Of a stretch of 64,000 nt of DNA, positions 1-64,000 are shown in pieces. The translations under genes were made by a program, and so were the position numbers. A model generated the notes under the pieces. The model did not search any database, had not been told where the DNA came from, and saw nothing but the letters and a program-made list of their open reading frames with translations. The DNA comes from Acidimicrobiia bacterium (GTDB lineage: Bacteria; Actinomycetota; Acidimicrobiia; IMCC26256; PALSA-555), in the NCBI GenBank assembly GCA_040881685.1, contig JBBECS010000019.1:26156-90155 (forward strand). The letters run 5' to 3'. The first letter of the stretch is position 1. The number at the start of each line of letters is the position of its first letter.

Positions 1-36
1 CAGATCTCGCTCCATGATTCGGCACGCTAGCGGCGC

Positions 37-55
37 GGCGCGGTCGATAGCCTCC
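37..55 (+). repeat. 19-bp direct repeat, copy 1
   Basis: An exact 19-bp sequence, GGCGCGGTCGATAGCCTCC, occurs here and again at 136-154. The second copy supplies the TAGCCT hexamer placed as a -10 box just before the phosphatase start. This first copy has no start codon at the matching distance, so it may be a duplicated promoter fragment. No gene is visible in 1-158 apart from these repeats and a palindrome. Confidence 0.7.
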
Positions 56-61
56 AACAAC

Positions 62-88
62 TCCGCTCTCGGCGCTGCGCGCCGGGCC
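62..88. repeat. 27-bp REP-like repeat, copy 1
   Basis: A 27-bp sequence is repeated exactly at 42153-42179, about 42 kb away and also between genes. Its core is a small hairpin: arms CGGCGC (70-75) and GCGCCG (79-84) around a TGC loop. Two exact copies of this length in non-coding DNA suggest a dispersed palindromic element of this genome. Its function is unknown. Confidence 0.65.
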
Positions 89-117
89 GCTCCCCACCAC
101 CTCGGCGACGGCTATCT

Positions 118-140
118 GCGCCACACGATACGTGTGGCGC
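118..140. promoter_or_regulatory. perfect 10-bp inverted repeat upstream of the phosphatase gene
   Basis: The arms are GCGCCACACG (118-127) and CGTGTGGCGC (131-140), separated by ATA. The palindrome lies where a -35 box would fall relative to the TAGCCT hexamer at 147-152. A regulator bound here would cover the promoter of the histidine phosphatase gene. The symmetry is seen directly; the operator role is inferred. Confidence 0.5.
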
Positions 141-154
141 GGTCGATAGCCTCC
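136..154 (+). repeat. 19-bp direct repeat, copy 2, carrying a putative -10 box
   Basis: This is the second exact copy of the repeat at 37-55. It contains TAGCCT (147-152), which fits the actinobacterial TANNNT -10 pattern. The hexamer ends 6 nt before the ATG at 159, so the transcript is probably leaderless or nearly so. The copy overlaps the right arm of the palindrome at 118-140. Confidence 0.5.
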
Positions 155-158
155 GTGC

Positions 159-779
159 ATGGGCGAACGAGAGCATGTCGAGACGCGTCTCTTGCTCGTT
201 CGCCACGGCCAGTCCACATGGAACGCCGAGGGTCGCTGGCAGGGCCACTCCGACCCGCCGCTCTCACCGCTCGGCGAGCTTCAGGCGAGCGCTGGGGCCG
301 CCACGGTCACCGAGCTCGGCATCACCGCGGTGTTCAGTTCCGACCTGCTGCGAGCGCGCCGGACCGCAGAGCTCCTTGCACCACCGGAGATCGTGGTGGT
401 CGTCGAGCCGGCGCTGAAGGAGCGCAACGTGGGGGAGTGGGAGGGGCTGACGCGAGGCGAGATCGACGCGCAGTTCCCCGGGATGCTCGACGCGCGCGAG
501 AGCCCGCCGGGTTTCGAGAGCGACGAGTCGCTGGTCGGGCGCGTCTTGCCCGCGCTGGAGACGATCGCCAGCGGGCTCGCCGCTCGCACGTCCGTGCTCG
601 TCGTCACCCACGGCGGCGTCATCCGCAGCCTCGAGCGTCGCCTCGGTGCTCCATCGGCCCCGGTGCCGAACCTGGCCGGCCGGTGGGTCGTCATCGCCGG
701 TGCAGATCTCGTGCTCGGCGACCGCGAGGTGCTCATCGATGCCGACGACGCCACGTTGACGGTCCCCACGGAGGAATGA
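159..779 (+). CDS. histidine phosphatase family protein (phosphoglycerate mutase-like)
   Basis: This is a 206-residue member of the histidine phosphatase superfamily, cytosolic, hydrolysing or transferring phosphate through a phosphohistidine. The nucleophile motif LVRHGQSTWN is near the N-terminus with His16, the acidic GEWEGL segment follows in the middle, and the second catalytic histidine is in VVTHGG (His151). Its length and single domain fit broad-specificity phosphatases better than glycolytic phosphoglycerate mutase, which is about 250 residues. The ATG at 159 is 6 nt after a TANNNT hexamer with no Shine-Dalgarno sequence, suggesting a leaderless message. The substrate cannot be told from sequence. 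Confidence 0.9.
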   Translation: MGEREHVETRLLLVRHGQSTWNAEGRWQGHSDPPLSPLGELQASAGAATVTELGITAVFSSDLLRARRTAELLAPPEIVVVVEPALKERNVGEWEGLTRGEIDAQFPGMLDARESPPGFESDESLVGRVLPALETIASGLAARTSVLVVTHGGVIRSLERRLGAPSAPVPNLAGRWVVIAGADLVLGDREVLIDADDATLTVPTEE

Positions 780-837
780 CGACACCCGCTTCTGTCGCCG
801 GTACGATGGTCGGTCCCCTCGAGGCAGGAAGTTGCCG

Positions 838-3138
838 TTGTCTCACCCCGAGCTGGCGTCCGAACAGCTCTATGTCGACGCCGCCTACGTCCGACTCGAC
901 GCCATGCGCGACGCCGCCCGGCGCGTCGCCGAGGGCTTTGCCGACATGGGCGCGGGCGGCACGCATCAAGCCCGCCTCGAGCGGGATGCCGCCTTCGACG
1001 TGACGCGGCGCCGACTCGCGGCGCTCGACATCGGCGATGCCCCGCTGTGCTTCGGGCGCGTCGATCTCGCATCCAACGGGTCCGTCCCCGCCGAGCCGGC
1101 CCAGCCGAACGGCGACTCGGCTGGCGAGTCCACGTACTACGTGGGACGGCTGTCGGTGACCGACGACGAGCAGGTGCCGCTCGTCGTCGACTGGCGGGCG
1201 CCGGTCGCCGAGCCCTTCTACCGGGCCACGGCGATCGAGCCGATGGGGGTGGCCCGCCGCCGCCACTTCCTGACCAAGCCGGGACTCGGGCGCGAGCTCG
1301 TCGGCCTCGACGACGAGGTGTTCGATCGCGACGCCGTCGAAGCGTCGGGGATGACCGTGATCGGCGAGGGGGCGCTGCTCGTCGCACTCGAGCGGTCGCG
1401 CACGGGCCGAATGACCGACATCGTCGCGACCATCCAGGCGGAGCAGGATCAAGCGATCCGCGCCGGTCTCCCTGGCGTGCTCGTGGTGGCCGGCGGGGCG
1501 GGCACCGGCAAGACCGCGGTGGCCCTGCACCGCGCCGCCTACCTCCTCTATACGTACCGCCGGCAGCTCGCGTCCCAGGGTGTGCTGCTCGTCGGACCCA
1601 GCACAATCTTCCTGCGCTACATCGACCAGGTCCTGCCGTCTCTCGGCGAGGAAGATGTGCAGCTCGCCACGCCGGCGGGCCTCAAGCCGGCGTACCGGGT
1701 CGGTGCGCAGGACGCGCCGGCGGTGGCCGTCGTGAAGAGCGACGTTCGCATGGTCACGGTGGTTGCTCGCGCGCTCCGAGACCGCGAGCACCCGCTGGCG
1801 AGCGATCTGGTGGTCACGGTCGACGGCATCCGCCTCCGCCTACGCCGAGGGGCGTCGGCGCGCATCGTCGAGCGTGCCAGCCGTCAACGCGGTACGCACA
1901 ACGAGAAGCGCCCGCGGGTCGCACGCGCGGTGATCGATCAGCTGAGCGAGCAGTACCGGCGCGCGCTCGGTCCGGCCGCGCCCGACGATCCCGAATGGGA
2001 TCACGAGCTCCACGATCGATTGCGCCGACTCCCGGAAGTGCGCGCCGCGCTCGAGCGGATGTGGCCCGTGCTCACGGGTGGCGAGCTGATCCACGACCTG
2101 TTCTCGTTCCCGGCGCTGATTCACTCCGCGGCCGACGGTGTGCTGTCGCGCGACGAACAGGAAGGCCTCCACCGGCCCCGTTCCGAGAGCGTGCGCGAGG
2201 TGGCCTGGACCGACGCCGATCTCGCGCTCGTCGACGAAGCCGACGCGCTGCTCGGTTCGCCGGAGGCGGCGCGGCCGCGACGACGCGCCCGACGCCGCGG
2301 GAGCGACGACGCGGCCAACCGGGTCGTCGCCGAGCTGGGAGTCGGTGGCTTCATCACCGGTGCTGAGGTCGCGCGCCGCTACGGCAGCGACGAGCCAACG
2401 GCCAAGCCCGACGATGACGACCCGCGTACGTTCGGCCACGTGCTCGTCGACGAGGCCCAAGACCTCTCGCCGATGCAATGGCGCATGCTCGCCCGCCGCT
2501 GCCCGACCGGTTCCATGACCGTGGTCGGCGACTTCGGCCAGTCCAGCCGCGCTGGCGCGGCGACGAGTTGGGACGCCGTGCTCGAGATCCTGCCCCAGCG
2601 CGCACCGTCCCACATGGTCACACTCACGGTGAACTACCGCACACCAGCGGAAGTCATGGAAGTCGCGCACCGGGTGCTGGCCGCGGGTGCTCCCGAGGTC
2701 GCGCCCACACGAGCCGTCCGGCGAACCGGGGAGTCGCCGCAGTTCGAGCGGGTCGATCCCGGTGCACTGGTCGAGGTGGCCGCACGCGCCGCGCGTTCGG
2801 TCATCGGCGAGGGCACGGTGGCGATCGTGGCGCCGCCCGACGTGCACTCCGCATTGGTCGACGCGCTCGCCGATATCGGGGCGGTCGCCGACTCGGTGGA
2901 GGCGCTGGATGCCGCCGTTGCCGTGCTCACGCCGGTGGACGCCAAGGGCCTGGAGTTCGACCACGTGGTGGTCGTCGAGCCGGCGCGCCTCGTTCCGCCC
3001 GACGCGCCCGGGCTCCGGATGCTCTACGTCGCGCTCACGCGAGCGACGCGGCGATTGTTCGTGGTTCACTCGGAACCGCTGCCGGAGTCGCTCGCGGCGA
3101 CCTCGACAATCGGCGGCGCGCCGGTCGCGGCGTCGTAG
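838..3138 (+). CDS. HelD/HelR-like RNA polymerase-associated UvrD-family ATPase
   Basis: This superfamily 1 helicase-fold protein of about 766 residues resembles HelD/HelR, motors that pry RNA polymerase off DNA and in some actinobacteria protect it from rifampicin. The N-terminal stretch of roughly 100 residues is helical, as in HelD secondary-channel arms. Walker A, GGAGTGKT, is near residue 219, the Walker B/motif II DEAQD lies in the second half, and the UvrD-type C-terminal motif LYVALTRATRR is close to the end. A TTG at 838 is chosen because AGGAA (826-830) sits 7 nt upstream; an in-frame TTG at 832 is also possible. No separate promoter is obvious in the 58 nt after the phosphatase gene. 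UvrD or PcrA is less likely because of the length and N-terminal arm. Confidence 0.88.
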   Translation: MSHPELASEQLYVDAAYVRLDAMRDAARRVAEGFADMGAGGTHQARLERDAAFDVTRRRLAALDIGDAPLCFGRVDLASNGSVPAEPAQPNGDSAGESTYYVGRLSVTDDEQVPLVVDWRAPVAEPFYRATAIEPMGVARRRHFLTKPGLGRELVGLDDEVFDRDAVEASGMTVIGEGALLVALERSRTGRMTDIVATIQAEQDQAIRAGLPGVLVVAGGAGTGKTAVALHRAAYLLYTYRRQLASQGVLLVGPSTIFLRYIDQVLPSLGEEDVQLATPAGLKPAYRVGAQDAPAVAVVKSDVRMVTVVARALRDREHPLASDLVVTVDGIRLRLRRGASARIVERASRQRGTHNEKRPRVARAVIDQLSEQYRRALGPAAPDDPEWDHELHDRLRRLPEVRAALERMWPVLTGGELIHDLFSFPALIHSAADGVLSRDEQEGLHRPRSESVREVAWTDADLALVDEADALLGSPEAARPRRRARRRGSDDAANRVVAELGVGGFITGAEVARRYGSDEPTAKPDDDDPRTFGHVLVDEAQDLSPMQWRMLARRCPTGSMTVVGDFGQSSRAGAATSWDAVLEILPQRAPSHMVTLTVNYRTPAEVMEVAHRVLAAGAPEVAPTRAVRRTGESPQFERVDPGALVEVAARAARSVIGEGTVAIVAPPDVHSALVDALADIGAVADSVEALDAAVAVLTPVDAKGLEFDHVVVVEPARLVPPDAPGLRMLYVALTRATRRLFVVHSEPLPESLAATSTIGGAPVAAS

Positions 3139-3151
3139 GCAGGGGCCGACC

Positions 3152-4960
3152 ATGACGAGCATCAGCAGCGCCGATCTCGACCACACGGCAGCCGCCGTGG
3201 CGTGGAACCTCGAGGACCTCGTCGATGACCGTGGCGACGCCGGCGTCGACGCGCTTCTCGACGAGGCAGCGGCTCTCGCCGACGAGCTGGCCGATCGTTG
3301 CCGCGGTCGACTCGCCGAGCTCGACGCGGTGGGCCTGGCCGAGCTGATGCTCGGGGTGGGTGCGGTCGCGGAACTGCTGGGCAAGGCCGGCTCGTACGCA
3401 GGACTGAAGTTCTCCGTCGATACGACCGACCCTGCTCTGGGGGCGCTGATGGCGCGCACCGAGGAGCGCGCAACCGCGATCTCCAACGAGCTCCTCTTTG
3501 TGGAGCTCGAGTGGGCTGCGTTGCCCGACGAGCACGTCGAGCCGTTGCTCGTTGCTCCCGAGCTCGAGTTCTGCCGGTACCACCTTGCGGCGGCGCGTCG
3601 TTATCGCCCGCACCTGCTCACCGAGCCCGAAGAGCGCCTTCTCAACGACAAGGCGGTCACGGGCCGGAATGCGTGGGGGCGGCTGTTCAACGAGCTCATT
3701 TCGACGATCGATCTGGACATCGACGGCGAAGCGGTCGGGCTCGAAGAAGGCTTGTCGCGACTCATGTCGCCCGACCGCGCCGTTCGGCGTGCCGCGGCCG
3801 ACGGTGTGAGCGCCGGGCTGGCGCCGGGGCTGCGGACCCGCGCGTTCGTGTTCAACACGCTGCTGGCCGACAAGTCGACCGATGACCGGATCCGCCACTA
3901 TCCGAACTGGCTCGCGAGCCGCAATCTCGACAACCAAGCGAGTGACGAGTCGGTGCAGGCACTGGTAGAGGCCGTCGTGCACCGCTACGACATCCCGCAG
4001 CGCTGGTACGCGCTCAAGGCGCAGCTGCTCGGCCTCCATCGTCTGGCCGACTACGACCGCAACGCGTCGGTGGGCGACGCCGAGGCCACATTCGCGTGGT
4101 CCCATGCTCAGGAGCTCGTGCTCGACGCCTACGGATCCTTCTCTCCCGAGATCGCCAGCATCGTGCGCAGGTTCTTCGACGACGACTGGATCGACGCTCC
4201 GGTGCGCCCAGGAAAGCGACCGGGCGCGTTCTGCGCGTACACCGTTCCGTCGCATCATCCCTACCTCTTGCTCAACTGGACGGCGCGCCGGCGCGACGTG
4301 CTCACGCTCGCGCACGAGCTGGGCCATGGGGTGCACGCATACCTCGCCCGCGATCAAGGCGTGTTCCACCAGGCGACACCACTCACACTTGCCGAGACTG
4401 CGTCGGTGTTCGGAGAGACGGTCACGTTCGGTCGGCTCCTCGCCGAGACCACCGATCCGTCCGAGCGACTTGCACTCGTCGCCGAGAGCCTCGAGGGTCA
4501 GATCGCCACGGTCTTCCGCCAGACCGCGATGAACCAGTTCGAGGATCGCGTGCACACCGAGCGGCGGGAGCGCGGCGAGCTGAGCACCGACCGCTTCGGC
4601 GAGCTGTGGTACGAGACCCAGACCGAGATGCTGGGCGACGCGGTCGAGATCACCGACGGTTACCGCTCGTGGTGGTCCTATGTGCCGCACTTCATCGGCA
4701 CGCCTGGCTACGTCTACGCGTATGCGTATGGGCAGCTCTTGGCGCTGAGCGTGTACCGCCAGTACGAGGAGCGCGGCGCCGAGTTCGTCCCTGCGTACCT
4801 CGACCTGTTGTCGCGCGGGGGCTCGGCGCCGCCCGAGGAGCTGGGCAAGGTCGTCGGCGTCGATCTCACCGATCCGTCCTTCTGGGACGGCGGCCTCGAG
4901 ATCATCGAGGAGCAGCTCGACGCGGCGGAAGGCGCGGCGCAGGCGGCCGGGCGGCTCTAG
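3152..4960 (+). CDS. pepF: M3 family oligoendopeptidase F-type metallopeptidase
   Basis: This is a cytosolic zinc oligopeptidase of about 602 residues, the usual length of the PepF/M3B family, which degrades short peptides. The zinc motif HELGHG is near residue 388, and the downstream TLAETASVFGE segment supplies the third ligand glutamate. The C-terminal helical part contains the conserved YAYGQLLALSVY segment. The ATG at 3152 follows AGGGG and lies 13 nt after the helicase stop, so the two may be co-transcribed; the frame stays open upstream but only over the helicase gene. Its stop codon TAG shares CTA/TAG bases with the stop of the convergent DUF885 gene. Confidence 0.93.
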   Translation: MTSISSADLDHTAAAVAWNLEDLVDDRGDAGVDALLDEAAALADELADRCRGRLAELDAVGLAELMLGVGAVAELLGKAGSYAGLKFSVDTTDPALGALMARTEERATAISNELLFVELEWAALPDEHVEPLLVAPELEFCRYHLAAARRYRPHLLTEPEERLLNDKAVTGRNAWGRLFNELISTIDLDIDGEAVGLEEGLSRLMSPDRAVRRAAADGVSAGLAPGLRTRAFVFNTLLADKSTDDRIRHYPNWLASRNLDNQASDESVQALVEAVVHRYDIPQRWYALKAQLLGLHRLADYDRNASVGDAEATFAWSHAQELVLDAYGSFSPEIASIVRRFFDDDWIDAPVRPGKRPGAFCAYTVPSHHPYLLLNWTARRRDVLTLAHELGHGVHAYLARDQGVFHQATPLTLAETASVFGETVTFGRLLAETTDPSERLALVAESLEGQIATVFRQTAMNQFEDRVHTERRERGELSTDRFGELWYETQTEMLGDAVEITDGYRSWWSYVPHFIGTPGYVYAYAYGQLLALSVYRQYEERGAEFVPAYLDLLSRGGSAPPEELGKVVGVDLTDPSFWDGGLEIIEEQLDAAEGAAQAAGRL

Positions 4961-6639
4961 AGGCGGCCGAGCTCCTGGCGGAGCTGGTCGAGACCCATCG
5001 GGCCCAGCTCGAGCGCCCGTGAGTGGAATGTCTTGAGGTCGAAGCCGTGTGTCGCCCTGCGCTTCGCTTCGTCGCGGCACTCGAGCCACACCCGCTCGCC
5101 CACCTTGTACGAGATGGCTTGTCCAGGCCACCCGAGGTACCGGTCCACTTCGCTGGTCATGAACTCCTCGTCGAAGTGGCTGCGTTCGATCACGAACGGC
5201 AGCGCGAGATCGGGGGTCCAGCGCTCGCCGGAGTGAAAGCTCTCAGTGGCAGGGATCGGGAGCTCGAGGTGCAAGCCGATGTCCACGATCACGCGCACCG
5301 CGCGCATGGCCTGGGCGCGCAGCATGCCGAGCTCGAACGCCGCGTCGTCGAGGTAGCCGAGCTCACCCATGAGTCGCTCGGCGTACAGCGCCCACCCTTC
5401 GGCGTGACCCGAGTTCGACGCGAGCGTGCGTTGGAACCGGTTCAGGCGATCGGCCAAGTAGCGCATCATCCCGATCTGGAGGTGATGACCCGGCACCGCC
5501 TCGTGGTAACAGGTGGACACCTCGCCCCAGAGCGGGAAGCGGGTGCGCCCGAGCGTCGGGTACCACGTGCGTCCGGGGCGCGCGAAGTCTTCCGACGGTC
5601 CGGTGTAGTACATCGCCGCCGCACCACCCGGCGGAGCGATCATCGCCTCGCAACGCATGATCGCGTCGGGGATGTCGAAGTGCACGCCGCCGAGCTCCGC
5701 GATCGTGCGGTCGATCAGCTCTTGCAGCCATTCGCGCAACGCGTCTTCACCCTCGATCATGCGCGTCGGATCGTTCTCGAGGTGCTCGATGACCGCCGGC
5801 AACGGCTCGCCGGGAAGGATGCGTTCAGCAGCGGTGCGCATCGCGTGTTCGATGCGCGTCAGCTCCTCCCAGCCCCATTCGTACGTCTCGGGCAGGTCGA
5901 GCTCGGTGCCGTTGAACACCCTTGCCCAGAGCGCGTAGCGCTCGGCGCCGACCGCGTCGTGTTCCGACGCGGCCGGGAGGTACTCGCCCACCAGGAAACG
6001 CCCGAGCGCGGCATACGCGGCGGTGGCTCGGGTGGCCACGTCGTCGAGCCGGGCGCGCAGGGCTGGGTCGTCGATCCTGGCCGTGTCGTACTCCTCGACC
6101 AGCCCCAGGAAGAACGCCGTGTGCGAGTCGTCGAGTCCGCCCCAGGTGTCGGCCTGACGAGCACACGCCAGGACCTGACGTTGTGCGGCCACCAGGTTCC
6201 GGTTCATGCCCTCGCGCAGCGACGCGATGAGCGTGTCGAGAGAATGTGGAACGGCGGCCGCACGCGCCGCGATCGTTTCCCAATCGGTGACGGTCTCGCG
6301 CGGCATCAGGTCGAAGCAGATTCGTACTTCGGACACCGGGCTCCCGATGACCCGCAAGGCCCGGAGGTCCTCGCCGGCCGCGGCGAGATCGATCGTTGCC
6401 ACGAGGTGGTGGCGCAGCACCTCGGCCGCGATGCGATCGAGGTCGTTGCCGAGGGGAGCCGCATCGAGATCCCGGAGCACGCTCTGCGCGTGCAACCGAC
6501 GTTCCTCGGCGCCGTCGGGGGAGTAGTCGGTGAGCTCGGTGTCGTGTCCGGGGATGCCTTCGAAGGTCGCGGTCACGGGGTCGAGCGCGGCGAAGCGATC
6601 GACGAAGGCGTCCGAGATCTCGTTGACGGTGGTGGTCAT
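4957..6639 (-). CDS. DUF885 family putative metallopeptidase
   Basis: This 560-residue protein belongs to the DUF885 family, which is related to gluzincin peptidases. The family hallmark HEAVPGHH is at roughly residue 375 and would form the zinc site, with a downstream GWALYAERLMGELG segment giving the acidic ligand. There is no signal peptide, so it is probably cytosolic. The start is the ATG of MTTTVNEISDAF; the longer frame upstream lacks family similarity. It is convergent with the M3 peptidase, and the two stop codons overlap in a CTAG tetramer (4957-4960). A peptidase role agrees with its neighbour but is not proven for this family. Confidence 0.88.
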   Translation of the reverse strand: MTTTVNEISDAFVDRFAALDPVTATFEGIPGHDTELTDYSPDGAEERRLHAQSVLRDLDAAPLGNDLDRIAAEVLRHHLVATIDLAAAGEDLRALRVIGSPVSEVRICFDLMPRETVTDWETIAARAAAVPHSLDTLIASLREGMNRNLVAAQRQVLACARQADTWGGLDDSHTAFFLGLVEEYDTARIDDPALRARLDDVATRATAAYAALGRFLVGEYLPAASEHDAVGAERYALWARVFNGTELDLPETYEWGWEELTRIEHAMRTAAERILPGEPLPAVIEHLENDPTRMIEGEDALREWLQELIDRTIAELGGVHFDIPDAIMRCEAMIAPPGGAAAMYYTGPSEDFARPGRTWYPTLGRTRFPLWGEVSTCYHEAVPGHHLQIGMMRYLADRLNRFQRTLASNSGHAEGWALYAERLMGELGYLDDAAFELGMLRAQAMRAVRVIVDIGLHLELPIPATESFHSGERWTPDLALPFVIERSHFDEEFMTSEVDRYLGWPGQAISYKVGERVWLECRDEAKRRATHGFDLKTFHSRALELGPMGLDQLRQELGRL

Positions 6640-6739
6640 GGGGCGATGCCGAGCATAAGCGGCGCCGTTCAACGTCGCCTCGCAGCGCGTCCGGGCCCGA
6701 ACGTGCCACGATCGTCGCCGTGAAGACCGGAATGCGCGC

Positions 6740-7573
6740 GTGACCAACCTTGCCGGCGCGCATGTCCTGATCACCGGGGGTTCGAGCGGCATCGGTCTCG
6801 CCACGGCGGATCACGCGCTCAAGCGCGGTGCGCGGGTGTCGCTCGTGGCCCGGGACGCCGAGCGCCTGGCAACGGCTGAGGACGCGCTTGAGGCTGGGAT
6901 CGGTGACGCGACCCGGGTGGCCGCCGAGCCGGCTGACGTGACCGATCCGGACGCGTTCGAGTCGGCGTTGTCGTTGTTGTCGGCTCAGTTCGGCCCGGTC
7001 GACGTGCTCATCACGAGTGCCGGCGGGGCGCGCCCCGGCCACTTCGAAGAGCTGCCGGCGAGCGTGTTCGAAGAGCAGATGGCGCTCAACTACTTCGGCA
7101 CTCTTCATCCCATCCGCGCGGTCGTACCGTCGATGATCGAGCACGGGCGCGGTCATCTGCTCCTCGTGTCATCGAGCGCTGGCATCGTCGGCGTGTACGG
7201 GTACGCGGCGTATTCGCCAGCGAAGTTCGCGGTCCGGGGGCTTGCCGAGACCCTTCGGTCAGAGCTCAAGCCATTCGGCATCGTCGTTGCCTGTGCGTAT
7301 CCACCCGACACCGACACGCCGGGACTTGCGCGAGAGGGTGAGACGAAGCCCGCGGCAACTGCCAGCATCTCGGCCACGATCAAGGTGCGCTCCGCCGACA
7401 AGGTGGCCAAGGGCATCGTGTCGGGCATCGAGCGGAACCGGCTCGTCATCACGTTCGACTCGTCGACCGCCTTGCTCGCCCGGGTCGGCGGGCTCGTGGG
7501 CCCAGTTGTCCGGGCAACCATGGATCGACATGTCCGGCGTGCGAATCGAAGGCGCTCGACCACCCAGGAGTAG
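6740..7573 (+). CDS. SDR family oxidoreductase, 3-ketosphinganine reductase-like
   Basis: This is a 277-residue classical short-chain dehydrogenase with a Rossmann fold. The cofactor motif TGGSSGIG is at residues 12-19 and the catalytic YSPAK at Tyr158/Lys162, preceded by a serine-rich strand (VSSSAG). The basic residue pattern after beta-2 (VARD) suggests NADP(H). Overall layout resembles 3-dehydrosphinganine reductases, with a C-terminal hydrophobic helix that could touch membrane. The GTG at 6740 is chosen because other nearby starts hit a stop. It is divergent from the DUF885 gene over about 100 nt. The specific substrate is uncertain. Confidence 0.85.
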
Positions 7574-7631
7574 GTTCAAGAGCGTGGCGGAGCCAGAGGC
7601 GAGCGCCCGTGCCGCAGGGCCGAGAGCGGAT

Positions 7632-9029
7632 ATGAACGACGAGGCCACCCGCACGGAGACCGACAGCATGGGGTCGATCGACGTGCCTGCCTCGCGTTAT
7701 TGGGGTGCGCAGACCCAGCGATCGCTGCATCACTTCTCGATCGGTGACGATCGCATGCCGAAGCCCGTCATCCGGGGGATGGCCGTCCTCAAGAAGGCCG
7801 CCGCCCTCGTGAACCAGGATTTGGGCCAGCTCGACCATGAAGACGCCGGTCTCATCGTCCGGGCGGCCGACGAGATCCTCGCTGGCGTCCTCGACGATGA
7901 GTTCCCGCTGTTTGTCTGGCAGACGGGTAGCGGCACGCAGACGAACATGAACGTCAACGAGGTGATCTCGAACCGCGCCATCGAGCTCGCGGGCGGCACG
8001 ATGGGATCGAAGACCCCGATCCATCCCAACGACCATGTGAACATGTCGCAATCCTCCAACGACACGTTCCCTGCGGCCATGCACATCGCGGCGGCGGAGG
8101 AAGTCGTGCATCGGCTCATCCCGGCGGTCCGTGAGCTCCGCGACGCGCTGGCCGCGAAGTCCAAGGCGTTCGCCGACATCGTCAAGATCGGTCGCACCCA
8201 CCTCCAGGACGCGGTGCCGCTCACGCTCGGTCAAGAGTTCTCGGGATACGTCGCGCAGCTCGACGCCGATCTCGATCGCATCGAGCTCGCGCTCCCGGGT
8301 CTGTACGAGCTGGCCATCGGCGGCACGGCCGTCGGGACCGGTCTCAACAGCCCGCCGGAGTTCGCGGATCGAGTTGCTGCGAAGATCGCCGAGCTCACGG
8401 ATCTGCCCTTCGTCTCCGCGCCCAACAAGTTTGCCGCGCTGGCCGCACACGACGCTGTCGTCTTCGCGAGCGGCGCGCTCAAGACGCTCGCCGCGTCACT
8501 CATGAAGATCGCCAACGACATCCGCTGGCTCGCGTCGGGGCCGCGCGCCGGTCTCGGCGAGCTTTCGCTCCCGGAGAACGAGCCGGGCTCGTCGATCATG
8601 CCCGGAAAGGTGAATCCGACCCAGAGCGAGGCCATGACGATGGTCTGCGTGCAGGTGCTCGGGAACGACACCGCAATCGGGATCGCGGGGTCGCAGGGCA
8701 ACTTCGAACTCAACGTGTTCAAGCCGGGGATGATCTTCAACTTGCTCTCCTCGGTCGGTCTGCTCGCCGACTCGTGCACGAACTTCCGCCGCTTCGCCGT
8801 GGAGGGTCTCGAGGCCAATCGGGACCAGATCGAGGAGCACGTGCGCAATTCGTTGATGGTCGTCACCGCGCTGACGCCGCACATCGGCTACGACAAGGCC
8901 GCCGAGATCGCCAAGCACGCGCACCACAACGGCACCAACCTCAAGGCGGCGACCGTGGCCCTCGGGCACCTCACGGCTGAGGAGTTCGACCGCCTCGTGC
9001 GCCCCGAGCACATGACCAAGCCGGGGTAG
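7632..9029 (+). CDS. fumC: class II fumarate hydratase
   Basis: This enzyme of about 465 residues reversibly hydrates fumarate to L-malate in the TCA cycle and forms a cytosolic homotetramer. The superfamily signature [13 protein letters not shown] is in the C-terminal half, and the fumarase-specific [12 protein letters not shown] and [14 protein letters not shown] segments are intact. The length matches the family. The ATG at 7632 begins [14 protein letters not shown]; an in-frame GTG at 7584 would add 16 residues and cannot be excluded. It follows the SDR gene by 58 nt. A strong hairpin at 9042-9072 separates it from lon. Confidence 0.96.
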
Positions 9030-9041
9030 CACCCCGCCTCG

Positions 9042-9072
9042 GGCATTCCCGATCTGCTTGGTCGGGAATGCC
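9042..9072. promoter_or_regulatory. perfect 11-bp inverted repeat with 9-nt spacer between fumC and lon
   Basis: The arms are GGCATTCCCGA (9042-9052) and TCGGGAATGCC (9062-9072), separated by 9 nt. There is no T-run after the stem, so it is not a classical intrinsic terminator. The geometry of arms plus a 9-nt spacer recalls the CIRCE operator of HrcA-controlled heat-shock genes, but the bases differ from CIRCE. The right arm covers an ATG at 9068, which argues for the later GTG as the lon start. It could be a repressor operator for lon or a fumC 3' stabiliser. Confidence 0.5.
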
Positions 9073-9100
9073 GGGCGCCGTCCGCGCTGTTCCAGGCCAT

Positions 9101-11437
9101 GTGACGACAACCGATCGAGCCACGCTTCCCCTGCTGCCCCTCACCACCGGGGTGGTCCTCCCGCAGATGGTGGTCACGCTCGCCCTCGAGAGCGACGAGG
9201 CCCAGGTCGCGGCCGACGCCGCCGGCACCACCGAGGGCAACGGCCTGCTCCTGCTCGTGCCGCGCATCGAAGGCCGGTACGGGAAGGTGGGGACGGTCGC
9301 CCGGATCGAGAGCGGCGGTGAGCTACCCGGCGGTGTGCGTGCCGTCGTGTTGCGCGGTCTGCATCGGGCGCAGGTCGGCGTGGGCGTGGCGGGCACCGGC
9401 GACGCGCTGTGGGTCGAGGCCGAAGAAGTGGAAGAGCCCTCCGAGCCGTCGGAGCGGTCCCGCGAGCTCGCGCGGGAGTACCGCGCCATCGTGGCGATCA
9501 TCGCCGAGCGCATGGGGGCCGGCCGTCTGCACGAGGCGCTCCAGGGCGTGACCGAACCCGGCGCGCTCGCAGACACTGCGGGTTGGTGGCCCGATCTCGC
9601 GCTCGAGCGGAAGCTGGAGCTGCTCGAGACGCTCGACGTGGAGGAGCGCCTCGAAAAGGTTCTCGGTTGGGCGCGCGACGCGCTCGCCGATCTCGAGGTG
9701 GCGGAGAAGATCCGCACCGAGGTCTCGGACGGGATGGATCGTCAGCAGCGTGAGTTCCTGCTGCGCCGGCAGCTCGACGCGATCCGCAAGGAGCTCGGCG
9801 AGGGCGACGACGACGCGGTGTCGGAGTATCGACGCCGCATCGAAGAGGCTGCGCTGCCCGACGCGGTGCGCGAATCGGCGATCCGTGAGGTGGATCGGCT
9901 CGAGCGGGCGGGGGAGCAGGGCCCTGAGCAGGGTTGGATCCGGACGTGGCTCGACACGGTGCTCGAGATCCCATGGGGCACGCGGTCCGAGGACGCACTG
10001 GAGCTGGATGCCGCGCGCGCGGTGCTCGACGCCGATCACACAGGGCTCGACGACGTGAAGGATCGCATTGTCGAGCTGCTCGCCGTCCGTCGTCTGCGCG
10101 CGGAGCGCGGCATGAGCGATGTGCCCGGACGCGGCGTGGGTGCGATCCTGGCGCTGGTCGGTCCTCCCGGCGTGGGCAAGACCTCGCTCGGTGAGTCGAT
10201 CGCGCGCGCCCTCGGACGCGAGTACGCGCGGGTGGCGCTCGGCGGTGTGCGCGACGAGGCCGAGATCCGCGGTCACCGACGCACGTACGTCGGCGCCCGA
10301 CCGGGGCGCATCGTGCGCGCGCTGACCGAGGCCGGGACCATGAACCCGGTGATCGTGCTCGACGAGGTCGACAAGCTCGGCGCCGACTGGCGGGGAGACC
10401 CTTCCAGCGCGTTGCTCGAGGTGCTCGACCCCGCGCAGAACCACACCTTTCGTGACCACTACCTCGAGGTCGACCTCGATCTGTCCGACGTGCTGTTCAT
10501 CGCGACGGCCAACGTTGCTGAGACCATCCCCGGGCCGCTGCTGGACCGGCTCGAGGTCTTGCGCCTCGATGGCTACACCGAAGACGAGAAGGTCGCGATC
10601 GGTCGGGAGCACCTCCTCGCGCGCCAGCTCGAGCGCAACGGGCTCGAGTTGCGCGACGTCGAGATCTCCGACGAGATCCTGCGCCTGGTCGTGGTCGACT
10701 ACACACGCGAAGCGGGCGTGCGCAACCTCGAGCGGGAGCTCGGAAAGTTGCTACGCAAGGTCGCGGCGCGGGTCGTTGGCGGCGAGGACGCGCGACCACT
10801 CGACGTCGACGAAGAGGTCGTGCGCAAGGCGCTCGGACGAACGCGCTTCTTCCCGGAGGTCGCGGAGCGGGTCGGCGCGCCGGGCGTGGCCACCGGGCTC
10901 GCCGTGACCGGCACCGGCGGCGACGTGCTGTTCATCGAGGCAACGACCATGGATGGTGAGCCCGGGCTCACGCTGACGGGTCAGCTCGGTGACGTGATGA
11001 AGGAGTCAGCCCAGATCGCGCTGTCGTACGTTCAGGCGCACGCGAGTGCGCTCGAGATCGAGGACGCCAGGGCGCGGCGTCGCGTGCACGTGCATGTTCC
11101 GGCGGGCGCGATCCCCAAGGACGGGCCGTCCGCGGGAGTCACGATGACGGCCGCGCTCGCGAGCCTGCTCACCGGACGGGCCGTGCGCCCCGACGTCGGC
11201 ATGACAGGCGAGGTCACGCTGCAAGGGCGTGTGCTGCCCATCGGCGGCGTGAAGCAGAAGGTCCTCGCGGCGCAACGGGCCGGGCTCACCACCGTGATCC
11301 TCCCGGCGCGCAACGGTCCCGACCTCGACGACGTGCCCGAGGCTGTGCGCGACGAGCTCACGTTCCACCTCGTCGACGACGTCGGTGAGGTCCTCGCGCT
11401 CGCGCTCGAGCCCGAGTCCCACGCCGAGGCGGCGTAG
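9101..11437 (+). CDS. lon: ATP-dependent Lon protease
   Basis: This is a cytosolic AAA+ serine protease of about 778 residues that degrades misfolded and regulatory proteins. An N-terminal substrate-binding LON domain begins [13 protein letters not shown]. The AAA+ domain has Walker [10 protein letters not shown] near residue 353 and Walker [12 protein letters not shown]. The C-terminal protease domain carries the Ser-Lys dyad in [10 protein letters not shown] (Ser about 677) and [10 protein letters not shown] (Lys about 718). I prefer GTG at 9101; the ATG at 9068 lies inside the 9042-9072 inverted repeat and adds 11 residues. The stop is 5 nt from the convergent ABC gene. Confidence 0.95.
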
Positions 11438-11442
11438 CTCCC

Positions 11443-12483
11443 CTACTCGACGGCGACCGCGGCGGCGAAGTCGAGTTCTTCGCCAGGCTCGACGGGGAAA
11501 TGGCAGGCGACGAACTGCTTGGGCCGGATCTCGCGCACCTCGGGCTCCTGCTCGGTGCACACGTCCTGCGCCTTCGGGCACCGCGTCCGGAATCGGCAGC
11601 CGCTCGGCGGGCTCATTGGTGACGGCAGCTCGCCCCCGAGGATCTTGTCGGAGTCGGGACGCACCTCAGGATCCGGTTCGGGGATCGCGGCGAGCAGCGC
11701 GGCCGTGTATGGATGCGCCGGACTCGCGTACATGTCATCGGGCGTTCCGAACTCGCAGAACTTCCCGAGGTACATCACGAGCACGCGGTCGCTCACGTTC
11801 TTCACGACGGCGAGGTCATGGGCGATGAACACGAGCGTGAGCCCGTAGCGCTCCTTCATGTCGCGTAGCAGGTTGATGATCTGGGCCTGCACCGACACGT
11901 CGAGGGCCGAAACCGGCTCGTCGCAGATGATGAGCTTCGGCTCGGTCACGAGCGCGCGGGCGATCGAGATGCGCTGGCACTGCCCACCCGAGAACTCGTG
12001 CGGCCGACGGCCGCCGTTGGCGGGATCGATGCCGACGGTCTCGAGGACCTCTTCCACCTTCTTGGCGCGCGATTCGTCGTCGCCAATCTCCCAGATCTCG
12101 AGGCCCTCGGCCACGATGTCGCGGATCTTCCGGCGCGGGTTCAGCGACGAGATCGGGTCCTGGAAGATCATCTGCATGCGTGGGCGCATGCGCCGCAGCT
12201 CCTCGCCGTGCAACGCGGTGAGCTCGACGCCGTCGAGCTTCACGCTGCCCGAGACCGGCGGCGGCAGTTGGATCACTGCGCGACCGGTCGTTGACTTGCC
12301 ACACCCCGATTCACCGACGAGCCCGACCGTCTCGCCCTCGATGATGTCGAAGCTGAGGTTGGAGACGGCGTTTACCTTCAGACCCGAGCGCCGGCCGCCG
12401 ACCGGGAACTCCACGACGAGGTGCTCGACGCGGAGCATGGCTTCTCCGTCGGGCCGGAGGTGCGCCGTGCCGCTCCCTGCCAT
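11443..12483 (-). CDS. peptide-type ABC transporter ATP-binding protein (DppF/OppF-like)
   Basis: This is the second of two ATPase subunits that power the importer encoded upstream. It has Walker A GESGCGKST, signature FSGGQCQR and Walker B LIICDEPVSALD, plus the Opp/Dpp C-terminal extension with the cysteine-containing RTRCPKAQDVC segment. Its 346 residues are normal for the family. The ATG at 12483 shares one base with the TGA of the upstream ATPase (TGATG), implying translational coupling. An internal ATG (MLRVEHLVVEF) is an alternative. It is the last gene of a five-gene minus-strand operon. Confidence 0.92.
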   Translation of the reverse strand: MAGSGTAHLRPDGEAMLRVEHLVVEFPVGGRRSGLKVNAVSNLSFDIIEGETVGLVGESGCGKSTTGRAVIQLPPPVSGSVKLDGVELTALHGEELRRMRPRMQMIFQDPISSLNPRRKIRDIVAEGLEIWEIGDDESRAKKVEEVLETVGIDPANGGRRPHEFSGGQCQRISIARALVTEPKLIICDEPVSALDVSVQAQIINLLRDMKERYGLTLVFIAHDLAVVKNVSDRVLVMYLGKFCEFGTPDDMYASPAHPYTAALLAAIPEPDPEVRPDSDKILGGELPSPMSPPSGCRFRTRCPKAQDVCTEQEPEVREIRPKQFVACHFPVEPGEELDFAAAVAVE

Positions 12484-13613
12484 CAGCTTCCCCCGGACGT
12501 CTTCGACATCGTCATGGCCTCGGCTGCTGCCAGCGCGTCGGCGGCCGCGAGCGCCTTGGCGGCCGCGATTCCCTCGCGGCGGTTCTTCTCGAACGCCTCA
12601 TTGCCCTCAGGTGTGCCGACCGGGAACCAGCAGCGGAACTCGTGCCCGCTCGTGGGGCCGGGCGTGAGCGGCGGCTCCTCTTCGTGGCAACGGTCCTGCA
12701 CGTACGCGCACCGTGGTGCGAACTTGCAGCCTTTGGGCGGGTTCACGAGGTCAGGCGGCCGTCCGGGGATCGTGGCCAGCCGCGTGTGGCTCTCGTCAGC
12801 GAGCTTGGGAATCGAGGAGAGCAGTGCCTGCGTGTACGGCATCTTCATCTCGCGGAAGAGCACGTTCGTCGGTGCCTTCTCCACGATCCGGCCGGCGTAC
12901 ATCACCGCGATCTCGTCGGCGCGTCCGGCGACCACCCCGAGGTCGTGCGTGATGAGCACCAACGCCATGAAACGCTCGCGCTGCTGCTCGGCCATGAGGT
13001 CCAGCACCTGGGCTTGCACCGTGACGTCGAGCGCCGTCGTCGGCTCGTCGGCGAAGAGCAGCTTGGGTCCGGCTGCGAGTGCGACCGCGATGCACACCCG
13101 CTGGCGCATGCCGCCCGAGAGCTGGTGCGGGTACTCCTCCAATCGACGGTGCGCTTCGGGGATGCGCACGGACTTCAGCAGGTTCTCGGCGAGCTCCTTC
13201 GCGAAGTCCTTCTCCACGTCGAGGTGCTGGCGGATCGACTCGGTGATCTGCTTGCCGACCTTCATGACCGGGTTCAGGGAGGTCATCGGGTCCTGGAAGA
13301 TCATCGACATCTGCGAGCCCCAGTACGCGCGCATCTCCTTGGGGGTGAGCGCGATCAACTCGTGACCCTCGAAGCGGACCGATCCCTCGCGAACGAGACC
13401 GCGGCGGGGGAGCAGGCCCATGACCGAGCGGGAGAGCACGGTCTTGCCGCTGCCCGACTCGCCGACGATCCCGATCGTCTTGCCCCGCTCCAACGTGAAC
13501 GACACACCATCGACCGCCCGCACGAGTCCGCGATCGGTCTCGAAGTAGGTCTTGATGTCGACCACCTCGAGCAGTGGGCCCTGGTGCTCCTCGGTGAAGC
13601 GGGCGTCGGTCAA
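12483..13613 (-). CDS. peptide-type ABC transporter ATP-binding protein (DppD/OppD-like)
   Basis: This is the first ATPase subunit of the peptide-type importer, 376 residues. Walker A GESGSGKT, signature LSGGMRQR, Walker B LLFADEPTTALD and the Opp-type C-terminal segment with APRCAYVQDRC are all present. The tail after this is alanine- and glutamate-rich and longer than usual. The start is a TTG at 13613 overlapping the TGA of the permease gene by 4 nt (TTGA), preceded by a GGCGGGG purine run. Together with DppF it forms the heterodimeric motor on the cytoplasmic side. Confidence 0.92.
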   Translation of the reverse strand: MTDARFTEEHQGPLLEVVDIKTYFETDRGLVRAVDGVSFTLERGKTIGIVGESGSGKTVLSRSVMGLLPRRGLVREGSVRFEGHELIALTPKEMRAYWGSQMSMIFQDPMTSLNPVMKVGKQITESIRQHLDVEKDFAKELAENLLKSVRIPEAHRRLEEYPHQLSGGMRQRVCIAVALAAGPKLLFADEPTTALDVTVQAQVLDLMAEQQRERFMALVLITHDLGVVAGRADEIAVMYAGRIVEKAPTNVLFREMKMPYTQALLSSIPKLADESHTRLATIPGRPPDLVNPPKGCKFAPRCAYVQDRCHEEEPPLTPGPTSGHEFRCWFPVGTPEGNEAFEKNRREGIAAAKALAAADALAAAEAMTMSKTSGGS

Positions 13614-14722
13614 ATCCCCGCCTCCCGTACGTCGAAGCGCGCCCGCACCACGTCACCGAGGTAGTTGAGCGAGAGCACGGACAAGAAGATGAGGATCGCA
13701 GGCTCGATCACGACATGGGGTGAACCGGCGAGCAAGAAGCCGCGGTCGAGCGCGATCATGTTTCCCCACGACGGCGTCGGTGGCTCGACGCCCACGCCGA
13801 GGATGCTCAAAGCGCCCTCGGCGACGATCGCAACGGCGATGCCGAGCAACGCGATGGAGAACATCGCCGGTAGCACGTTGGGGAGCACCTCTCGGATCAT
13901 GATGCGCAGGTTCTTTGCGCCCTGGGCGCGGGCCGCGAGCACGAACTCGCGCTGTGACCAGGTCAGCGCGCTCGCACGGGTGATGCGGCCGAGAAGGGGG
14001 ATCGCCACCACGCCGATGGCGATGATCAAGATCAGCTCCCTCGGCAGGCCTGTCCCGCCTCCGCCCGCCGCGCTCTGTGTCGCGAGGAACGCAACCAGCG
14101 CCAGCGCGAGGATGATGGCCGGGATCGAGAGCAGCACGTTGAAGAAGCCCGTGAGGACGGTGTCGATCTTCCCGCCGAAGTACCCGGCGAGCATCCCGAG
14201 ACTCCCTCCTATGGCGAAGCCCAGCGCCACGGCGCCGACTGCGACGACGAGCGACGTGCGGGCGCCATACACCAGGCGCGCCAGCATGCTGCGGCTGTTG
14301 CCGTCGCCCCCGAGTGGGTAGCCGCGAGCAGTGCCCTCGTCGGCAAAGGGTCCCCGACCGGCGATGTCGCACTGCTCGATCTCGCGGCCGAGGCGGACGG
14401 CCGTCGGGCACGGACGGTCGAGGGTGATCGTCTCGGAGGGGTCGCCGACCGGCAGCACGGGCGCGAGGATCGCCATCCCCACCATCAGCGTGAGCCAGGC
14501 GATGGCGAGCCACGCGCCGAGACCGAGCGTGCGCTTGCGCTGCTCGGCTCCGGCCTCGATCGCGGCCATCGGGATGAGCCCACCTTCGACGACGAATCCC
14601 TCGCGCTCGGCGTCGAGCAGCGCCTTGCCGGTGGGCGCGACGAGCACGTCGCCGCCGCTCGGCTGGCCGACGCTCTCGGGCGTGTCAGCTGGCGGCGCGG
14701 GCACGACGGATCCTTGGGTCAA
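13610..14722 (-). CDS. peptide-type ABC transporter permease (DppC/OppC-like)
   Basis: This is an inner-membrane permease of about 370 residues. An unusually long hydrophilic N-terminus of about 88 residues precedes TM1 (LAIAWLTLMVGMAILAP). A periplasm-side loop with two cysteines follows, then the five-helix BPD_transp_1 core with the EAA loop LAARAQGAKNLRI that docks the ATPases. The TTG at 14722 gives a 38-nt overlap with the upstream permease; a GTG six codons later (14704) is an alternative. The two extracytoplasmic cysteines could pair; most DppC proteins lack this insert. Confidence 0.9.
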   Translation of the reverse strand: MTQGSVVPAPPADTPESVGQPSGGDVLVAPTGKALLDAEREGFVVEGGLIPMAAIEAGAEQRKRTLGLGAWLAIAWLTLMVGMAILAPVLPVGDPSETITLDRPCPTAVRLGREIEQCDIAGRGPFADEGTARGYPLGGDGNSRSMLARLVYGARTSLVVAVGAVALGFAIGGSLGMLAGYFGGKIDTVLTGFFNVLLSIPAIILALALVAFLATQSAAGGGGTGLPRELILIIAIGVVAIPLLGRITRASALTWSQREFVLAARAQGAKNLRIMIREVLPNVLPAMFSIALLGIAVAIVAEGALSILGVGVEPPTPSWGNMIALDRGFLLAGSPHVVIEPAILIFLSVLSLNYLGDVVRARFDVREAGI

Positions 14723-15683
14723 CGACCGTGTAGAGGAGGTCGACGAGGAAGTTGACGAGGACGAAGAGCGCGGCGATCACGAGGATCAGGCTCTGGAGGG
14801 TCACGTACTGCTTCGTGTTCAGGGCGAAGACGATGGCCTTGCCCATCCCGCCGAGGTTGAAGATCACCTCGACGACCACCGCGCCGCCGATGAGCGTTCC
14901 CACGTTGAGTCCCGCGACCGTGAGAAGTGTGATGCTCGACGGGCGCAGCGCGTGGCGCCAGAGGATCCGGCGGTCGGAGATGCCCTTCGAGCGGGCCATC
15001 GTGATGAAGTTCTCCTGGAGAGTCGCGATCATGTCGCTGCGCAGCAGTCGCATGTAGATAGCGATCTGCCCAACGGCCAGCGTGACCGAGGGCAGGATCA
15101 TGGTCTTGATGTGCTCGCCGAAGTTGCCGGTACGGCTCGAGTCGAAGATCGGGTCGAGCCACCCTGGCTCGTACCCGACGCTGGGTAACCATTTGAGCTC
15201 GGCACCGATGATGAACGACAGCAGCAGCCCCAGCACGAAGTTCGGGAGCGCGAGCAGCCCGAAGGCGGTGGCGTTCAGGCTCCGGTCGGCCCGGGTGCCG
15301 GCGCGGTACGCGGTGAACACCCCGAGCGGGATGGCGAACGCTAGCGCCAGGATCTGCGCGTAGAGCATGAGCTGGAGCGAGACCGGCAGCGCGGTCTTGA
15401 GCGTGTCGGTCACGGGCCGACCCGAGCCGTAGTCCTTGCCGAGGTCGAACGTCGCGACCTGGGCCAGGTAGTCGACGTACTGCTTGGGGAGCGAGTTGTT
15501 GAGGCCGAGGTCGCGACGGACCTCTTTGGCCCGCTCGGCTGCCACGGAACCGGGCAGCCGCCGCGTCGGCACGAGGATGTCGACCGGGTCGCCCGGGATG
15601 ATGCGGATCAGGAAGAACGTGAACGTGGCGACAAGCCACAGCACGATCAGGAACTGGATCAGCCGCGAGGCAATCATGCGCAA
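14685..15683 (-). CDS. peptide-type ABC transporter permease (DppB/OppB-like)
   Basis: This is a 332-residue inner-membrane permease and partner of the DppC-like protein. TM1 is at the very N-terminus (IQFLIVLWLVATFTFFLI), followed by the typical RIIPGDP motif, a periplasmic segment and five further helices. The EAA loop reads MARSKGISDRRI. The length is typical. It follows the binding-protein gene by 58 nt in which I see no terminator, so the five genes probably form one transcript. Peptide, nickel or sugar substrates all occur in this family. Confidence 0.92.
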   Translation of the reverse strand: MRMIASRLIQFLIVLWLVATFTFFLIRIIPGDPVDILVPTRRLPGSVAAERAKEVRRDLGLNNSLPKQYVDYLAQVATFDLGKDYGSGRPVTDTLKTALPVSLQLMLYAQILALAFAIPLGVFTAYRAGTRADRSLNATAFGLLALPNFVLGLLLSFIIGAELKWLPSVGYEPGWLDPIFDSSRTGNFGEHIKTMILPSVTLAVGQIAIYMRLLRSDMIATLQENFITMARSKGISDRRILWRHALRPSSITLLTVAGLNVGTLIGGAVVVEVIFNLGGMGKAIVFALNTKQYVTLQSLILVIAALFVLVNFLVDLLYTVVDPRIRRARAAS

Positions 15684-15741
15684 CGCGAGCGCTCCGTCCT
15701 CATGTCATGTCCCGCACATCACGCGAACCGTTGGGTGGCTC

Positions 15742-17409
15742 CTACCCCTTCGCGATCCCCAAGACCGGGATGCGGCCGTAGACGAACAGCGGTTTGCCGC
15801 CGCCGTCGGGCAGCTTCGGCAGCTTGACCTTGACGTTCTTCGCCGAGCCGATCGTCCAGTCCACATACCACATGGGCAGGATGTACACGTTCTCCGAGAT
15901 GGTCTGGTTCACCGTCTCGTAGAAGTCCGTGCGCTCGTTGATGTCTGCCGTGAGGCGTCCGGCCTGGAGGGCGTCCTCGAGCCCGGCGTCCTCGACCCTG
16001 CCGAAGTTGACGAGCGAGCCGTCCCCGAACCACGGGACCAGATCGACGTCGATCATGTTGGTGGCGCCGCCGTGCTGGTTCCGGAAGAGGAACAGGCCGA
16101 AGTTTCCGGCGATGGCGTCGTTGATGAACGAGGCCTGCGCCGCGGTCGGCGGGAGAGTCACCGTCATCCCCGCCTTCTCCAGTTGCTCCTTGACGATCTG
16201 TGCCTCTCGCACGTTCGACGGGTCGCTGGTGTCGGCGAGCAGCGTCACGTCGAAGGATCCGGTGGCGTCGATCACCTTCTGGACGAGCGCCTTGGCCTTC
16301 TTGAGGTTGAACTGCGGGATGCCGGCGTCGGGCAGGTACCCGGGTGCATCGACGTCCATGATGCCGTCGGCCAGGGTGAACAGACCCTTGTTGGAGATCT
16401 GGTTGATCTCGTCGCGATCGATGGCGTACGCGACGGCCAGGCGACCGTCGAGCGTGTCGAACGGCGGCTTGGCGCTGTTCATGAAGTAGTAGCGGACCTC
16501 ACGCACGCCCGGCTTCTGGACGACCAGGTTGAAGTCGCTCTTCACCTTGTCGAGCTGGAGGATCTCTTGCGCGGCGTCGAGGTGCAAGACGTCGAGCTCA
16601 CCGCCTCGGAGCGCAGTGAGGCGCTGGGCGGACTCGGGTACCGGCACGAAGGTGAGCTTGCTGGCCTTCGGGTAGCCCTCCTGCCAATAGTCGGGGTTGG
16701 CGTCGAGGACCGTGCTCTCGCCCGGCGTCCAGCACCCTTCGTTGCACACAAACGGGCCGGTCCCGATCATGGTGGTGGCGCACTCGTCGCCCAGGTTCAG
16801 CTGCGCCGGCGCAACGATGCCGAACCGGCCGGTCCCGTAGAGGTACGAGGGGTACTGGGGCATCGGCTGCGTGAGCCTCACCAGGACCGTGAGGTCGTCG
16901 ACGATGTCGTTGCTCACCAGGAGCTTCTGGAGGAAGCTCGAGAAGAGCGGCGCGCTCTGCGGTGCGCCCGGTTCACCGGAGTACGTGTCGAGGTTGAGCT
17001 TGAGCGCCGTGGAGTCGAGCGGCGTGCCATCGTGGAAGGTCACGCCTTCACGCAGCTTGATGGTGTACTCGGTGAAGTCGGCGTTGGGCGTCACCGCCTC
17101 GGCCAGGTACGGCACGTACTCGCCCTTGGTGTTCGGCACCATCAGCGTGTCGTAGACCGCCGCCGCCACCTGGATGCCGGAGATGGCGAGCTGCGACCGG
17201 GGCAGGCAATAGCCGTTGGCGGTGTCGGTCTCGTTCTCGAGCCCGAACGTGATCTCGCCGCCACTCCCTGCGCCGTGGGCACGGCGGTCGGGTGCGGACG
17301 CGCCGCCCGACGTGGCGAACGTCGTGCTCACGAGCGCCAGCGCGGCAACCGACGCGGCCAAGCGGGCGAGGCGTCGCCGAGATGCGGTCCGGTGCGAGTC
17401 GATCACCAT
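15742..17409 (-). CDS. ABC transporter substrate-binding protein, family 5
   Basis: This is the extracytoplasmic solute-binding protein of the importer, 555 residues. It has a Sec-type signal peptide (arginine-rich n-region, then LAASVAALALVSTTFA), but I see no lipobox cysteine, so anchoring is unclear. The mature part has the SBP_bac_5 signature region around LREGVTFHDGTPLDS. Peptides, oligosaccharides or metals are bound by this family; the ligand cannot be told. It leads the operon and has a clear promoter at 17495-17522 and an SD-like GGGGGA just before the ATG. Confidence 0.92.
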   Translation of the reverse strand: MVIDSHRTASRRRLARLAASVAALALVSTTFATSGGASAPDRRAHGAGSGGEITFGLENETDTANGYCLPRSQLAISGIQVAAAVYDTLMVPNTKGEYVPYLAEAVTPNADFTEYTIKLREGVTFHDGTPLDSTALKLNLDTYSGEPGAPQSAPLFSSFLQKLLVSNDIVDDLTVLVRLTQPMPQYPSYLYGTGRFGIVAPAQLNLGDECATTMIGTGPFVCNEGCWTPGESTVLDANPDYWQEGYPKASKLTFVPVPESAQRLTALRGGELDVLHLDAAQEILQLDKVKSDFNLVVQKPGVREVRYYFMNSAKPPFDTLDGRLAVAYAIDRDEINQISNKGLFTLADGIMDVDAPGYLPDAGIPQFNLKKAKALVQKVIDATGSFDVTLLADTSDPSNVREAQIVKEQLEKAGMTVTLPPTAAQASFINDAIAGNFGLFLFRNQHGGATNMIDVDLVPWFGDGSLVNFGRVEDAGLEDALQAGRLTADINERTDFYETVNQTISENVYILPMWYVDWTIGSAKNVKVKLPKLPDGGGKPLFVYGRIPVLGIAKG

Positions 17410-17470
17410 TGATCCCCCGTGGGAGCCGGGTCATGCCCGGCGTCTGTGTCGTGCCAGAGCCACGACGGGA

Positions 17471-17522
17471 TGTGACCCCCGTCACGTCGCCAGCACTCTA
17501 GAAGGCCCGGCCGCGCTGTCAA
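17471..17522 (-). promoter_or_regulatory. sigma-70-type promoter with a Crp/GlxR-like site for the peptide importer operon
   Basis: On the minus strand a perfect -35 TTGACA (17517-17522) is followed, after a 16-nt spacer, by the -10 TAGAGT (17495-17500). The predicted start is near 17488, giving a leader of about 80 nt. At 17471-17486 lies TGTGA-N6-TCACG, nine of ten matches to the TGTGA-N6-TCACA consensus of Crp/GlxR regulators. It covers about +2 to +17, a position that would repress. The bases are seen; cAMP-receptor control is inferred. Confidence 0.68.
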
Positions 17523-17541
17523 TCGCGGGGCGGGGCCAGGG

Positions 17542-18705
17542 GTGGGTGGTGTCTGGCCTGCGATGCTGTGGCCCGTGGTGGGCGAGGTCGCGCTGGCGGT
17601 GGCGGGAGTGGTGCTGATCGGCGCCGTGCTCGACTCGGCGCTGCGCACCTTCGTCCTCCCTCGAGGTGCACGAACCCCCCTGACGCGTTGGGTCTTCGTC
17701 TCCCTGCGGGCGCTGTTCGATCTCCTGGCCCGTCCGGCCCGCTCCTACGAGCGCCGCGATCGGGTCATGGCGCTGTACGCCCCGATCGGGCTCCTGAGCC
17801 TCGTCGGGGTCTGGGTCGTGATGGTGATCACCGGGTTCACCTTCATCTTCCGTGCCGTCAGCGTGGAGTCGTGGACGCGCGCCTTCGAGCTGAGCGGCTC
17901 GTCGTTCCTTACGCTCGGCTTCGTGAGCCCGCCCAACGATCCCGGCGACTACATGATCGTGTTCGCGGAGGCCGCGGTCGGGCTTGGTGTCTTGGCCCTG
18001 CTCATCAGCTACCTCCCGACCATCTACAGTGCGTTCTCGCGTCGAGAGGTGCTGGTCGCCAAGCTCTCGGTGCGCGCCGGTGAGCCGCCGTCGGGGGTCG
18101 AGATCCTCATCCGGGCCCAGACGATGCAGCGGTTCAACCTGCTCGACGAGTTCTGGACCGAGTGGCAGACGTGGTTCGCCGAGCTCGAGGAGACGCACAC
18201 GTCGCTCGGCATGCTGAGCTTCTTCCGCTCGCCCCAGCCCGACCGGTCGTGGGTGACCGCCGCCGGGTCGGTGCTCGACGCGGCCGCGCTCTACAACTCG
18301 GTGCTCGCCGTGCCCTGGTCACCGAACGCCGGCGCGTGCGTGCGGGGCGGGTTCCTCGCCATGCGGACCATCGCCGACTACTTCGGCCTTCCGTACGACC
18401 CCGACCCGGCGTCAACCGATCCGATCAGCATCGCCCGCGACGAGTTCGACGCCGCGTGCCGCTCCTTCGAGGAGGCGCGCCTGCCGATGAAGGACGATCG
18501 GGATCAGGCGTGGCGCGACTTCCAGGGCTGGCGCGTGAACTACGACGCGGTGCTGCTTGCGCTCGCCGGTCTGACCATGGCGCCGTACGCACCCTGGTCG
18601 TCGGATCGCTCCCTGGCCCGGCGGGCTGGGCTGATCAAGCGCCTGGCGAGCCGACGCCCTCGAACAAGGAGGTCTCTCTCAGATCCGACGGCGCCCCCCG
18701 CTTGA
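17542..18705 (+). CDS. membrane protein with a two-helix ion-channel-like pore segment
   Basis: This is a 387-residue protein of unknown function. Hydrophobic segments are at about 12-32, 76-103 and 137-160. Between the last two is SGSSFLTLGF, which looks like the pore helix and filter of Ion_trans_2 potassium channels but has TLGF in place of TVGYG. Residues 165-387 are a soluble, mainly helical C-terminal domain I do not recognise. GTG at 17542 is used; an ATG at 17563 would drop seven residues. The 3' end overlaps the convergent PIG-L gene by 71 nt. A channel role is suggested only by pattern. Confidence 0.75.
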   Translation: MGGVWPAMLWPVVGEVALAVAGVVLIGAVLDSALRTFVLPRGARTPLTRWVFVSLRALFDLLARPARSYERRDRVMALYAPIGLLSLVGVWVVMVITGFTFIFRAVSVESWTRAFELSGSSFLTLGFVSPPNDPGDYMIVFAEAAVGLGVLALLISYLPTIYSAFSRREVLVAKLSVRAGEPPSGVEILIRAQTMQRFNLLDEFWTEWQTWFAELEETHTSLGMLSFFRSPQPDRSWVTAAGSVLDAAALYNSVLAVPWSPNAGACVRGGFLAMRTIADYFGLPYDPDPASTDPISIARDEFDAACRSFEEARLPMKDDRDQAWRDFQGWRVNYDAVLLALAGLTMAPYAPWSSDRSLARRAGLIKRLASRRPRTRRSLSDPTAPPA

Positions 18706-19456
18706 TGAACCATTCGATGCCGAACGCTTCCCGGAAGAACTCCGGTGGCATCGCAAGGAAGAAGTGCGACTCGCCGACTTGGCTCGCGTGCTCGGCGAGG
18801 GCGGCGCGCTTGAGGTCGGCGAATTCGCGCACGTCCACCGTCGTCGTGATCAGCGCCTCGGGCACGCCGATCTTGATGTCCTCGGGATCGGTCACGCCGT
18901 CCGGCATCTCGATGCCGGAGTCGGCCAGCTCCGCCGCATGCGCCTTCATCATCCGCCGGATGGCGTCGGCGTTCATGGTCGTCTCGTAGACGCGGGGCGT
19001 GCCGGCAATCTCCGCCGCGCGCACGCCCACGCGGTGTACCTGGATGTGGTCGGGGTGCCCGTAGCCGCCGTTCTCGTCGTAGACGACGAGCACCTCGGCG
19101 TCCTCGTCGCGCAGGATGGAAGCCAGGCGATCGGCCGCCTCCTGCACGTCAGCTGACCAGAAGGAGCCCGGCGCGTCGTTCTCGGGCAGACCGGCCATCC
19201 CCGAGTCGTGGTACCCGAGAAACTCGACCCTCGCGATCCCGAGGATCTCCGCGGCCCGCGTCACCTCGTCCACCCGCCGATCCGTCAAGGTCTCCCCGGG
19301 GTCGAGGAAGCCGTCGGGCACCTCGCCGAGCTCGCCGCGGGTTGCGAGCACGAGCACCACCCTGCGCCCGGTCGACGCCGCTTGTGCGATCACGCCGCCG
19401 GTGGCGATCGTCTCGTCATCGGGGTGGGCGTGGAAGCACACCAGGGTCCCGGCCAT
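18635..19456 (-). CDS. PIG-L family N-acetylglucosaminyl deacetylase-like hydrolase (Mca/MshB type)
   Basis: This is a 273-residue zinc hydrolase of the LmbE/PIG-L family. The zinc and catalytic motif AHPDDE is at residues 10-15 and the third ligand is in the GHPDH segment near the middle. In actinobacteria this family includes MshB (mycothiol biosynthesis) and Mca (mycothiol S-conjugate amidase). The length and the VYDENGGYGHPDH region fit either, and I cannot separate them by eye. Its 3' end runs 71 nt into the antisense of the channel-like gene. The ATG at 19456 abuts a GAGGAG run. Confidence 0.87.
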   Translation of the reverse strand: MAGTLVCFHAHPDDETIATGGVIAQAASTGRRVVLVLATRGELGEVPDGFLDPGETLTDRRVDEVTRAAEILGIARVEFLGYHDSGMAGLPENDAPGSFWSADVQEAADRLASILRDEDAEVLVVYDENGGYGHPDHIQVHRVGVRAAEIAGTPRVYETTMNADAIRRMMKAHAAELADSGIEMPDGVTDPEDIKIGVPEALITTTVDVREFADLKRAALAEHASQVGESHFFLAMPPEFFREAFGIEWFIKRGAPSDLRETSLFEGVGSPGA

Positions 19457-19547
19457 CTCCTCATGGTCGCGCGCCGGTCGGCGACGCCAGGCCAGTCCTG
19501 GCGGGCCCTCGGGGCTGACCTGACGTGAGCGTCACACGATTCCTCGC

Positions 19548-19553
19548 TAGAGT
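19548..19553 (+). promoter_or_regulatory. putative -10 box for the branched-chain-type importer operon
   Basis: TAGAGT at 19548-19553 is identical to the -10 of the peptide importer promoter and matches TANNNT. The predicted leader is about 40-45 nt and carries a GGGGGGAA Shine-Dalgarno run just before the ATG at 19601. No good TTGACA-like -35 is visible. A small symmetric element, GTGA-GCG-TCAC (19525-19535), sits in the -25 region. Confidence 0.45.
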
Positions 19554-19600
19554 GCCGCCCAGTCGTCGACCGTTGGGTCGATCGAACCAGGGGGGAATGG

Positions 19601-20995
19601 ATGCGCCGAGTCTTGGCCGTCATCACGGTGTCGTTGGTCGTCGCCGCGCTCGTCGGGACCCAGGTGGTCACCGCGGGTGCTGGCGGGGGTGGGAAGGTTC
19701 CCGGCGTCACCAAGACAGAGATTCGAGTGGGCGGCTACGCCAGCCCACCGAACGACACGCTGAACGTCGCGTACCCGGACGGGTTCGATGGCACCGAGGC
19801 GTACTTCGACATGATCAACAAGAAGGGCGGGGTCTTCGGCAAGAAGCTGAAGCTCGTCGAGAAGGGCAGCGACCAGGGCCAGGCGTCGACCGGCGCCATC
19901 ACCGTGCGCTCGCTCGTGGAAGAGAAGAACGTCTTCGCGGTGCTGCCAATCATGACGAACTCGTTCACGTTGGGCGGCAAGTACTTGAGCGACAACAACG
20001 TTCCGGGCTTCGGCATCAACGTCGAGCCGGCATGGTGCGGCACCGCCGACGAGCAGGCTGTCATTGAGCGGGCGCTCATCGATAACAACGAGATCCAGCA
20101 GTGCCCCCGCGACAACCTGTTCGGCGAAAAGGGCTCGTTCCTGTGCTTCGAGTGCCCAGGCATCGCCCCGTCGTACATCGCTCTGGAACGCGGATACACG
20201 AAGGTGGCGGTGTTCGGCTACACGCACATCTCCTCGCGGAAGTGCGTCACCGGTGTGAACCAGGGCTTCGAGAAGTTCGGCATCGAAGTCGCGCACTCCA
20301 ACGCATCGCTCGAGTTCGGCTTCAGCATCGCCGAGGTCCAGGCCGACGTTCAGGCCATGAAGGATCAGGGCGTGCAGTTCGTCGCCACTTGCATGGAGTT
20401 CAACGGTGGCTTCAAGCTCTCGCAGGGCCTCAAGCAGGCGGGCGTCGACGACGTCGTCTTCTACGCACCTGAGGGCTACAAGCAGTCGACGCTCGACGAC
20501 GCCGGCGACGCGCTCGAGGGTTGGATCTTCCGACTCGGCTTCGCTCCCTGGCACGGGCAGGACCTGCCCAAGGGGACGAAGGCGTTCCTCAAGGCCATGA
20601 AGAAGAAGGGTGTCGAGCCCAGCGAGCACAACCAGGCGGGCTGGATCAACGCCGCGCTGCTCGTCGAGGGCATCAAGGCTGCCGGCAAGAACTTCGACCG
20701 ACAGTCGGTGATCGACGCCATCAACGGCATCACCGACTTCACCGCCGACGGCATGCTGCCGCCCATCGGCTGGCAGCCGAGTGGTGGCGGTCACGGTGCG
20801 GGTTACGAGGCCTGCGACGTGTACGAGGAGGTCCAGGGCGGCGAGTTCGTCACGATCTTCGGCCAGCCGGGCCAGCCGTTCGTGTGCTTCCCGCTCACGC
20901 CCGCGCTGCCCGACACGCTCGAGCCGTACTACCGGCCGCTGAAGTCAGGGGAGACCGCGCCGACGTTGGTGCCGGAAGCCGCTGTCCAGCCCTGA
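19601..20995 (+). CDS. ABC transporter substrate-binding protein, branched-chain amino acid type
   Basis: This is a secreted type I periplasmic-binding protein of 464 residues (Peripla_BP_6/LivK class). A Sec signal covers about the first 26 residues (VLAVITVSLVVAALVG, cleavage near VTAGA), without a lipobox. The mature domain begins with EIRVGGYASPPND and the typical AYFDMINKKGGVFGKKL. It is cysteine-rich for a Liv protein (WCGTADE, QQCPRD, FLCFECPG), suggesting disulfides and a non-standard ligand. It heads an operon with permease and ATPase genes. Ligands of the class include amino acids, amides, urea and aromatic acids. Confidence 0.9.
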   Translation: MRRVLAVITVSLVVAALVGTQVVTAGAGGGGKVPGVTKTEIRVGGYASPPNDTLNVAYPDGFDGTEAYFDMINKKGGVFGKKLKLVEKGSDQGQASTGAITVRSLVEEKNVFAVLPIMTNSFTLGGKYLSDNNVPGFGINVEPAWCGTADEQAVIERALIDNNEIQQCPRDNLFGEKGSFLCFECPGIAPSYIALERGYTKVAVFGYTHISSRKCVTGVNQGFEKFGIEVAHSNASLEFGFSIAEVQADVQAMKDQGVQFVATCMEFNGGFKLSQGLKQAGVDDVVFYAPEGYKQSTLDDAGDALEGWIFRLGFAPWHGQDLPKGTKAFLKAMKKKGVEPSEHNQAGWINAALLVEGIKAAGKNFDRQSVIDAINGITDFTADGMLPPIGWQPSGGGHGAGYEACDVYEEVQGGEFVTIFGQPGQPFVCFPLTPALPDTLEPYYRPLKSGETAPTLVPEAAVQP

Positions 20996-21054
20996 CCAAC
21001 AACACGAGGACGTTCCCGACGGTGACATCCGGCATCGGCAAATAGGTCGCGCGC

Positions 21055-23781
21055 ATGGACCAATTCGCCGACTGGGTGATCCAGGGTGTGCCCATCGGGT
21101 GCATCTACGGTCTCGTCGCCGTCGGGCTCGTCCTCACGTACAAGACCTCAGGTGTCTTCAACCTCGCGTTCAGCGGCCAGGCGTTCTTCTGCGCATGGTT
21201 CTGGTACGACCGCATCGAGAACCACGGCTGGCCGATCTGGCTGAGCTTCGTGATCACGGTGTTCGTGGTCGCACCACTCGTCGGTCTGCTCCTCGACCGC
21301 GCGCTGTTCCGATTCATGCGAACGGCGTCGTGGCAGGTGAAGCTCGTCACCGCGCTCGGCCTCGTCGTGGCCTTCCCCGAGATCGTCAAGGCGCTCTATA
21401 GCTACACGCCGGCCACGTTCGTCCCGAGCCTCTCCGAGACGTTCATCGGGCGCAGCCCGTTCGATCCGTTCCAGATCGGCGACTACACGATCCCGCCCGA
21501 CGCCGTGATCGTGGTGATCGTCACCGTGGTGGCGGCAGCGGCGCTCGGGCTGCTCTTCCGCTACACCGCGATCGGCCTTCAGATGCGGGCGGTCGTGGAG
21601 AGCCCACGCATGGTGGAGCTCGCGGGCGTCGACTCCGACCGAGTGGGCATGGTCGCGTGGATGCTCTCGAGCACCGTCGCCGGGCTTGCCGGCGTGCTCC
21701 TTGCGCCGCTGTACCAAGAGGTCAACGGCACGGCCTATCAGCTGGTGATCGTGGCCGCGATCGCCGCAGCTTCGGTCGGCCGGTTCACCAACATCCCCAT
21801 GACGCTCGCCGGGGCCATCGGCATCGCGTTCTCGGCGCGGGCCCTCCAGGACATCATCGGCGGGACGAACATCGCCGACGACATCCAGCCGTCGTTGCCG
21901 TTCCTGGTGCTGTTCCTGCTGCTCGTGTTCTGGTGGCGGCTTCGGGAAGGCACGGCGGCCGCCGATCCTCTTGCCGGCGTCGATCCGCCCCCGCCGGCCA
22001 TGGCCCAGGAGTACAAGGACGCGGCGCTCCAGAAGACGACGAGGATCATCTTCCCGGTGTTCATGCTCGGCTTCCTCGTGGTGATGCTCACGCTGGTGAG
22101 TGGTCCGTGGGTTGGCCGCATCACGCTCGCGTTCGTCTTCGCGATCATCTTCCTGTCGATCACCGTGTTCACGGGCTTGGGCGGGCAGATCTCCTTGGCG
22201 CAAGCGACGTTCGCATCGGTCGGTGCCTTCGGCGTGGCGCACCTCGCCCGCGACCTCGACGTGCCGGTCCTGCCCGGCCTGCTCATCGGCGCGGTGGCCG
22301 CCGCCGCGCTGGGCGCGGTCCTCGTGTTGATCATCGATGGTCTGCCCGCGCTGATCGGCCGCTTCACCGGTCGCGCGCCGGGACGCCTCTCAGGGCTCTA
22401 CCTGTCGCTTGCCACGTTTGCGTTCGCGTTGATGATGGACAAGACGGTGTTTCGCCGCGAGTCGGTGATCGGAGGCGACTCCGGCCTCGAGGTCAACCGA
22501 CCCGACGCAATCTTGGGCGATGACGAGTGGTTCCTCGTGGTCTTCGCGATCTTCGCGGTCGTGGCGTTCCTCGTGATCCTCATCCGCAAGGGGACCACCG
22601 GCCGCGCCATGGCCGCGTTGCGCGGCAGCGACCCAGCCGCGGCGTCGATCGGCATCAATGCCCGGGCGTTGCGCATGACGCTGTTCGCCTTCTCCGCCGG
22701 AGTCGCCGGCCTCGGCGGCGGGGTGCTCACGTTGCACGCACAGAATGCGACGCCGCGAGAGACGATCTCGTTCCTCGGGATCGTCTGGGTGGTGCTCGTG
22801 GTCACGCTCGGCGCTCGGACGGTCGACGGCGCCGTCAACGCGGCACTTGGCTTCGTGATCTTCTCGACGTTCCTGCTGCCGGAGCTCGGCTTCCGCCCCG
22901 AGTTCGCCATCATGCTGTTCGGACTCGGTGCCATCACGTATGCCCGTCATCCCGAAGGGATCGTCGAGTTCCAGACCCGCAAGAGCATCCTCTCCACGAT
23001 CCGACAGCGCGCCTTGGGTCTGCGCGCCAAGCAGCTGAAGCGCGAGGGCACGCTGCCCAAGGAGTACTGGCCGGTGCGACTCGCGGCGATGCCGGTACTC
23101 GCCGGCCCAGCGCTGTTCTTCGCCTACATCTTGATCGGGAGCCTGTTCACGGACGGCTGGCTCAGCGTGCGCAGCCCCACCATCCTCTTCTTCATCGTGC
23201 CGAGCCTGCTGTACGCGCTCGGGTGGGCCGTCGTGACGAGTGTGCGGCTCGAGCGGGATGGTGGCGTGCGGTTCGGTTGGCTCTACTTGGGCGCCGGGGG
23301 TGCGGTGGGCGCGCTCGTGGGCGTGTTCTTCGACAGCAAGGGCTGGCCGCTGCGAGGCAGCCTGCTCGACTGCGTGCTCGTCGGCATCGCCGCGGGAACG
23401 GCGGTTGTTGCCTTCTTCCTGTTGCCGGTGCACGTGCAACGCATCGCCAAGAAGCGCAACTGGGTCAGCACGCCGATCTCGTGGCACGCGGGGCGGGCTC
23501 CCGCCGGGTTCATTCTGTTCGGTGCTCTGCTCTTCCAACGGACCACGCTCACCGGCGGTACGAGCGGGAGCTTGTTCGAGCAGGGCAAACCGCCCGCGGG
23601 GTGGCCGGCGTTCTTTATCGTCACGGCCTTCGTGATCGCGTGGGTGCGCTGGGTGGCCGATGTGCAGGCCGCGGTGAACGAGCTCGCCATCGGGGGCGAG
23701 GGCTTCGAACCGCCCGAGGAGAAGGCCTTCGTGGCGGAGCGTGAGGTCGCGATCCCGGCGCCGACCGGAGGTGCGCAATGA
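21055..23781 (+). CDS. fused LivH-LivM branched-chain-type ABC permease with extra C-terminal membrane domain
   Basis: This is a 908-residue inner-membrane protein. Residues about 1-310 are a LivH-type permease (GLVAVGLVLTYKTSGVFNLA near the start). Residues about 330-650 are a LivM-type permease (FTGLGGQISLAQATFASVGA, then LRGSDPAAASIGIN). Residues about 670-890 form a third segment with roughly six hydrophobic helices that I do not recognise. LivH and LivM are normally separate subunits, so a single chain probably replaces the heterodimer. It starts 59 nt after the binding-protein gene and overlaps livG by 4 nt (ATGA). Confidence 0.9.
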   Translation: MDQFADWVIQGVPIGCIYGLVAVGLVLTYKTSGVFNLAFSGQAFFCAWFWYDRIENHGWPIWLSFVITVFVVAPLVGLLLDRALFRFMRTASWQVKLVTALGLVVAFPEIVKALYSYTPATFVPSLSETFIGRSPFDPFQIGDYTIPPDAVIVVIVTVVAAAALGLLFRYTAIGLQMRAVVESPRMVELAGVDSDRVGMVAWMLSSTVAGLAGVLLAPLYQEVNGTAYQLVIVAAIAAASVGRFTNIPMTLAGAIGIAFSARALQDIIGGTNIADDIQPSLPFLVLFLLLVFWWRLREGTAAADPLAGVDPPPPAMAQEYKDAALQKTTRIIFPVFMLGFLVVMLTLVSGPWVGRITLAFVFAIIFLSITVFTGLGGQISLAQATFASVGAFGVAHLARDLDVPVLPGLLIGAVAAAALGAVLVLIIDGLPALIGRFTGRAPGRLSGLYLSLATFAFALMMDKTVFRRESVIGGDSGLEVNRPDAILGDDEWFLVVFAIFAVVAFLVILIRKGTTGRAMAALRGSDPAAASIGINARALRMTLFAFSAGVAGLGGGVLTLHAQNATPRETISFLGIVWVVLVVTLGARTVDGAVNAALGFVIFSTFLLPELGFRPEFAIMLFGLGAITYARHPEGIVEFQTRKSILSTIRQRALGLRAKQLKREGTLPKEYWPVRLAAMPVLAGPALFFAYILIGSLFTDGWLSVRSPTILFFIVPSLLYALGWAVVTSVRLERDGGVRFGWLYLGAGGAVGALVGVFFDSKGWPLRGSLLDCVLVGIAAGTAVVAFFLLPVHVQRIAKKRNWVSTPISWHAGRAPAGFILFGALLFQRTTLTGGTSGSLFEQGKPPAGWPAFFIVTAFVIAWVRWVADVQAAVNELAIGGEGFEPPEEKAFVAEREVAIPAPTGGAQ

Positions 23782-24584
23782 CCGACGTGGCGACCACGGC
23801 GGAAACGGCGAGTGCGCCGAACGGGCGCGGCAAGCTGCTGGACGCGCGCCAGATCACCAAGCGATTCGCGGGCATCACTGCGCTGAACGCGGTCGACATT
23901 GACGTCGAGTACGGCGAGCTGGTCGGGCTGATCGGTCCGAACGGTGCCGGGAAGACCACGTTGTTCAACTGCCTGCTCGGCATGCTGCGCCCGGAGGAGG
24001 GAAGCGTGGAGTTCGACGGGCGGGAGATCAGCGCGCTTCCCGTCTACAAGCGCGCGCGCCTCGGGTTCGGGCGCACGTTCCAGCGCCTCGAGCTCTTCGC
24101 CGGGATGACCGTGCGCGATCACTTCCTCGTGACCGAGCGTCAGCGCAACGGCTCGGGCCGGCTGTGGAAGGACCTGCTGAACCTGTCGAAGCCCACCGCC
24201 GACGAGCACGCGCTCGCCGAGCGCATGATCGAGCTGCTCGAGCTGAAGCGGGAGGCCGACGAGCCCGTCGAGTCGCTCAGCCTCGGGCGGGGCCGCCTCG
24301 TCGAGCTCGGGCGCGCGCTGATGACGCAGCCGAAGCTTCTGCTGCTCGACGAGCCGTCATCGGGTCTCGACGTGAAAGAGACCGCGGCCCTGGCTGAGCG
24401 GCTGGCGAAGGTCCAGCAGGACTACGAGTTCGCGGTGCTCCTCGTGGAGCACGACGTGGAGATGGTCCAGAGCCTCGTGACCCGGCTCTATGTGCTCGAC
24501 TTCGGCACGATGATCGCGTCGGGACCCACCAGCGAGGTCCTCGGGAACGAGATCGTCCGCAAGGCTTACCTCGGAGACATGTGA
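23778..24584 (+). CDS. livG: branched-chain-type ABC transporter ATP-binding protein LivG
   Basis: This 268-residue ATPase subunit has Walker A GPNGAGKTT and Walker B LLLLDEPSSGLD. The ABC signature reads LSLGRGR rather than the usual LSGGQ/LSYGQ, so the signature loop is degenerate, although serine and one glycine are retained. The start is an ATG overlapping the permease stop (ATGA), with GGAGGTG upstream. It pairs with LivF on the cytoplasmic face of the fused permease. Confidence 0.92.
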   Translation: MTDVATTAETASAPNGRGKLLDARQITKRFAGITALNAVDIDVEYGELVGLIGPNGAGKTTLFNCLLGMLRPEEGSVEFDGREISALPVYKRARLGFGRTFQRLELFAGMTVRDHFLVTERQRNGSGRLWKDLLNLSKPTADEHALAERMIELLELKREADEPVESLSLGRGRLVELGRALMTQPKLLLLDEPSSGLDVKETAALAERLAKVQQDYEFAVLLVEHDVEMVQSLVTRLYVLDFGTMIASGPTSEVLGNEIVRKAYLGDM

Positions 24585-25375
24585 TGAGCGCTCCGACGAC
24601 CACGCCAGCCACGCCGAGCCCCGCGTCGCCGAACGGCGCTCCGCTGCTCGAGCTGCGCGACATCGAGGCCAGCTACGGGCCGTTCCGCTCACTCTTCGGC
24701 GTCTCGTTCGCCGTGCGCGAGGGGTCGGTCATGGCGCTCCTCGGATCGAACGGCTCCGGGAAGACGACCGTCGTGCGGGTGTGCTGCGGTCTGCTCAAGC
24801 CGACGCTGGGTCACCTCTTCTATCAAGGGACCGAGATCACCGGCCGGCGGGCGTTCAGGCTCGCCAGGATCGGCATCGTGCACGCCCCCGAGGGCCGCTC
24901 TGTGTTCTCGACGCTCACCGTCGAGGAGAACCTCGTCCTCACCTTCCGCCAGGTCTTCGGCCGCCGTGGCGCGCGTGCGGCAGCGCAGAAGGCCTACGAC
25001 CAGTTCCCGAGACTGGGGGAGCGGCGCAAGCAGGTGGCGGGCACGCTCTCGGGTGGTGAGCAGCGCATGTTGTCGCTGGCCCGGGTGCTCGTGCACGAGC
25101 CCAAGCTCCTGATCACCGACGAGCTCTCCCTCGGGCTGGCACCGGTGATCATCGACGAGGTGTACCAAACGCTCGCGACCATCCGTGAGCACGGCACGTC
25201 ACTGCTGATCGTGGAGCAACACGTGCACCAAGCGCTCACGCTGGCCGACGACGTGGTGGTGATGTCGAAGGGCCGGGTGGCGCTCGCAGGTCCGGTGGAC
25301 GAGCTCGGTGACGTGAGCGAGAGCATCCTGCCCGCGGTCCACGGCGAGGTCCCCACCGGCAACGGCGCCGGCTAG
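24584..25375 (+). CDS. livF: branched-chain-type ABC transporter ATP-binding protein LivF
   Basis: This is the second ATPase of the importer, about 263 residues. Walker A GSNGSGKTT, signature LSGGEQR and Walker B LLITDELSLGLAP are present; the family norm is DEPSLGLAP, so a leucine replaces proline. The ATG at 24584 shares its A with the livG stop (TGATG); a GTG one codon earlier is possible. It is the last gene before a strong terminator at 25393-25434. Confidence 0.92.
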   Translation: MSAPTTTPATPSPASPNGAPLLELRDIEASYGPFRSLFGVSFAVREGSVMALLGSNGSGKTTVVRVCCGLLKPTLGHLFYQGTEITGRRAFRLARIGIVHAPEGRSVFSTLTVEENLVLTFRQVFGRRGARAAAQKAYDQFPRLGERRKQVAGTLSGGEQRMLSLARVLVHEPKLLITDELSLGLAPVIIDEVYQTLATIREHGTSLLIVEQHVHQALTLADDVVVMSKGRVALAGPVDELGDVSESILPAVHGEVPTGNGAG

Positions 25376-25392
25376 CGAAACTCGCCCAGGAC

Positions 25393-25434
25393 GCGAGCGG
25401 GGCCGCCCCGGAGGGCGGCCCCTTTCCTGCTCGC
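25393..25434. terminator. strong hairpin terminator after livF, probably bidirectional
   Basis: A perfect 10-bp stem, GGGGCCGCCC (25399-25408) with GGGCGGCCCC (25413-25422), encloses a CGGA loop and is followed by TTTCCT. An outer pair, GCGAGC (25393-25398) with GCTCGC (25429-25434), can extend it. It lies between the convergent livF and secreted-protein genes and can serve both. Confidence 0.8.
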
Positions 25435-25454
25435 AGTCCCTTGTTGCGTGTGTT

Positions 25455-26015
25455 CTAAGCCAGGTCGGAGGGCGCCCCTTCGAGCAGGATCTCCGAGCAC
25501 GGGCCCGACTCCAGCACCGCCGGAGTACCGAGCGCGGTCAGGTTGCAGAATGCCTCAGCGGTGACCTTCCACTGCTTGCTGCCCTTCTCGAGGATCGCGC
25601 TCCCCGGAGGAGCAAGGCCAGGTGCGGGCTCGCCGCCGAGCACGAGATCGTAGAGCACATCGGCCGTCTTCTTGCCGGTGCACTTCACTTCATTCACCTG
25701 AACGGACGTGGTGGATGCCGCTTCCGCGTTCGCCGCGGAGCTCTCCTCGATGAGCGCGATCAGCGCCGGGCTCTCCTCCGGTGGGCTCATGTACTGGATG
25801 TACGGCAACTTATCCGCGGCCGTCGGCGAGGAAGCCCCGTCGAGGAACGCGAAGTACGCATTCTCGATGGCCTTGGCCGCCTTCTTCTTGCCCTTGCCCT
25901 TGCACAGTGGTGCTTTGGCCTTCTTCACCGCCGCGCCGCTCTCTCCGGCGATGCCGACCACGAGCGCACCCGCGGTCAGCGTGGCGATGAGCAGTACTCC
26001 TGCTCGTCTTCGCAT
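25455..26015 (-). CDS. secreted protein, possibly Mtb12/NTF2-like
   Basis: This is a 186-residue exported protein of unknown function. The Sec signal is RRRAGVLLIATLTAGALVVG with likely cleavage after SGAA. A lysine-rich stretch follows (KKAKAPLCKGKGKKKAAK), then a roughly 140-residue domain. Its order of elements (helical start, VQVNEVKCTGKKTADVLYDL, then KQWKVTAEAFCNL) resembles the NTF2-like fold of mycobacterial Mtb12-type secreted antigens. Four cysteines could form disulfides. It has its own promoter at 26081-26086 and GGGGGGAA before the ATG. The fold assignment is tentative. Confidence 0.8.
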   Translation of the reverse strand: MRRRAGVLLIATLTAGALVVGIAGESGAAVKKAKAPLCKGKGKKKAAKAIENAYFAFLDGASSPTAADKLPYIQYMSPPEESPALIALIEESSAANAEAASTTSVQVNEVKCTGKKTADVLYDLVLGGEPAPGLAPPGSAILEKGSKQWKVTAEAFCNLTALGTPAVLESGPCSEILLEGAPSDLA

Positions 26016-26062
26016 GTTCCCCCCTGATTCGGGCCCTCGGGATGAGGGTTCAGCCCTCGTGG

Positions 26063-26086
26063 CCTGACGATGGTGTCAGGAATATA
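26063..26086 (-). promoter_or_regulatory. -10 box with adjacent 6-bp inverted repeat for the secreted-protein gene
   Basis: On the minus strand TATATT (26081-26086) is a strong TANNNT -10. Immediately downstream is an inverted repeat, CCTGAC (26063-26068) and GTCAGG (26075-26080), with a 6-nt spacer. It would cover the transcription start, a typical repressor position. The -10 lies inside the 3' end of the upstream TetR gene. Confidence 0.5.
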
Positions 26087-26822
26087 GCCGGGGCCGAGCC
26101 GCGCCAGACCGCGGGCGGGCCCTTTCGGGTCCCCCCGCGGTGGGACGTCGGAGGTGGTCCTCTCGGGCCGCGGCACCGAAGATGCCGGCGTGCAGGACCC
26201 GGGCGAGGGTGGCAACCATCTCGTCGGCCTCGACCCGCACCTGGCGGGTCTCGAGGTAGTAGTTCGATCGCTCGATCATCCCGACGAACGCAAGCGCGGC
26301 GATCCCGGGGTCGAGCTCCGGGGCCGCCACCTTGAGCCGGGTGGCCAGCTCCTGGGAGAACTGCGCGACGAGGTCGCCGCCGACCTTCCCCATCTCACTG
26401 TCGACGATCTCGGCCTCGGTCCACGAACGGATCACTGCGCTGTGCTTCGCGTAGAGCTCGCGGAAGCGCCCGAGCCACTCGTGCAGGTCGCGGTACGCGT
26501 CATCGGCCAACCCGTCACCATCGAGTCCACCACCATGAGGAGCGAGATCGGGGAGCTCGCGGGCAAGATGAACCATCGACTCCGCCACGTCCACCGCCAG
26601 GGCGTGGAACAGGTCTTCCTTCGACGAGAAGTACAGATAGAAGGTTCCGTGCGAGGTCTCGGCTGCCTTGACGATGTCGTCCACGCGTGCGGCGTGGTAG
26701 CCGCGGGCCGCGAAGACCGCCGCCCCCGCTTCGAGGAGTCGCTCGAGCGTCCGTTGCCCGCGCGCCCGCAACTCGCGATTGCGGGCGGGTGTCCCTGCCC
26801 GCCGGTCCGCCACGGCTCGCAA
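26076..26822 (-). CDS. TetR family transcriptional regulator
   Basis: This is a one-component DNA-binding regulator of 248 residues. The N-terminal helix-turn-helix is in the region GYHAARVDDIVKAAETSHGT, followed by the FYLYFSSKEDLF signature. The C-terminal ligand domain is helical and ends in a basic, proline-rich tail. Start choice is uncertain: a TTG at 26822 or the GTG at 26813, neither with a good SD. It is divergent from the MaoC/SDR pair over about 60 nt, so control of those genes is plausible. It may also read into the secreted-protein gene downstream. Confidence 0.9.
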   Translation of the reverse strand: MRAVADRRAGTPARNRELRARGQRTLERLLEAGAAVFAARGYHAARVDDIVKAAETSHGTFYLYFSSKEDLFHALAVDVAESMVHLARELPDLAPHGGGLDGDGLADDAYRDLHEWLGRFRELYAKHSAVIRSWTEAEIVDSEMGKVGGDLVAQFSQELATRLKVAAPELDPGIAALAFVGMIERSNYYLETRQVRVEADEMVATLARVLHAGIFGAAAREDHLRRPTAGGPERARPRSGAARPRLYS

Positions 26823-26867
26823 ACTAGGTGGCGCCTGACGGGCGTGTCACCTTTCGGAGGCTCGCGA

Positions 26868-26873
26868 TACGCT
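26868..26873 (+). promoter_or_regulatory. putative -10 box of a leaderless MaoC transcript
   Basis: TACGCT (TANNNT) ends 8 nt before the ATG at 26882. No SD lies at a useful distance (GGAGG is over 20 nt away), so a leaderless start is likely. Confidence 0.4.
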
Positions 26874-26881
26874 CCGTCGCC

Positions 26882-27316
26882 ATGACCACGACTGCATCCA
26901 AAGCCCCGACGTTCGATTCGCTCTCGGAAGGCGACGAGGCTCCGCCGCTGTCCGAAGGACCGCTGACCCGCACTCACTTCGTGCGGTACGCGGGCGCGTC
27001 GGGCGACTTCAACCCGATGCACCACGACGACACGATCGCCACACAGATGGGCAACCCGTCGGTCTTCGGTCACGGCATGCTCACCGCGGGCCTGCTCGCC
27101 CGCCTGCTCAAGGACTGGTTCGGGCCGGAGGCGCTGCGCCGCTTCCAGATGCGGTTCTCGAAGCAGGTCTGGCCGGGTGACACGCTCACGTGCACGGCCA
27201 AGGTGACCGGCAAGCGCGAGGAGGGCGATGAGCGCCTCGTCGACGTCGAGTGCGCCGTCACCAACCAGGACGGTGTCGAGGTGCTCACCGGCACCGCGAC
27301 GGCCGTCGTCGCCTGA
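26882..27316 (+). CDS. MaoC-like (3R)-hydroxyacyl dehydratase, HadB-like
   Basis: This 144-residue single hot-dog domain protein hydrates enoyl-CoA/ACP or dehydrates 3R-hydroxyacyl thioesters. The catalytic signature YAGASGDFNPMH gives Asp42 and His47, and FGHGMLTAGL follows as in HadB and R-hydratases. HadB of mycobacteria has nearly the same length. The ATG at 26882 is chosen; the longer frame upstream would run through the promoter. It lies 8 nt before an SDR gene, a pair typical of fatty acyl or steroid side-chain oxidation. Confidence 0.88.
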   Translation: MTTTASKAPTFDSLSEGDEAPPLSEGPLTRTHFVRYAGASGDFNPMHHDDTIATQMGNPSVFGHGMLTAGLLARLLKDWFGPEALRRFQMRFSKQVWPGDTLTCTAKVTGKREEGDERLVDVECAVTNQDGVEVLTGTATAVVA

Positions 27317-27324
27317 CCGCCGGG

Positions 27325-28236
27325 ATGGGACTGCTCGACGGGCGCGTCGCAGTCGTCACCGGATCGGGCCGCGGCATCGGCCGCGAGTTCGCGCTCTGCA
27401 TGGCCAGTGAGGGCGCCAGCGTCGTCGTCAACGACGTCGGCGTGAGTCTCGACGGCCAGGGCACGGAGGAAGACCCGGCGGCGCAGGTGTGCAAGGAGAT
27501 CGAGGCGCTCGGATCGAAGGCCGTGGCCAACTACGACTCGGTCACCGATTTCGACGGGGCCCAGCGGATCATGCAGACCGCCGTCGGCTCGTTCGGCCGG
27601 CTCGACATCCTCGTCAACAACGCTGGCATCGTGCGCGACAGCACGCTCGTGAAGATGTCGGAAGCCGATTTCGATGCCGTGCTCGAGGTGCACCTCAAGG
27701 GGTCCTTCAACTGTGCCCGCCACGCGGCGCCGATCATGAAGGAAGCCGGCTACGGCCGGATCATCAACATCACGTCGTCGGCTGGACTGCGCGGCAACTT
27801 CGGGCAGACGAACTACGGCGCAGCGAAGGCTGCGCTCATGGGTCTCACGTTCATCTGGTCCATGGAGCTCGGCCGGTACGGGATCACCGTGAACGCGGTC
27901 GCGCCGGCCGGCGCCACTCGCATGACCGCAGCGTTGTTCGAGCGCTCCGGCGGCACGGCCCCTCCGGAGCAGGATCCTGCGCTCAACGCGCCGCTGGTGG
28001 CGTTCCTCGCGTCGGAGCGCGCCGCGCACGTGAACGGGCAGATCCTCGGACGCACCGACTACGCCTACACGATCTTCCAGCATCCCAAGCAGGTCGCGTT
28101 CATGTGGCGCGACGGTGGATGGAGCCCGGAGCAGGTTGCGGATCACTTCGACCAGGTTCTCGGTCAGCACCTCCAGCACGTGGGCATGGTGATGCCAGCC
28201 GGCATGGAGTACTCGGGCGAGAAGCAGCAGAAGTAG
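27325..28236 (+). CDS. SDR family 3-hydroxyacyl-CoA dehydrogenase-like (17beta-HSD4 type)
   Basis: This 303-residue short-chain dehydrogenase resembles the dehydrogenase domain of multifunctional enzyme 2/17beta-HSD4. TGSGRGIGR near residue 12 binds the cofactor, an NDVG strand end suggests NAD(H), and NNAG, ITSSAG and the catalytic YGAAK follow. A C-terminal extension of about 60 residues after the SDR core (QHPKQVAFMWRDGGWSPEQV) is typical of the MFE-2 group. The ATG at 27325 is 8 nt after the MaoC stop. Together they could do hydration and 3R-hydroxyacyl-CoA oxidation. Confidence 0.88.
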   Translation: MGLLDGRVAVVTGSGRGIGREFALCMASEGASVVVNDVGVSLDGQGTEEDPAAQVCKEIEALGSKAVANYDSVTDFDGAQRIMQTAVGSFGRLDILVNNAGIVRDSTLVKMSEADFDAVLEVHLKGSFNCARHAAPIMKEAGYGRIINITSSAGLRGNFGQTNYGAAKAALMGLTFIWSMELGRYGITVNAVAPAGATRMTAALFERSGGTAPPEQDPALNAPLVAFLASERAAHVNGQILGRTDYAYTIFQHPKQVAFMWRDGGWSPEQVADHFDQVLGQHLQHVGMVMPAGMEYSGEKQQK

Positions 28237-28246
28237 GACTCCTGCC

Positions 28247-28882
28247 GTGTATCGGTTGGGCGTGGTGGACGTCGTGTTCTGGAAAGAGGGCGATCCGATC
28301 CGGCGGGCCGAGCGCGCTCGTGACTTGGGCTTCGAGCACATCGACGTGAACGTCGAGGTGGATCCGGCGTCGCTCGTCCTCCCGGTCGGCTGCCCGACGG
28401 CGTACCCGAAGCCGCAACCCGGCTGGTGCACGACGCCCGCACCCCGCAATGAAGAGGGGATGTGGGAACGCACCGTCCGGTGGTTCGCGCGGTCACCGGG
28501 AGCGCTGCTCGAGCCGTGGGCGGGCTCCGTCGTGAACTCGCTCGAGACAGCCAGGGCGATGATGCAAGAGGTCCCGGGACTGCGGCTGCTCGTCGACACC
28601 GGGCACGTCTCCGACTGGGGTGGCGACGCGCTCGAGATGCTCGAGTACGCCGATCACATCCAACTCCGCCAGGGCAAGCCCGGCTCGACCCAGGTGCACA
28701 TCGACGACCCGAGTGGTGTCGTCGACTTCGTTGCGGTGCGGCGTCGCCTCGACGACCTGGGGTACGAAGGGTGTCTGTCGGTGGAGTACTTCGACCTGCC
28801 CGAGCACGGCTGGGGTCTCGACGATCCCGTCGCGTGGGCCGTCGATCTCCGGACCCACCTGCTTCCCCTGCTTGCCGCCTAG
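28247..28882 (+). CDS. sugar phosphate isomerase/epimerase-like TIM-barrel protein
   Basis: This is a 211-residue AP_endonuc_2/xylose isomerase-like barrel. Visible metal-ligand-like segments are LLVDTGHVSDWGGD, HIQLRQGKPG and a terminal SVEYFDLPEHGWG. At 211 residues it is shorter than most family members (250-300), so part of the barrel may be abbreviated. It starts at a GTG with AGGA upstream, 10 nt after the SDR gene, and probably ends that operon. The substrate is unknown. Confidence 0.78.
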   Translation: MYRLGVVDVVFWKEGDPIRRAERARDLGFEHIDVNVEVDPASLVLPVGCPTAYPKPQPGWCTTPAPRNEEGMWERTVRWFARSPGALLEPWAGSVVNSLETARAMMQEVPGLRLLVDTGHVSDWGGDALEMLEYADHIQLRQGKPGSTQVHIDDPSGVVDFVAVRRRLDDLGYEGCLSVEYFDLPEHGWGLDDPVAWAVDLRTHLLPLLAA

Positions 28883-30405
28883 AGCCTCTCCCGGAGCGGA
28901 CCCTTCTTGATCTTCCCCATCGAGGTGCGCTGGAAGTCCTCGACGATCTCGAACACTTCGGGCACCTTGTAGCGCGCGAGGTTCTGCTCGCAGCGGGCTC
29001 TGAGCTGAGCCACGTCGAGTGCCGCGCCCGGCGCGGCCTGCACGAACGCGACGACGCGCTCGCCGAGACGCTCATCCGGCTTGCCCACGACCGCGCATGC
29101 GGCGACACGAGGGTCTTCGTGGATCACCCGTTCCACCTCGGCGGGGTACACGTTGGCGCCGCCGCGGATGATCAGGTCGTTGCGTCGGTCGGCTACGAAC
29201 ACTTCGCCCTGGTCGTCGAGGTATCCAAGGTCGCCGGTGTGCAGCACGCCCTCGCACAGCGCCGCCGCAGTCGCGTCGGGTTGGTTCCAGTAGCCGAGCA
29301 TCGGCGTGTACACGCCGGCGAACGGGCCCGCGAGCGCCGGTCCCACACACAGCTCGCCGACCTCCCCGGCCGGGAGCTCTTTGGCGTCGTCGTCGATCGC
29401 CACGATCCGCACGTGCGGCAATGCACGCCCCGCGCTGTTCGGTACCGGTGCCTCGTCGGGGCGAGTCATGGTCACGGCCGTCGGAGCCTCGGTGAGTCCG
29501 TATCCGATCGTGACCTCGGCGCTGTAGCGCTCGCGGTACAGCTCGCGGAACGCCTCGGGGCAGTCGGCGCCGCCGACGCCCGGTGTGCGCAGCGTAGCGA
29601 GGTCGTCGGTCTGCACCTCTGGATGCGTGAGCAGATCGTGCAGGATCGCCGGCACGCTGGCGAACGTCGTCACGCGCTCGTCGCGTATCCACGCCGCAAG
29701 GCCGGCCGCGTCGACGCGGTCAATCGCCACGCAGGTGCCGCCCACTTGGTAAGCGAGCAGTGGCCCCAGCGCGATCAGGTTGAGGAGCGTCAGCGGAAGC
29801 ATCACACCGAAGCGATCGTCCTCGTCGTACTGACCTCGGGCGCGTGCCACCGCACCGGGCAGCAGAAGGTTGTGCTGGCTGTGCACCGCACCTTTCGGGT
29901 AGCCCGTCGTGCCGCTCGTGTACGCGATCGCCGCCGGCGCGAACGGGTCCACCTTCAACGTCGGCCGCTCGCCGTCACCCGCTTCGAGCCACGTGAGCCA
30001 CTCGCCTTCGGGTTCGAGCACCAGCGAGGCTGCGGCGTCGTCGAGGAGGTACAGCCGCTCAGGTGGCGCGAGCACGCGGTTGATCCCCACCCAGATCGCA
30101 CTGATCCGCATGCACGCGAGGAACGCCACCACAATCGGCGCGTCGTTGGGCAGGCACGCCGCCACCCGATCACCGGGTTGCACGCCCGTGCTCGCCAACC
30201 CGTTCGCGACCTGGTTCACGAGTCGGTCGAGCTCGGCGTAGGTGGCGCGACCGGAGCGACCTACCAGCGCCTCCCGGTCCGGGTGCTCACGGAGACCACG
30301 GTCGAGCACGGCCGCGATGCTCTGAGGCGCGCCGTCTGGGATCTCCGGCCGCTCCGTCGGGGCAACCAACCCGTGTTCGTCCAAGGGTGTGCGAGGTTGG
30401 ATCAC
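28879..30405 (-). CDS. class I AMP-forming acyl-CoA synthetase
   Basis: This 508-residue enzyme activates a carboxylic acid to acyl-CoA through acyl-AMP. The P-loop is AYTSGTTGYPKGAVHS, followed by GYGLTEAP, the hinge region GDLGYLDDQG and the C-terminal lysine segment TSMGKIKKG. The frame stays open far upstream, but that part is antisense-like sequence over the amidohydrolase gene. The real start is the GTG at 30405 overlapping the amidohydrolase TGA (GTGA), so the two are translationally coupled. It is convergent with the TIM-barrel gene, overlapping it by 4 nt. Confidence 0.9.
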   Translation of the reverse strand: MIQPRTPLDEHGLVAPTERPEIPDGAPQSIAAVLDRGLREHPDREALVGRSGRATYAELDRLVNQVANGLASTGVQPGDRVAACLPNDAPIVVAFLACMRISAIWVGINRVLAPPERLYLLDDAAASLVLEPEGEWLTWLEAGDGERPTLKVDPFAPAAIAYTSGTTGYPKGAVHSQHNLLLPGAVARARGQYDEDDRFGVMLPLTLLNLIALGPLLAYQVGGTCVAIDRVDAAGLAAWIRDERVTTFASVPAILHDLLTHPEVQTDDLATLRTPGVGGADCPEAFRELYRERYSAEVTIGYGLTEAPTAVTMTRPDEAPVPNSAGRALPHVRIVAIDDDAKELPAGEVGELCVGPALAGPFAGVYTPMLGYWNQPDATAAALCEGVLHTGDLGYLDDQGEVFVADRRNDLIIRGGANVYPAEVERVIHEDPRVAACAVVGKPDERLGERVVAFVQAAPGAALDVAQLRARCEQNLARYKVPEVFEIVEDFQRTSMGKIKKGPLRERL

Positions 30406-31589
30406 ACGGGCGCGGTGACGCCGCCCAACAAGGACGCCAGGTTGTCGCGCATGACGCGCCGCACGTCGGCATCGTCCAAGCTGTCGAGTCGCTCCGCGAA
30501 CTCTGCGGGGTTCGCCAGCCCCTCGGGGTGCGGGTAGTCGGACCCGAACAGCACCTGACCCACGCCGATGGTCTCGGTCAGCGCCACGATGTCTTCCTCG
30601 TGGTACGGCGAGACGTACACGTGCCGCTTGAAGATGTCGCTGGGCCGCTCGGTGATGCGGCCACCGAGCCACGGGCCGTTGCGACCCATCCCGTTCATCT
30701 TGTTCATCACCTTGAGCAGGTACGGCACCCAGAGCGACCCGTTCTCCACACTCAAGCAACGCACGTTCGGGAACCGCCCAAACAGGTTGTGCAACACCAA
30801 GGCGGCGAACGTGTCCATGATCGGCCGGTCTCCGTACGTCGTGGTCCACTGGAACGCGGATTGGCGATGCGAGGATGGGTTCGCCCCCTCGCCCCAGAAC
30901 GGCGCGGTCATCTCGTTGTAGCCCGACTCGCCGATGTGGAACGCGACGGGCACGCGCGCCTCGTCGAGTCGGGCCCAGAACGGATCGAAGTGGGGATCGG
31001 CGGGCGACCGACCGAACGCCGGCCCCGGACGAAGCCCGACCACGCGCGCGCCACGCGCGAGGACGAAGTCGAGCTCGGCGACCGCCTTGTCCAGATCTCG
31101 TAGGGAGAGGAGAGGGACGGCGAAGATCCGACCCTCGTGGTCGAAGCCCCAATCCTCGTCGAGCCATTCGTTGAACGCGTGGAAGTTGGCGTAGAGCTGA
31201 TCGGGATCGTCCTTCATGAAGTGCTCGACGCACACGGCGAGCGTCGGAAACAGCAGGATCGACTCGACCCCTTGCTCGTCCATGCGCGCGAGGCGTGCGT
31301 TGCGCTCCACGTACTGCGGCTGGAGGGGCTCCACTGCATCGGATTCCTCGAAGTTGCCGCTGCTCAGGGCGCGCAGCATGTCGCGCAGCGCCCCGGGCTT
31401 CGTGACCGTGCTCGAGAACGGGTCGGCGAGGAACGTGAAGGAGCGATCGCCCACGAGCACGATCTCGTTCCCGTCGGCATCCGTCTCCACCCGAATCGCG
31501 CGGTCGCGCATTGATGGCTCGAGATGGCGCGTGAAGCAGTCGCGCGGCTCGTAGTAGTGGTTGTCGGCGTCGAAGAGCCGGTAGTCCAC
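30402..31589 (-). CDS. amidohydrolase 2 family metal-dependent hydrolase/decarboxylase
   Basis: This is a 395-residue TIM-barrel metallo-hydrolase of the ACMSD-related amidohydrolase 2 family, whose members hydrolyse or decarboxylate ring and acyl compounds. It begins VDYRLFDADNHYYEP, where DxNH replaces the usual DxHxH metal motif, and has AFHIGESG in mid-protein and FGSDYPHPEG near the end with the metal aspartate. Start is the GTG at 31589; the upstream frame is low-complexity. It is coupled to the acyl-CoA synthetase downstream and divergent from a Tat-exported protein across a perfect palindrome. Confidence 0.87.
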   Translation of the reverse strand: MDYRLFDADNHYYEPRDCFTRHLEPSMRDRAIRVETDADGNEIVLVGDRSFTFLADPFSSTVTKPGALRDMLRALSSGNFEESDAVEPLQPQYVERNARLARMDEQGVESILLFPTLAVCVEHFMKDDPDQLYANFHAFNEWLDEDWGFDHEGRIFAVPLLSLRDLDKAVAELDFVLARGARVVGLRPGPAFGRSPADPHFDPFWARLDEARVPVAFHIGESGYNEMTAPFWGEGANPSSHRQSAFQWTTTYGDRPIMDTFAALVLHNLFGRFPNVRCLSVENGSLWVPYLLKVMNKMNGMGRNGPWLGGRITERPSDIFKRHVYVSPYHEEDIVALTETIGVGQVLFGSDYPHPEGLANPAEFAERLDSLDDADVRRVMRDNLASLLGGVTAPV

Positions 31590-31599
31590 TCTGCAATAC

Positions 31600-31623
31600 T
31601 GCCCCAGCCGTTCGGCTGGGGCA
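31600..31623. promoter_or_regulatory. perfect palindrome (11-bp arms) midway between divergent genes
   Basis: The arms TGCCCCAGCCG (31600-31610) and CGGCTGGGGCA (31613-31623) are separated by TT. The centre is 31611.5, exactly midway between the start codons at 31589 (minus) and 31634 (plus). A dimeric regulator here could control both genes at once. It might also form a hairpin in both leader RNAs. Confidence 0.55.
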
Positions 31624-31633
31624 GGGGGAGTCC

Positions 31634-32749
31634 ATGGACAAGGACTTGACGAGGCGACAGGTGCTCGCTCGGGGCGCCGGGCTCGGCTTCGCGGCCGCGG
31701 TCGCACCAAGCATCAGCCGTCTGCCGCTCGGAGGTTTGGTTGGTGGTGGGGGATTGACTGTGGTCGTGCCCGAGTACCCGTTCTTCGACGGCACCACGAT
31801 GCGTGAGGCCCCCAAGTTGCTCAACTCGCTGGCGCGCAAGTACCAGCGCTCACAGGACTCGGACGCGCTCGTGATGACGCGCTTCTTGTTCTCGTACGTG
31901 CCCGTTACTCTGTTCGATCGGGCGTTCGCGACCGCGAACCCGGGCGACGAGCTACCGATGGGCTCGTACCTGTGGCTGTTCCACCTCTCCGGGTACTTCG
32001 GTGGTGTGTGGCTGCGCGGTGAGCTGTCGCGCACCGGACACAACGCCGGACTCACCAACTTCAGCAGTCCGCAGGATGAGGAGGGCTTCGCCAAAAACGT
32101 CAGTGACGCGGACGCGATCCTCGATGCGGCGCGGGCTTCCAACGGCAAGGTCTTGAAGTACAACGAAGACAGCCTGTTCGACAAGGAGAATCCTGAGGAC
32201 CCCGAACAGCCGGAGCGAGGCCTCATCGACACCTTCGGATACAACGAGGGCTACCTGCTCCAGATCGTCGACGCGCCCCCTGTCGGACTGTCGACACCGC
32301 CTGGTTTCATCGACTGCCCGGCGAATCCAGCGCTGGCCCCGCTGACGTGCGGCTACTTGGTCAACCGCCTGGCTGCGTTGCGCACGTTCGAGCCGATCGC
32401 CGTGAAGCTCGCGGGCCGCAAGGGGAGGTACGCCGACCTCGCTGATCGGATCCCGTCGCTCCAGGAAGCCGGTATCGCGCGCGGACGCATGGTGTGGGAC
32501 GGGCTGCTGAACGTGCAGGGCTTCTCGCAGGAGGCCTATGAGCAGCTGCTCGACATCTCGTCGGCATTCCTCGAGACGGTGCAGGCCACTGCGCTCGCGA
32601 GCGTCCAGGCGGCGGCCGACGGCAAGGTCGCGGTTGGTCGCAAGGCCGCGACCGCGAATGCTCTGCTGAAGCTGTGGCTCGACTCCTACATCGTCGGGAT
32701 CACCGACGGTCGACCCGGCCGCGCGCTCCCGGAGTTCGAGGAGCAGTAG
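31634..32749 (+). CDS. Tat-exported protein of unknown function
   Basis: This is a 371-residue protein with a twin-arginine signal: LTRRQVLARGAGLGFAAAVA near the N-terminus. I do not recognise the mature domain. It contains PMGSYLWLFHLSGYFGGVWLR, a segment with SDADAILDAARASNG, and two cysteines at FIDCPAN and LTCGYL. The C-terminal third is predicted helical (AYEQLLDISSAFLETVQ). Export by Tat implies folding, often with a cofactor, before transport. GGGGGAG precedes the ATG. It heads a plus-strand run with the 2-hydroxyacid dehydrogenase and MocA genes. Confidence 0.82.
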   Translation: MDKDLTRRQVLARGAGLGFAAAVAPSISRLPLGGLVGGGGLTVVVPEYPFFDGTTMREAPKLLNSLARKYQRSQDSDALVMTRFLFSYVPVTLFDRAFATANPGDELPMGSYLWLFHLSGYFGGVWLRGELSRTGHNAGLTNFSSPQDEEGFAKNVSDADAILDAARASNGKVLKYNEDSLFDKENPEDPEQPERGLIDTFGYNEGYLLQIVDAPPVGLSTPPGFIDCPANPALAPLTCGYLVNRLAALRTFEPIAVKLAGRKGRYADLADRIPSLQEAGIARGRMVWDGLLNVQGFSQEAYEQLLDISSAFLETVQATALASVQAAADGKVAVGRKAATANALLKLWLDSYIVGITDGRPGRALPEFEEQ

Positions 32750-32753
32750 GACC

Positions 32754-33689
32754 ATGGCCCTGCGCGTGCTCAACATGATGGGCGACGAGGCCGCTGCCGC
32801 GGCCCGCGCCGCCGTCACCGACGTGGAGATCGTGCCGGTGCCGTGGGGGGACGATCTCGACCTCGACGCCCTGAAGGGCGAGGTGCTCTTCGCCGCGTGG
32901 CACGGGCATCCGCTCGTCCAGCACCTCGACGATCTCGGCGTGCGCTGGATGCATCTGCCTGGCACGGGGATCGACTCGTGGCCGCGGCACCTCCTCGAAG
33001 GCCGGACCGTGACGTGCTCGCGTGGTGTGAGCGCGATCCCCATCGCCGAGTTCGTATTGGGGGGGATGCTCGCGTTCGAGAAGGACTTCCCGAAGTCCTG
33101 GCTCGCCGAGCCGCCGGAGCACTGGAACCTCGCGCAGCTCGGTGAGCTCGCGGGCAAGACCCTCGGCCTCGTCGGGCTCGGTGGCATCGGCATGGCCGTC
33201 GCGACCCGTGCGCTCGCCTTCGAGATGAAGGTGCGCGCTCTCCGCCGTACTGCGAAGCCCGCGAGTGACCCGGGCATCGAAGTGGTCACGGATCTCGGTG
33301 ACCTCCTGGCGAGCGCCGACCATCTCGTGCTCGCCGCGCCCGGCACCGGGGCCACGAGGCACCTGCTCGACGCTGACGCGTTCGCCGCCATGAAGCCTGG
33401 CGTGCATCTCGTGAACATCGCCCGGGGCAGCCTGGTGGACCAGGACGCGCTGCTCGCCGCGCTCGACGACGACCGGGTGGCCATGGCGAGCCTCGACACC
33501 GTCGACCCCGAGCCGCTCCCCGCGGGGCACTGGATGTACTCGCACCCGAAGGTGCGACTCAGCGCGCACGTGTCATGGTCGTCACCCAACGCCACCGCCC
33601 GTATGTTCGAGTCGTTCGCGGCGAACCTGCGCCGTTACGTGGACGGCGAGCCGCTCGACGGTGTGATCGACCTCGACGAGGGTTACTGA
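32754..33689 (+). CDS. D-isomer-specific 2-hydroxyacid dehydrogenase
   Basis: This is a 311-residue NAD(P)-dependent 2-hydroxyacid/2-ketoacid oxidoreductase. The dinucleotide motif GLVGLGGIG is in the second domain, followed by NIARGSLVDQDALLAAL with the substrate arginine and LDTVDPEPLP with the catalytic acid. The usual HIS/HVA catalytic histidine is in SAHVSW. The substrate-binding half begins MALRVLNMMGDE. It starts 4 nt after the Tat-protein stop. The natural substrate is unclear; glyoxylate/hydroxypyruvate-type activity is one option. Confidence 0.88.
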   Translation: MALRVLNMMGDEAAAAARAAVTDVEIVPVPWGDDLDLDALKGEVLFAAWHGHPLVQHLDDLGVRWMHLPGTGIDSWPRHLLEGRTVTCSRGVSAIPIAEFVLGGMLAFEKDFPKSWLAEPPEHWNLAQLGELAGKTLGLVGLGGIGMAVATRALAFEMKVRALRRTAKPASDPGIEVVTDLGDLLASADHLVLAAPGTGATRHLLDADAFAAMKPGVHLVNIARGSLVDQDALLAALDDDRVAMASLDTVDPEPLPAGHWMYSHPKVRLSAHVSWSSPNATARMFESFAANLRRYVDGEPLDGVIDLDEGY

Positions 33690-33692
33690 GCC

Positions 33693-34814
33693 ATGCCGGG
33701 TGCGGCTGCGGAGCGAACGGAGCGGATGGAGCGAAGCGGAAGTAGCGGAGTGGGAGCGAAGCCAGGGGCGGTCGTCGTTGGCACTGGGTTCGGTGTGCGT
33801 GTCCACGCGCCCGCGCTGCGCGGTGCCGGCTTCACGGTGGAGGCGCTCGTTGGTCGGGACGAGGAGCGCACCACCCGCCGGGCCGAACGCCTCGGCGTGC
33901 CACGTGGGTTGACCGATCTCGACGCGGCGCTCGCCGTCCCCGGCGTGGAGGCTGTGACCATCGCCACGCCGCCACACACCCATGCTGACATCGCGATCGC
34001 GGCCGCGCGTGCGCGCAAGCACGTGCTGTGCGAGAAGCCGTTCTCGATGGATGCCACCGACGCGTCGGCGATGCTCGACGCAGCCGAGAGCGCGGGCGTG
34101 ACGCATCTCGTGGGCCATGAGTTCCGCTGGGCGCCCGAGCGCGCGGTCACGATGCGCGCCATCGCCGAAGGGCGCATCGGCGAGCCGCGACTCGTCTCGC
34201 TCGTGCAGTACGTGCCGCTCGTGGCCGATCCCGAGGCCCGTACGCCGCCGTGGTGGTTCGACCCAGGGTCCGGCGGCGGGTGGCTCGGTGCGTCGGGCTC
34301 ACACGTCGTCGACATGGTGCGCGTATGGCTGGGGGAGTTCGCCGCGGTGAGCGCCCGTCTCAGCATCACGTCGCAGCGCCGCGACATCGCCGAGGACACG
34401 TTCACGATCCGCTTCCGCCTCGCGTCGGGCGTCGAAGGGGTGCTCCAACAGACCGCCGCGACCTGGGGGCCCATGGCCGGCATCACGCGGGTCGCCGGCA
34501 CCCACGGCACGATCTGGCACGAGGGCGCCACGGTGATGCTCGCCGATGCCAACGGCGTGCGTGAGCTCGCGGTGCCTGACGACCTGGCCCTGCCACCACC
34601 GCCGACCGAGAGCGACGACCCCCGTCACCGGTTCACGCACCTCGAGCTCGGCCCGTTCACCCGCCTCTGCGAGGTGCTGCGCGCCGGCGTCGAGGGACGG
34701 TCGGTGACCAGCGCGGTCCCGATCCCGACCTTCGCCGACGGCGTCGCCGAGATGCGCGTGCTCGACGCAGTTCGAGAGTCGTCCGCCAACGACGGCGCCA
34801 CCGTGACCCTCTAG
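33693..34814 (+). CDS. Gfo/Idh/MocA family oxidoreductase
   Basis: This 373-residue NAD(P)-dependent sugar or inositol dehydrogenase-like protein has the Rossmann motif VVVGTGFGVRVHAPAL, then EKPFSMD with the signature lysine, and HVVDMVRVWLG in the C-terminal domain. The first 23 residues are encoded by a purine-rich GGAGCGAAGCGG-type repeat and are not family-like. Translation may instead begin at the in-frame GTG at 33750. The ATG at 33693 is 3 nt after the preceding stop. It is convergent with the nitroreductase gene. Confidence 0.87.
   Translation: MPGAAAERTERMERSGSSGVGAKPGAVVVGTGFGVRVHAPALRGAGFTVEALVGRDEERTTRRAERLGVPRGLTDLDAALAVPGVEAVTIATPPHTHADIAIAAARARKHVLCEKPFSMDATDASAMLDAAESAGVTHLVGHEFRWAPERAVTMRAIAEGRIGEPRLVSLVQYVPLVADPEARTPPWWFDPGSGGGWLGASGSHVVDMVRVWLGEFAAVSARLSITSQRRDIAEDTFTIRFRLASGVEGVLQQTAATWGPMAGITRVAGTHGTIWHEGATVMLADANGVRELAVPDDLALPPPPTESDDPRHRFTHLELGPFTRLCEVLRAGVEGRSVTSAVPIPTFADGVAEMRVLDAVRESSANDGATVTL
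33706..33767 (+). repeat. purine-rich GGAGCGAAGCGG-type repeat at the MocA 5' end
   Basis: About 60 nt consist of degenerate units such as GGAGCGAAC, GGAGCGGAT, GGAGCGAAGCGGAAG and GGGAGCGAAG. A related sequence in the opposite orientation lies at about 39591-39628, upstream of the cold-shock gene (CTCGCTCCGCTTTGCTCC). The element probably inserted between the two genes and was captured as an N-terminal extension. Confidence 0.5.
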
Positions 34815-34824
34815 CGCGTCGCGG

Positions 34825-35424
34825 TTACCAGCTGGTGCCGTAGCGGTCGCGGTGGGTGTGCCCCTCGTAGGGATCGCGTTTGGACGGGCCGAGCTGCTTG
34901 ACGGGGTGACCGATCGGGATGATGGCCTGGGGCACGACGTGCGCGGGCAGGTCGAGCATCTTCTGGAGATCCTCGGTGAAGCCCATCGAGATCGTCGTCA
35001 ACGCCGAGGCCAGGCCGAGCGCGGTTGCCGCGAGCAGCAGGTTCTGCGTCGCCGGGAAGATCGACGACGGCACGGTCACTTCGAGGCCGCGCTCGATGTC
35101 GGCGGCCACGACGATCAGCACCGGCGCATCGCGGTAGCCGCCACCGCCGATGCCATGCTCCACGTCGGCCATGAGACCGGCCGGCAGCCGCGCCTCGGCG
35201 AACTCGCGCCCGCCGCCCTCCCATGCCTGCTCGGCAAGGTCGAGCAGCTTGGAGCGCAGCGTGGCATCGCGCACCACGACGAACTCCCACGGCTGACGGT
35301 TCTCCGCACTCGGCGCGTGCACCGCGGCATCGAGCAGACGCGCCACGTCGGCGTCATCGACCGGCTCGTCCGTGAAACGCCGGTGCGCTCGCTGGTGGTG
35401 GACGAGGTCGAAGAAGTCGCTCAC
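34825..35424 (-). CDS. nitroreductase family FMN oxidoreductase
   Basis: This 199-residue FMN-dependent nitroreductase-like protein has the FMN phosphate-binding RAHRRFTDEPVDD near the N-terminus, the PSAENRQPWEF segment, and a C-terminal IIPIGHPVKQLG. Members reduce nitro, quinone or enone compounds or act in flavin chemistry. The GTG at 35424 overlaps the TGA of the upstream gene by 4 nt (GTGA); the frame upstream of it is not family-like. It is the second gene of a two-gene minus operon. Confidence 0.88.
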   Translation of the reverse strand: MSDFFDLVHHQRAHRRFTDEPVDDADVARLLDAAVHAPSAENRQPWEFVVVRDATLRSKLLDLAEQAWEGGGREFAEARLPAGLMADVEHGIGGGGYRDAPVLIVVAADIERGLEVTVPSSIFPATQNLLLAATALGLASALTTISMGFTEDLQKMLDLPAHVVPQAIIPIGHPVKQLGPSKRDPYEGHTHRDRYGTSW

Positions 35425-36065
35425 ACGCGCTCGCCAACGCGGCGGAAGCTGTTCACGTACATGATCCGCAACGCGTCGTGCCAGCCCCACTCCTTGAACT
35501 CATCAGAGCCCATCTTGCCGATGCGCTTCTCCACGAGTGGGGTCATGCTCTTGAACGTCTTCTCGACGTCTTCGGTGTCCATCTCGTAGAAGTGCATGTA
35601 GCGCGGGTCGCCGCCGGTCACATTCTCGTACGGCGTGATCATCGAGTACCCAGGAACGGCGACGGCTGCGATCCAGTTGATGTGCACGAAATCGCCCCAG
35701 TCGCGGAGTGACTGTGCCTGGTCGGAGGTGGTCGGGCTGATGAGCACGAGCGAGAGGCCGACGGTTGGCTTCCCCGTGAGGCGGCCCTGGCCGGGCCGGG
35801 GATAACGCCGGAAGTGGTGGCCGGTGATCCCGTCGGGCGTGTCGGGCGCGCTGAACGCAGCGTCCACCTCGTACACACCGAGCGTGTCGAACTCGGGCAG
35901 CACCCGCGGCAGGTCCGTGCGGTCCCGATGCACGTTGATCCACCAGGTGGCACGGTCGACACCGGGGTGGGCGAGCACCTCGTCGACCCGCTTCGCTGCG
36001 TACTCGTCGGGCGAGAGCGTGTCGGTCATCTCCAGATACAGCGCAGCCGTGTTCCGATCTTCCAT
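35421..36065 (-). CDS. hypothetical protein, possible dimeric alpha/beta-barrel
   Basis: This 214-residue cytosolic protein is not assigned to a known family. It has two similar halves, WWINVHRDRTDLP and HINWIAAVAVPGYSMI, each with strand-helix patterns seen in EthD-like dimeric alpha/beta-barrel proteins. A tryptophan-, tyrosine- and histidine-rich centre (PRYMHFYEMDTEDVEKTF) suggests ligand binding. The start is the ATG at 36065 (MEDRNTAALYLEM). It is coupled to the nitroreductase gene and divergent from the FadD gene across a large inverted repeat. Confidence 0.78.
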   Translation of the reverse strand: MEDRNTAALYLEMTDTLSPDEYAAKRVDEVLAHPGVDRATWWINVHRDRTDLPRVLPEFDTLGVYEVDAAFSAPDTPDGITGHHFRRYPRPGQGRLTGKPTVGLSLVLISPTTSDQAQSLRDWGDFVHINWIAAVAVPGYSMITPYENVTGGDPRYMHFYEMDTEDVEKTFKSMTPLVEKRIGKMGSDEFKEWGWHDALRIMYVNSFRRVGERV

Positions 36066-36120
36066 GCCCGCCGAGTCTACGAAAGGCCCTGGCAGCGCGC
36101 CCGCAGGCTCCCCAACCCAA

Positions 36121-36171
36121 CGAGCAAGTGACGCTGAGGTTCCGTATTTCGACTCGAGCGTCACTTGCTCG
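36121..36171. repeat. perfect 15-bp inverted repeat with 21-nt loop in a divergent promoter region
   Basis: The arms CGAGCAAGTGACGCT (36121-36135) and AGCGTCACTTGCTCG (36157-36171) are exact reverse complements. Three more pairs (GAG/CTC) can form inside, after one bulged base. It sits between the hypothetical protein (start 36065, minus) and the acyl-CoA synthetase (start 36259, plus). The stem is too long for a simple terminator and has no T-run. It may be a double operator, a REP/MITE-like element or an RNA structure. Confidence 0.65.
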
Positions 36172-36245
36172 GGGGTCGACCACGCGAAGGCGATCGCCCG
36201 CGAGATCCCGGTCGTTGTGGTCGAACCCGTCTGACGCACTGCCGA

Positions 36246-36251
36246 TAACCT
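36246..36251 (+). promoter_or_regulatory. putative -10 box of a leaderless FadD transcript
   Basis: TAACCT (TANNNT) ends 7 nt before the GTG at 36259, and no SD is present. This spacing matches leaderless actinobacterial transcripts. Confidence 0.45.
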
Positions 36252-36258
36252 GACGGCC

Positions 36259-38016
36259 GTGTCAGCCGAGAAGCTGCGCGATCGCGCCGTCCCTGCGCCC
36301 GGCGAGGCGCCGATGCCGGCGACCGACGCGGCGGCGATCCTGCGTCGCAACGCCGAGGATCCCGGCCTGCGTGACCGCCCGGCGGTCAAGTTCGGCGACC
36401 GCGTGTGGACCCACGCCGAGTTCGTCGGCGAGTCGATGCGGTGGGCGAACCTCTTCCTCGACCGCAAGCCTCCCGACCGAGCGCTGCATGTGGGCGTGCT
36501 CCTCGACAACACGCCCGACTACTTGTTCGCGCTCGGTGGCGCGGCGCTCTCCGGGTCGGCAGTCGTCGGGGTCAACCACACTCGACGCGACGAGCATCTC
36601 CTGCGTGACATCGAGCACACGCACTGCGGGCTCGTCGTCACCGAGCCACGCCACGCGCCGTTGCTCGAGCCGATCGCCAAGGGTCTCCCGGAACTGCTGG
36701 TGTCGAACCGCTACCCCGACGCCGACGATCCCGCCCCGAAGCTCGGCGCGGACCTCGACGCCGCACTCAGCGCCGTCGGCACCACCGACCCGGGCATCGA
36801 CCCTGGTCCCGACACGCTCTGGGGGCTGATCTTCACGTCGGGCACGTCGGATGCGCCCAAGGCCGTGATCTGCACGCAGCGGCGCTTCCTCGTCACCGGC
36901 AACCGCATGACGATCATCATGGACCTCGGCCCCGACGACGTCGGCTATATCTGCATGCCGCTGTTCCACTCGAACGCGCTCATGGTCGGGTGGGCACCGT
37001 CGATCGTGCTCGGCGCGTCGGTCGGTGTGGCGCGGCGCTTCAGCGCATCGCAGTGGCTCGCTGACATCCGTCACTACGGCTCGACCTACTTCAACTACAC
37101 GGGCAAGCCGCTCGCGTACATCATGTCGACGCCCGAGAAGCCGGATGACGCCGACAACCCGCTGCGGGTCGCGTTCGGCAACGAGGGGTCACCCGAGATC
37201 GTCGACACGTTCTCGAGCCGCTTCGGCGTCGACGTGATCGACGCGTACGGCGCGACCGAGGGCGGCGTGGCGGTGAACCGTGACGCAGACGAGCGTTCGG
37301 GTGCGCTCGGGCAAGTGGGCGAGAACGTGCAAGTGGTTGACGAGGAGGGCAAGGAGCTCCCGCGCGCCGAACTCGACGCCGACGGACGGCTCGTCAACGC
37401 CGAGGACTGCGTCGGCGAGATCGTCAACACCGCCGGTGCCGGGCCGTTCGAGGGCTACTACAACAACGACGCGGCCAACGAGAAGACGCTCCGGTTCGGC
37501 TGGTACTGGACCGGTGACCTCGGTTACCTCGACACCGACCGGTACCTCTACTTCGCGGGCCGCAACGCCGACTGGCTGCGCGTCGACGGTGAGAACTTCC
37601 CGGCTCAGCCCATCGAGAACACGATCGCCGCACACCCCGACGTCGTGCTTGCCGCGGTGTACGGCGTGCCCGACGACCAGGCGGGGGACCAGGTGATGGC
37701 GGGGCTCGTGCTGCGTGAGGGTGCCACGCTCGCCGCCGACGAGTTCTCCGGCTGGATCGACGCGCAAGAGACCATCGGACCCAAATGGCGGCCGCGCTAC
37801 GTGCGCGTGATGCACCACCCGCCCACGACCGGGACCAACAAGATCGTCAAGCGCACGCTGGTGCACCAGAAGTTCCGATCCGACCGGACCGGGAGCGACG
37901 AGCTGTTCGTTCGCAACCGCGGCGAAGCCGTCTACCGCCCGTTCACGGGCGCCGACGAGGCTGCACTGCGCGAGTCGTTCGTGAAGCACGGCCGCGAGCG
38001 CTTCTGGGACCTGTAA
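36259..38016 (+). CDS. FadD17-like acyl-CoA synthetase
   Basis: This 585-residue AMP-forming ligase makes acyl-CoA from a fatty or steroid side-chain acid. The P-loop is FTSGTSDAPKAV, with YGATEGGVAVN, WYWTGDLGYLD, a RVDGENFP hinge and the C-terminal lysine segment GTNKIVKRTL. Proteins of this architecture include mycobacterial FadD17. The GTG at 36259 has a TAACCT -10 box 7 nt upstream. The next gene, an acyl-CoA dehydrogenase, begins 2 nt after its TAA, so the two should be co-expressed and may act in sequence. Specificity is inferred from context only. Confidence 0.9.
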   Translation: MSAEKLRDRAVPAPGEAPMPATDAAAILRRNAEDPGLRDRPAVKFGDRVWTHAEFVGESMRWANLFLDRKPPDRALHVGVLLDNTPDYLFALGGAALSGSAVVGVNHTRRDEHLLRDIEHTHCGLVVTEPRHAPLLEPIAKGLPELLVSNRYPDADDPAPKLGADLDAALSAVGTTDPGIDPGPDTLWGLIFTSGTSDAPKAVICTQRRFLVTGNRMTIIMDLGPDDVGYICMPLFHSNALMVGWAPSIVLGASVGVARRFSASQWLADIRHYGSTYFNYTGKPLAYIMSTPEKPDDADNPLRVAFGNEGSPEIVDTFSSRFGVDVIDAYGATEGGVAVNRDADERSGALGQVGENVQVVDEEGKELPRAELDADGRLVNAEDCVGEIVNTAGAGPFEGYYNNDAANEKTLRFGWYWTGDLGYLDTDRYLYFAGRNADWLRVDGENFPAQPIENTIAAHPDVVLAAVYGVPDDQAGDQVMAGLVLREGATLAADEFSGWIDAQETIGPKWRPRYVRVMHHPPTTGTNKIVKRTLVHQKFRSDRTGSDELFVRNRGEAVYRPFTGADEAALRESFVKHGRERFWDL

Positions 38017-38018
38017 GG

Positions 38019-39182
38019 GTGGACCTCAGCTTCACCGACGAGGAGCGCGCGTTCGCGGAGGAGATCCGCGGGTGGCTCGCAGCCAACCTGGATCTTCCGC
38101 CCTCCTTCGCCTCGCTCGAAGAAGAGATCGAGTGGGGGAAAAGATGGCAGGCCAAGCTCGCGGCCGACCGTTGGATCGGCATCCACTGGCCCCACGAGTA
38201 CGGCGGACGCGGCGCGGTGCCGATCCAGGTTGCCATCTACAACATGGAGTACGCGCGCTCGCGCGCGATGCAACCCGTCAATCGGGTCGGCATCAACCTC
38301 GCCGGGCCCACGCTCCTCGCCCACGGGACCGACGAGCAGAAGATGCAATGGCTGCCGTCGATCCTCGACGCCCGCGAGCTCTGGTGCCAGCTCTTCAGTG
38401 AGCCGGGCGCGGGCTCCGACCTCGCGGCGCTGTCCACCAAGGCGACGCCCGTAGAGGGTGGATGGGTGCTCAACGGGCAGAAGGTCTGGTCGAGCTACGC
38501 ACAGTTCGCCCGCTGGGGCATCTGCCTGGCGCGCACGAACGCCGAGCAGCCGAAGCACCGTGGCATCTCGTACCTGGTGATCGACATGGAAGCCGACGGC
38601 ATCGAGGTGCGACCGCTGGTGCAGATCACCGGCGAGGCCGAGTTCAACGAGGTGTTCTTCGACGACGTGTTCGTGCCCAGTGAGCATCTGGTGGGTGCGC
38701 TCGACCAGGGGTGGGCGGTCGCCAACACAACGCTGGCGCACGAGCGCGGCACGGCGTTCCCGTTCAAGGAACAGGTCGTGCACGAGGTCTACCTCGACGA
38801 TCTCTACGCCCTCGCGCGCGAACGTGACTTGCTGGACGACATCGTGGCCAGCGACGATCTTGCGCAATCGTTCGTCGAGCTACGCGTGCTCCGGCTCCAC
38901 AACTGGCGGACCCTGTCTCGCCTCGCCCGCAGGCAGGAGCCGGGCCCGGAGTCGTCGTGGGTGAAGCTGGCGTGGACCGACATGACCCAGAACCTGTCGA
39001 CGCGCGCGCTCGACCTCTGCGGCGACGCGTCGCCGCTGTGGCGCGGGGCGCACGATGTGCCCGACGACGGCCGTTGGCAGCGGCAGTGGCTCTGGAGCAA
39101 GGCCGCGTCCATCGCCGGCGGCACGTCCGAGGTGCAGAAGAACATCATCGCCGAGCGCATCCTCGGCCTGCCCCGGGGCTGA
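38019..39182 (+). CDS. acyl-CoA dehydrogenase (FadE26-like)
   Basis: This FAD-dependent acyl-CoA dehydrogenase of 387 residues introduces an alpha-beta double bond. The FAD-binding segments CQLFSEPGAGSDLAAL and WVLNGQKVWSSYAQFA and the C-terminal IAGGTSEVQKNIIAERILG are intact. I could not place the catalytic glutamate with confidence; in mycobacterial heteromeric FadE pairs one subunit lacks it. No second FadE gene is adjacent, so it is either homomeric or pairs with a distant gene. The GTG at 38019 is 2 nt after the ligase stop. The frame extends upstream inside the ligase gene but is not family-like there. Confidence 0.92.
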   Translation: MDLSFTDEERAFAEEIRGWLAANLDLPPSFASLEEEIEWGKRWQAKLAADRWIGIHWPHEYGGRGAVPIQVAIYNMEYARSRAMQPVNRVGINLAGPTLLAHGTDEQKMQWLPSILDARELWCQLFSEPGAGSDLAALSTKATPVEGGWVLNGQKVWSSYAQFARWGICLARTNAEQPKHRGISYLVIDMEADGIEVRPLVQITGEAEFNEVFFDDVFVPSEHLVGALDQGWAVANTTLAHERGTAFPFKEQVVHEVYLDDLYALARERDLLDDIVASDDLAQSFVELRVLRLHNWRTLSRLARRQEPGPESSWVKLAWTDMTQNLSTRALDLCGDASPLWRGAHDVPDDGRWQRQWLWSKAASIAGGTSEVQKNIIAERILGLPRG

Positions 39183-39192
39183 CGGCCGGGGA

Positions 39193-39198
39193 TAGGTT
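39193..39198 (+). promoter_or_regulatory. putative -10 box of a leaderless VOC transcript
   Basis: TAGGTT (TANNNT) ends 6 nt before the ATG at 39205, the same spacing as at the histidine phosphatase gene. No SD is seen. Confidence 0.45.
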
Positions 39199-39204
39199 GG
39201 CGGC

Positions 39205-39588
39205 ATGGTCCGAGTCACTGGGCTCGATCACATCGTGTTGAACTGCGCGGATGTGGAGCGCTCGCTCGCCTGGTACTGCGACGAGCTCGGTCTCGACGCG
39301 GTGCGTGTCGACGAGTGGCGACGGGGAGACACGTTCTTTCCGTCCGTGCGCATCAACGAGACCACCATCATTGACCTCTTCCCGGCCGACCGGTCCGGTA
39401 CGAACATGGACCACGTGTGCCTAGTGATCGAGCCGACCGATCTCAGCGCGCTGGCAGCCTCCGGACGCTTCGACGTTGTCGGCGCCGGCCCGGTCGACGG
39501 CCTCTTCGGCGCCCAGGGCATGGCCACGAGCCTGTACGTGCGTGACCCCGATGGGAACACGGTCGAGCTCCGCGCCTACGCCGCCTAG
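39205..39588 (+). CDS. VOC family protein (glyoxalase/dioxygenase fold)
   Basis: This is a 127-residue vicinal-oxygen-chelate domain of two beta-alpha-beta-beta-beta modules. It starts with [20 protein letters not shown], where the first metal histidine lies. [11 protein letters not shown] carries the second histidine and [13 protein letters not shown] ends with the glutamate ligand. Single-domain members act as dimers in glyoxalase, dioxygenase, isomerase or drug-binding roles. A TAGGTT -10 box 6 nt upstream suggests independent, leaderless expression. Confidence 0.88.
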
Positions 39589-39703
39589 CCGCACTCGCTC
39601 CGCTTTGCTCCGGCCCCGCTCCCGGGTATCGTCCCGCGCCGTACCGATAGGTGAGGGTGTGTCTGCGATGCTCCCTCGCGAGCACAGCAAGGGAGCGACC
39701 AAC

Positions 39704-39907
39704 GTGGCAACTGGCACCGTGAAGTGGTTCAACGCCGAGAAGGGCTTCGGCTTCATCGCGCGAGAGGGCGAGGACGACGTGTTCGTTCACTTCTCCGCGA
39801 TCCAGGGCGATGGCTATCGGACCCTCGAGGAGGGCCAGCGCGTCGAGTTCGACGTGGGCCCGGGTCGCAAGGGCGAAGAGGCGCAGAACGTCAAGCTCGT
39901 CGGCTAG
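39704..39907 (+). CDS. cold-shock domain protein (CspA family)
   Basis: This single cold-shock OB-fold domain of 67 residues binds single-stranded RNA or DNA as an RNA chaperone. Both RNA-binding motifs are intact: KGFGFI (RNP-1) and VFVHF (RNP-2), after [11 protein letters not shown]. The GTG at 39704 is preferred because GGGAG sits 8 nt upstream and the length is canonical; an upstream ATG at 39668 would add 12 residues. The roughly 115-nt 5' region contains a GC-rich repeat and may be a structured leader, as in other csp genes. Confidence 0.94.
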
Positions 39908-39922
39908 CGCCGCTCTCTCCCG

Positions 39923-40717
39923 TCAGGCGCGCTTGCCGATCCAGAGGGTGAAGCGCGACAGGCGGAGATAACCCATCCGCTCATAGACCGGTTGCCCGAG
40001 ATCGCTCGCGATCAGCATCGCGGGGAGGTCGGGCTGCACACAGGTTGCCGCCCAAGTGAGGGCTTCGCCGACACGTTTCCCGCGCGCGCTCGGCATCGCC
40101 GAGATCCATTCCACGTCGACGAGCGTGTCGCTGACGTGCGCGGCCGACGTTCCGACGGGTTCGCCGTCGATCATGCCGAGCCACATGTGCCAGCCGGGCA
40201 GCTCGAGCAAGCCCGCGTGGAAGCTTCGCCGGCCCTGGATCTCGGGGACGGGGTAGGCCTCCGCCATCGTGCGGTCGAACTGCTCGAGCATGCCGTCGTC
40301 GCGGACCTCGACGATCTCCAATCCGGGCGGCGTGGGCACGGTCGCGGGGCCGGCTGGACGCAGCATCAGTGGCGGGTGGCCCATGAGCTCCCAGCCGCGT
40401 TCGCCGAGCCATGGCATCGGCGTTGCGTTGTAGATGAGGAAGGGTGTGCTCTCGTCGTCGGGCGCGAAGAACCCGGTGATGTCGTCGAGCATCGGATCGG
40501 CGGTGTCGACGATCGGGCGCAGCGGAACGGCAAGGTTGAGGAACGGGAACGGGGAGTGGCTGTCGAGCGCCACGAAGTCCTCGGTCCGCGCCGTCGCGTT
40601 GCCCGCGCTGGTTCCGAGCGCCTCGACGAGGTCGGCATACGCCTCGATGAACTCGCGAGTGAGCGTGTCGTTGCGGGGTGTGGACGGACCCCAGCCGTCC
40701 GGGAGTCGTTCACTCAT
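39923..40717 (-). CDS. GNAT family acetyltransferase-like protein
   Basis: This is a 264-residue protein with a C-terminal GNAT domain. The acetyl-CoA pyrophosphate loop corresponds to SARGKRVGEALT, preceded by the VDVEWISAMP strand and followed by LIASDLGQPVYERMGY. The N-terminal 120 residues have a substrate-domain character and are not recognised. The ATG at 40717 (MSERLPDGWGP) follows the aldehyde dehydrogenase stop by 5 nt, so the two form an operon. The acceptor is unknown. Confidence 0.82.
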   Translation of the reverse strand: MSERLPDGWGPSTPRNDTLTREFIEAYADLVEALGTSAGNATARTEDFVALDSHSPFPFLNLAVPLRPIVDTADPMLDDITGFFAPDDESTPFLIYNATPMPWLGERGWELMGHPPLMLRPAGPATVPTPPGLEIVEVRDDGMLEQFDRTMAEAYPVPEIQGRRSFHAGLLELPGWHMWLGMIDGEPVGTSAAHVSDTLVDVEWISAMPSARGKRVGEALTWAATCVQPDLPAMLIASDLGQPVYERMGYLRLSRFTLWIGKRA

Positions 40718-40722
40718 CGGCG

Positions 40723-42135
40723 CTACAGGAACTTGCGGAGCAGCTTGTCCTTGGTGCTCGTGTACGGCGGGTACGCGAGCGCCGGATCTGGGCGGACGCC
40801 CTTGCGGAGCACGCTCTTGGCGTGGCTGAACGTCTCGAACGTCGAGCGGCCGTGGTAGGCACCCATGCCGCTCGGCCCGACACCACCGAACGGTAGCGTG
40901 GGCACCGCGACGTGGAACATGGTGGCGTTCACACACGCACCGCCACTGCTCGTCTGTTCGAGCACCCGGTCGGCGACTGCGGTCGACTTGCTGAATACAT
41001 ACAGCGCCAGCGGCTTGTCGCGCTCGTTCACGAACGCGATGGCCTCGTCCACGCTGTCGACGGTCAGTACTGGCAGGACGGGACCGAAGATCTCGTCCTG
41101 CATGACGGGGGAGTCGGGTGCCACGTCGCGCAGCACGGTGGGTGCGAAGTAGCGCGTGGCCTCGTCTCGCTCGCCGCCCAGAGCAATCGTGCCGGAGTCG
41201 ACCAGGCCCGAGAGTCGCTTCCAGTGGCGGTCGTCGATGATGCGCGCGTAGTCGGGGCTCGCCTTCGGGTCAGGCCCATAGAAGTCGAAGACCGCTCGCC
41301 GCATGTGCTCGATGAGCCGGTCGACCGCGGGCTTGGTCACGAGCACGTAGTCGGGTGCGATGCAGGTCTGGCCGGCGTTGAGGAACTTGCCCCAAGCGAT
41401 GCGCCGGCCGGCGACCTCGAGGTCGGCGGTCTCGTCGACGATCGTCGGGCTCTTCCCGCCGAGCTCGAGCGTCACCGGCGTGAGGTGCTTGGCTGCCGCC
41501 TCCATCACGACCCGGCCGACGGTACCGTTCCCCGTATAGAGGATGTGGTCCCATCGCTCGGCGAGCAGCGCCGTCGTCTCGGACACGCCGCCTTCGACGA
41601 TGGCGATGCACTCGGGGTCGAGGTACTCCGGGATCAGCCGGGCGAGCGCAGCCGACGTCTCGGCCGTGAGCTCGGACGGCTTGATGACGACAGCATTGCC
41701 CGCGGCGATCGCACCCACGGCGGGAGCGAGTGCGAGCTGCACGGGGTAGTTCCACGGCGCGATCACGAGCACTACGCCCAGCGGCTCGCGGATGATAAAG
41801 CCGCGTGACGGCTTCGTGACGAGGCGCGTACCGACCCGATGGGGTCGCATCCAGCGGCGCAGTCGCTTGAGCGTGTAGTCGATCTCCGCGATCAGGAAGC
41901 CGACCTCAGTGGCGTACGTCTCGGTTGCCGGCTTCCCGAGATCGGCTTCGAGCGCGTCGCGTAGCTCGGGCTCGCGCTCGACGAGCATCCGTCGCATTGC
42001 GCGGAGCTGGTCGCGGCGCCACTCGTACGGGCGCGTGCTCCCCGAGGCGAACACCTTGCGCAGCCTTGCTACGAGCCCGGGTGCGTCGAGACTCGGGGTT
42101 GCAGGGGTGTCCGGGCGAGAGATCGTGGTGGTCAT
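40723..42135 (-). CDS. NAD(P)-dependent aldehyde dehydrogenase, class 3-like
   Basis: This 470-residue enzyme oxidises aldehydes to carboxylic acids. The general base Glu224 is in LELGGKSP and the nucleophile Cys258 in NAGQTCIAPDY; the cofactor region APWNYPVQL and the terminal PFGGVGPSGMG are present. The short length and absence of an N-terminal extension fit class 3/fatty aldehyde dehydrogenases, including coniferyl-aldehyde types. A good SD (AAGGAGAG) precedes the ATG. It is cotranscribed with the GNAT gene. A link to the nearby ligases, supplying acids for activation, is plausible. Confidence 0.93.
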   Translation of the reverse strand: MTTTISRPDTPATPSLDAPGLVARLRKVFASGSTRPYEWRRDQLRAMRRMLVEREPELRDALEADLGKPATETYATEVGFLIAEIDYTLKRLRRWMRPHRVGTRLVTKPSRGFIIREPLGVVLVIAPWNYPVQLALAPAVGAIAAGNAVVIKPSELTAETSAALARLIPEYLDPECIAIVEGGVSETTALLAERWDHILYTGNGTVGRVVMEAAAKHLTPVTLELGGKSPTIVDETADLEVAGRRIAWGKFLNAGQTCIAPDYVLVTKPAVDRLIEHMRRAVFDFYGPDPKASPDYARIIDDRHWKRLSGLVDSGTIALGGERDEATRYFAPTVLRDVAPDSPVMQDEIFGPVLPVLTVDSVDEAIAFVNERDKPLALYVFSKSTAVADRVLEQTSSGGACVNATMFHVAVPTLPFGGVGPSGMGAYHGRSTFETFSHAKSVLRKGVRPDPALAYPPYTSTKDKLLRKFL

Positions 42136-42152
42136 ACCGACTCTCCTTCATT

Positions 42153-42179
42153 TCCGCTCTCGGCGCTGCGCGCCGGGCC
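42153..42179. repeat. 27-bp REP-like repeat, copy 2
   Basis: This is an exact copy of the sequence at 62-88, here just upstream of the aldehyde dehydrogenase start. It contains the same CGGCGC-TGC-GCGCCG hairpin. Confidence 0.65.
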
Positions 42180-42198
42180 ACTCGGGCCCCGGCTCGCT

Positions 42199-42221
42199 GC
42201 CCCGCAGAGTACCTGCGGGGC
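42199..42221 (-). terminator. hairpin downstream of the HAD gene
   Basis: The arms GCCCCGCAG (42199-42207) and CTGCGGGGC (42213-42221) are perfect, with loop AGTAC. It lies 16 nt past the stop of the HAD gene on the minus strand and before the aldehyde dehydrogenase start. There is no T-run, so termination may be weak or Rho-assisted. Confidence 0.5.
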
Positions 42222-42237
42222 GGGCGCTCACCTCTGG

Positions 42238-42993
42238 CTAGCTGATCACGTCGAGCACGGTGCGCAGGTCGGGGCCGATCGTGACGCCTTCGTCATCCAG
42301 CTCCCCGGGCGCCGTGTCGTCGGGCCAATGACCCTCACGTCGAAGGTACACGGAGCGCATCCCGAACGCCCGTGGGCCGATCACATCGGGGCCCCACGTG
42401 TCGCCGACGAACACCACGGCTTCGGGCTCGATCGAAAGCTTCGCCAACGTGTGCTCGAAGATGCGCGGGTGCGGTTTGCGGGCTCCCGCCCACGCCGACG
42501 ACACCACCACGTCGACCGTGTCGGTGAGGCCGGCTTCCTCCACGGCTTCCGCGAGGTCCCAGTCCCAGTTGGAGCAGATCGCCAGGCGCAGGCCACGGTT
42601 TCGCAGCGCGCCGAGCACTTCGACCGCCTCGGGATAGGCCTCGAGCGCTCGCTGCTCGTTGCCGGCGCGGAGCTTGTCGCGCACGATCTCGTACTCGCCG
42701 GGGTGCAGGTCGGTCTCTGCGAGCATCGCGAGCAGACGCTGCTGCTGCCACGCGACGTAGTGGTCTCGGCTCCGTGAGTGCTCGAGGTGCTCCATCCCGT
42801 CGAGCTCGCCCTGCCAGAACCGCCGCCGGATCTCGTCGGACATCTCGACGCCGTGCTGCGCGAGTACATCGTCGACCGCCACCCACTGCGTCGAGTGTGC
42901 GAGTGTCCCGTAGAAGTCGAGAAGCACGGCTTGAAGGTCTAGGGGGCGTTTGTCCTGGTCAGAGGCTCGGTCACCGCGGAGTTGCTGTCGCAT
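42238..42993 (-). CDS. HAD superfamily hydrolase (phosphatase or dehalogenase-like)
   Basis: This is a 251-residue haloacid-dehalogenase-fold hydrolase. Motif I is LLDFYGTLAH with nucleophile Asp, although the usual DxDGT is DFYGT, so the second aspartate is tyrosine, which fits dehalogenase-like or atypical phosphatases. Motif II is ICSNWDWD, motif III the lysine in GARKPHPRIF, and motif IV FVGDTWGPD. A helical cap lies between motifs I and II. The ATG at 42993 is preferred over a TTG one codon earlier. The substrate is unknown. Confidence 0.88.
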   Translation of the reverse strand: MRQQLRGDRASDQDKRPLDLQAVLLDFYGTLAHSTQWVAVDDVLAQHGVEMSDEIRRRFWQGELDGMEHLEHSRSRDHYVAWQQQRLLAMLAETDLHPGEYEIVRDKLRAGNEQRALEAYPEAVEVLGALRNRGLRLAICSNWDWDLAEAVEEAGLTDTVDVVVSSAWAGARKPHPRIFEHTLAKLSIEPEAVVFVGDTWGPDVIGPRAFGMRSVYLRREGHWPDDTAPGELDDEGVTIGPDLRTVLDVIS

Positions 42994-43482
42994 CAATCAG
43001 CATCCAATCGAGCGAGGCGGCGGCGATGACGCGAGGCAAGTCTAGGGATGGCATACGACAGCTCGGCCCGGCCCGCTGGGACGAGGACCCGTGAAGCGCT
43101 GCCTGATCAAAGCGGTGCCCTAGGAGCGAGCCAATTCGTAATGGCTGGGGCCACGTGGACGTCCCAAATGACGATCACGGACCCGGGCGGGCATATGGCG
43201 GGCCTCTTGCGATCGCGAATTTTTCGTGATAGGACTCCCGCCGTGGCTGCGACCTCGGGCAATCCGGGCGTGGCCACCGTCAGGGGAGGGCGCGTGGTCG
43301 TGGAACACCACAACTCTGTGGCGGCGGCAAGTGAGCGAGACGCCGCACCCGCCACACAGTCAGCGCTGTTGATGCAGCCGTGGCACCGCGCGAGGGCTCT
43401 CGAGATCAGCGGCCACCTGCAGACGAGGTGGGGCTGAGCACGAGGGCGGGCCGACATTGTCCTCATTGGGGGGAAGTTCAAC
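42994..43482. other. 489-bp region without a convincing gene
   Basis: No family-like reading frame is seen. A plus frame (43048-43437) and a longer antisense frame (43107-43640) are open but show no recognisable domain or good start signal. The region holds an imperfect inverted repeat at 43212-43230 with an AT-rich centre, unusual in this GC-rich setting, and it precedes the BMP-type gene. By eye, sequence from here on is less GC-rich, so this may be the edge of an acquired block. Confidence 0.5.
43212..43230. promoter_or_regulatory. imperfect 19-bp inverted repeat with AT-rich centre
   Basis: ATCGCGAA (43212-43219) faces TTCGTGAT (43223-43230) across TTT, with one mismatch. Its AT-rich core and position about 250 nt before the BMP-type gene suggest a regulator-binding site. 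It is too far away to be the core promoter unless the leader is long. Confidence 0.35.
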
Positions 43483-44595
43483 ATGCAATGTCTGCCAAAC
43501 GTCGGTAAAGCGCGGTCCCGTTCCGTTCTCATCGTCATCGCACTCGCGAGCGTGCTCGGAAGCTCCTTCGCCGCCGGCGTCGCAAGTGCGGGCGAAGAGC
43601 CATGTGTTCGTGTCGCGTTCGTGTACGACAACGAGACCAAGACGCCCGGCTTCCAACATGGTCAGAAGGTCGGCGAGAACTACATGCGTAAGAAGCTGCC
43701 GTGCGCCGAGGTCAAGGCAGTCGAGAGCATCCCTGAAGGCCCAGGGTCATTGCCGACCTTCGAACAACTCGTTGACGAAGGCTACGAACTCATCTTCGCC
43801 AACTCCTTCGGCTATGGCGATCAGTTGCTCGAGGTCGCGGCTGACAACTCAGACGTGAAATTTGAGCACGCAGTCGGCTTCCGGACGGCTGACAACCTGA
43901 GCACCTTCTACGGCGCTCGATTCGAGGGTTGGTACCTGCAGGGCATCGCCGCGGCGGACGCCAGCGAGTCAGGACAGTTGGGCGTTATTGCGCCATTTCC
44001 GATTCCAAGCATCATCTCTGACATCAATGGCTTCACCCTCGGTGCGCGCTCGGTGAACCCGGACGCCACTGTCCAGGTCGTCTTCACGAACGCGTTCGAG
44101 GACGCAATCAAGGACAAGCAAGCCGCTGAGGCGCTCCTCGATGACGGCATCGACTACTTGGCCCAGATGTCGGGATCGCCGTCGGTCGGATCCGTCGCCG
44201 AAGAGAACGACATCCCGTGGAACGGGGCGGACGACCCGAAGGTGAAGAGTTTCGGACCTTCGACCTATGTCGGAGCCCCGTATCTGAAGTGGGGTCACTA
44301 CTTCCTTCAGGAGGCACAGGCGGTCATCGACGGGACGTGGGAGTCCCAGGGTTACCTCGGGACGATCGCGGACAAGTTCGTGGCGTTCCATGTCGGGACC
44401 ATCCCCAAGAACGTCGTCGCGGACATCAAGGCGAAGAAGGCCGAGATTGCCGACGGAACGCTTGTCGTCTTCGCCGGACCGATTACGGCGCAAGACGGCT
44501 CGGTCCTCGTGCCTGAGGGTCAGTTTGCGGAATTTGACGTCATCACTACGATCTTCGTCGAAGGTGTGATCGGCGAGATTCCGCAACAAGGCTGA
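43483..44595 (+). CDS. BMP family ABC transporter substrate-binding protein
   Basis: This is an exported 370-residue binding protein of the basic membrane protein/PnrA family, known to bind nucleosides or purines and, in other clades, varied small molecules. The signal peptide spans about residues 10-36 (SVLIVIALASVLGSSFAAGV, then ASAGEE), and I see no lipobox. The mature part has VRVAFVYDNETKTPGF, IFANSFGYGDQLLEVA and FHVGTIPKN. GGGGGGAA precedes the ATG. No ABC permease or ATPase gene of this type is in the window, so it is an orphan here. Confidence 0.9.
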   Translation: MQCLPNVGKARSRSVLIVIALASVLGSSFAAGVASAGEEPCVRVAFVYDNETKTPGFQHGQKVGENYMRKKLPCAEVKAVESIPEGPGSLPTFEQLVDEGYELIFANSFGYGDQLLEVAADNSDVKFEHAVGFRTADNLSTFYGARFEGWYLQGIAAADASESGQLGVIAPFPIPSIISDINGFTLGARSVNPDATVQVVFTNAFEDAIKDKQAAEALLDDGIDYLAQMSGSPSVGSVAEENDIPWNGADDPKVKSFGPSTYVGAPYLKWGHYFLQEAQAVIDGTWESQGYLGTIADKFVAFHVGTIPKNVVADIKAKKAEIADGTLVVFAGPITAQDGSVLVPEGQFAEFDVITTIFVEGVIGEIPQQG

Positions 44596-44633
44596 GCGAC
44601 GCTTCGGAACGGCTCCAACCGAATTGGAATGCG

Positions 44634-45923
44634 ATGCAGACTCACGAAGACCGGCTCACGGCTGCGTTAGCCCATATTGACGAGGATGAGCTGTGCGATC
44701 TCGCGCTCCAGCTCACTGCGATTCCGAGTCCTACGGGTGAAGAGGGTGAGGTCGGCGAGTTCATCGTCTCGTGGTTGCGCGCCGCAGGAGTCCATGCCTT
44801 CACGCAGGAGGTTGAAGACGGGCGTGTGAACGCGGTTGGAGTCGTTCCGGGCGAAGCAAGCGGCACCTCGTTGATGTTCAACGGACATCTCGATACCGGT
44901 GCGCCCATTCCTCATGAACTTGCTGCACCGGGGGTTGCAGGTCAGCCCGACGAGCTCATGGAGCCGCATCGGGAGGGCGGCATCCTGTACGGCACGGGGA
45001 TGGACAACATGCAGAGCGGGCTTGCGGCGATTATGGGTGCCGCCGTCGCATGCCACCGCAGCGGTGTGCAGTTGCACGGCGACGTCATCATTGCGGGTGT
45101 GTGTGGCGAAATGGGTGTCGCACCGATCGACCAATATCAAGGGCGTCGATACCGTGCGAAAGGCGTGGGTACTCGTCACCTGCTGACGCACGGTGTCGTG
45201 TCTGACTACGCGGTGGTGGCCGACGGGTCGCACTTCGGCCTGACCTGGGCCGAATGCGGTGTTGTGTACGCAAAGGTCTCGACGGCCGGCAGGCCGCTGT
45301 ACACGCCGTTTACGCGCCGGGCAATCGATGCGAAAGACAGCGACAACGCGATCATTCAGATGACCCAACTCATCGGCGAAATCGAAACATGGGCGATGGA
45401 GTTCGAGTCGCGCAATGTCTTTCGATTCGAAGCTGGTGAGATCCACCCGCGTGTGAGCATCGGAGCTATCTCGGGCGGTGTGCCGTTCAAGGTCGCGGTC
45501 GCACCGCTTGGGTGCAGCATCTACGTCGATATTCGGATGCCCCCCGGAATGCGGCCAATCGAGGCAATGCGCGAGTTCCGAGCGGTGGTTGACGTTGCGA
45601 GCGTTGACGCGAGAGTCGAGTTCTACGTCTCGCAGCAGGGCTACGTCGGTGAAGGTATCGAGCCCATCGCCGAGGCAATCGCCGACGCTCATGAACGCGT
45701 CACGGGTGCGACACTCAAGACCATTGCCCCAATGATGACGTCCATGTGGACGGACACCAACATCTATAACGAGGTCGGTATACCGGCAGTCAAGTTTGGA
45801 ATTGGCGCTGTCCTGGTTGAGCGCGATGGGCGTACGGAATTGATACCCCATACGACTAGCGTCGAAGACCTGCTCGCAGCTACACGGATCTATACCGCGA
45901 CAGCACTTCGCATGTGTGCATGA
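44634..45923 (+). CDS. M20 family metallo-hydrolase (ArgE/DapE/CPG2-like)
   Basis: This is a 429-residue di-zinc amidohydrolase that cleaves N-acyl, N-carbamoyl or peptide bonds. The first ligand is in FNGHLDTG, the bridging aspartate in GTGMDNMQSG, and the catalytic glutamate in GVCGEMG, where most relatives have a Glu-Glu pair, so one glutamate seems replaced. Further ligands are probably in ADGSHFG and the terminal LIPHTTS. A dimerisation domain lies between. It is 38 nt after the BMP-type gene and likely co-transcribed, suggesting it processes the imported ligand. Confidence 0.9.
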   Translation: MQTHEDRLTAALAHIDEDELCDLALQLTAIPSPTGEEGEVGEFIVSWLRAAGVHAFTQEVEDGRVNAVGVVPGEASGTSLMFNGHLDTGAPIPHELAAPGVAGQPDELMEPHREGGILYGTGMDNMQSGLAAIMGAAVACHRSGVQLHGDVIIAGVCGEMGVAPIDQYQGRRYRAKGVGTRHLLTHGVVSDYAVVADGSHFGLTWAECGVVYAKVSTAGRPLYTPFTRRAIDAKDSDNAIIQMTQLIGEIETWAMEFESRNVFRFEAGEIHPRVSIGAISGGVPFKVAVAPLGCSIYVDIRMPPGMRPIEAMREFRAVVDVASVDARVEFYVSQQGYVGEGIEPIAEAIADAHERVTGATLKTIAPMMTSMWTDTNIYNEVGIPAVKFGIGAVLVERDGRTELIPHTTSVEDLLAATRIYTATALRMCA

Positions 45924-46094
45924 AGGTCTGAGTCAGATTTGCGTCGCTCTGGCTCGACTGCACGGCACGACCGGACGTCCAGCTAAGGATGGAGGACGCG
46001 CGACCAGGTGCTGCGGTCGTGTCGCGGCGCGAATCAAGCCCGAGCAAGCGCTGCTCGATAGAGGCAAGGGTTGACGGTCCCACCATCTGGAACT

Positions 46095-47672
46095 TCAGGT
46101 TGGTGGTCTGGCCTGGTCCCGCAGCAGTCGGCGCAAGATCTTGCCCGAGGCTGATCTGGGCACCTTGTCAGTGAACGTGACCTTGGCGAGGCGTTTGAAG
46201 TGGGCGAGGCGGGTGGCGACGAACTCGGCGATGTCGTCTTCGGTGGCCGTGGTGGCCTCTTTGAGCACGACGAATGCGACGGGCACTTCGCCGGCAATGT
46301 CGTCTGGCTCGCCGATGACGGCGGCGTCGGCGACTGCGGGGTGGGTGAGCAGAACGGCCTCGAGTTCGGCTGGCGCTACCTGAAACCCCTTGTACTTGAT
46401 CATCTCTTTGAGACGGTCGATGACGTAGAGATAACCGTCATCGTCGACGTGGCCGATGTCACCCGTGTGCAACCAGCCGTGTTCGTCGATGGTGTCGGAG
46501 GTCGCTCGCGGGTTGTTGAGATACGCCGTCATCATTTGGGGACCGCGCATGCACACCTCACCGTCCTCCCCAACATGCATCGCGTCCCCGGTCACGGGAT
46601 CGACGACCTTGATCTCGCTGTTCGGTGCGGTGACTCCGACTGAGCCGGGTTTGGAGCTTCGATTTGGCCCCAGATGTGTTCCGGGCGCCATTTCGGTCAT
46701 GCCGTAGCCCTGGACCACCTCGCAGCCGAGACGCGCCGACGCTTCACCGGCGAGGCCAGGCGACAGTGGTGCCGCGCCCGAGAACACCTGCTCAAGACCT
46801 GATAGGTCGAATTTGTCGACGATCGGATCCTTGGCGAGTGCCGCCACGATCGGTGGCGCGACGAAGGCCCGTGTCACAGCGAAGTCCTGGAGTAACTGGA
46901 GGTACGGCTGCAAGGCGAAGCGAGGCATCGTGATCACGGTGGCGCCGGCGGTGATGGGCGCGTTCATGAGCACCTGGATGCCGAAGATGTGGAAGAACGG
47001 GAGAACGGCAGCGATCTTCTCGTCAGCACGCAGCGCGAACGGAGCGAGCGTCTGCATCACTCCTGCGACCAGCGCGCGGTGGCTGAGCACGACGCCCTTG
47101 GCTAGGCCGGTAGTCCCGGACGAGTAGGGGATGGCGAACGGCGCGTCGAAGGGCACGTCCACCGGCTCGGACACCGGATCGGCGAACAAGGCCACCAATC
47201 GCGGGATGCCGTCGATCGCCGCGTCGCCGATCACGTAGGTGCTCTGCACCGAGGTGCCGGCGGAGGCGGCAAGTGCCGTGTCCAAGCAGTCGGCGTCGGT
47301 GACGAGGATGCGGGGCCCGGCGTCTTCTAGCTGATGACGAACCTCGGCCTCGGTGTAGGTCGGGTTGATGGTGGTGACCACCCCGCCAGCGAAACCCACC
47401 CCGTGGAACACGACCGCGTACTCGGGAGAATTCGGCGCCATGATCGCCACGACGTCGCCCGGCGCGAACGCGTGCGCGACGAGCCCGCCAGCGAGGCGCC
47501 GCACTGCGTCATCCAGTTCTCCGTAGGTGAGCACGCGCCCGGTTACACCTTCGATGAGCGCCGCCTTGTCCGGGACGTCGGCCGCTCGCCGAAGCACCAG
47601 CTCGGGCAGCAAGACATCGGGGATCTCGACGTCAGGAAGTGGGCTCCTGTGGATCACATCCCTCCCGGTCAT
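46095..47672 (-). CDS. AMP-forming acyl-CoA synthetase (4-coumarate-CoA ligase-like)
   Basis: This 525-residue ligase activates an aromatic or medium-chain acid. The P-loop is PYSSGTTGLAKGVVLS, with LPFFHIFGIQ, GYGMTEMAPG, HTGDIGHVDDDG, the YKGFQVAPAELE hinge and the catalytic lysine in RSASGKILRR. These motifs are those of the 4-coumarate-CoA ligase/luciferase group. It is convergent with the M20 gene across 171 nt in which I see no gene, and divergent from the EamA gene. Substrate unknown. Confidence 0.92.
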   Translation of the reverse strand: MTGRDVIHRSPLPDVEIPDVLLPELVLRRAADVPDKAALIEGVTGRVLTYGELDDAVRRLAGGLVAHAFAPGDVVAIMAPNSPEYAVVFHGVGFAGGVVTTINPTYTEAEVRHQLEDAGPRILVTDADCLDTALAASAGTSVQSTYVIGDAAIDGIPRLVALFADPVSEPVDVPFDAPFAIPYSSGTTGLAKGVVLSHRALVAGVMQTLAPFALRADEKIAAVLPFFHIFGIQVLMNAPITAGATVITMPRFALQPYLQLLQDFAVTRAFVAPPIVAALAKDPIVDKFDLSGLEQVFSGAAPLSPGLAGEASARLGCEVVQGYGMTEMAPGTHLGPNRSSKPGSVGVTAPNSEIKVVDPVTGDAMHVGEDGEVCMRGPQMMTAYLNNPRATSDTIDEHGWLHTGDIGHVDDDGYLYVIDRLKEMIKYKGFQVAPAELEAVLLTHPAVADAAVIGEPDDIAGEVPVAFVVLKEATTATEDDIAEFVATRLAHFKRLAKVTFTDKVPRSASGKILRRLLRDQARPPT

Positions 47673-47757
47673 CCGTGCCTGTTTCTAGAGGATCGCGCTC
47701 CCGTCCTTACGCGTGCAGATTGCAGTCCGGCGGTGGTGCCAAGATCCAAATGTGAGA

Positions 47758-48684
47758 ATGCGTCGGCGAGCGTTGGTAGCGATGACCATCGCGGTGATCG
47801 CGTATTCAGCATCGTCGTTGCTCGTCCGCGCGGGACGAGCAGAACCGGTTGTGTTCAATGCCTGGCGCTTGTGGTTCGCGGTTCCGCCGCTTGCAGCGAT
47901 TGTCGTGTGGCGCCAACGCCGGCGCCCGGAGTTGGAGCTCTGGCCGGCAGAAATATCAAGGGGTCGCGTGTTCGCGTTGCTAGTGGGCGGCGGCGCGCTC
48001 TTCGCCGCTGGTGCCTCCGTAGCGTTCGTTGCGATCGACCGGACCCGCCTCCTAAACGTCACGCTGATCACCTCACTTCAACCGGTGGTGGTCGTCGCGT
48101 TTGCTGTCATCGCACTCGGCGAGCGTCTGAGCGCGAAGCGCGCTGCCGCTGCCAGCGCGGCGGTGCTCGGAACCCTCGCCGTGGCGGCTGCTGGATCAAG
48201 CAATGGCACCTGGACTCTCGAGGGCGACTTGATCGCGGTCGGTGCGCTCATGCTGTACGCCGGTTGGTTCCTCTATGGCCGGGTCTTGCGAGCCCGGTTC
48301 TCGATGGATCCGATTGCATTAATGCTGGGGGTCCTAGCTCCTGCAGCGGCCTTGCTCACGCCAGTGGCGCTGCTGATGCACGGCAATCTCCACATGAACG
48401 GGCGTGGGTTCGCGTTCGCGGCCTACACCATGGTCGCAGGCACGACGGCACACGTCCTGGTGGTCTGGACGCATCCCTATCTTCCTGCGGTTGTCTCGGC
48501 GCCCTTGCTCCTCGCACAGCCTCCGATCGTCGCGGTTGCGGCTTGGCTCTGGTTCGGCGAGGAACTCGGCGCAGTCGAAATCGTTGGATCGACGATTGTT
48601 ATCGCGACCCTCGTCTTCGTGGTCCGTACACCCGCTGCGGAACTTGTCGAGGGGACTACTGCTGATCCAGTAGCGCCCACCTAG
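47758..48684 (+). CDS. EamA family transporter (DMT superfamily)
   Basis: This inner-membrane protein of about 308 residues with ten predicted helices in two EamA repeats exports metabolites or amino acids. The first repeat starts MTIAVIAYSASSLLVRAGRA and ends LQPVVVVAFAVIALGERLS. The second runs from GDLIAVGALMLYAGWFLYGR to PPIVAVAAWLWFGEELG; both end in the GE(R/E)L motif. The ATG at 47758 is preferred; GTG at 47752 or 47713 are options. It may export a catabolic intermediate or product of the surrounding pathway. Confidence 0.88.
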   Translation: MRRRALVAMTIAVIAYSASSLLVRAGRAEPVVFNAWRLWFAVPPLAAIVVWRQRRRPELELWPAEISRGRVFALLVGGGALFAAGASVAFVAIDRTRLLNVTLITSLQPVVVVAFAVIALGERLSAKRAAAASAAVLGTLAVAAAGSSNGTWTLEGDLIAVGALMLYAGWFLYGRVLRARFSMDPIALMLGVLAPAAALLTPVALLMHGNLHMNGRGFAFAAYTMVAGTTAHVLVVWTHPYLPAVVSAPLLLAQPPIVAVAAWLWFGEELGAVEIVGSTIVIATLVFVVRTPAAELVEGTTADPVAPT

Positions 48685-48708
48685 ATCGCGACCATCCCGG
48701 TCCGAGAA

Positions 48709-49359
48709 TTACCGGTGAGATGCGCTAGCGATGCGGGCGAGGACATCGCCAGACTCTGCGACCTCGCCAAAGAATGTCGAGACCATGGTCAGCACGTACC
48801 GGTGCACGGAGTCCTCATCGAAGGCGCCCCACCCACGATCAGCTAGGGGAGCGGGGCCAGTCGCATCTGAGAGGTAGATGACCTCGAAGTCCCGGTAGAA
48901 CGCGTCGCGGATGGTGGACTCGCAACAGACGTTGCCAGCAACCCCCGCAACGATCAGGAGAGTGACCCCCAGGCCGCGCAAGAGCACCTCAAGGTCCGTT
49001 CCAAAGAAGGCACTGAATCGTCGCTTCGTGATGATGTGGTCAGTCGGTTCCACTTCGAGTGTTGGATAGAGCTCGACGCCGGGCGTGCTCTCACGCAGGG
49101 CCTGGCCACTTGCCGTCACAGGATGTAGCACTCCCACACGCCCGATATCGCTGCCGTCGGCACGATGAGCCTGTGCGGTGAAGATGACAGGGATCCCCTG
49201 CGCGCGACATACCGTGGAGACGCGGTTGATGGTCTCGACGGCTTCGCGCCCGATGGCATTCTCGTAGGGAGCACCGGGCGCAAGGAAGTCCCGCTGCATG
49301 TCAACAACGAGAAAGGCCGTGGACTCTGGCTGAATCTCGAACGTGGTCGGAACGAACAC
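48709..49359 (-). CDS. isochorismatase-like cysteine hydrolase
   Basis: This is a 216-residue cysteine hydrolase of the isochorismatase superfamily, which includes N-carbamoylsarcosine amidase, ureidoacrylate amidohydrolase and nicotinamidase. The catalytic triad is visible: Asp in VVDMQRDF, Lys in IITKRRFSAF and Cys in NVCCESTIRDA. The cis-peptide motif before the cysteine reads VAGNVC. Conservation points to an amidase or ureidase rather than isochorismate cleavage. It is the last gene of a three-gene minus operon with MaoC and a B12 subunit. Confidence 0.9.
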   Translation of the reverse strand: MFVPTTFEIQPESTAFLVVDMQRDFLAPGAPYENAIGREAVETINRVSTVCRAQGIPVIFTAQAHRADGSDIGRVGVLHPVTASGQALRESTPGVELYPTLEVEPTDHIITKRRFSAFFGTDLEVLLRGLGVTLLIVAGVAGNVCCESTIRDAFYRDFEVIYLSDATGPAPLADRGWGAFDEDSVHRYVLTMVSTFFGEVAESGDVLARIASASHR

Positions 49360-49371
49360 TGGTGTCAGGTT

Positions 49372-49848
49372 CTAGCTGAGATAGCGGATCACCATCTCAG
49401 CGACGCAGGCCGGTCTCTCGCTGCCGTCGATGTCGAAGGTCATGCCAAGGGCGACCTGAACGCCTCCATCCATCGCCTCGGCAGCATTGAGCCGGATGCT
49501 CAACCGAACCCTTGAACCCGAAGGCACCGGTGCAGGGAAGCGCACCTTGTTGAGGCCGTAGTTCACGACGGACGTCGCATCAGGAACCTGCAAGACCTCG
49601 GCGAGGAGCCAGGGACATAGCGACAGCGTGAAGAACCCGTGAGCGATGGTGGTTCCGAACGGACCGTCTTTGGCCGCGATGGGATCGACATGGATCCATT
49701 GGTGGTCCCGGGTCGCGTCAGCGAAGAGATCGATGTCGCGTTGCTCAATCGTCACCCACTCGGAAGAGCCAAGATCCTTGCCGACCAGTCCCGGCAGCTC
49801 ACTCACCTTCGGCGTCGACGCCGGCGCTTGTCGGGTGTGGTCGGTCAT
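49372..49848 (-). CDS. MaoC-like enoyl-CoA hydratase
   Basis: This is a 158-residue hot-dog (R)-specific hydratase. The catalytic region reads FADATRDHQWIHVD, where the family Asp and His are in DATRDHQWIH, followed by GTTIAHGFFTLSL and GLNKVRFPAPVPSGSRVR. This layout is that of the PhaJ-like/UPF MaoC group. It ends 12 nt before the isochorismatase-like gene and starts 32 nt after the B12 gene. It would add water to an enoyl-CoA produced in the same pathway. Confidence 0.9.
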   Translation of the reverse strand: MTDHTRQAPASTPKVSELPGLVGKDLGSSEWVTIEQRDIDLFADATRDHQWIHVDPIAAKDGPFGTTIAHGFFTLSLCPWLLAEVLQVPDATSVVNYGLNKVRFPAPVPSGSRVRLSIRLNAAEAMDGGVQVALGMTFDIDGSERPACVAEMVIRYLS

Positions 49849-49880
49849 GAACGCAGCTCCTCAAGTGGAATAGGGCGAGA

Positions 49881-50297
49881 TCAGCTCTTGCGCTCGGTGC
49901 GACCCGCAGCAGCACACTCGACGATTTCATCCAACGCGCTGCCGGTCGGAAAGACCGAATAGCCGAGCTCTGTGAGCGTTTGAACATCGTCTTGCGGGAT
50001 CACTCCACCGACAAGCAGCGCAACGTCTTGCCGGCCAGCAGCTCTCAGGCCCTCGGCCAAGCGCGTGCAGTAGTCGATGTGCGCGCCGGAAAGGATTGAC
50101 AGGCCGACAACATCGACGTCTTCGTCGAGGATCGTCGCGGTGATTGCATCAACAGATTGGTGGCGCCCGGTGTAAATCACTTCGAAACCGGCGTCGCGCA
50201 ACGCTCGCGTGACTACCTTGGCCCCGCGGTCGTGCCCGTCGAGACCAGGCTTCGCGATGAGAACTCGCACCGGGTGCTGATTCACCACGGCACGCAT
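49881..50297 (-). CDS. cobalamin B12-binding small subunit of an acyl-CoA mutase
   Basis: This is a 138-residue stand-alone B12-binding domain. The base-off/His-on motif DGHDRG has the cobalt ligand His22; GLSILSGAH and the GGVIP loop complete the cobalamin site. The length matches small subunits such as IcmB/HcmB, which pair with separate catalytic subunits. No mutase large subunit is adjacent on this strand; the nearest is 58460-60106. The ATG at 50297 (MRAVVNQHPVRVL) is chosen. It heads the minus operon and is divergent from the SDR gene over 72 nt. Confidence 0.9.
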   Translation of the reverse strand: MRAVVNQHPVRVLIAKPGLDGHDRGAKVVTRALRDAGFEVIYTGRHQSVDAITATILDEDVDVVGLSILSGAHIDYCTRLAEGLRAAGRQDVALLVGGVIPQDDVQTLTELGYSVFPTGSALDEIVECAAAGRTERKS

Positions 50298-50369
50298 CGT
50301 AGGTCGCAATATGCCGTCTTGTCGACGGTCGTCAGAATGTGGCAAGATCCCAGGCTCGGAGGGGGTTCC

Positions 50370-51116
50370 ATGCCGCTGAAGTTGGCTACATCACGCGTGC
50401 TCGTGACCGGGGGCGCACGGGGAATCGGTGAGGCGATTGCCCGCCGGCTCGCCACTGAAGGGGCGGCCGTGGCGATCCTGGACCTCGACGCGGATGCCGC
50501 CGCCGCCACCGCGTCGCAGATCGCAGGCACAACTGGTCAGGTCGTGGGATTCGGTTGCGACGTGTCGAATCGATCCCAGGTAGCCGAGGTGGTGCCCGCC
50601 GCCGCGGAGTCGCTCGGTGGCCTCGATGGCTTGATCACCAACGCAGGCGTTGCGCGAGACGGTTTCTTGCACAAGCTCGACGACGACGCGTGGGACACAG
50701 TCATCGCGGTCCACCTCACAGGCACGTTCGCGTGTCTGCGCGCTGCGAGCCCGTGGCTGCGCGCCGACGGCCCCGGACGTGTCGTGTGCATCTCGTCGAT
50801 CTCGGCCGCGATGGGCAACTTGGGGCAATCGAACTACACCGCGGCTAAGGGTGGCATCCTCTCGCTGGTGAAAACGGCCGCGCTCGAGCTTGCGCGCTTT
50901 CAGACCACCGTCAATGCCATTCGCCCGGGCTTCATCGACACCGCGATGACCCAAGCTGTCCCTCCTGATCTCCGCCAGAAGCTGATCGATGACATCCCGC
51001 TGGGCCGATCGGGCGAACCAGGGGACGTCGCTGGCGCCGTGGCATTCCTTTGCAGCGAAGACGCGTCGTACATGACGGGAGCCGTGCTGGACATCAACGG
51101 CGGGGCTTACATGTGA
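50370..51116 (+). CDS. SDR family oxidoreductase (FabG-like)
   Basis: This 248-residue classical SDR resembles 3-oxoacyl-ACP reductases and 3-hydroxyacyl-CoA dehydrogenases. It has TGGARGIGEA near residue 12, a DLDADA strand end that favours NAD(H), the ITNAGVA motif, the catalytic SSISA serine and YTAAK, and ends in the FabG-like LDINGGAYM. A good SD (GGAGG, spacer 7) fixes the ATG at 50370. It starts the plus-strand catabolic run and overlaps the next gene by 4 nt. Confidence 0.92.
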   Translation: MPLKLATSRVLVTGGARGIGEAIARRLATEGAAVAILDLDADAAAATASQIAGTTGQVVGFGCDVSNRSQVAEVVPAAAESLGGLDGLITNAGVARDGFLHKLDDDAWDTVIAVHLTGTFACLRAASPWLRADGPGRVVCISSISAAMGNLGQSNYTAAKGGILSLVKTAALELARFQTTVNAIRPGFIDTAMTQAVPPDLRQKLIDDIPLGRSGEPGDVAGAVAFLCSEDASYMTGAVLDINGGAYM

Positions 51117-52165
51117 GAGCGTCGCCTCCCATCCGCGAACGCTCGCAGCCGCGCTTTGGGGTCAACTTGAACAACCGTGAGCCTCTGCTCGCTCCGGGTT
51201 ACGACCTCAATGCCCTCTTGGCACTCGCAGAACAGGTCGAGGAATTGGGTTTCGATGCAGTGTTCGTGGGCGACAGCCTGTTCTCCAAGCCTCGATTCGA
51301 GGCATTGACACTCCTCGGTGCGCTCAGCCAGCGGACCTCGCGGGTGCAGCTCGGGACTTCAGCGCTCGTCGCGTCGCTGCGTGATCCTCTGTACCTCGCA
51401 CTGCAATGGGCGACGCTGGACCACCTCTCGAATGGGCGAATGATCCTCGGTGCAGGTGCTGGGAATGCCGAACCCCGGGTGAAGTTGGAGTTCGCCTCGC
51501 TCGGTCTCGAATTCGGCAAGCGAATGTCCCGGCTGGAGGAGTGCCTGCACGTCCTCAAGACCATCTGGAGCTCCGGATCGGTCACCTTCCACGGCAAGCA
51601 TTTCCAGTACGACGACGTGTCGTTCTACTCGGGTACCGAGCTAGCCCCTTTCACAGCGAAGCAGGGATCACCACCGATCTGGGTTGTCTCAAACCCGAAC
51701 ATCATGAACCCGGCGGGTGAACAACAGGTCGCCAACGCGTGCCGTCGAATCCTCACGTACGGCGATGGGTGGCTCACTTGTTGTCGAGCGGGTCACCCCG
51801 AAGAATTGGAACAGCAACTCGAGATGCTTGTACAGACGGCATCCGAGAGCGACATCAATCTCGACGAGTTCGATGTCGCCTATCAGGTCACTCTGACGTT
51901 GGCGGACACCACCGATGCTGCTCACGCAATGCAACGGGAGTACATCGACAGCTACTACCCCGAGCTCCGAGAGCACGTGAACTTGGTCGATTGGGGACCC
52001 GTCGGCTCGCCAGACGAAGTGACCGCGTGGTTTGATCGCTTTCTCGACGCTGGCGTCACCTACTTCGTGTGTCGGTTCGGTGCGATCGACCAGTTTGATC
52101 AAGTGAGTCGATTTACCCAGAGTGTGCTCCCGAAATTTCGCGGTGCGCAATCAACCGTGTCATGA
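51113..52165 (+). CDS. LLM class flavin-dependent oxidoreductase
   Basis: This is a 350-residue luciferase-like TIM-barrel oxidoreductase using FMN or F420. It begins PRFGVNLNNREPLLAPGYDL and has LGFDAVFVGDSLFSKPRFEA, then a RVQLGTSALVASLRDPLYLA strand-helix and LSNGRMILGAGAGN. Both F420-dependent reductases and FMN monooxygenases have this layout. The GTG at 51113 overlaps the SDR stop (GTGA), implying coupling. It may hydroxylate or reduce the pathway substrate. Confidence 0.9.
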   Translation: MRASPPIRERSQPRFGVNLNNREPLLAPGYDLNALLALAEQVEELGFDAVFVGDSLFSKPRFEALTLLGALSQRTSRVQLGTSALVASLRDPLYLALQWATLDHLSNGRMILGAGAGNAEPRVKLEFASLGLEFGKRMSRLEECLHVLKTIWSSGSVTFHGKHFQYDDVSFYSGTELAPFTAKQGSPPIWVVSNPNIMNPAGEQQVANACRRILTYGDGWLTCCRAGHPEELEQQLEMLVQTASESDINLDEFDVAYQVTLTLADTTDAAHAMQREYIDSYYPELREHVNLVDWGPVGSPDEVTAWFDRFLDAGVTYFVCRFGAIDQFDQVSRFTQSVLPKFRGAQSTVS

Positions 52166-52213
52166 CCGAGGTGAAGATCGGGCACCCCCAACGGGCGCAT
52201 CGTGAGGAGAGGC

Positions 52214-54280
52214 ATGCGACTCGGCTTTGACGTTGGCGGGACCTTCACAGACTTCGTCCTGCTGACCTCGAATGGACAGTTGTTCACGGGCAAGCGCTTG
52301 ACGACCTATCCGGATCCGTCCGACGCGTGCCTCGCCGGCCTCCAGGAGATCCTCTACCGCGGTGCCGCGCAATGGTCGGACCTCGAGCAGCTCATCCACG
52401 GCACGACTTGGGGTTCCAATGTCATCATCGAGCGCAAGGGAGTCGGTGTCGGCCTGGTCACGACCGCAGGCTTCCGAGACGTGCTGGCAATTGCCCGCGA
52501 GAAGCGATACTCGCTCTACGACCTCCAGATCGAGAAGCCTGAGCCCCTTGTCGGCCGATCTTCGATCTGGGAGATCCGGGAGCGAACGTTGGCGGACGGC
52601 TCCGTGGCGACGCCGTTGGATGAGCCGGCCGCGCGAGAAGTGGTGCAACAGATTCGTTCAGCCGGGATCCAGAGCCTCGCCATCTGCTTCTTGCACAGCT
52701 ACCGGAACGCAACCAACGAACGACGGTTTGCCGAAATCGTGCACGACGTCGCTCCCGAGATCGCGGTGTCGCTGTCATCCGAAGTGTCGCCGCAGATCCG
52801 CGAGTACGAGCGCACGAGTACGACGGCCGTGAACGCCTATGTGATGACCGCCGTGCGCGCTTACTTGCAGAGAATGCTCGAGGAAGTCCGCGACACGGGC
52901 TACAAGGGACGGCTGTTCATCATGCAATCGAACGGTGGAATTGCCACCGCCGAGGCCATGACCCGACTTCCTGTGCGCATGATCGAGTCTGGTCCCGCCG
53001 GTGGCGCCATCGTTGCTGCGCTCTACGGCGGCCTGACCAACAACGCCGATGTCGTCGCGTTCGACATGGGGGGCACGACCGCAAAGCTGGCGATGATCAA
53101 GGACGGCGTGCCGGAGACGGTCAGCCAATTCGAGTTGCACAAGGTGGACCTCCAGGCCGGCAGCGGCATCCCGATGAGCGTGCGCTCCATCGACTTGGTC
53201 GAGATCGGTGCCGGTGGGGGCAGCATCGCCGAAGCCGGGATGGGGACGATTCAGGTCGGGCCCGAAAGCGCGGGGTCGACCCCAGGACCCGCGTGTTACG
53301 GCCGAGGCGGCGACCACGCGACCGTGACGGACGCGAACGTGGTGTTGGGTTATCTGAGTGCCGCGAACTTCGCGGGTGGCACCATGACACTGGACGCAGA
53401 AGCAGCCCACGACGCGGTCCGACGACACGTCGCGGAACCTCTCGGGATCAGCCTCGAGGAGGCCGCCTGGGGGATCCATCGCATCGCCAACCTGAACATG
53501 GAGCTCGCTGCCCGTGTCGTGTCGATCGACCGTGGGTACGATCCGCGCGATCTGGCGTTGGTGGCCACCGGTGGATGCGGACCTGCGCACGCGTGTCGAA
53601 TGGCGTCAGCTCTCGGCATGCCGACGGTCATCGTGCCTGCGGCAGCTGGCGTTGCTTCAGCAATCGGCATGCTCGCCGCTGACGTGCGGTTTGACGTGTC
53701 GCGCAGCCTCGTCGGCACCCTTGCCGACACTGACCTTAAGGCATTGAACCACCTATTCACTGAACTTGAGGCCGAAGCATCCCGCACTATTCGAGAATCA
53801 GGCGCGGCAGAGAGCCCCGTCTTGGTCCGAGAGGTGGAACTCCGCTACATCGGACAAGGTTATGAGCTCTCGATCGAGGTCCCAGCTGGCGACCTCACCG
53901 AAGCTGAGATGGCGTTGCTCCGTCAGCGCTTCGAGAAGGCGTACATCGCTCGCTATGGATTCAGCAGCGGAGACCAGAGTATCGAGGCAACGACGTGGAA
54001 GGTCACCGCGTATGGACCGACTCCCGAGATCAACCTCGGTCGAATTACGCGAGGGGCTGGGTTGCCAGACGACGCTTTGCGCGAGACGCGGCCAGCGTAT
54101 TTTCCCGAGTATGAGGGATACGTCGACACGCCCGCCTATTCGCACGCTGCGTTGACGTCAGGAGCGGAGATCGTTGGTCCGGCGGTAATCGAAGAACGCG
54201 AGTCCACCGCCGTGGTGCCACCTGGCTTCCGAGCGGTCGTCGATGACTTCGGCACGTTGATCATCCGAAATGAGCCGTAG
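52214..54280 (+). CDS. hydantoinase/oxoprolinase family protein, HyuA-like
   Basis: This is a 688-residue ATP-dependent subunit of the hydantoinase A/oxoprolinase/acetone carboxylase superfamily. The N-terminal phosphate loop is FDVGGTFTDF, the second ATP loop is FDMGGTTAKLAM, and the metal region GAGGGSIA and RGGDHATVTDANVVLG are typical. The usual partner HyuB (about 550 residues) does not follow. GAGGAGAGG gives a strong SD for the ATG at 52214. It could open a cyclic amide ring or carboxylate a ketone, but the missing partner makes function uncertain. Confidence 0.9.
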   Translation: MRLGFDVGGTFTDFVLLTSNGQLFTGKRLTTYPDPSDACLAGLQEILYRGAAQWSDLEQLIHGTTWGSNVIIERKGVGVGLVTTAGFRDVLAIAREKRYSLYDLQIEKPEPLVGRSSIWEIRERTLADGSVATPLDEPAAREVVQQIRSAGIQSLAICFLHSYRNATNERRFAEIVHDVAPEIAVSLSSEVSPQIREYERTSTTAVNAYVMTAVRAYLQRMLEEVRDTGYKGRLFIMQSNGGIATAEAMTRLPVRMIESGPAGGAIVAALYGGLTNNADVVAFDMGGTTAKLAMIKDGVPETVSQFELHKVDLQAGSGIPMSVRSIDLVEIGAGGGSIAEAGMGTIQVGPESAGSTPGPACYGRGGDHATVTDANVVLGYLSAANFAGGTMTLDAEAAHDAVRRHVAEPLGISLEEAAWGIHRIANLNMELAARVVSIDRGYDPRDLALVATGGCGPAHACRMASALGMPTVIVPAAAGVASAIGMLAADVRFDVSRSLVGTLADTDLKALNHLFTELEAEASRTIRESGAAESPVLVREVELRYIGQGYELSIEVPAGDLTEAEMALLRQRFEKAYIARYGFSSGDQSIEATTWKVTAYGPTPEINLGRITRGAGLPDDALRETRPAYFPEYEGYVDTPAYSHAALTSGAEIVGPAVIEERESTAVVPPGFRAVVDDFGTLIIRNEP

Positions 54281-54305
54281 CGACGAGCGCAACAGGAGGC
54301 GCACC

Positions 54306-54446
54306 ATGGCATCCGCCTATTCGATGGCGAGCGAGGCAGCCGACACGCCGCCACCTGACGGCCGTAATCCATGCGCTATAGGCTCCGGCGCGCGATCGGT
54401 TCGGCAAGCGGCTCCGGACCTGTTGGGCATCGGTAGCGGGATCTGA
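54306..54446 (+). CDS. small 46-residue ORF with a near-perfect ribosome binding site
   Basis: This is a short frame starting at ATG 54306, preceded by AGGAGG (54294-54299) with a 6-nt spacer, the best SD in this part of the window. The product begins MASAYSMASEAADTPPPDG and ends GIGSGI; I recognise nothing in it. It lies between HyuA and the PaaX-type gene, where HyuB would be expected. It may be a real small protein, a leader peptide or a truncated remnant using the old hyuB start. Confidence 0.4.
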   Translation: MASAYSMASEAADTPPPDGRNPCAIGSGARSVRQAAPDLLGIGSGI

Positions 54447-54468
54447 CGGGGACCGGAGTGCTGTAGGA

Positions 54469-55284
54469 ATGCCCGCGACGCAACCAAAGTCACTCATCCT
54501 CGATGTCTATGCCGTGTTCGTCCGGCGACTTGGAGGTTGGATCGCCGTCGCAGACCTTGTGGTCTTGATGGCAGATCTTGGAATCGACGAGCAAGCGGCG
54601 CGGTCGGCCATTTCCCGCATGAAGCGAGCTGGCCTTCTTCGAGCCGAATCGCGGAGCGAGTCCGCCGGATACGCGCTGACCGACGAGGCATTGGACATCC
54701 TGGCCGCCGGCGATCAGCGGATCTTCAACTCCGAACGACCAGCCGACTTGATCGATGGCTGGGTGATCGCCGTGTTCTCGGTGCCCGAGAAGGAGCGAGA
54801 CCAGCGGTACTCGTTGCGGTCGCGCCTCGCATGGCTCGGTTTCGGACAGGTCGAAGCCGCAGTGTGGATCGCACCACGTCGCATACTCCCCGATGTGAAG
54901 CGTGTGCTCGAAGGCAACAAGTTGGACCGCTACGTTCATCTCTTTGAGGGCGCATACTCGGCGTTTCTCGAACTGCCTGAATTTGTGTCGCGCGCATGGG
55001 ACCTCGATCATCTGCGAGCGTTGTACAGCGAGTTCCTCTCGCGTCACGAGCCTGCCCTCAAACGTTGGCGAAATGACGGCAGCATGACCGATCGTGACGC
55101 CTTCATCGATGTCATGCGGCTGGTGTCAGAATGGCGTCGCTTGCCGTACATGGACCCTGGCCTTCCCCCTGAGCTGCTCCCTGAGGACTGGGAGGCCGAA
55201 CGGGCGCGCCGCGTGTTCAACGAGCTCCGCGGGTTGATCGAGATGCGCGCCTTCAAGCGGGTCATGGACGTCGTCGAGGGCTGA
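54469..55284 (+). CDS. PaaX family transcriptional regulator
   Basis: This 271-residue regulator is of the PaaX family, repressors of phenylacetate and other aromatic pathways that usually sense a CoA thioester. The N-terminal winged-helix region is VFVRRLGGWIAVADLV through AARSAISRMKRAGLL. A central Cas2-like segment, DGWVIAVFSVPEKERDQRYS, and the C-terminal helical domain follow. It sits inside the catabolic run, between HyuA and the AMP ligase, which it probably controls. The stop is 4 nt before the ligase. Confidence 0.9.
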   Translation: MPATQPKSLILDVYAVFVRRLGGWIAVADLVVLMADLGIDEQAARSAISRMKRAGLLRAESRSESAGYALTDEALDILAAGDQRIFNSERPADLIDGWVIAVFSVPEKERDQRYSLRSRLAWLGFGQVEAAVWIAPRRILPDVKRVLEGNKLDRYVHLFEGAYSAFLELPEFVSRAWDLDHLRALYSEFLSRHEPALKRWRNDGSMTDRDAFIDVMRLVSEWRRLPYMDPGLPPELLPEDWEAERARRVFNELRGLIEMRAFKRVMDVVEG

Positions 55285-55288
55285 TCCG

Positions 55289-56884
55289 GTGGCGCGTGCT
55301 CTCAGCCCCTTTCTGACGAAAGGCCTGCCTCGCCGCGACGAGTGGCCCCACTTCCAGTTTTCGCTTCCATCGCTCCAATACCCGAGCAAGCTCAATGCTG
55401 CTACCGAGCTCCTCGATCGTGCAGTGGAGCGCGGTTGGGGGCCACGGCCCTGCCTCATCACCGATGACGAGGAATGGACGTATTCGGCGCTCCTCCAACG
55501 AGCGAACCGCCTTGCGCACGTCCTGGTCGATGACCACGGGCTCCAACCCGGCGATCGCATCGTGCTGCGGAGCTGGAACTCCCCATGGACCGTTGCATGG
55601 TGGTTTGCAGCCCTCAAGGTCGGAGGCGTGGTCGTAACTACAAGCCCGTTGCTGAAAGAAAAGGAGATCCGCGATGTTCTCGAGATGACGCAGCCAGCCA
55701 TCGCCGTCTGTCACGACACCGTTAGTACCGAGCTTGAGGCCGCAAGTCCGCCGAGCATCCTTTGCTGGGGTCATGGGGGCTCGAGCGATCCGTTGCGCCG
55801 CGCCGAGCACCAGCCAGACTCGTTCTCGGACGACGATTCCGACGCCGATGACGTCTGTCTAGTGGGCTCGACTTCAGGCACGACCGGCAAGCCAAAGGCG
55901 CCGTGTCACTTCCATCGGTCCGTGCTCGCAATCGCCGACACCTTCTCGGCCGAGATCTTGCGCCCACGCTCGGATGATGTCTTCGCCGGAACACCGTCAC
56001 TCGCCTTCACCTATGGGCTCGGTGCGCTCATGGTATTTCCGATGCGGGTTGGAGCAGCAAGTGTCTTGTTCGAGCGGGGTGGGCCGGATGTCCTCGCCGA
56101 TGCAATCGACCGACACTCTGTGTCGGTGTGCTTCACTGCACCGAAGGCTTATCTCGACCTGGCCGACCTCGCTCGCGACCACAGCTTCTCGTCGCTTCGC
56201 ATTGCAGTATCCGGCGGAGAGCACCTGCCGGCCGCGACCTCCGCGGCATTTCGCGAGGCAACCGGCGTCGCCATCACCAATGGGATCGGGAGCACCGAAC
56301 TGCTGCACAACTTCATCTCCTCACCCGGCGCCGAGCTCCCACCGGGAGCTACCGGAAGAGCGATTCCCGGATTCGAGGCTCGGGTGGTCGGCGACGAGAT
56401 GGTCGATGCCGCGCCCGGGGAACCGGGGCAACTTGCCGTGCGAGGGCCCACCGGCTGCCTGTACCTCCATGATGAGCGTCAGCGTGAGTACGTGCGGCGC
56501 GGCTGGAACTACACCGGGGATGTGTTCATACGTGACGAGGACGACGTGTTCTGGTACCAGGGCCGGGCAGACGACATGGTTGTTGCGTCCGGCTACAACG
56601 TGTCGCCGGTCGAGGTCGAGGAGATCCTCCTGGGGCATCCACTGGTGGCGGACTGTGGCGTGGCGAGCGCCGAGACCGCCAGTGGGACTTCGATTGTCAA
56701 GGCCTGGGTCGTCCTGGCGGAGTCACTCGATTCTGAGCCGACCGACATGCTCCGGCAGTTCGTCAAGTCCCGACTTGCGGTCTACAAGTGTCCTCGCGAG
56801 ATCGAGTACGTCACGTCTCTCCCTCGAACGGCCAATGGCAAGCTCCGCCGGCGGGCATTGGGGAGGAGTGCTGCCGAGGCGTGA
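55289..56884 (+). CDS. benzoate-CoA-ligase-like AMP-forming acyl-CoA synthetase
   Basis: This 531-residue ligase resembles benzoate- and 2-aminobenzoate-CoA ligases. It has STSGTTGKPKAPCHFHRSV as P-loop, GTPSLAFTYGLGALMVFP, the family-typical SGGEHLPAATSAAFREATG, NGIGSTELLHNF, a GWNYTGDVF segment and the catalytic lysine in RTANGKLRRRAL. GTG at 55289, 4 nt after the PaaX-type gene. A PaaX-type repressor next to a ring-acid ligase suggests the inducer is this enzyme's CoA product. Substrate inferred, not shown. Confidence 0.92.
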   Translation: MARALSPFLTKGLPRRDEWPHFQFSLPSLQYPSKLNAATELLDRAVERGWGPRPCLITDDEEWTYSALLQRANRLAHVLVDDHGLQPGDRIVLRSWNSPWTVAWWFAALKVGGVVVTTSPLLKEKEIRDVLEMTQPAIAVCHDTVSTELEAASPPSILCWGHGGSSDPLRRAEHQPDSFSDDDSDADDVCLVGSTSGTTGKPKAPCHFHRSVLAIADTFSAEILRPRSDDVFAGTPSLAFTYGLGALMVFPMRVGAASVLFERGGPDVLADAIDRHSVSVCFTAPKAYLDLADLARDHSFSSLRIAVSGGEHLPAATSAAFREATGVAITNGIGSTELLHNFISSPGAELPPGATGRAIPGFEARVVGDEMVDAAPGEPGQLAVRGPTGCLYLHDERQREYVRRGWNYTGDVFIRDEDDVFWYQGRADDMVVASGYNVSPVEVEEILLGHPLVADCGVASAETASGTSIVKAWVVLAESLDSEPTDMLRQFVKSRLAVYKCPREIEYVTSLPRTANGKLRRRALGRSAAEA

Positions 56885-57006
56885 GCGGACCACGCGGGCC
56901 CAAACCGGCCATGAGGGGCGCCTGACGCTCGTCTAGCGATCGTCACAGAAATGCCATAATGTGGCTTCGCACGCCGCCGCAGGACAGGGGCAGACGCCAC
57001 CAGACG

Positions 57007-58473
57007 ATGAAACTGCTCGAAGCCCTCAATGTGGGCCCGGTCACATTGCCGAACCGCTTGGCCGTTCCAGCGATGGTCACACGTTTGTCGGGTGAAGACG
57101 GCCGGGTGAACGACGATGTCGTTGACCGATACGTGCGATACGCCGAAGGAAACGTTGGCCTGATCGTGGTCGAGGCCTCGTCAGTGCACGGCGGAAAGTC
57201 GGGACCGCTTCTGCGCGTGTCCGACGACGAGTTCATCCCTGGCTTGCGTCAATTGACGTCGGCGTGCCACGCGGCATCGGACTCCAAGGTCTTCCTCCAG
57301 ATCATCCACTTCCTGAAGATCGCCAGGTCGGGATGGCGGGAGAAGGTGTCAGAGGTCGATGCGGAACGCCTCGAAGAGCTCCCGGAGCTTTTCACCTCCG
57401 CGGCTCTTCGCGCGCAAGAAGCTGGTTTCGACGGCGTCGAGCTCCACATGGCGCATGCGTACACACTTTCGTCGTTGCTCTCGCGTCACAACCGTCGGTC
57501 CGACAAGTACGGCCGCACGCTCGAGAACCGTCTGCGCCTTCCCTCAAAGGTTCTCAGGACCGTGCGCGCGAGGGTCGACCCGTCGTTTGGGGTCGCGGTC
57601 AGGTTCGATGCCGACGAGAGCATTCGGCGTGGGTACTCGGTGCTCGAGGCCGGCCAAATGGCGGTCCGTTTCGCCGAGCTCGGTGCTGGATACGTGTCCT
57701 TGTCTGCAGGTGGCAAGTTCGAGGACGCGGTTCATCGCGAGGGCAAGCCGCTGTATCCGTACACCGGTTACAGCGGCGATCGCTGTATGCCCGGCGACAC
57801 GTATGTCGACGGTGCGAACAGTTGGATGGCTGAGGCAGTGAAGAGCACATTGCGGTCGCATGGTTGCGACACGCCCGTGCTCGCCACGGGCAAGATCGGA
57901 AGCGCGCAGCTCGCGGAGGACTTGTTGCAGCGCGGGGTATGCGACATCGTGGGGATGGCACGCGCCCTCCTTGCCGATCCATACCTTCTCAAGAAGTTCC
58001 GTGAGGGTCGTGAGGACGAGACGGTGCGCTGCATCTATTGCAACGTCTGCAAGTCACTGGACGAGAACTTCAACACGGTCGTGTGTTACTTGTGGCCGAA
58101 GGACGCGATCCAGGCTCCCCGTCCGGACGAGCAGAGTCAGGTGCCGATCCGCTGGCCTGAGAATCTCGAACCCCTCACGGCGAGCGCCGAGGCAGGACAG
58201 ATTCGATTGAAGTGGACACGACCGGAGGGCCCGGCCGTCGGTTTCGACGTGCTGCGCTCCGAGGACCTCGGTCCATATGAGCGCCTCACGTCATGCACGC
58301 GAGCCTCGCAGCTCGACGATTCTGTCCTGAGGGGTCGCTCGTACCGGTATCGCGTAGTTCCCTACGATGAGAGTGGTCGTCGCGGTGTGCCATCCAACAT
58401 CGTCGAGATCGAGCTTGGTCCGGATGATGCCGACGAGGCGATGGCATTGGAGGATGTAGATGTCTCGCTCTGA
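57007..58473 (+). CDS. Old Yellow Enzyme-like flavin oxidoreductase with C-terminal fibronectin-III-like domain
   Basis: This is a 488-residue protein. Residues 1-340 form an OYE TIM barrel (VTLPNRLAVPAMVTRL; HMAHAYTLSSLLSRHNRRSD). Residues about 339-360 carry CIYCNVC and a fourth cysteine 12 residues on (C-x2-C-x2-C-x11-C), as in the [4Fe-4S] site of 2,4-dienoyl-CoA reductases. The expected FAD/NADPH domain is absent. Residues about 386-473 instead look like a fibronectin type III module (IRLKWTRPEGPAVGFDVLRS; YRYRVVPYDESGRRG). The ATG at 57007 is used. Its end overlaps the mutase start by 14 nt. It may reduce an unsaturated acyl-CoA. Confidence 0.85.
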   Translation: MKLLEALNVGPVTLPNRLAVPAMVTRLSGEDGRVNDDVVDRYVRYAEGNVGLIVVEASSVHGGKSGPLLRVSDDEFIPGLRQLTSACHAASDSKVFLQIIHFLKIARSGWREKVSEVDAERLEELPELFTSAALRAQEAGFDGVELHMAHAYTLSSLLSRHNRRSDKYGRTLENRLRLPSKVLRTVRARVDPSFGVAVRFDADESIRRGYSVLEAGQMAVRFAELGAGYVSLSAGGKFEDAVHREGKPLYPYTGYSGDRCMPGDTYVDGANSWMAEAVKSTLRSHGCDTPVLATGKIGSAQLAEDLLQRGVCDIVGMARALLADPYLLKKFREGREDETVRCIYCNVCKSLDENFNTVVCYLWPKDAIQAPRPDEQSQVPIRWPENLEPLTASAEAGQIRLKWTRPEGPAVGFDVLRSEDLGPYERLTSCTRASQLDDSVLRGRSYRYRVVPYDESGRRGVPSNIVEIELGPDDADEAMALEDVDVSL

Positions 58474-60106
58474 GCAGGCTGATCCAACGATCCGAGACGA
58501 TGGTCTTCGCAAAGTGCACACGTCGTCAGGCGTCGAGATCAAGCCTGTCTACGGGCCAGGTGACGTCTCGAACCGTGTCTACGAGCGAGACAGCGGAGAC
58601 CCGGGGGAGTATCCCTATCTCCGCGGGCCGTACCGTGACATGTACCGCCAAAAGTTGTGGACCATGCGGACCTACACAGGATTTGGGACGGTCCGCGAGA
58701 CGAATGCTTGGCATCGACGTCTGCTCGAGCAGGAAGGCGTGCACGGGCTGTCAACGGCGTTGGATCTCCCTACGCAGATGGGTTTCGACTCTGACTACCC
58801 CGAGTGGCGTTCAGAGGTTGGCCGCGTCGGTGTAGCGATTGACTCACTTGCAGATTTCGAAGTTCTGTTCGACGGTATTCCGCTCGAAGACATCTCGTGC
58901 TCGTTCACCATCAACGCGCCCGCCTTTCTCTTCCTGGCTCTGTACGAAGCTGTCGGCGAAAAGAAGGGGATTCCTGCTGACCGCCTGCGGCCGATCGTCC
59001 AAAACGACATCCTCAAGGAGTTCTTCGCTCGAGGCGCGTGCGTCTTTCCGGTGGAACCAAGCCTGAGGATCGTGGCTGACACCTTTGCGTATTGCTCGAA
59101 GGTCATGCCCAAGGCGAACCCGATCTCCGTGTGTGGCTACCACATACGCGAATCGGGTGCGAACGCAGTGCAGGAGATGGGCTTCGCGATCTCGAACGCG
59201 ATCGAATATGTGAATCGTGCAATAGAGCGCGGGATACCAGTAGACGCGTTCGCACCAAGGATTTCCTGGAACCTTGGCGCGTTCATGAATCTCTTCGAAG
59301 AAGTGGCGAAGTATCGGGCTTCACGCCGTCTCTGGGCGCGGATCATGCGCGAGCGATTCGGGGCCACCGACGAAAGGTCATGGCGTTTCTTGTGGTTCGC
59401 GGGAACGTGCGGGTCGACGTACAGCGCGCGCCAGCCATTGAACAACGTGGTTCGAGGCACCGTAGAGGCGATCGCGCTTGTGCTCGGAGGTGTGCAGAGC
59501 TTCACGGTGAATACCTGGCAAGAGGCGTATCGAATTCCCGACGAGGAAGCGATGCTGTTGGCGTTGCGGACTCAGCAGATCCTCGGGTACGAAGCGGGAT
59601 TGGCGGACACTGCTGATCCGCTGGCGGGTTCGTACTACGTCGAGGCGCTGACAGACGAGTATGAGGAAAGAATCCGTGAGCTCATCGATGACATTGATGA
59701 GCGTGGTGGCATGGCTAGCTGCATCGAAAGTGGCTATGTCCAACGGCTCGTGTTGGACGAGGCCTATCGCGATCAGCGTGCCGTCGAGTCAGGCGAACGA
59801 CTGATCGTCGGCGAGAACATCTTCGAAACAGACGACGCGCAGGCACCTACGTCGCTGTTCGAGTACAACGAAGGAGCGCTCGCTGAGCAGCTCGAACGGC
59901 TCGACCACGTTCGAAACTCCCGAGATGACCAGGCGGTGAAACAGTCGCTTGCTCGCCTGAAGGATGTCGCGGCCAATCCCGACGAGAACATCATGCCGGC
60001 GACCATTGAGTGCGTTCGCAACTACGCAACCGTCGGCGAGATTTTCGATGCGCTGCGAGATGTCTTTGGGGTCTATCGGGAGCCCATCGCCGCGATCTTC
60101 GGCTAA
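58460..60106 (+). CDS. B12-dependent acyl-CoA mutase catalytic subunit, module 1
   Basis: This 548-residue TIM-barrel subunit is like the catalytic half of methylmalonyl-CoA mutase, without a B12-binding domain. The active-site GYH motif has His228, QNDILKEFFAR gives Arg191, and RTYTGFGT gives Tyr72; these match methylmalonyl-CoA mutase Tyr89, Arg207 and His244 (Propionibacterium numbering). It must pair with a separate cobalamin subunit, such as 49881-50297. GGAGG 6-8 nt upstream supports the ATG at 58460, inside the OYE gene end. It ends 9 nt from the convergent second mutase. Confidence 0.93.
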   Translation: MSRSEQADPTIRDDGLRKVHTSSGVEIKPVYGPGDVSNRVYERDSGDPGEYPYLRGPYRDMYRQKLWTMRTYTGFGTVRETNAWHRRLLEQEGVHGLSTALDLPTQMGFDSDYPEWRSEVGRVGVAIDSLADFEVLFDGIPLEDISCSFTINAPAFLFLALYEAVGEKKGIPADRLRPIVQNDILKEFFARGACVFPVEPSLRIVADTFAYCSKVMPKANPISVCGYHIRESGANAVQEMGFAISNAIEYVNRAIERGIPVDAFAPRISWNLGAFMNLFEEVAKYRASRRLWARIMRERFGATDERSWRFLWFAGTCGSTYSARQPLNNVVRGTVEAIALVLGGVQSFTVNTWQEAYRIPDEEAMLLALRTQQILGYEAGLADTADPLAGSYYVEALTDEYEERIRELIDDIDERGGMASCIESGYVQRLVLDEAYRDQRAVESGERLIVGENIFETDDAQAPTSLFEYNEGALAEQLERLDHVRNSRDDQAVKQSLARLKDVAANPDENIMPATIECVRNYATVGEIFDALRDVFGVYREPIAAIFG

Positions 60107-60115
60107 CGGGAACGC

Positions 60116-61636
60116 TCAGAGCGCGCGCGTTGGCCGCCAGGCGCCCACGATGTCGCGGATCCGGCCAATGATCTCGCCAACGGTCGCGTAGGCCTTCACC
60201 GCCTCGATGCACGCATCCATCACGTTCTCGTTGCCGCGTACTGCCGCGGTGATGTGATCAAGGGCCGTTTTGACGGCGTCGCTGTCGCGCCGCGCCCTCA
60301 GGGTGGAGAGCGCATCACGCTGTGCTTGTTCCGTCCTGGGATCGATCTCGAAAGCCGGGAGCGCGATCGGCTCTGAAGTGAAGCGGTTCACGCCGACCAC
60401 GGTCGTCTCACCGGTTTCGACGTTGCGTGCTTGGCGGTAGGCGGCCTCGTTGAGTTCGTTCTGGAACCACCCGCTGCTGATGCACGCGATGGAACCGCCG
60501 CGTTGGTCGATGCGGTCCATCACCCCGAGGACTTGCGCTGCAAGCTCGTCGGTCAACGCCTCGACCGCGTATGACCCGGCGAAGGGGTCGAGAGTCTCGG
60601 TCACACCGGTTTCAAAGCACAGGATCTGCTGGGTTCGCAGTGCCACCGTGGCTGCGTCGCTTGTCGGCGTGCCGAGCGCTTCGTCGTACGCGCAGACGTG
60701 GAGTGTCTGGACGCCACCAAGAGCGGCCGCCAAGCCTTCGACCGTGGTACGGCTGATGTTGTTCAGTGGCTGCTGCGCGGTGAGCGACGAACCCGCGGTG
60801 AACGCGAAGATACGCAACTGGCTCGACTTCGGGTCCTTGGCGCCGTAACGGTCCCGCAGAAGGTGGGCCCAGACCCGGCGCGCGGCCCGGAACTTGGCGA
60901 CCTCTTCGAGGATCTCGATACCGGACGAGAGGAACGCGAAGAGACTTGGCGCGAACTGGTCGACTGACAGTCCCCGGGCAATGGCGGCATCGAGGTACGC
61001 AATGGCGTTGGCGAACGTGAAGGCGATTTCCTGCACCGCATCGGATCCGGACTCGCGGATGTGGTAGCCGGAGATGGCGAGGGGCACCCAGTTGGGTACT
61101 TCCCGGGCGCAGTATTCGATCACGTCGACGGCCAAGCTCAGGGACGGTTCGGGCTCGAAGATCTGAGTGCCGCGAGCGATGAACTCTTTGAGGACATCGT
61201 TCTGGATGAACAGACCGAACTCGTTCGGGTCGACACCACGTTGCTCGGCGAGCGCGACGAACATGGCGGCCCACAGGTAGCCAATGGAATTTGCCGTCGT
61301 GCGAACTTGGGAGATCTGCTCGAGCGGAATGTCACGCATGAGGATCTCGATGTCGGCGAGACTGTCGATCGCCACACCGACCTTGCCGACCTCGCCCAGG
61401 GCCAAGTGGTCATCGGAGTCCAGGCCAAGCTGTGTGGGAAGGTCGAGAGCCACCGAGAACCCGGTCTGGCCCGCGTCGAGCAGCTCACGGAAGCGCTGGT
61501 TGGTGTCGGCGGCAGAACCGAAGCCGGCGTACTGCCCCATGATCCAGGGTCCCGGCTGGTCGGTGACCCCGCGGGTGAACGGGAACTGGCCGGGCCGTTC
61601 GGCTCCTTCCGGGGCGTAATCGGCCCGAAGGGTCAT
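60116..61636 (-). CDS. B12-dependent acyl-CoA mutase catalytic subunit, module 2
   Basis: This is a 506-residue catalytic subunit paralogous to the plus-strand mutase but about 36 residues shorter at the N-terminus. Equivalent residues are Tyr36 in GQYAGFGS, Arg155 in KEFIARGTQIF and His192 in SGYHIRESG. FDLP of methylmalonyl-CoA mutase is LDLPTQLGLDSD here. It has no B12 domain; the small subunit at 63210-63641 in the same run is the likely partner. The ATG at 61636 overlaps the ligase stop by 4 nt (ATGA). Confidence 0.93.
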   Translation of the reverse strand: MTLRADYAPEGAERPGQFPFTRGVTDQPGPWIMGQYAGFGSAADTNQRFRELLDAGQTGFSVALDLPTQLGLDSDDHLALGEVGKVGVAIDSLADIEILMRDIPLEQISQVRTTANSIGYLWAAMFVALAEQRGVDPNEFGLFIQNDVLKEFIARGTQIFEPEPSLSLAVDVIEYCAREVPNWVPLAISGYHIRESGSDAVQEIAFTFANAIAYLDAAIARGLSVDQFAPSLFAFLSSGIEILEEVAKFRAARRVWAHLLRDRYGAKDPKSSQLRIFAFTAGSSLTAQQPLNNISRTTVEGLAAALGGVQTLHVCAYDEALGTPTSDAATVALRTQQILCFETGVTETLDPFAGSYAVEALTDELAAQVLGVMDRIDQRGGSIACISSGWFQNELNEAAYRQARNVETGETTVVGVNRFTSEPIALPAFEIDPRTEQAQRDALSTLRARRDSDAVKTALDHITAAVRGNENVMDACIEAVKAYATVGEIIGRIRDIVGAWRPTRAL

Positions 61637-63165
61637 CGGTTCACCCTTTCGGCCTCGAGGTCCAGACGAAGCTGCTTTTTCGAGATCTTGCCCGTGGCCT
61701 GAAGCGGGAACGCATCGACCTGCCGAATGTCCTTCGGCTTCTTGTAGGCGGAGAGTCGCTGGCGACAGTGGGCGAGCACCGACTCCACGGCGACGTGCTC
61801 ACCGTCCCGAACGGAGTAGAGCGCAACGATGCGCTGGCCCCATTCCGCGTCCTGAACGCCAACAACAGCGACCTCGGCGATGCCTGGCAGCTCAGCGATG
61901 ACGTCTTCGACCTCGCGGGGATAGACGTTGTAGCCCCCGGAGATGATCATGTCGCCCTTGCGGTCTACGAGGTACACCCGTCCGGCCGAATCGAGCTTGC
62001 CGAGGTCGCCCGTGTGGAGCCATCCATCGACCACGGACTTGGCCGCGGATTCATCCGCGATACCCCAGTAGCCGGACATCGTGTGGTCACCACGGGTGAT
62101 GAGCTCGCCGACCTCTCCAGGGGGGACCGTGGAACCGTGCTCGTCGACGATGCGAACCTCGACGCCAGCGCACGGAAAACCAGCCGACGTGAGCAGCTCA
62201 GGATGCGACGTGATGCCCAGCGCGTGATCGTCCGCCGAGAGCACCGTCACGGGCGGGATCGCCTCGACCAACCCGTACATTTGGATGAGGTTCGAAGTGA
62301 TCCGTTCGAAGCTTTCGCGGATCTGCTCCGATGGCATCGGCGAGCCTGCATAGACCAGGCGTTGCAGGCGTGATGTATCCAACGCGTTCAAGTCGTCGTG
62401 CATCAAGAGTCGCGCCACCATCGTGGGTACGAGCACTGTCCCCGTCACCCCACGGTGGTTGACCGCCTCGAACAGGTCGTCGGGATCGAAGGTTGGGAGA
62501 ATGAGTTGGCGGGCACCCATCAGGAAGTGTGGAAGCACGAAGAGGCCGCTGGCGTGGGTGATGGGACCGGCATGGCACCAGACATCGGCCGGCGTCGGCG
62601 TCATGATGTCAGTGAGGATGTTGTAGAGGCTCGCGATGCGATTCTGATGGGTCCGAGTCGCACCCTTGGGCTTTCCGGTGGTGCCGGACGAGTAGTTGAG
62701 TGAGATGAGCGTGTCCGGCGCAATGTCGTCTGTGAGATGGGGTTCGGAATCCGCAAGGAACCGGTCGTAGGGAATGCCGTCTCCATCGCCGATCACGATC
62801 GTGTGGTCCACGACATCCCGCAGTTCCTGAATCCTGTCTGCGAACTCGGCGCGATGAATGAGGGCTTTGGCGTCGCAGTCGCGTGCGATGCGACACCAGT
62901 CGCTTGGGCTCAGGCGATAGTTCAAGGCGACTCGGACGAGCCCAGCCGAGGAGATGCCGAAGTCGGTCTCGACGTAGGCGATCCCGTTCGATTGGAGATC
63001 AAGGACGCGGTCGCCCGGCGCCAATCCCAGGTTGAGCAGGCCACGACCGAGGCGCCGCGAGCGGTCGGCGACCTCGACAAAGGACAGCTGTCGCCCTGGT
63101 TCTTCGAGGGCGATGCCGGTGCCATGCCGCTGCGCTGCCCGCGCCACGAGAGTGCCGAGGTTCAT
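61633..63165 (-). CDS. AMP-forming acyl-CoA synthetase of mutase module 2
   Basis: This 510-residue ligase has P-loop NYSSGTTGKPKGATRTH, then GPITHASGLFVLP, MYGLVEAIPP, LHTGDLGKLDSAG, GGYNVYPREVED and the catalytic lysine in ATGKISKKQLR. The motifs fit medium-chain or aromatic acid ligases. AGGAGAGG precedes the ATG at 63165. It is coupled to the mutase gene, so it probably makes the mutase substrate directly. A Crp-like site lies just upstream. Confidence 0.92.
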   Translation of the reverse strand: MNLGTLVARAAQRHGTGIALEEPGRQLSFVEVADRSRRLGRGLLNLGLAPGDRVLDLQSNGIAYVETDFGISSAGLVRVALNYRLSPSDWCRIARDCDAKALIHRAEFADRIQELRDVVDHTIVIGDGDGIPYDRFLADSEPHLTDDIAPDTLISLNYSSGTTGKPKGATRTHQNRIASLYNILTDIMTPTPADVWCHAGPITHASGLFVLPHFLMGARQLILPTFDPDDLFEAVNHRGVTGTVLVPTMVARLLMHDDLNALDTSRLQRLVYAGSPMPSEQIRESFERITSNLIQMYGLVEAIPPVTVLSADDHALGITSHPELLTSAGFPCAGVEVRIVDEHGSTVPPGEVGELITRGDHTMSGYWGIADESAAKSVVDGWLHTGDLGKLDSAGRVYLVDRKGDMIISGGYNVYPREVEDVIAELPGIAEVAVVGVQDAEWGQRIVALYSVRDGEHVAVESVLAHCRQRLSAYKKPKDIRQVDAFPLQATGKISKKQLRLDLEAERVNR

Positions 63166-63187
63166 GCCTCTCCTGATCTACTGAACG

Positions 63188-63203
63188 TGTGACGGTCGCC
63201 ACA
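63188..63203. promoter_or_regulatory. Crp-like palindrome upstream of the module 2 ligase
   Basis: TGTGA-CGGTCG-CCACA matches TGTGA-N6-TCACA at nine of ten positions. It lies in the 44-nt gap between the B12 subunit stop and the ligase start. A second promoter for ligase-mutase within the run is possible, with TTATTG-like bases beside it. Confidence 0.35.
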
Positions 63204-63209
63204 ATAACG

Positions 63210-63641
63210 TCATAGAGGCTCGGCGGGCTCGTCGCGGCGGGCGGCAAGCGCACCCTTGAGCCACGAGACAATCTCGCCGAGGGGTGCCCCAGGTGTGAAG
63301 ACACGGGCAATCCCGGCGTGCTCGAGTTGCGCGATGTGCGCGTCAGGGATCACGCCGCCGCCGAACACGAGGACGTGGTCGAGGTGACGGGCGCGGAGTT
63401 CCCGGACGACGGCGGGGAACACGGTGGCGTGTGCTCCGGAGAGGGATGACAGGCCGACAGCATCCACATCTTCCTGGAGGGCGACCTCGGCGATGGCCTC
63501 GGGGGACTGTCGCAGCCCGGAGTAGATGACTTCGAACCCGGCGTCGCGCAAGGTCATCGCTACGACCTTGGCACCGCGGTCGTGACCGTCGAGGCCGGGC
63601 TTGGCGACGAGCACACGCCAAGTGCGGGGCGAGCTCATCAT
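63210..63641 (-). CDS. cobalamin B12-binding small subunit of mutase module 2
   Basis: This is a 143-residue B12-binding domain. The DGHDRG motif holds the axial His20, with GLSSLSGAH and FGGGVIPDAH completing the site. It is clearly paralogous to the 49881-50297 protein (shared KPGLDGHDRGAKVV). Start is ATG 63641, overlapping the upstream stop (ATGA); the next codon is also ATG. It belongs to the run ATP-grasp ligase, B12 subunit, AMP ligase, mutase and is the natural partner of 60116-61636. Confidence 0.92.
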   Translation of the reverse strand: MMSSPRTWRVLVAKPGLDGHDRGAKVVAMTLRDAGFEVIYSGLRQSPEAIAEVALQEDVDAVGLSSLSGAHATVFPAVVRELRARHLDHVLVFGGGVIPDAHIAQLEHAGIARVFTPGAPLGEIVSWLKGALAARRDEPAEPL

Positions 63642-64000
63642 TTCGCGCGCGGTTCGACGTAGGCCGCGTCGAGGATACGGATCCCGGTGGGGAACACGGC
63701 AACGGGATTGAGGTCGAGCTCGAACCCCGCGGGCCATCCGTCGACGATCTGTGAGACCGTCGCGACGAGCTGAGCGAGGGACGGAATGTCACCCGCGGGC
63801 TGCCCTCGTGTGCTCGTGAGGAGCCGTCCGACCGCGGTTTCGGCGATCATCGCCGCGGCCTCGTGCATATCGACTGGGGCCAGGCGCACGGTGACGTCAC
63901 CCATCGCCTCGGTGTGAATGCCGCCGGTGCCGACGCTGACGACCGGGCCCAACGGCGTCGATGCGACGCCCACCAGAACTTCGGTGTGCCCAGTGACCAT
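63638..64000 (-). CDS. C-terminal part of an ATP-grasp ADP-forming acyl-CoA synthetase (partial)
   Basis: At least 120 residues are visible; the 5' end lies beyond the window. The sequence HTEVLVGVASTPLGPVVSVG, then GGIHTEAMGDVTVRLAPVD and ELDLNPVAVFPTGIRILDA, matches the C-terminal ATP-grasp lobe of acetate-CoA ligase (ADP-forming)-type enzymes. Such enzymes interconvert acyl-CoA plus ADP with acid plus ATP. It is coupled to the B12 subunit by ATGA. It may activate an acid or conserve energy from the pathway's acyl-CoA product. Confidence 0.85.
   Translation of the reverse strand: MVTGHTEVLVGVASTPLGPVVSVGTGGIHTEAMGDVTVRLAPVDMHEAAAMIAETAVGRLLTSTRGQPAGDIPSLAQLVATVSQIVDGWPAGFELDLNPVAVFPTGIRILDAAYVEPRAK

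Follow-up and report, generated by a model that had tools for sequence, protein, structure and literature searches.

Two different split B12-dependent mutases lie in a foreign-looking gene island with iaa-type features in an Acidimicrobiia bacterium

To our knowledge, few substrates are known for B12-dependent carbon-skeleton mutases. In methylmalonyl-CoA mutase (MCM), whose residue numbering is used throughout, Arg207 and Tyr89 bind the free carboxylate. Bacteria can break down the plant hormone indoleacetate, for instance by the anaerobic iaa (indoleacetate) pathway. In the iaa pathway of Aromatoleum, IaaGH is a (2-aminophenyl)succinyl-CoA/benzylmalonyl-CoA mutase, and a GGG motif is tied to the decarboxylating benzylmalonyl-CoA dehydrogenase, which carries out an oxidative decarboxylation (PMC8360864).

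We analysed a stretch of 64,000 nucleotides (the window) from an Acidimicrobiia bacterium (contig JBBECS010000019.1, assembly GCA_040881685.1), in which an initial annotation had placed two split mutase modules within one catabolic block. Both catalytic subunits were present as open reading frames, MUT1 (58460-60106, plus strand, 548 aa) and MUT2 (60116-61636, minus strand, 506 aa), which converge with their stop codons facing each other across 9 nt. In line with what had been claimed, profile searches detected no B12 domain in either protein and identified both as catalytic subunits of split mutases (TIGR00641 scores of 619 bits and 562 bits for the two, cut-off 304), and two separate B12 subunits, which match TIGR00640, carry DGHDRG and have internal ATG starts at 50297 and 63641, lie in the same block. 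Pfam searches also confirmed the three AMP-forming ligases, the MaoC protein, the short-chain dehydrogenase (SDR), the OYE-family protein and the PaaX regulator. Because the seven PF01642 genes detected by profile search in the whole 3.1 Mb genome are spread over six contigs, the 9-nt spacing of MUT1 and MUT2 is not background. The pair is real and more than chance, and is of another type than the initial annotation had proposed: two complete split modules in one catabolic block were found, and two different rearrangements are plausible, but the likeness to isobutyryl- and 2-hydroxyisobutyryl-CoA mutases (ICM/HCM) did not hold. Features inside the window were as follows.

43483..44595, plus: BMP/PnrA-type substrate-binding lipoprotein, first low-GC3 gene of the island, at the GC3 break (Pfam Bmp 3.9e-30)
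44634..45923, plus: M20-family amidohydrolase (Pfam Peptidase_M20 1.1e-10)
46095..47672, minus: AMP-forming acyl-CoA ligase, 33% to A. buckelii IaaB (Pfam AMP-binding; BLASTP)
48709..49359, minus: isochorismatase-fold hydrolase (Pfam Isochorismatase 1.7e-38)
49372..49848, minus: MaoC-type enoyl-CoA hydratase (Pfam MaoC 1.1e-26)
49881..50297, minus: B12-binding small subunit 1 (TIGR00640 135 bits, DGHDRG, BLASTP)
50397..51116, plus: short-chain dehydrogenase (Pfam adh_short_C2 3e-64)
51050..52165, plus: F420-type LLM-class oxidoreductase, with a probable start downstream of the one given (Pfam Bac_luciferase; TIGR03619 132 bits, below cut-off)
52202..54280, plus: HyuA1, hydantoinase/oxoprolinase A subunit (Pfam; NCBIfam caprolactamase alpha 566 bits, below cut-off; BLASTP 35% to A. 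buckelii IaaC)
54469..55284, plus: PaaX-type regulator (Pfam PaaX, PaaX_M, PaaX_C)
55289..56884, plus: benzoate-CoA-ligase-type ligase, 46% to the ligase adjoining the A. buckelii iaa operon (TIGR02262 294 bits, below cut-off; BLASTP)
56959..58473, plus: OYE-family NADH:flavin oxidoreductase, partial match to the reductase domain of salicylyl-CoA 5-hydroxylase (Pfam Oxidored_FMN 1.9e-43)
58460..60106, plus: MUT1 catalytic subunit, last of the plus-strand gene run (profile, residues, tree)
60116..61636, minus: MUT2 catalytic subunit, separate clade (profile, residues, tree, structure model)
61633..63165, minus: AMP-forming acyl-CoA ligase C, overlapping MUT2 by 4 nt
63210..63641, minus: B12-binding small subunit 2 (TIGR00640 156 bits, DGHDRG)
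63638..64000, minus: ADP-forming acyl-CoA synthetase, 3' end in the window, whole gene to 65851 (Pfam Succ_CoA_lig, CoA_binding, ATP-grasp_5)

MUT1 begins within the last 14 nt of the OYE gene, so that both genes share these 14 nt. On the opposite strand, the ADP-forming ligase, B12 subunit 2, ligase C and MUT2 form a run in which each gene overlaps the next or lies 45 nt from it, and the start of B12 subunit 2 overlaps the stop of the preceding gene; B12 subunit 2, in the same operon, is the likely partner of MUT2. B12 subunit 1 is 57.5% identical to IaaH of G591, a genome of the same class, and 51% to IaaH of A. buckelii (BLASTP), and is likely the partner of MUT1. The initial annotation had missed HyuA at 52202-54280, as well as the continuation of the block for ~36 kb beyond the window end, where the following genes lie (window numbering).

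65800-66168: RidA-like ORF, recognised by eye
66081: SDR
66781: PcaF-like thiolase
68091: MenB/BadI-like hydrolase
68908: aryl-type thiolase
70114: acyl-CoA dehydrogenase (GGG)
71304: class III CoA-transferase
72509-74251: HyuB1
74281: HyuA2
76454: HyuB2
80421: amidohydrolase
83126: LLM enzyme
84299-89632: BMP transporter, a second Bmp protein with ABC genes (Pfam)
89711: SDR
90736: Mo-hydroxylase small subunit
91113: Mo-hydroxylase large subunit
93641: Mo-hydroxylase FAD subunit

The mutase block forms the left part of an island of lower GC, which measures at least 55 kb and extends beyond the window end. GC3 is 0.87 in the genes before about 43 kb and 0.74 in the island, which reaches from there to the end of the contig at 100553 in window numbering (43 vs 30 genes, p = 8e-12), and an IS110-like transposase was recognised by eye near the contig end. 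Lower GC3 together with a transposase is the pattern of an acquired island, and the region looks foreign; no tRNA was found at its left edge. Alternatively, the composition break at 43 kb could stem from a chimeric contig, in a genome that is maybe metagenome-assembled. Gene content, motifs, clades and composition of the island are direct observations.

Alignment of the two catalytic subunits revealed that Tyr89, Gln197, Arg207, Tyr243, His244 and Glu370 are kept in both. Because the MCM-type Tyr89/Arg207 pair is retained, MUT1 and MUT2 should act on succinyl-/malonyl-type CoA esters. The initial annotation had drawn an analogy to isobutyryl- and 2-hydroxyisobutyryl-CoA mutases, and HcmA is indeed the best PDB match for both subunits. 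However, the pair is Phe89/Gln207 in ICM-like sequences and Ile89/Gln207 plus an additional Asp in HcmA, whereas both window mutases have Tyr/Arg/Ala at these sites, and residues and clade together rule out an ICM/HCM type. Neither subunit falls into the MCM clade or has its His328 and Gln330. Placement of both in characterised clades, for instance MCM plus ICM, had been named as the outcome that would speak for chance adjacency; in our tree, neither grouped with MCM or with HCM/ICM-type enzymes. Recent tandem duplication of MUT1 and MUT2 was also rejected, since the AU test excluded them as sisters (p = 1.8e-5).

The pocket of MUT1 (Y89, R207, N287, F328, G330) has Asn287 in common with IaaG. 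At positions 328/330, MUT1 has Phe/Gly, IaaG has Ile and Ala/Gly, and most other sequences have His and Gln. MUT1 has several features of the IaaGH type, namely a split subunit, a separate B12 subunit, Tyr89/Arg207, Asn287 and a small residue at 330. MUT1 carries 9 and MUT2 8 of 59 IaaG-specific residues, compared to 0-3 in six control mutases. In a tree without long branches, MUT1 grouped with IaaG at 92/84, below the strict 95/80 threshold, and MUT2 and four sequences from genus g287 made up a separate clade of five (100/100); a grouping of MUT2 with IaaG was absent from the best tree but not rejected (AU p = 0.156). No close orthologue of MUT1 above about 51% was found in the order, in an even sample of the phylum, or in plasmids.

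Further links to the iaa pathway came from the genes around the mutases. For comparison, iaaF of Aromatoleum buckelii was located using a primer from PMC8360864 as pattern, and the surrounding operon was taken. In the acyl-CoA dehydrogenase of the island, the YEG of normal enzymes is replaced by GGG. The protein shares 46-48% identity with the IaaF proteins of A. buckelii and G591 and groups with both (nested supports 89/92 and 96/91). A search for its homologues in the class came back empty at a threshold too strict for 46% homologues, and a Massilia plasmid match was set aside as it had a GGG dehydrogenase but no adjoining mutase. Altogether, almost the full enzyme set of the iaa pathway has a counterpart in the island, namely the Mo-hydroxylase S/M/L subunits, HyuA, HyuB, IaaL, IaaG, IaaH, IaaF and the thiolase, with an overall identity of 26-58%; identity to true iaa proteins is 45% for the mutase, 32-35% for HyuA, 26-29% for HyuB, 32% for the CoA-transferase and 27% for the Mo large subunit. 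In contrast, G591 has a canonical iaa operon with 54-65% identity for mutase, dehydrogenase and CoA-transferase, and is the only one of 296 class genomes with an IaaG match at this level. This makes the window island a divergent relative rather than an iaa operon proper. The contiguous iaaG-iaaH-iaaF order of G591 and A. buckelii is absent from the island, where the genes are scattered over both strands. The best score of the Mo-enzyme was to a CO-dehydrogenase-like group. Assignment of the aryl thiolase was helped by a 50% relative that sits in a PAL-containing type II PKS cluster.

We consider it somewhat probable that the block belongs to an acquired catabolic island, at least 55 kb long, for degradation of indoleacetate or a similar N-heteroaryl-acetic acid via an iaa-type route, of which we infer every reaction and substrate. 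Uptake would occur via the BMP ABC transporter, followed by ring hydroxylation by the Mo-enzyme and ATP-dependent lactam opening by HyuAB to an aryl-succinate. Ligases and the class III CoA-transferase would activate and transfer CoA, MUT1 with B12 subunit 1 would convert the aryl-succinyl-CoA into a benzylmalonyl-type CoA, and the GGG acyl-CoA dehydrogenase would oxidatively decarboxylate this to a cinnamoyl-type CoA, from which MaoC, SDR and aryl-thiolase would yield (amino)benzoyl-CoA plus acetyl-CoA. The second module on the opposite strand (MUT2, B12 subunit 2, ligase C and the ADP-forming ligase) would isomerise another substituted succinyl-/malonyl-CoA, most likely derived from a related substrate and fed into the same lower pathway.

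The Hyu proteins could also be read differently. Against acetophenone carboxylase gamma, HyuA2 reaches 409 bits, and with HyuB2 it could form an acetophenone-type carboxylase. The thiolase is 59% identical to a G003 thiolase that adjoins HyuA, HyuA, HyuB and a small zinc-ribbon-like ORF. Both matches might be expected if the island served the degradation of aryl ketones or other aromatics, with an acetophenone-carboxylase-like HyuA/HyuB feeding the aryl thiolase and the mutases acting in a separate pathway for short-chain dicarboxylic acids. We regard this aryl-ketone reading as unlikely: for HyuA1, caprolactamase outscores the Apc models, HyuA1 and HyuB1 are closer to IaaC/IaaE than to the G003 proteins, an ApcB-like small subunit was not noticed in the island, and the GGG dehydrogenase and the IaaG-type pocket would be left unexplained.

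For the iaa-type route, the relation between the two modules has to be considered. MUT1 might act early on an aryl-succinyl-CoA, and MUT2 later on a branched dicarboxylyl-CoA of the same skeleton, after ring opening by the BadI/MenB-like hydrolase and the PcaF-like thiolase. Both mutases are of the dicarboxylyl type, the BadI/MenB-like and PcaF-like genes adjoin the MUT2 operon, and the island yielded just a single GGG dehydrogenase, a single CoA-transferase and a single Mo-enzyme. Such successive rearrangements nevertheless appear doubtful, as HyuA, HyuB, BMP proteins, ligases and LLM enzymes are doubled too, suggesting parallel inputs, and MUT1 does not accompany the MUT2-ligase pair in genus g287. 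With HyuAB, transporter proteins and ligases all duplicated, two branches would seem a slightly better fit than two steps in succession.

MUT2-type genes recur in genus g287, which belongs to another family of the same class. While the exact gene order of the window was not found elsewhere, a ligase-C-type gene follows the MUT2-type gene in all four genomes (G519, G552, G568, G644). In three of the four, the cluster includes a second mutase, MUT3, which lacks Y89, R207 and H244; the statement that split mutases usually occur singly was thus too strong. A MeaB gene adjoins the MUT2-type gene in g287 (Pfam-confirmed in G644). MUT2 keeps Y89, R207 and H244 and has G82, I85, G87, R164, F195, F285, F328 and F330. 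All five clade members share Gly82, Ile/Val85, Gly87, Arg164, Phe285, Phe328 and Phe/Tyr330, where canonical homologues have Arg/Lys, Thr, Arg, Ser, Ser, His and Gln, respectively. Several of these residues contact CoA or the thioester arm, and the clade is a small group with a rebuilt CoA/thioester site that has no member among the characterised enzymes compared.

Loss of R82, T85, R87, S285, H328, Q330 and the N-terminal arm (about 45 residues that are present in the g287 relatives) might instead point to a degenerate, non-catalytic paralogue that merely supports MUT1, like the beta chain of actinobacterial MCM. MUT2 could have lost its function given the shortened N-terminus; as an account of MUT2, however, a supporting paralogue seems very unlikely, as Y89, Q197, R207, Y243, H244 and E370 are kept, also in the four relatives with the same substitutions, and one operon unites MUT2 with a B12 subunit and a ligase of its own. 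Its predicted fold is intact (TM 0.85 to HCM 4r3u), and structurally it comes closest to alpha-type chains that are active (TM 0.85), with beta chains at about 0.6, in a thin model used for the fold only (7 sequences from the window and genome loci, pLDDT 70.7). More tentatively, and with rather low confidence, we propose that MUT2 founds a mutase subclass in which R82, T85, R87, S164, S285, H328 and Q330, conserved in most MCM/ICM/HCM-type sequences compared, are replaced by Gly, Ile/Val, Arg and aromatics, so that either the acyl carrier would be bound differently, or the skeleton rearranged would be a bulky aromatic one that is not known for the mutase family. The multi-mutase clusters of the class would then be B12 routes for N-heteroaromatic or other complex acids.

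In our best reading, the island would encode a divergent iaa-type pathway for an N-heteroarylacetate with two different dicarboxylyl-CoA mutases, which is unusual in one such island. With its two mutases and a decarboxylating-type dehydrogenase, the island offers candidates on which aryl-succinyl-CoA chemistry can be tested directly beyond the iaa operons known so far. It also suggests that breakdown of indole-type acids via an oxygenase-free opening route may be possible in an uncultured bacterium. The rebuilt substrate site of the MUT2 clade would be of use for specificity studies and enzyme engineering.

Compared to known systems, MUT1 and MUT2 share split architecture and fold with HcmA (4r3u) and isobutyryl-CoA mutase, but have Tyr89/Arg207 in place of the specificity residues Ile or Phe89/Gln207 (plus Asp in HCM). 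With the alpha subunit of methylmalonyl-CoA mutase they have Tyr89, Arg207, Gln197, Tyr243, His244 and Glu370 in common, and differ from it by the lack of a fused B12 domain, the replacement of His328 and Gln330, and their separate clades. The g287 clusters match the window in the active-site substitutions of MUT2 and in the mutase-then-ligase type, but have MUT3 instead of MUT1, other hydrolases, and MeaB beside the mutase. The Aromatoleum iaa operon (PMC8360864) resembles the island in its split mutase with a carboxylate-type site and altered pocket, GGG decarboxylating dehydrogenase, CoA-transferase, HyuAB, Mo-hydroxylase and aryl thiolase. In contrast to that operon, identities are mostly 26-51%, the genes are dispersed on both strands, MaoC plus SDR take the place of the HAD-ECH fusion, and the island alone has a PaaX regulator, a BMP transporter, a second mutase and a second HyuAB pair.

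Two further mutase types are encoded outside the window, each with a copy in the same genome:

L015:9378-10994 (contig C36:21395-22954 of this genome) and L091:10493-12139, mutase paralogue MUT3
C32:86320-87858 (L003), split mutase of a separate clade, also found in genomes G004, G028, G038 and G043

MUT3, which shares 60% identity between this genome and genus g287 of another family, lacks Tyr89 and Arg207, the carboxylate-binding pair (MCM numbering), as well as His244, and carries Leu, Cys and Asn at these positions. The C32-type clade has Ala243, Asp247, Gly328 and Val330. A B12 subunit gene adjoins MUT3, and likewise the C32-type mutase in C32 and G004.

Further enzymes and gene clusters were located elsewhere:

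18001-19107 (L044), Massilia putida plasmid NZ_CP019037, acyl-CoA dehydrogenase with the GGG motif
12750-23057 (L052), G003 contig C436, aryl thiolase alongside two HyuA genes, one HyuB gene and a short ORF that is zinc-ribbon-like
L050, plasmid pLS2-2 of Pseudonocardia, type II PKS cluster that also encodes an aromatic ammonia-lyase and an aryl thiolase

The Massilia dehydrogenase, accompanied by its own ETF genes and with no mutase adjoining it, is possibly another decarboxylating dehydrogenase. A canonical iaa (indoleacetate) operon occurs in G591 (C46, L053-L054), which belongs to the class of the window's genome. The pLS2-2 gene content is suggestive of a benzoyl-CoA starter unit. The G003 gene set is similar to an acetophenone carboxylase cluster.
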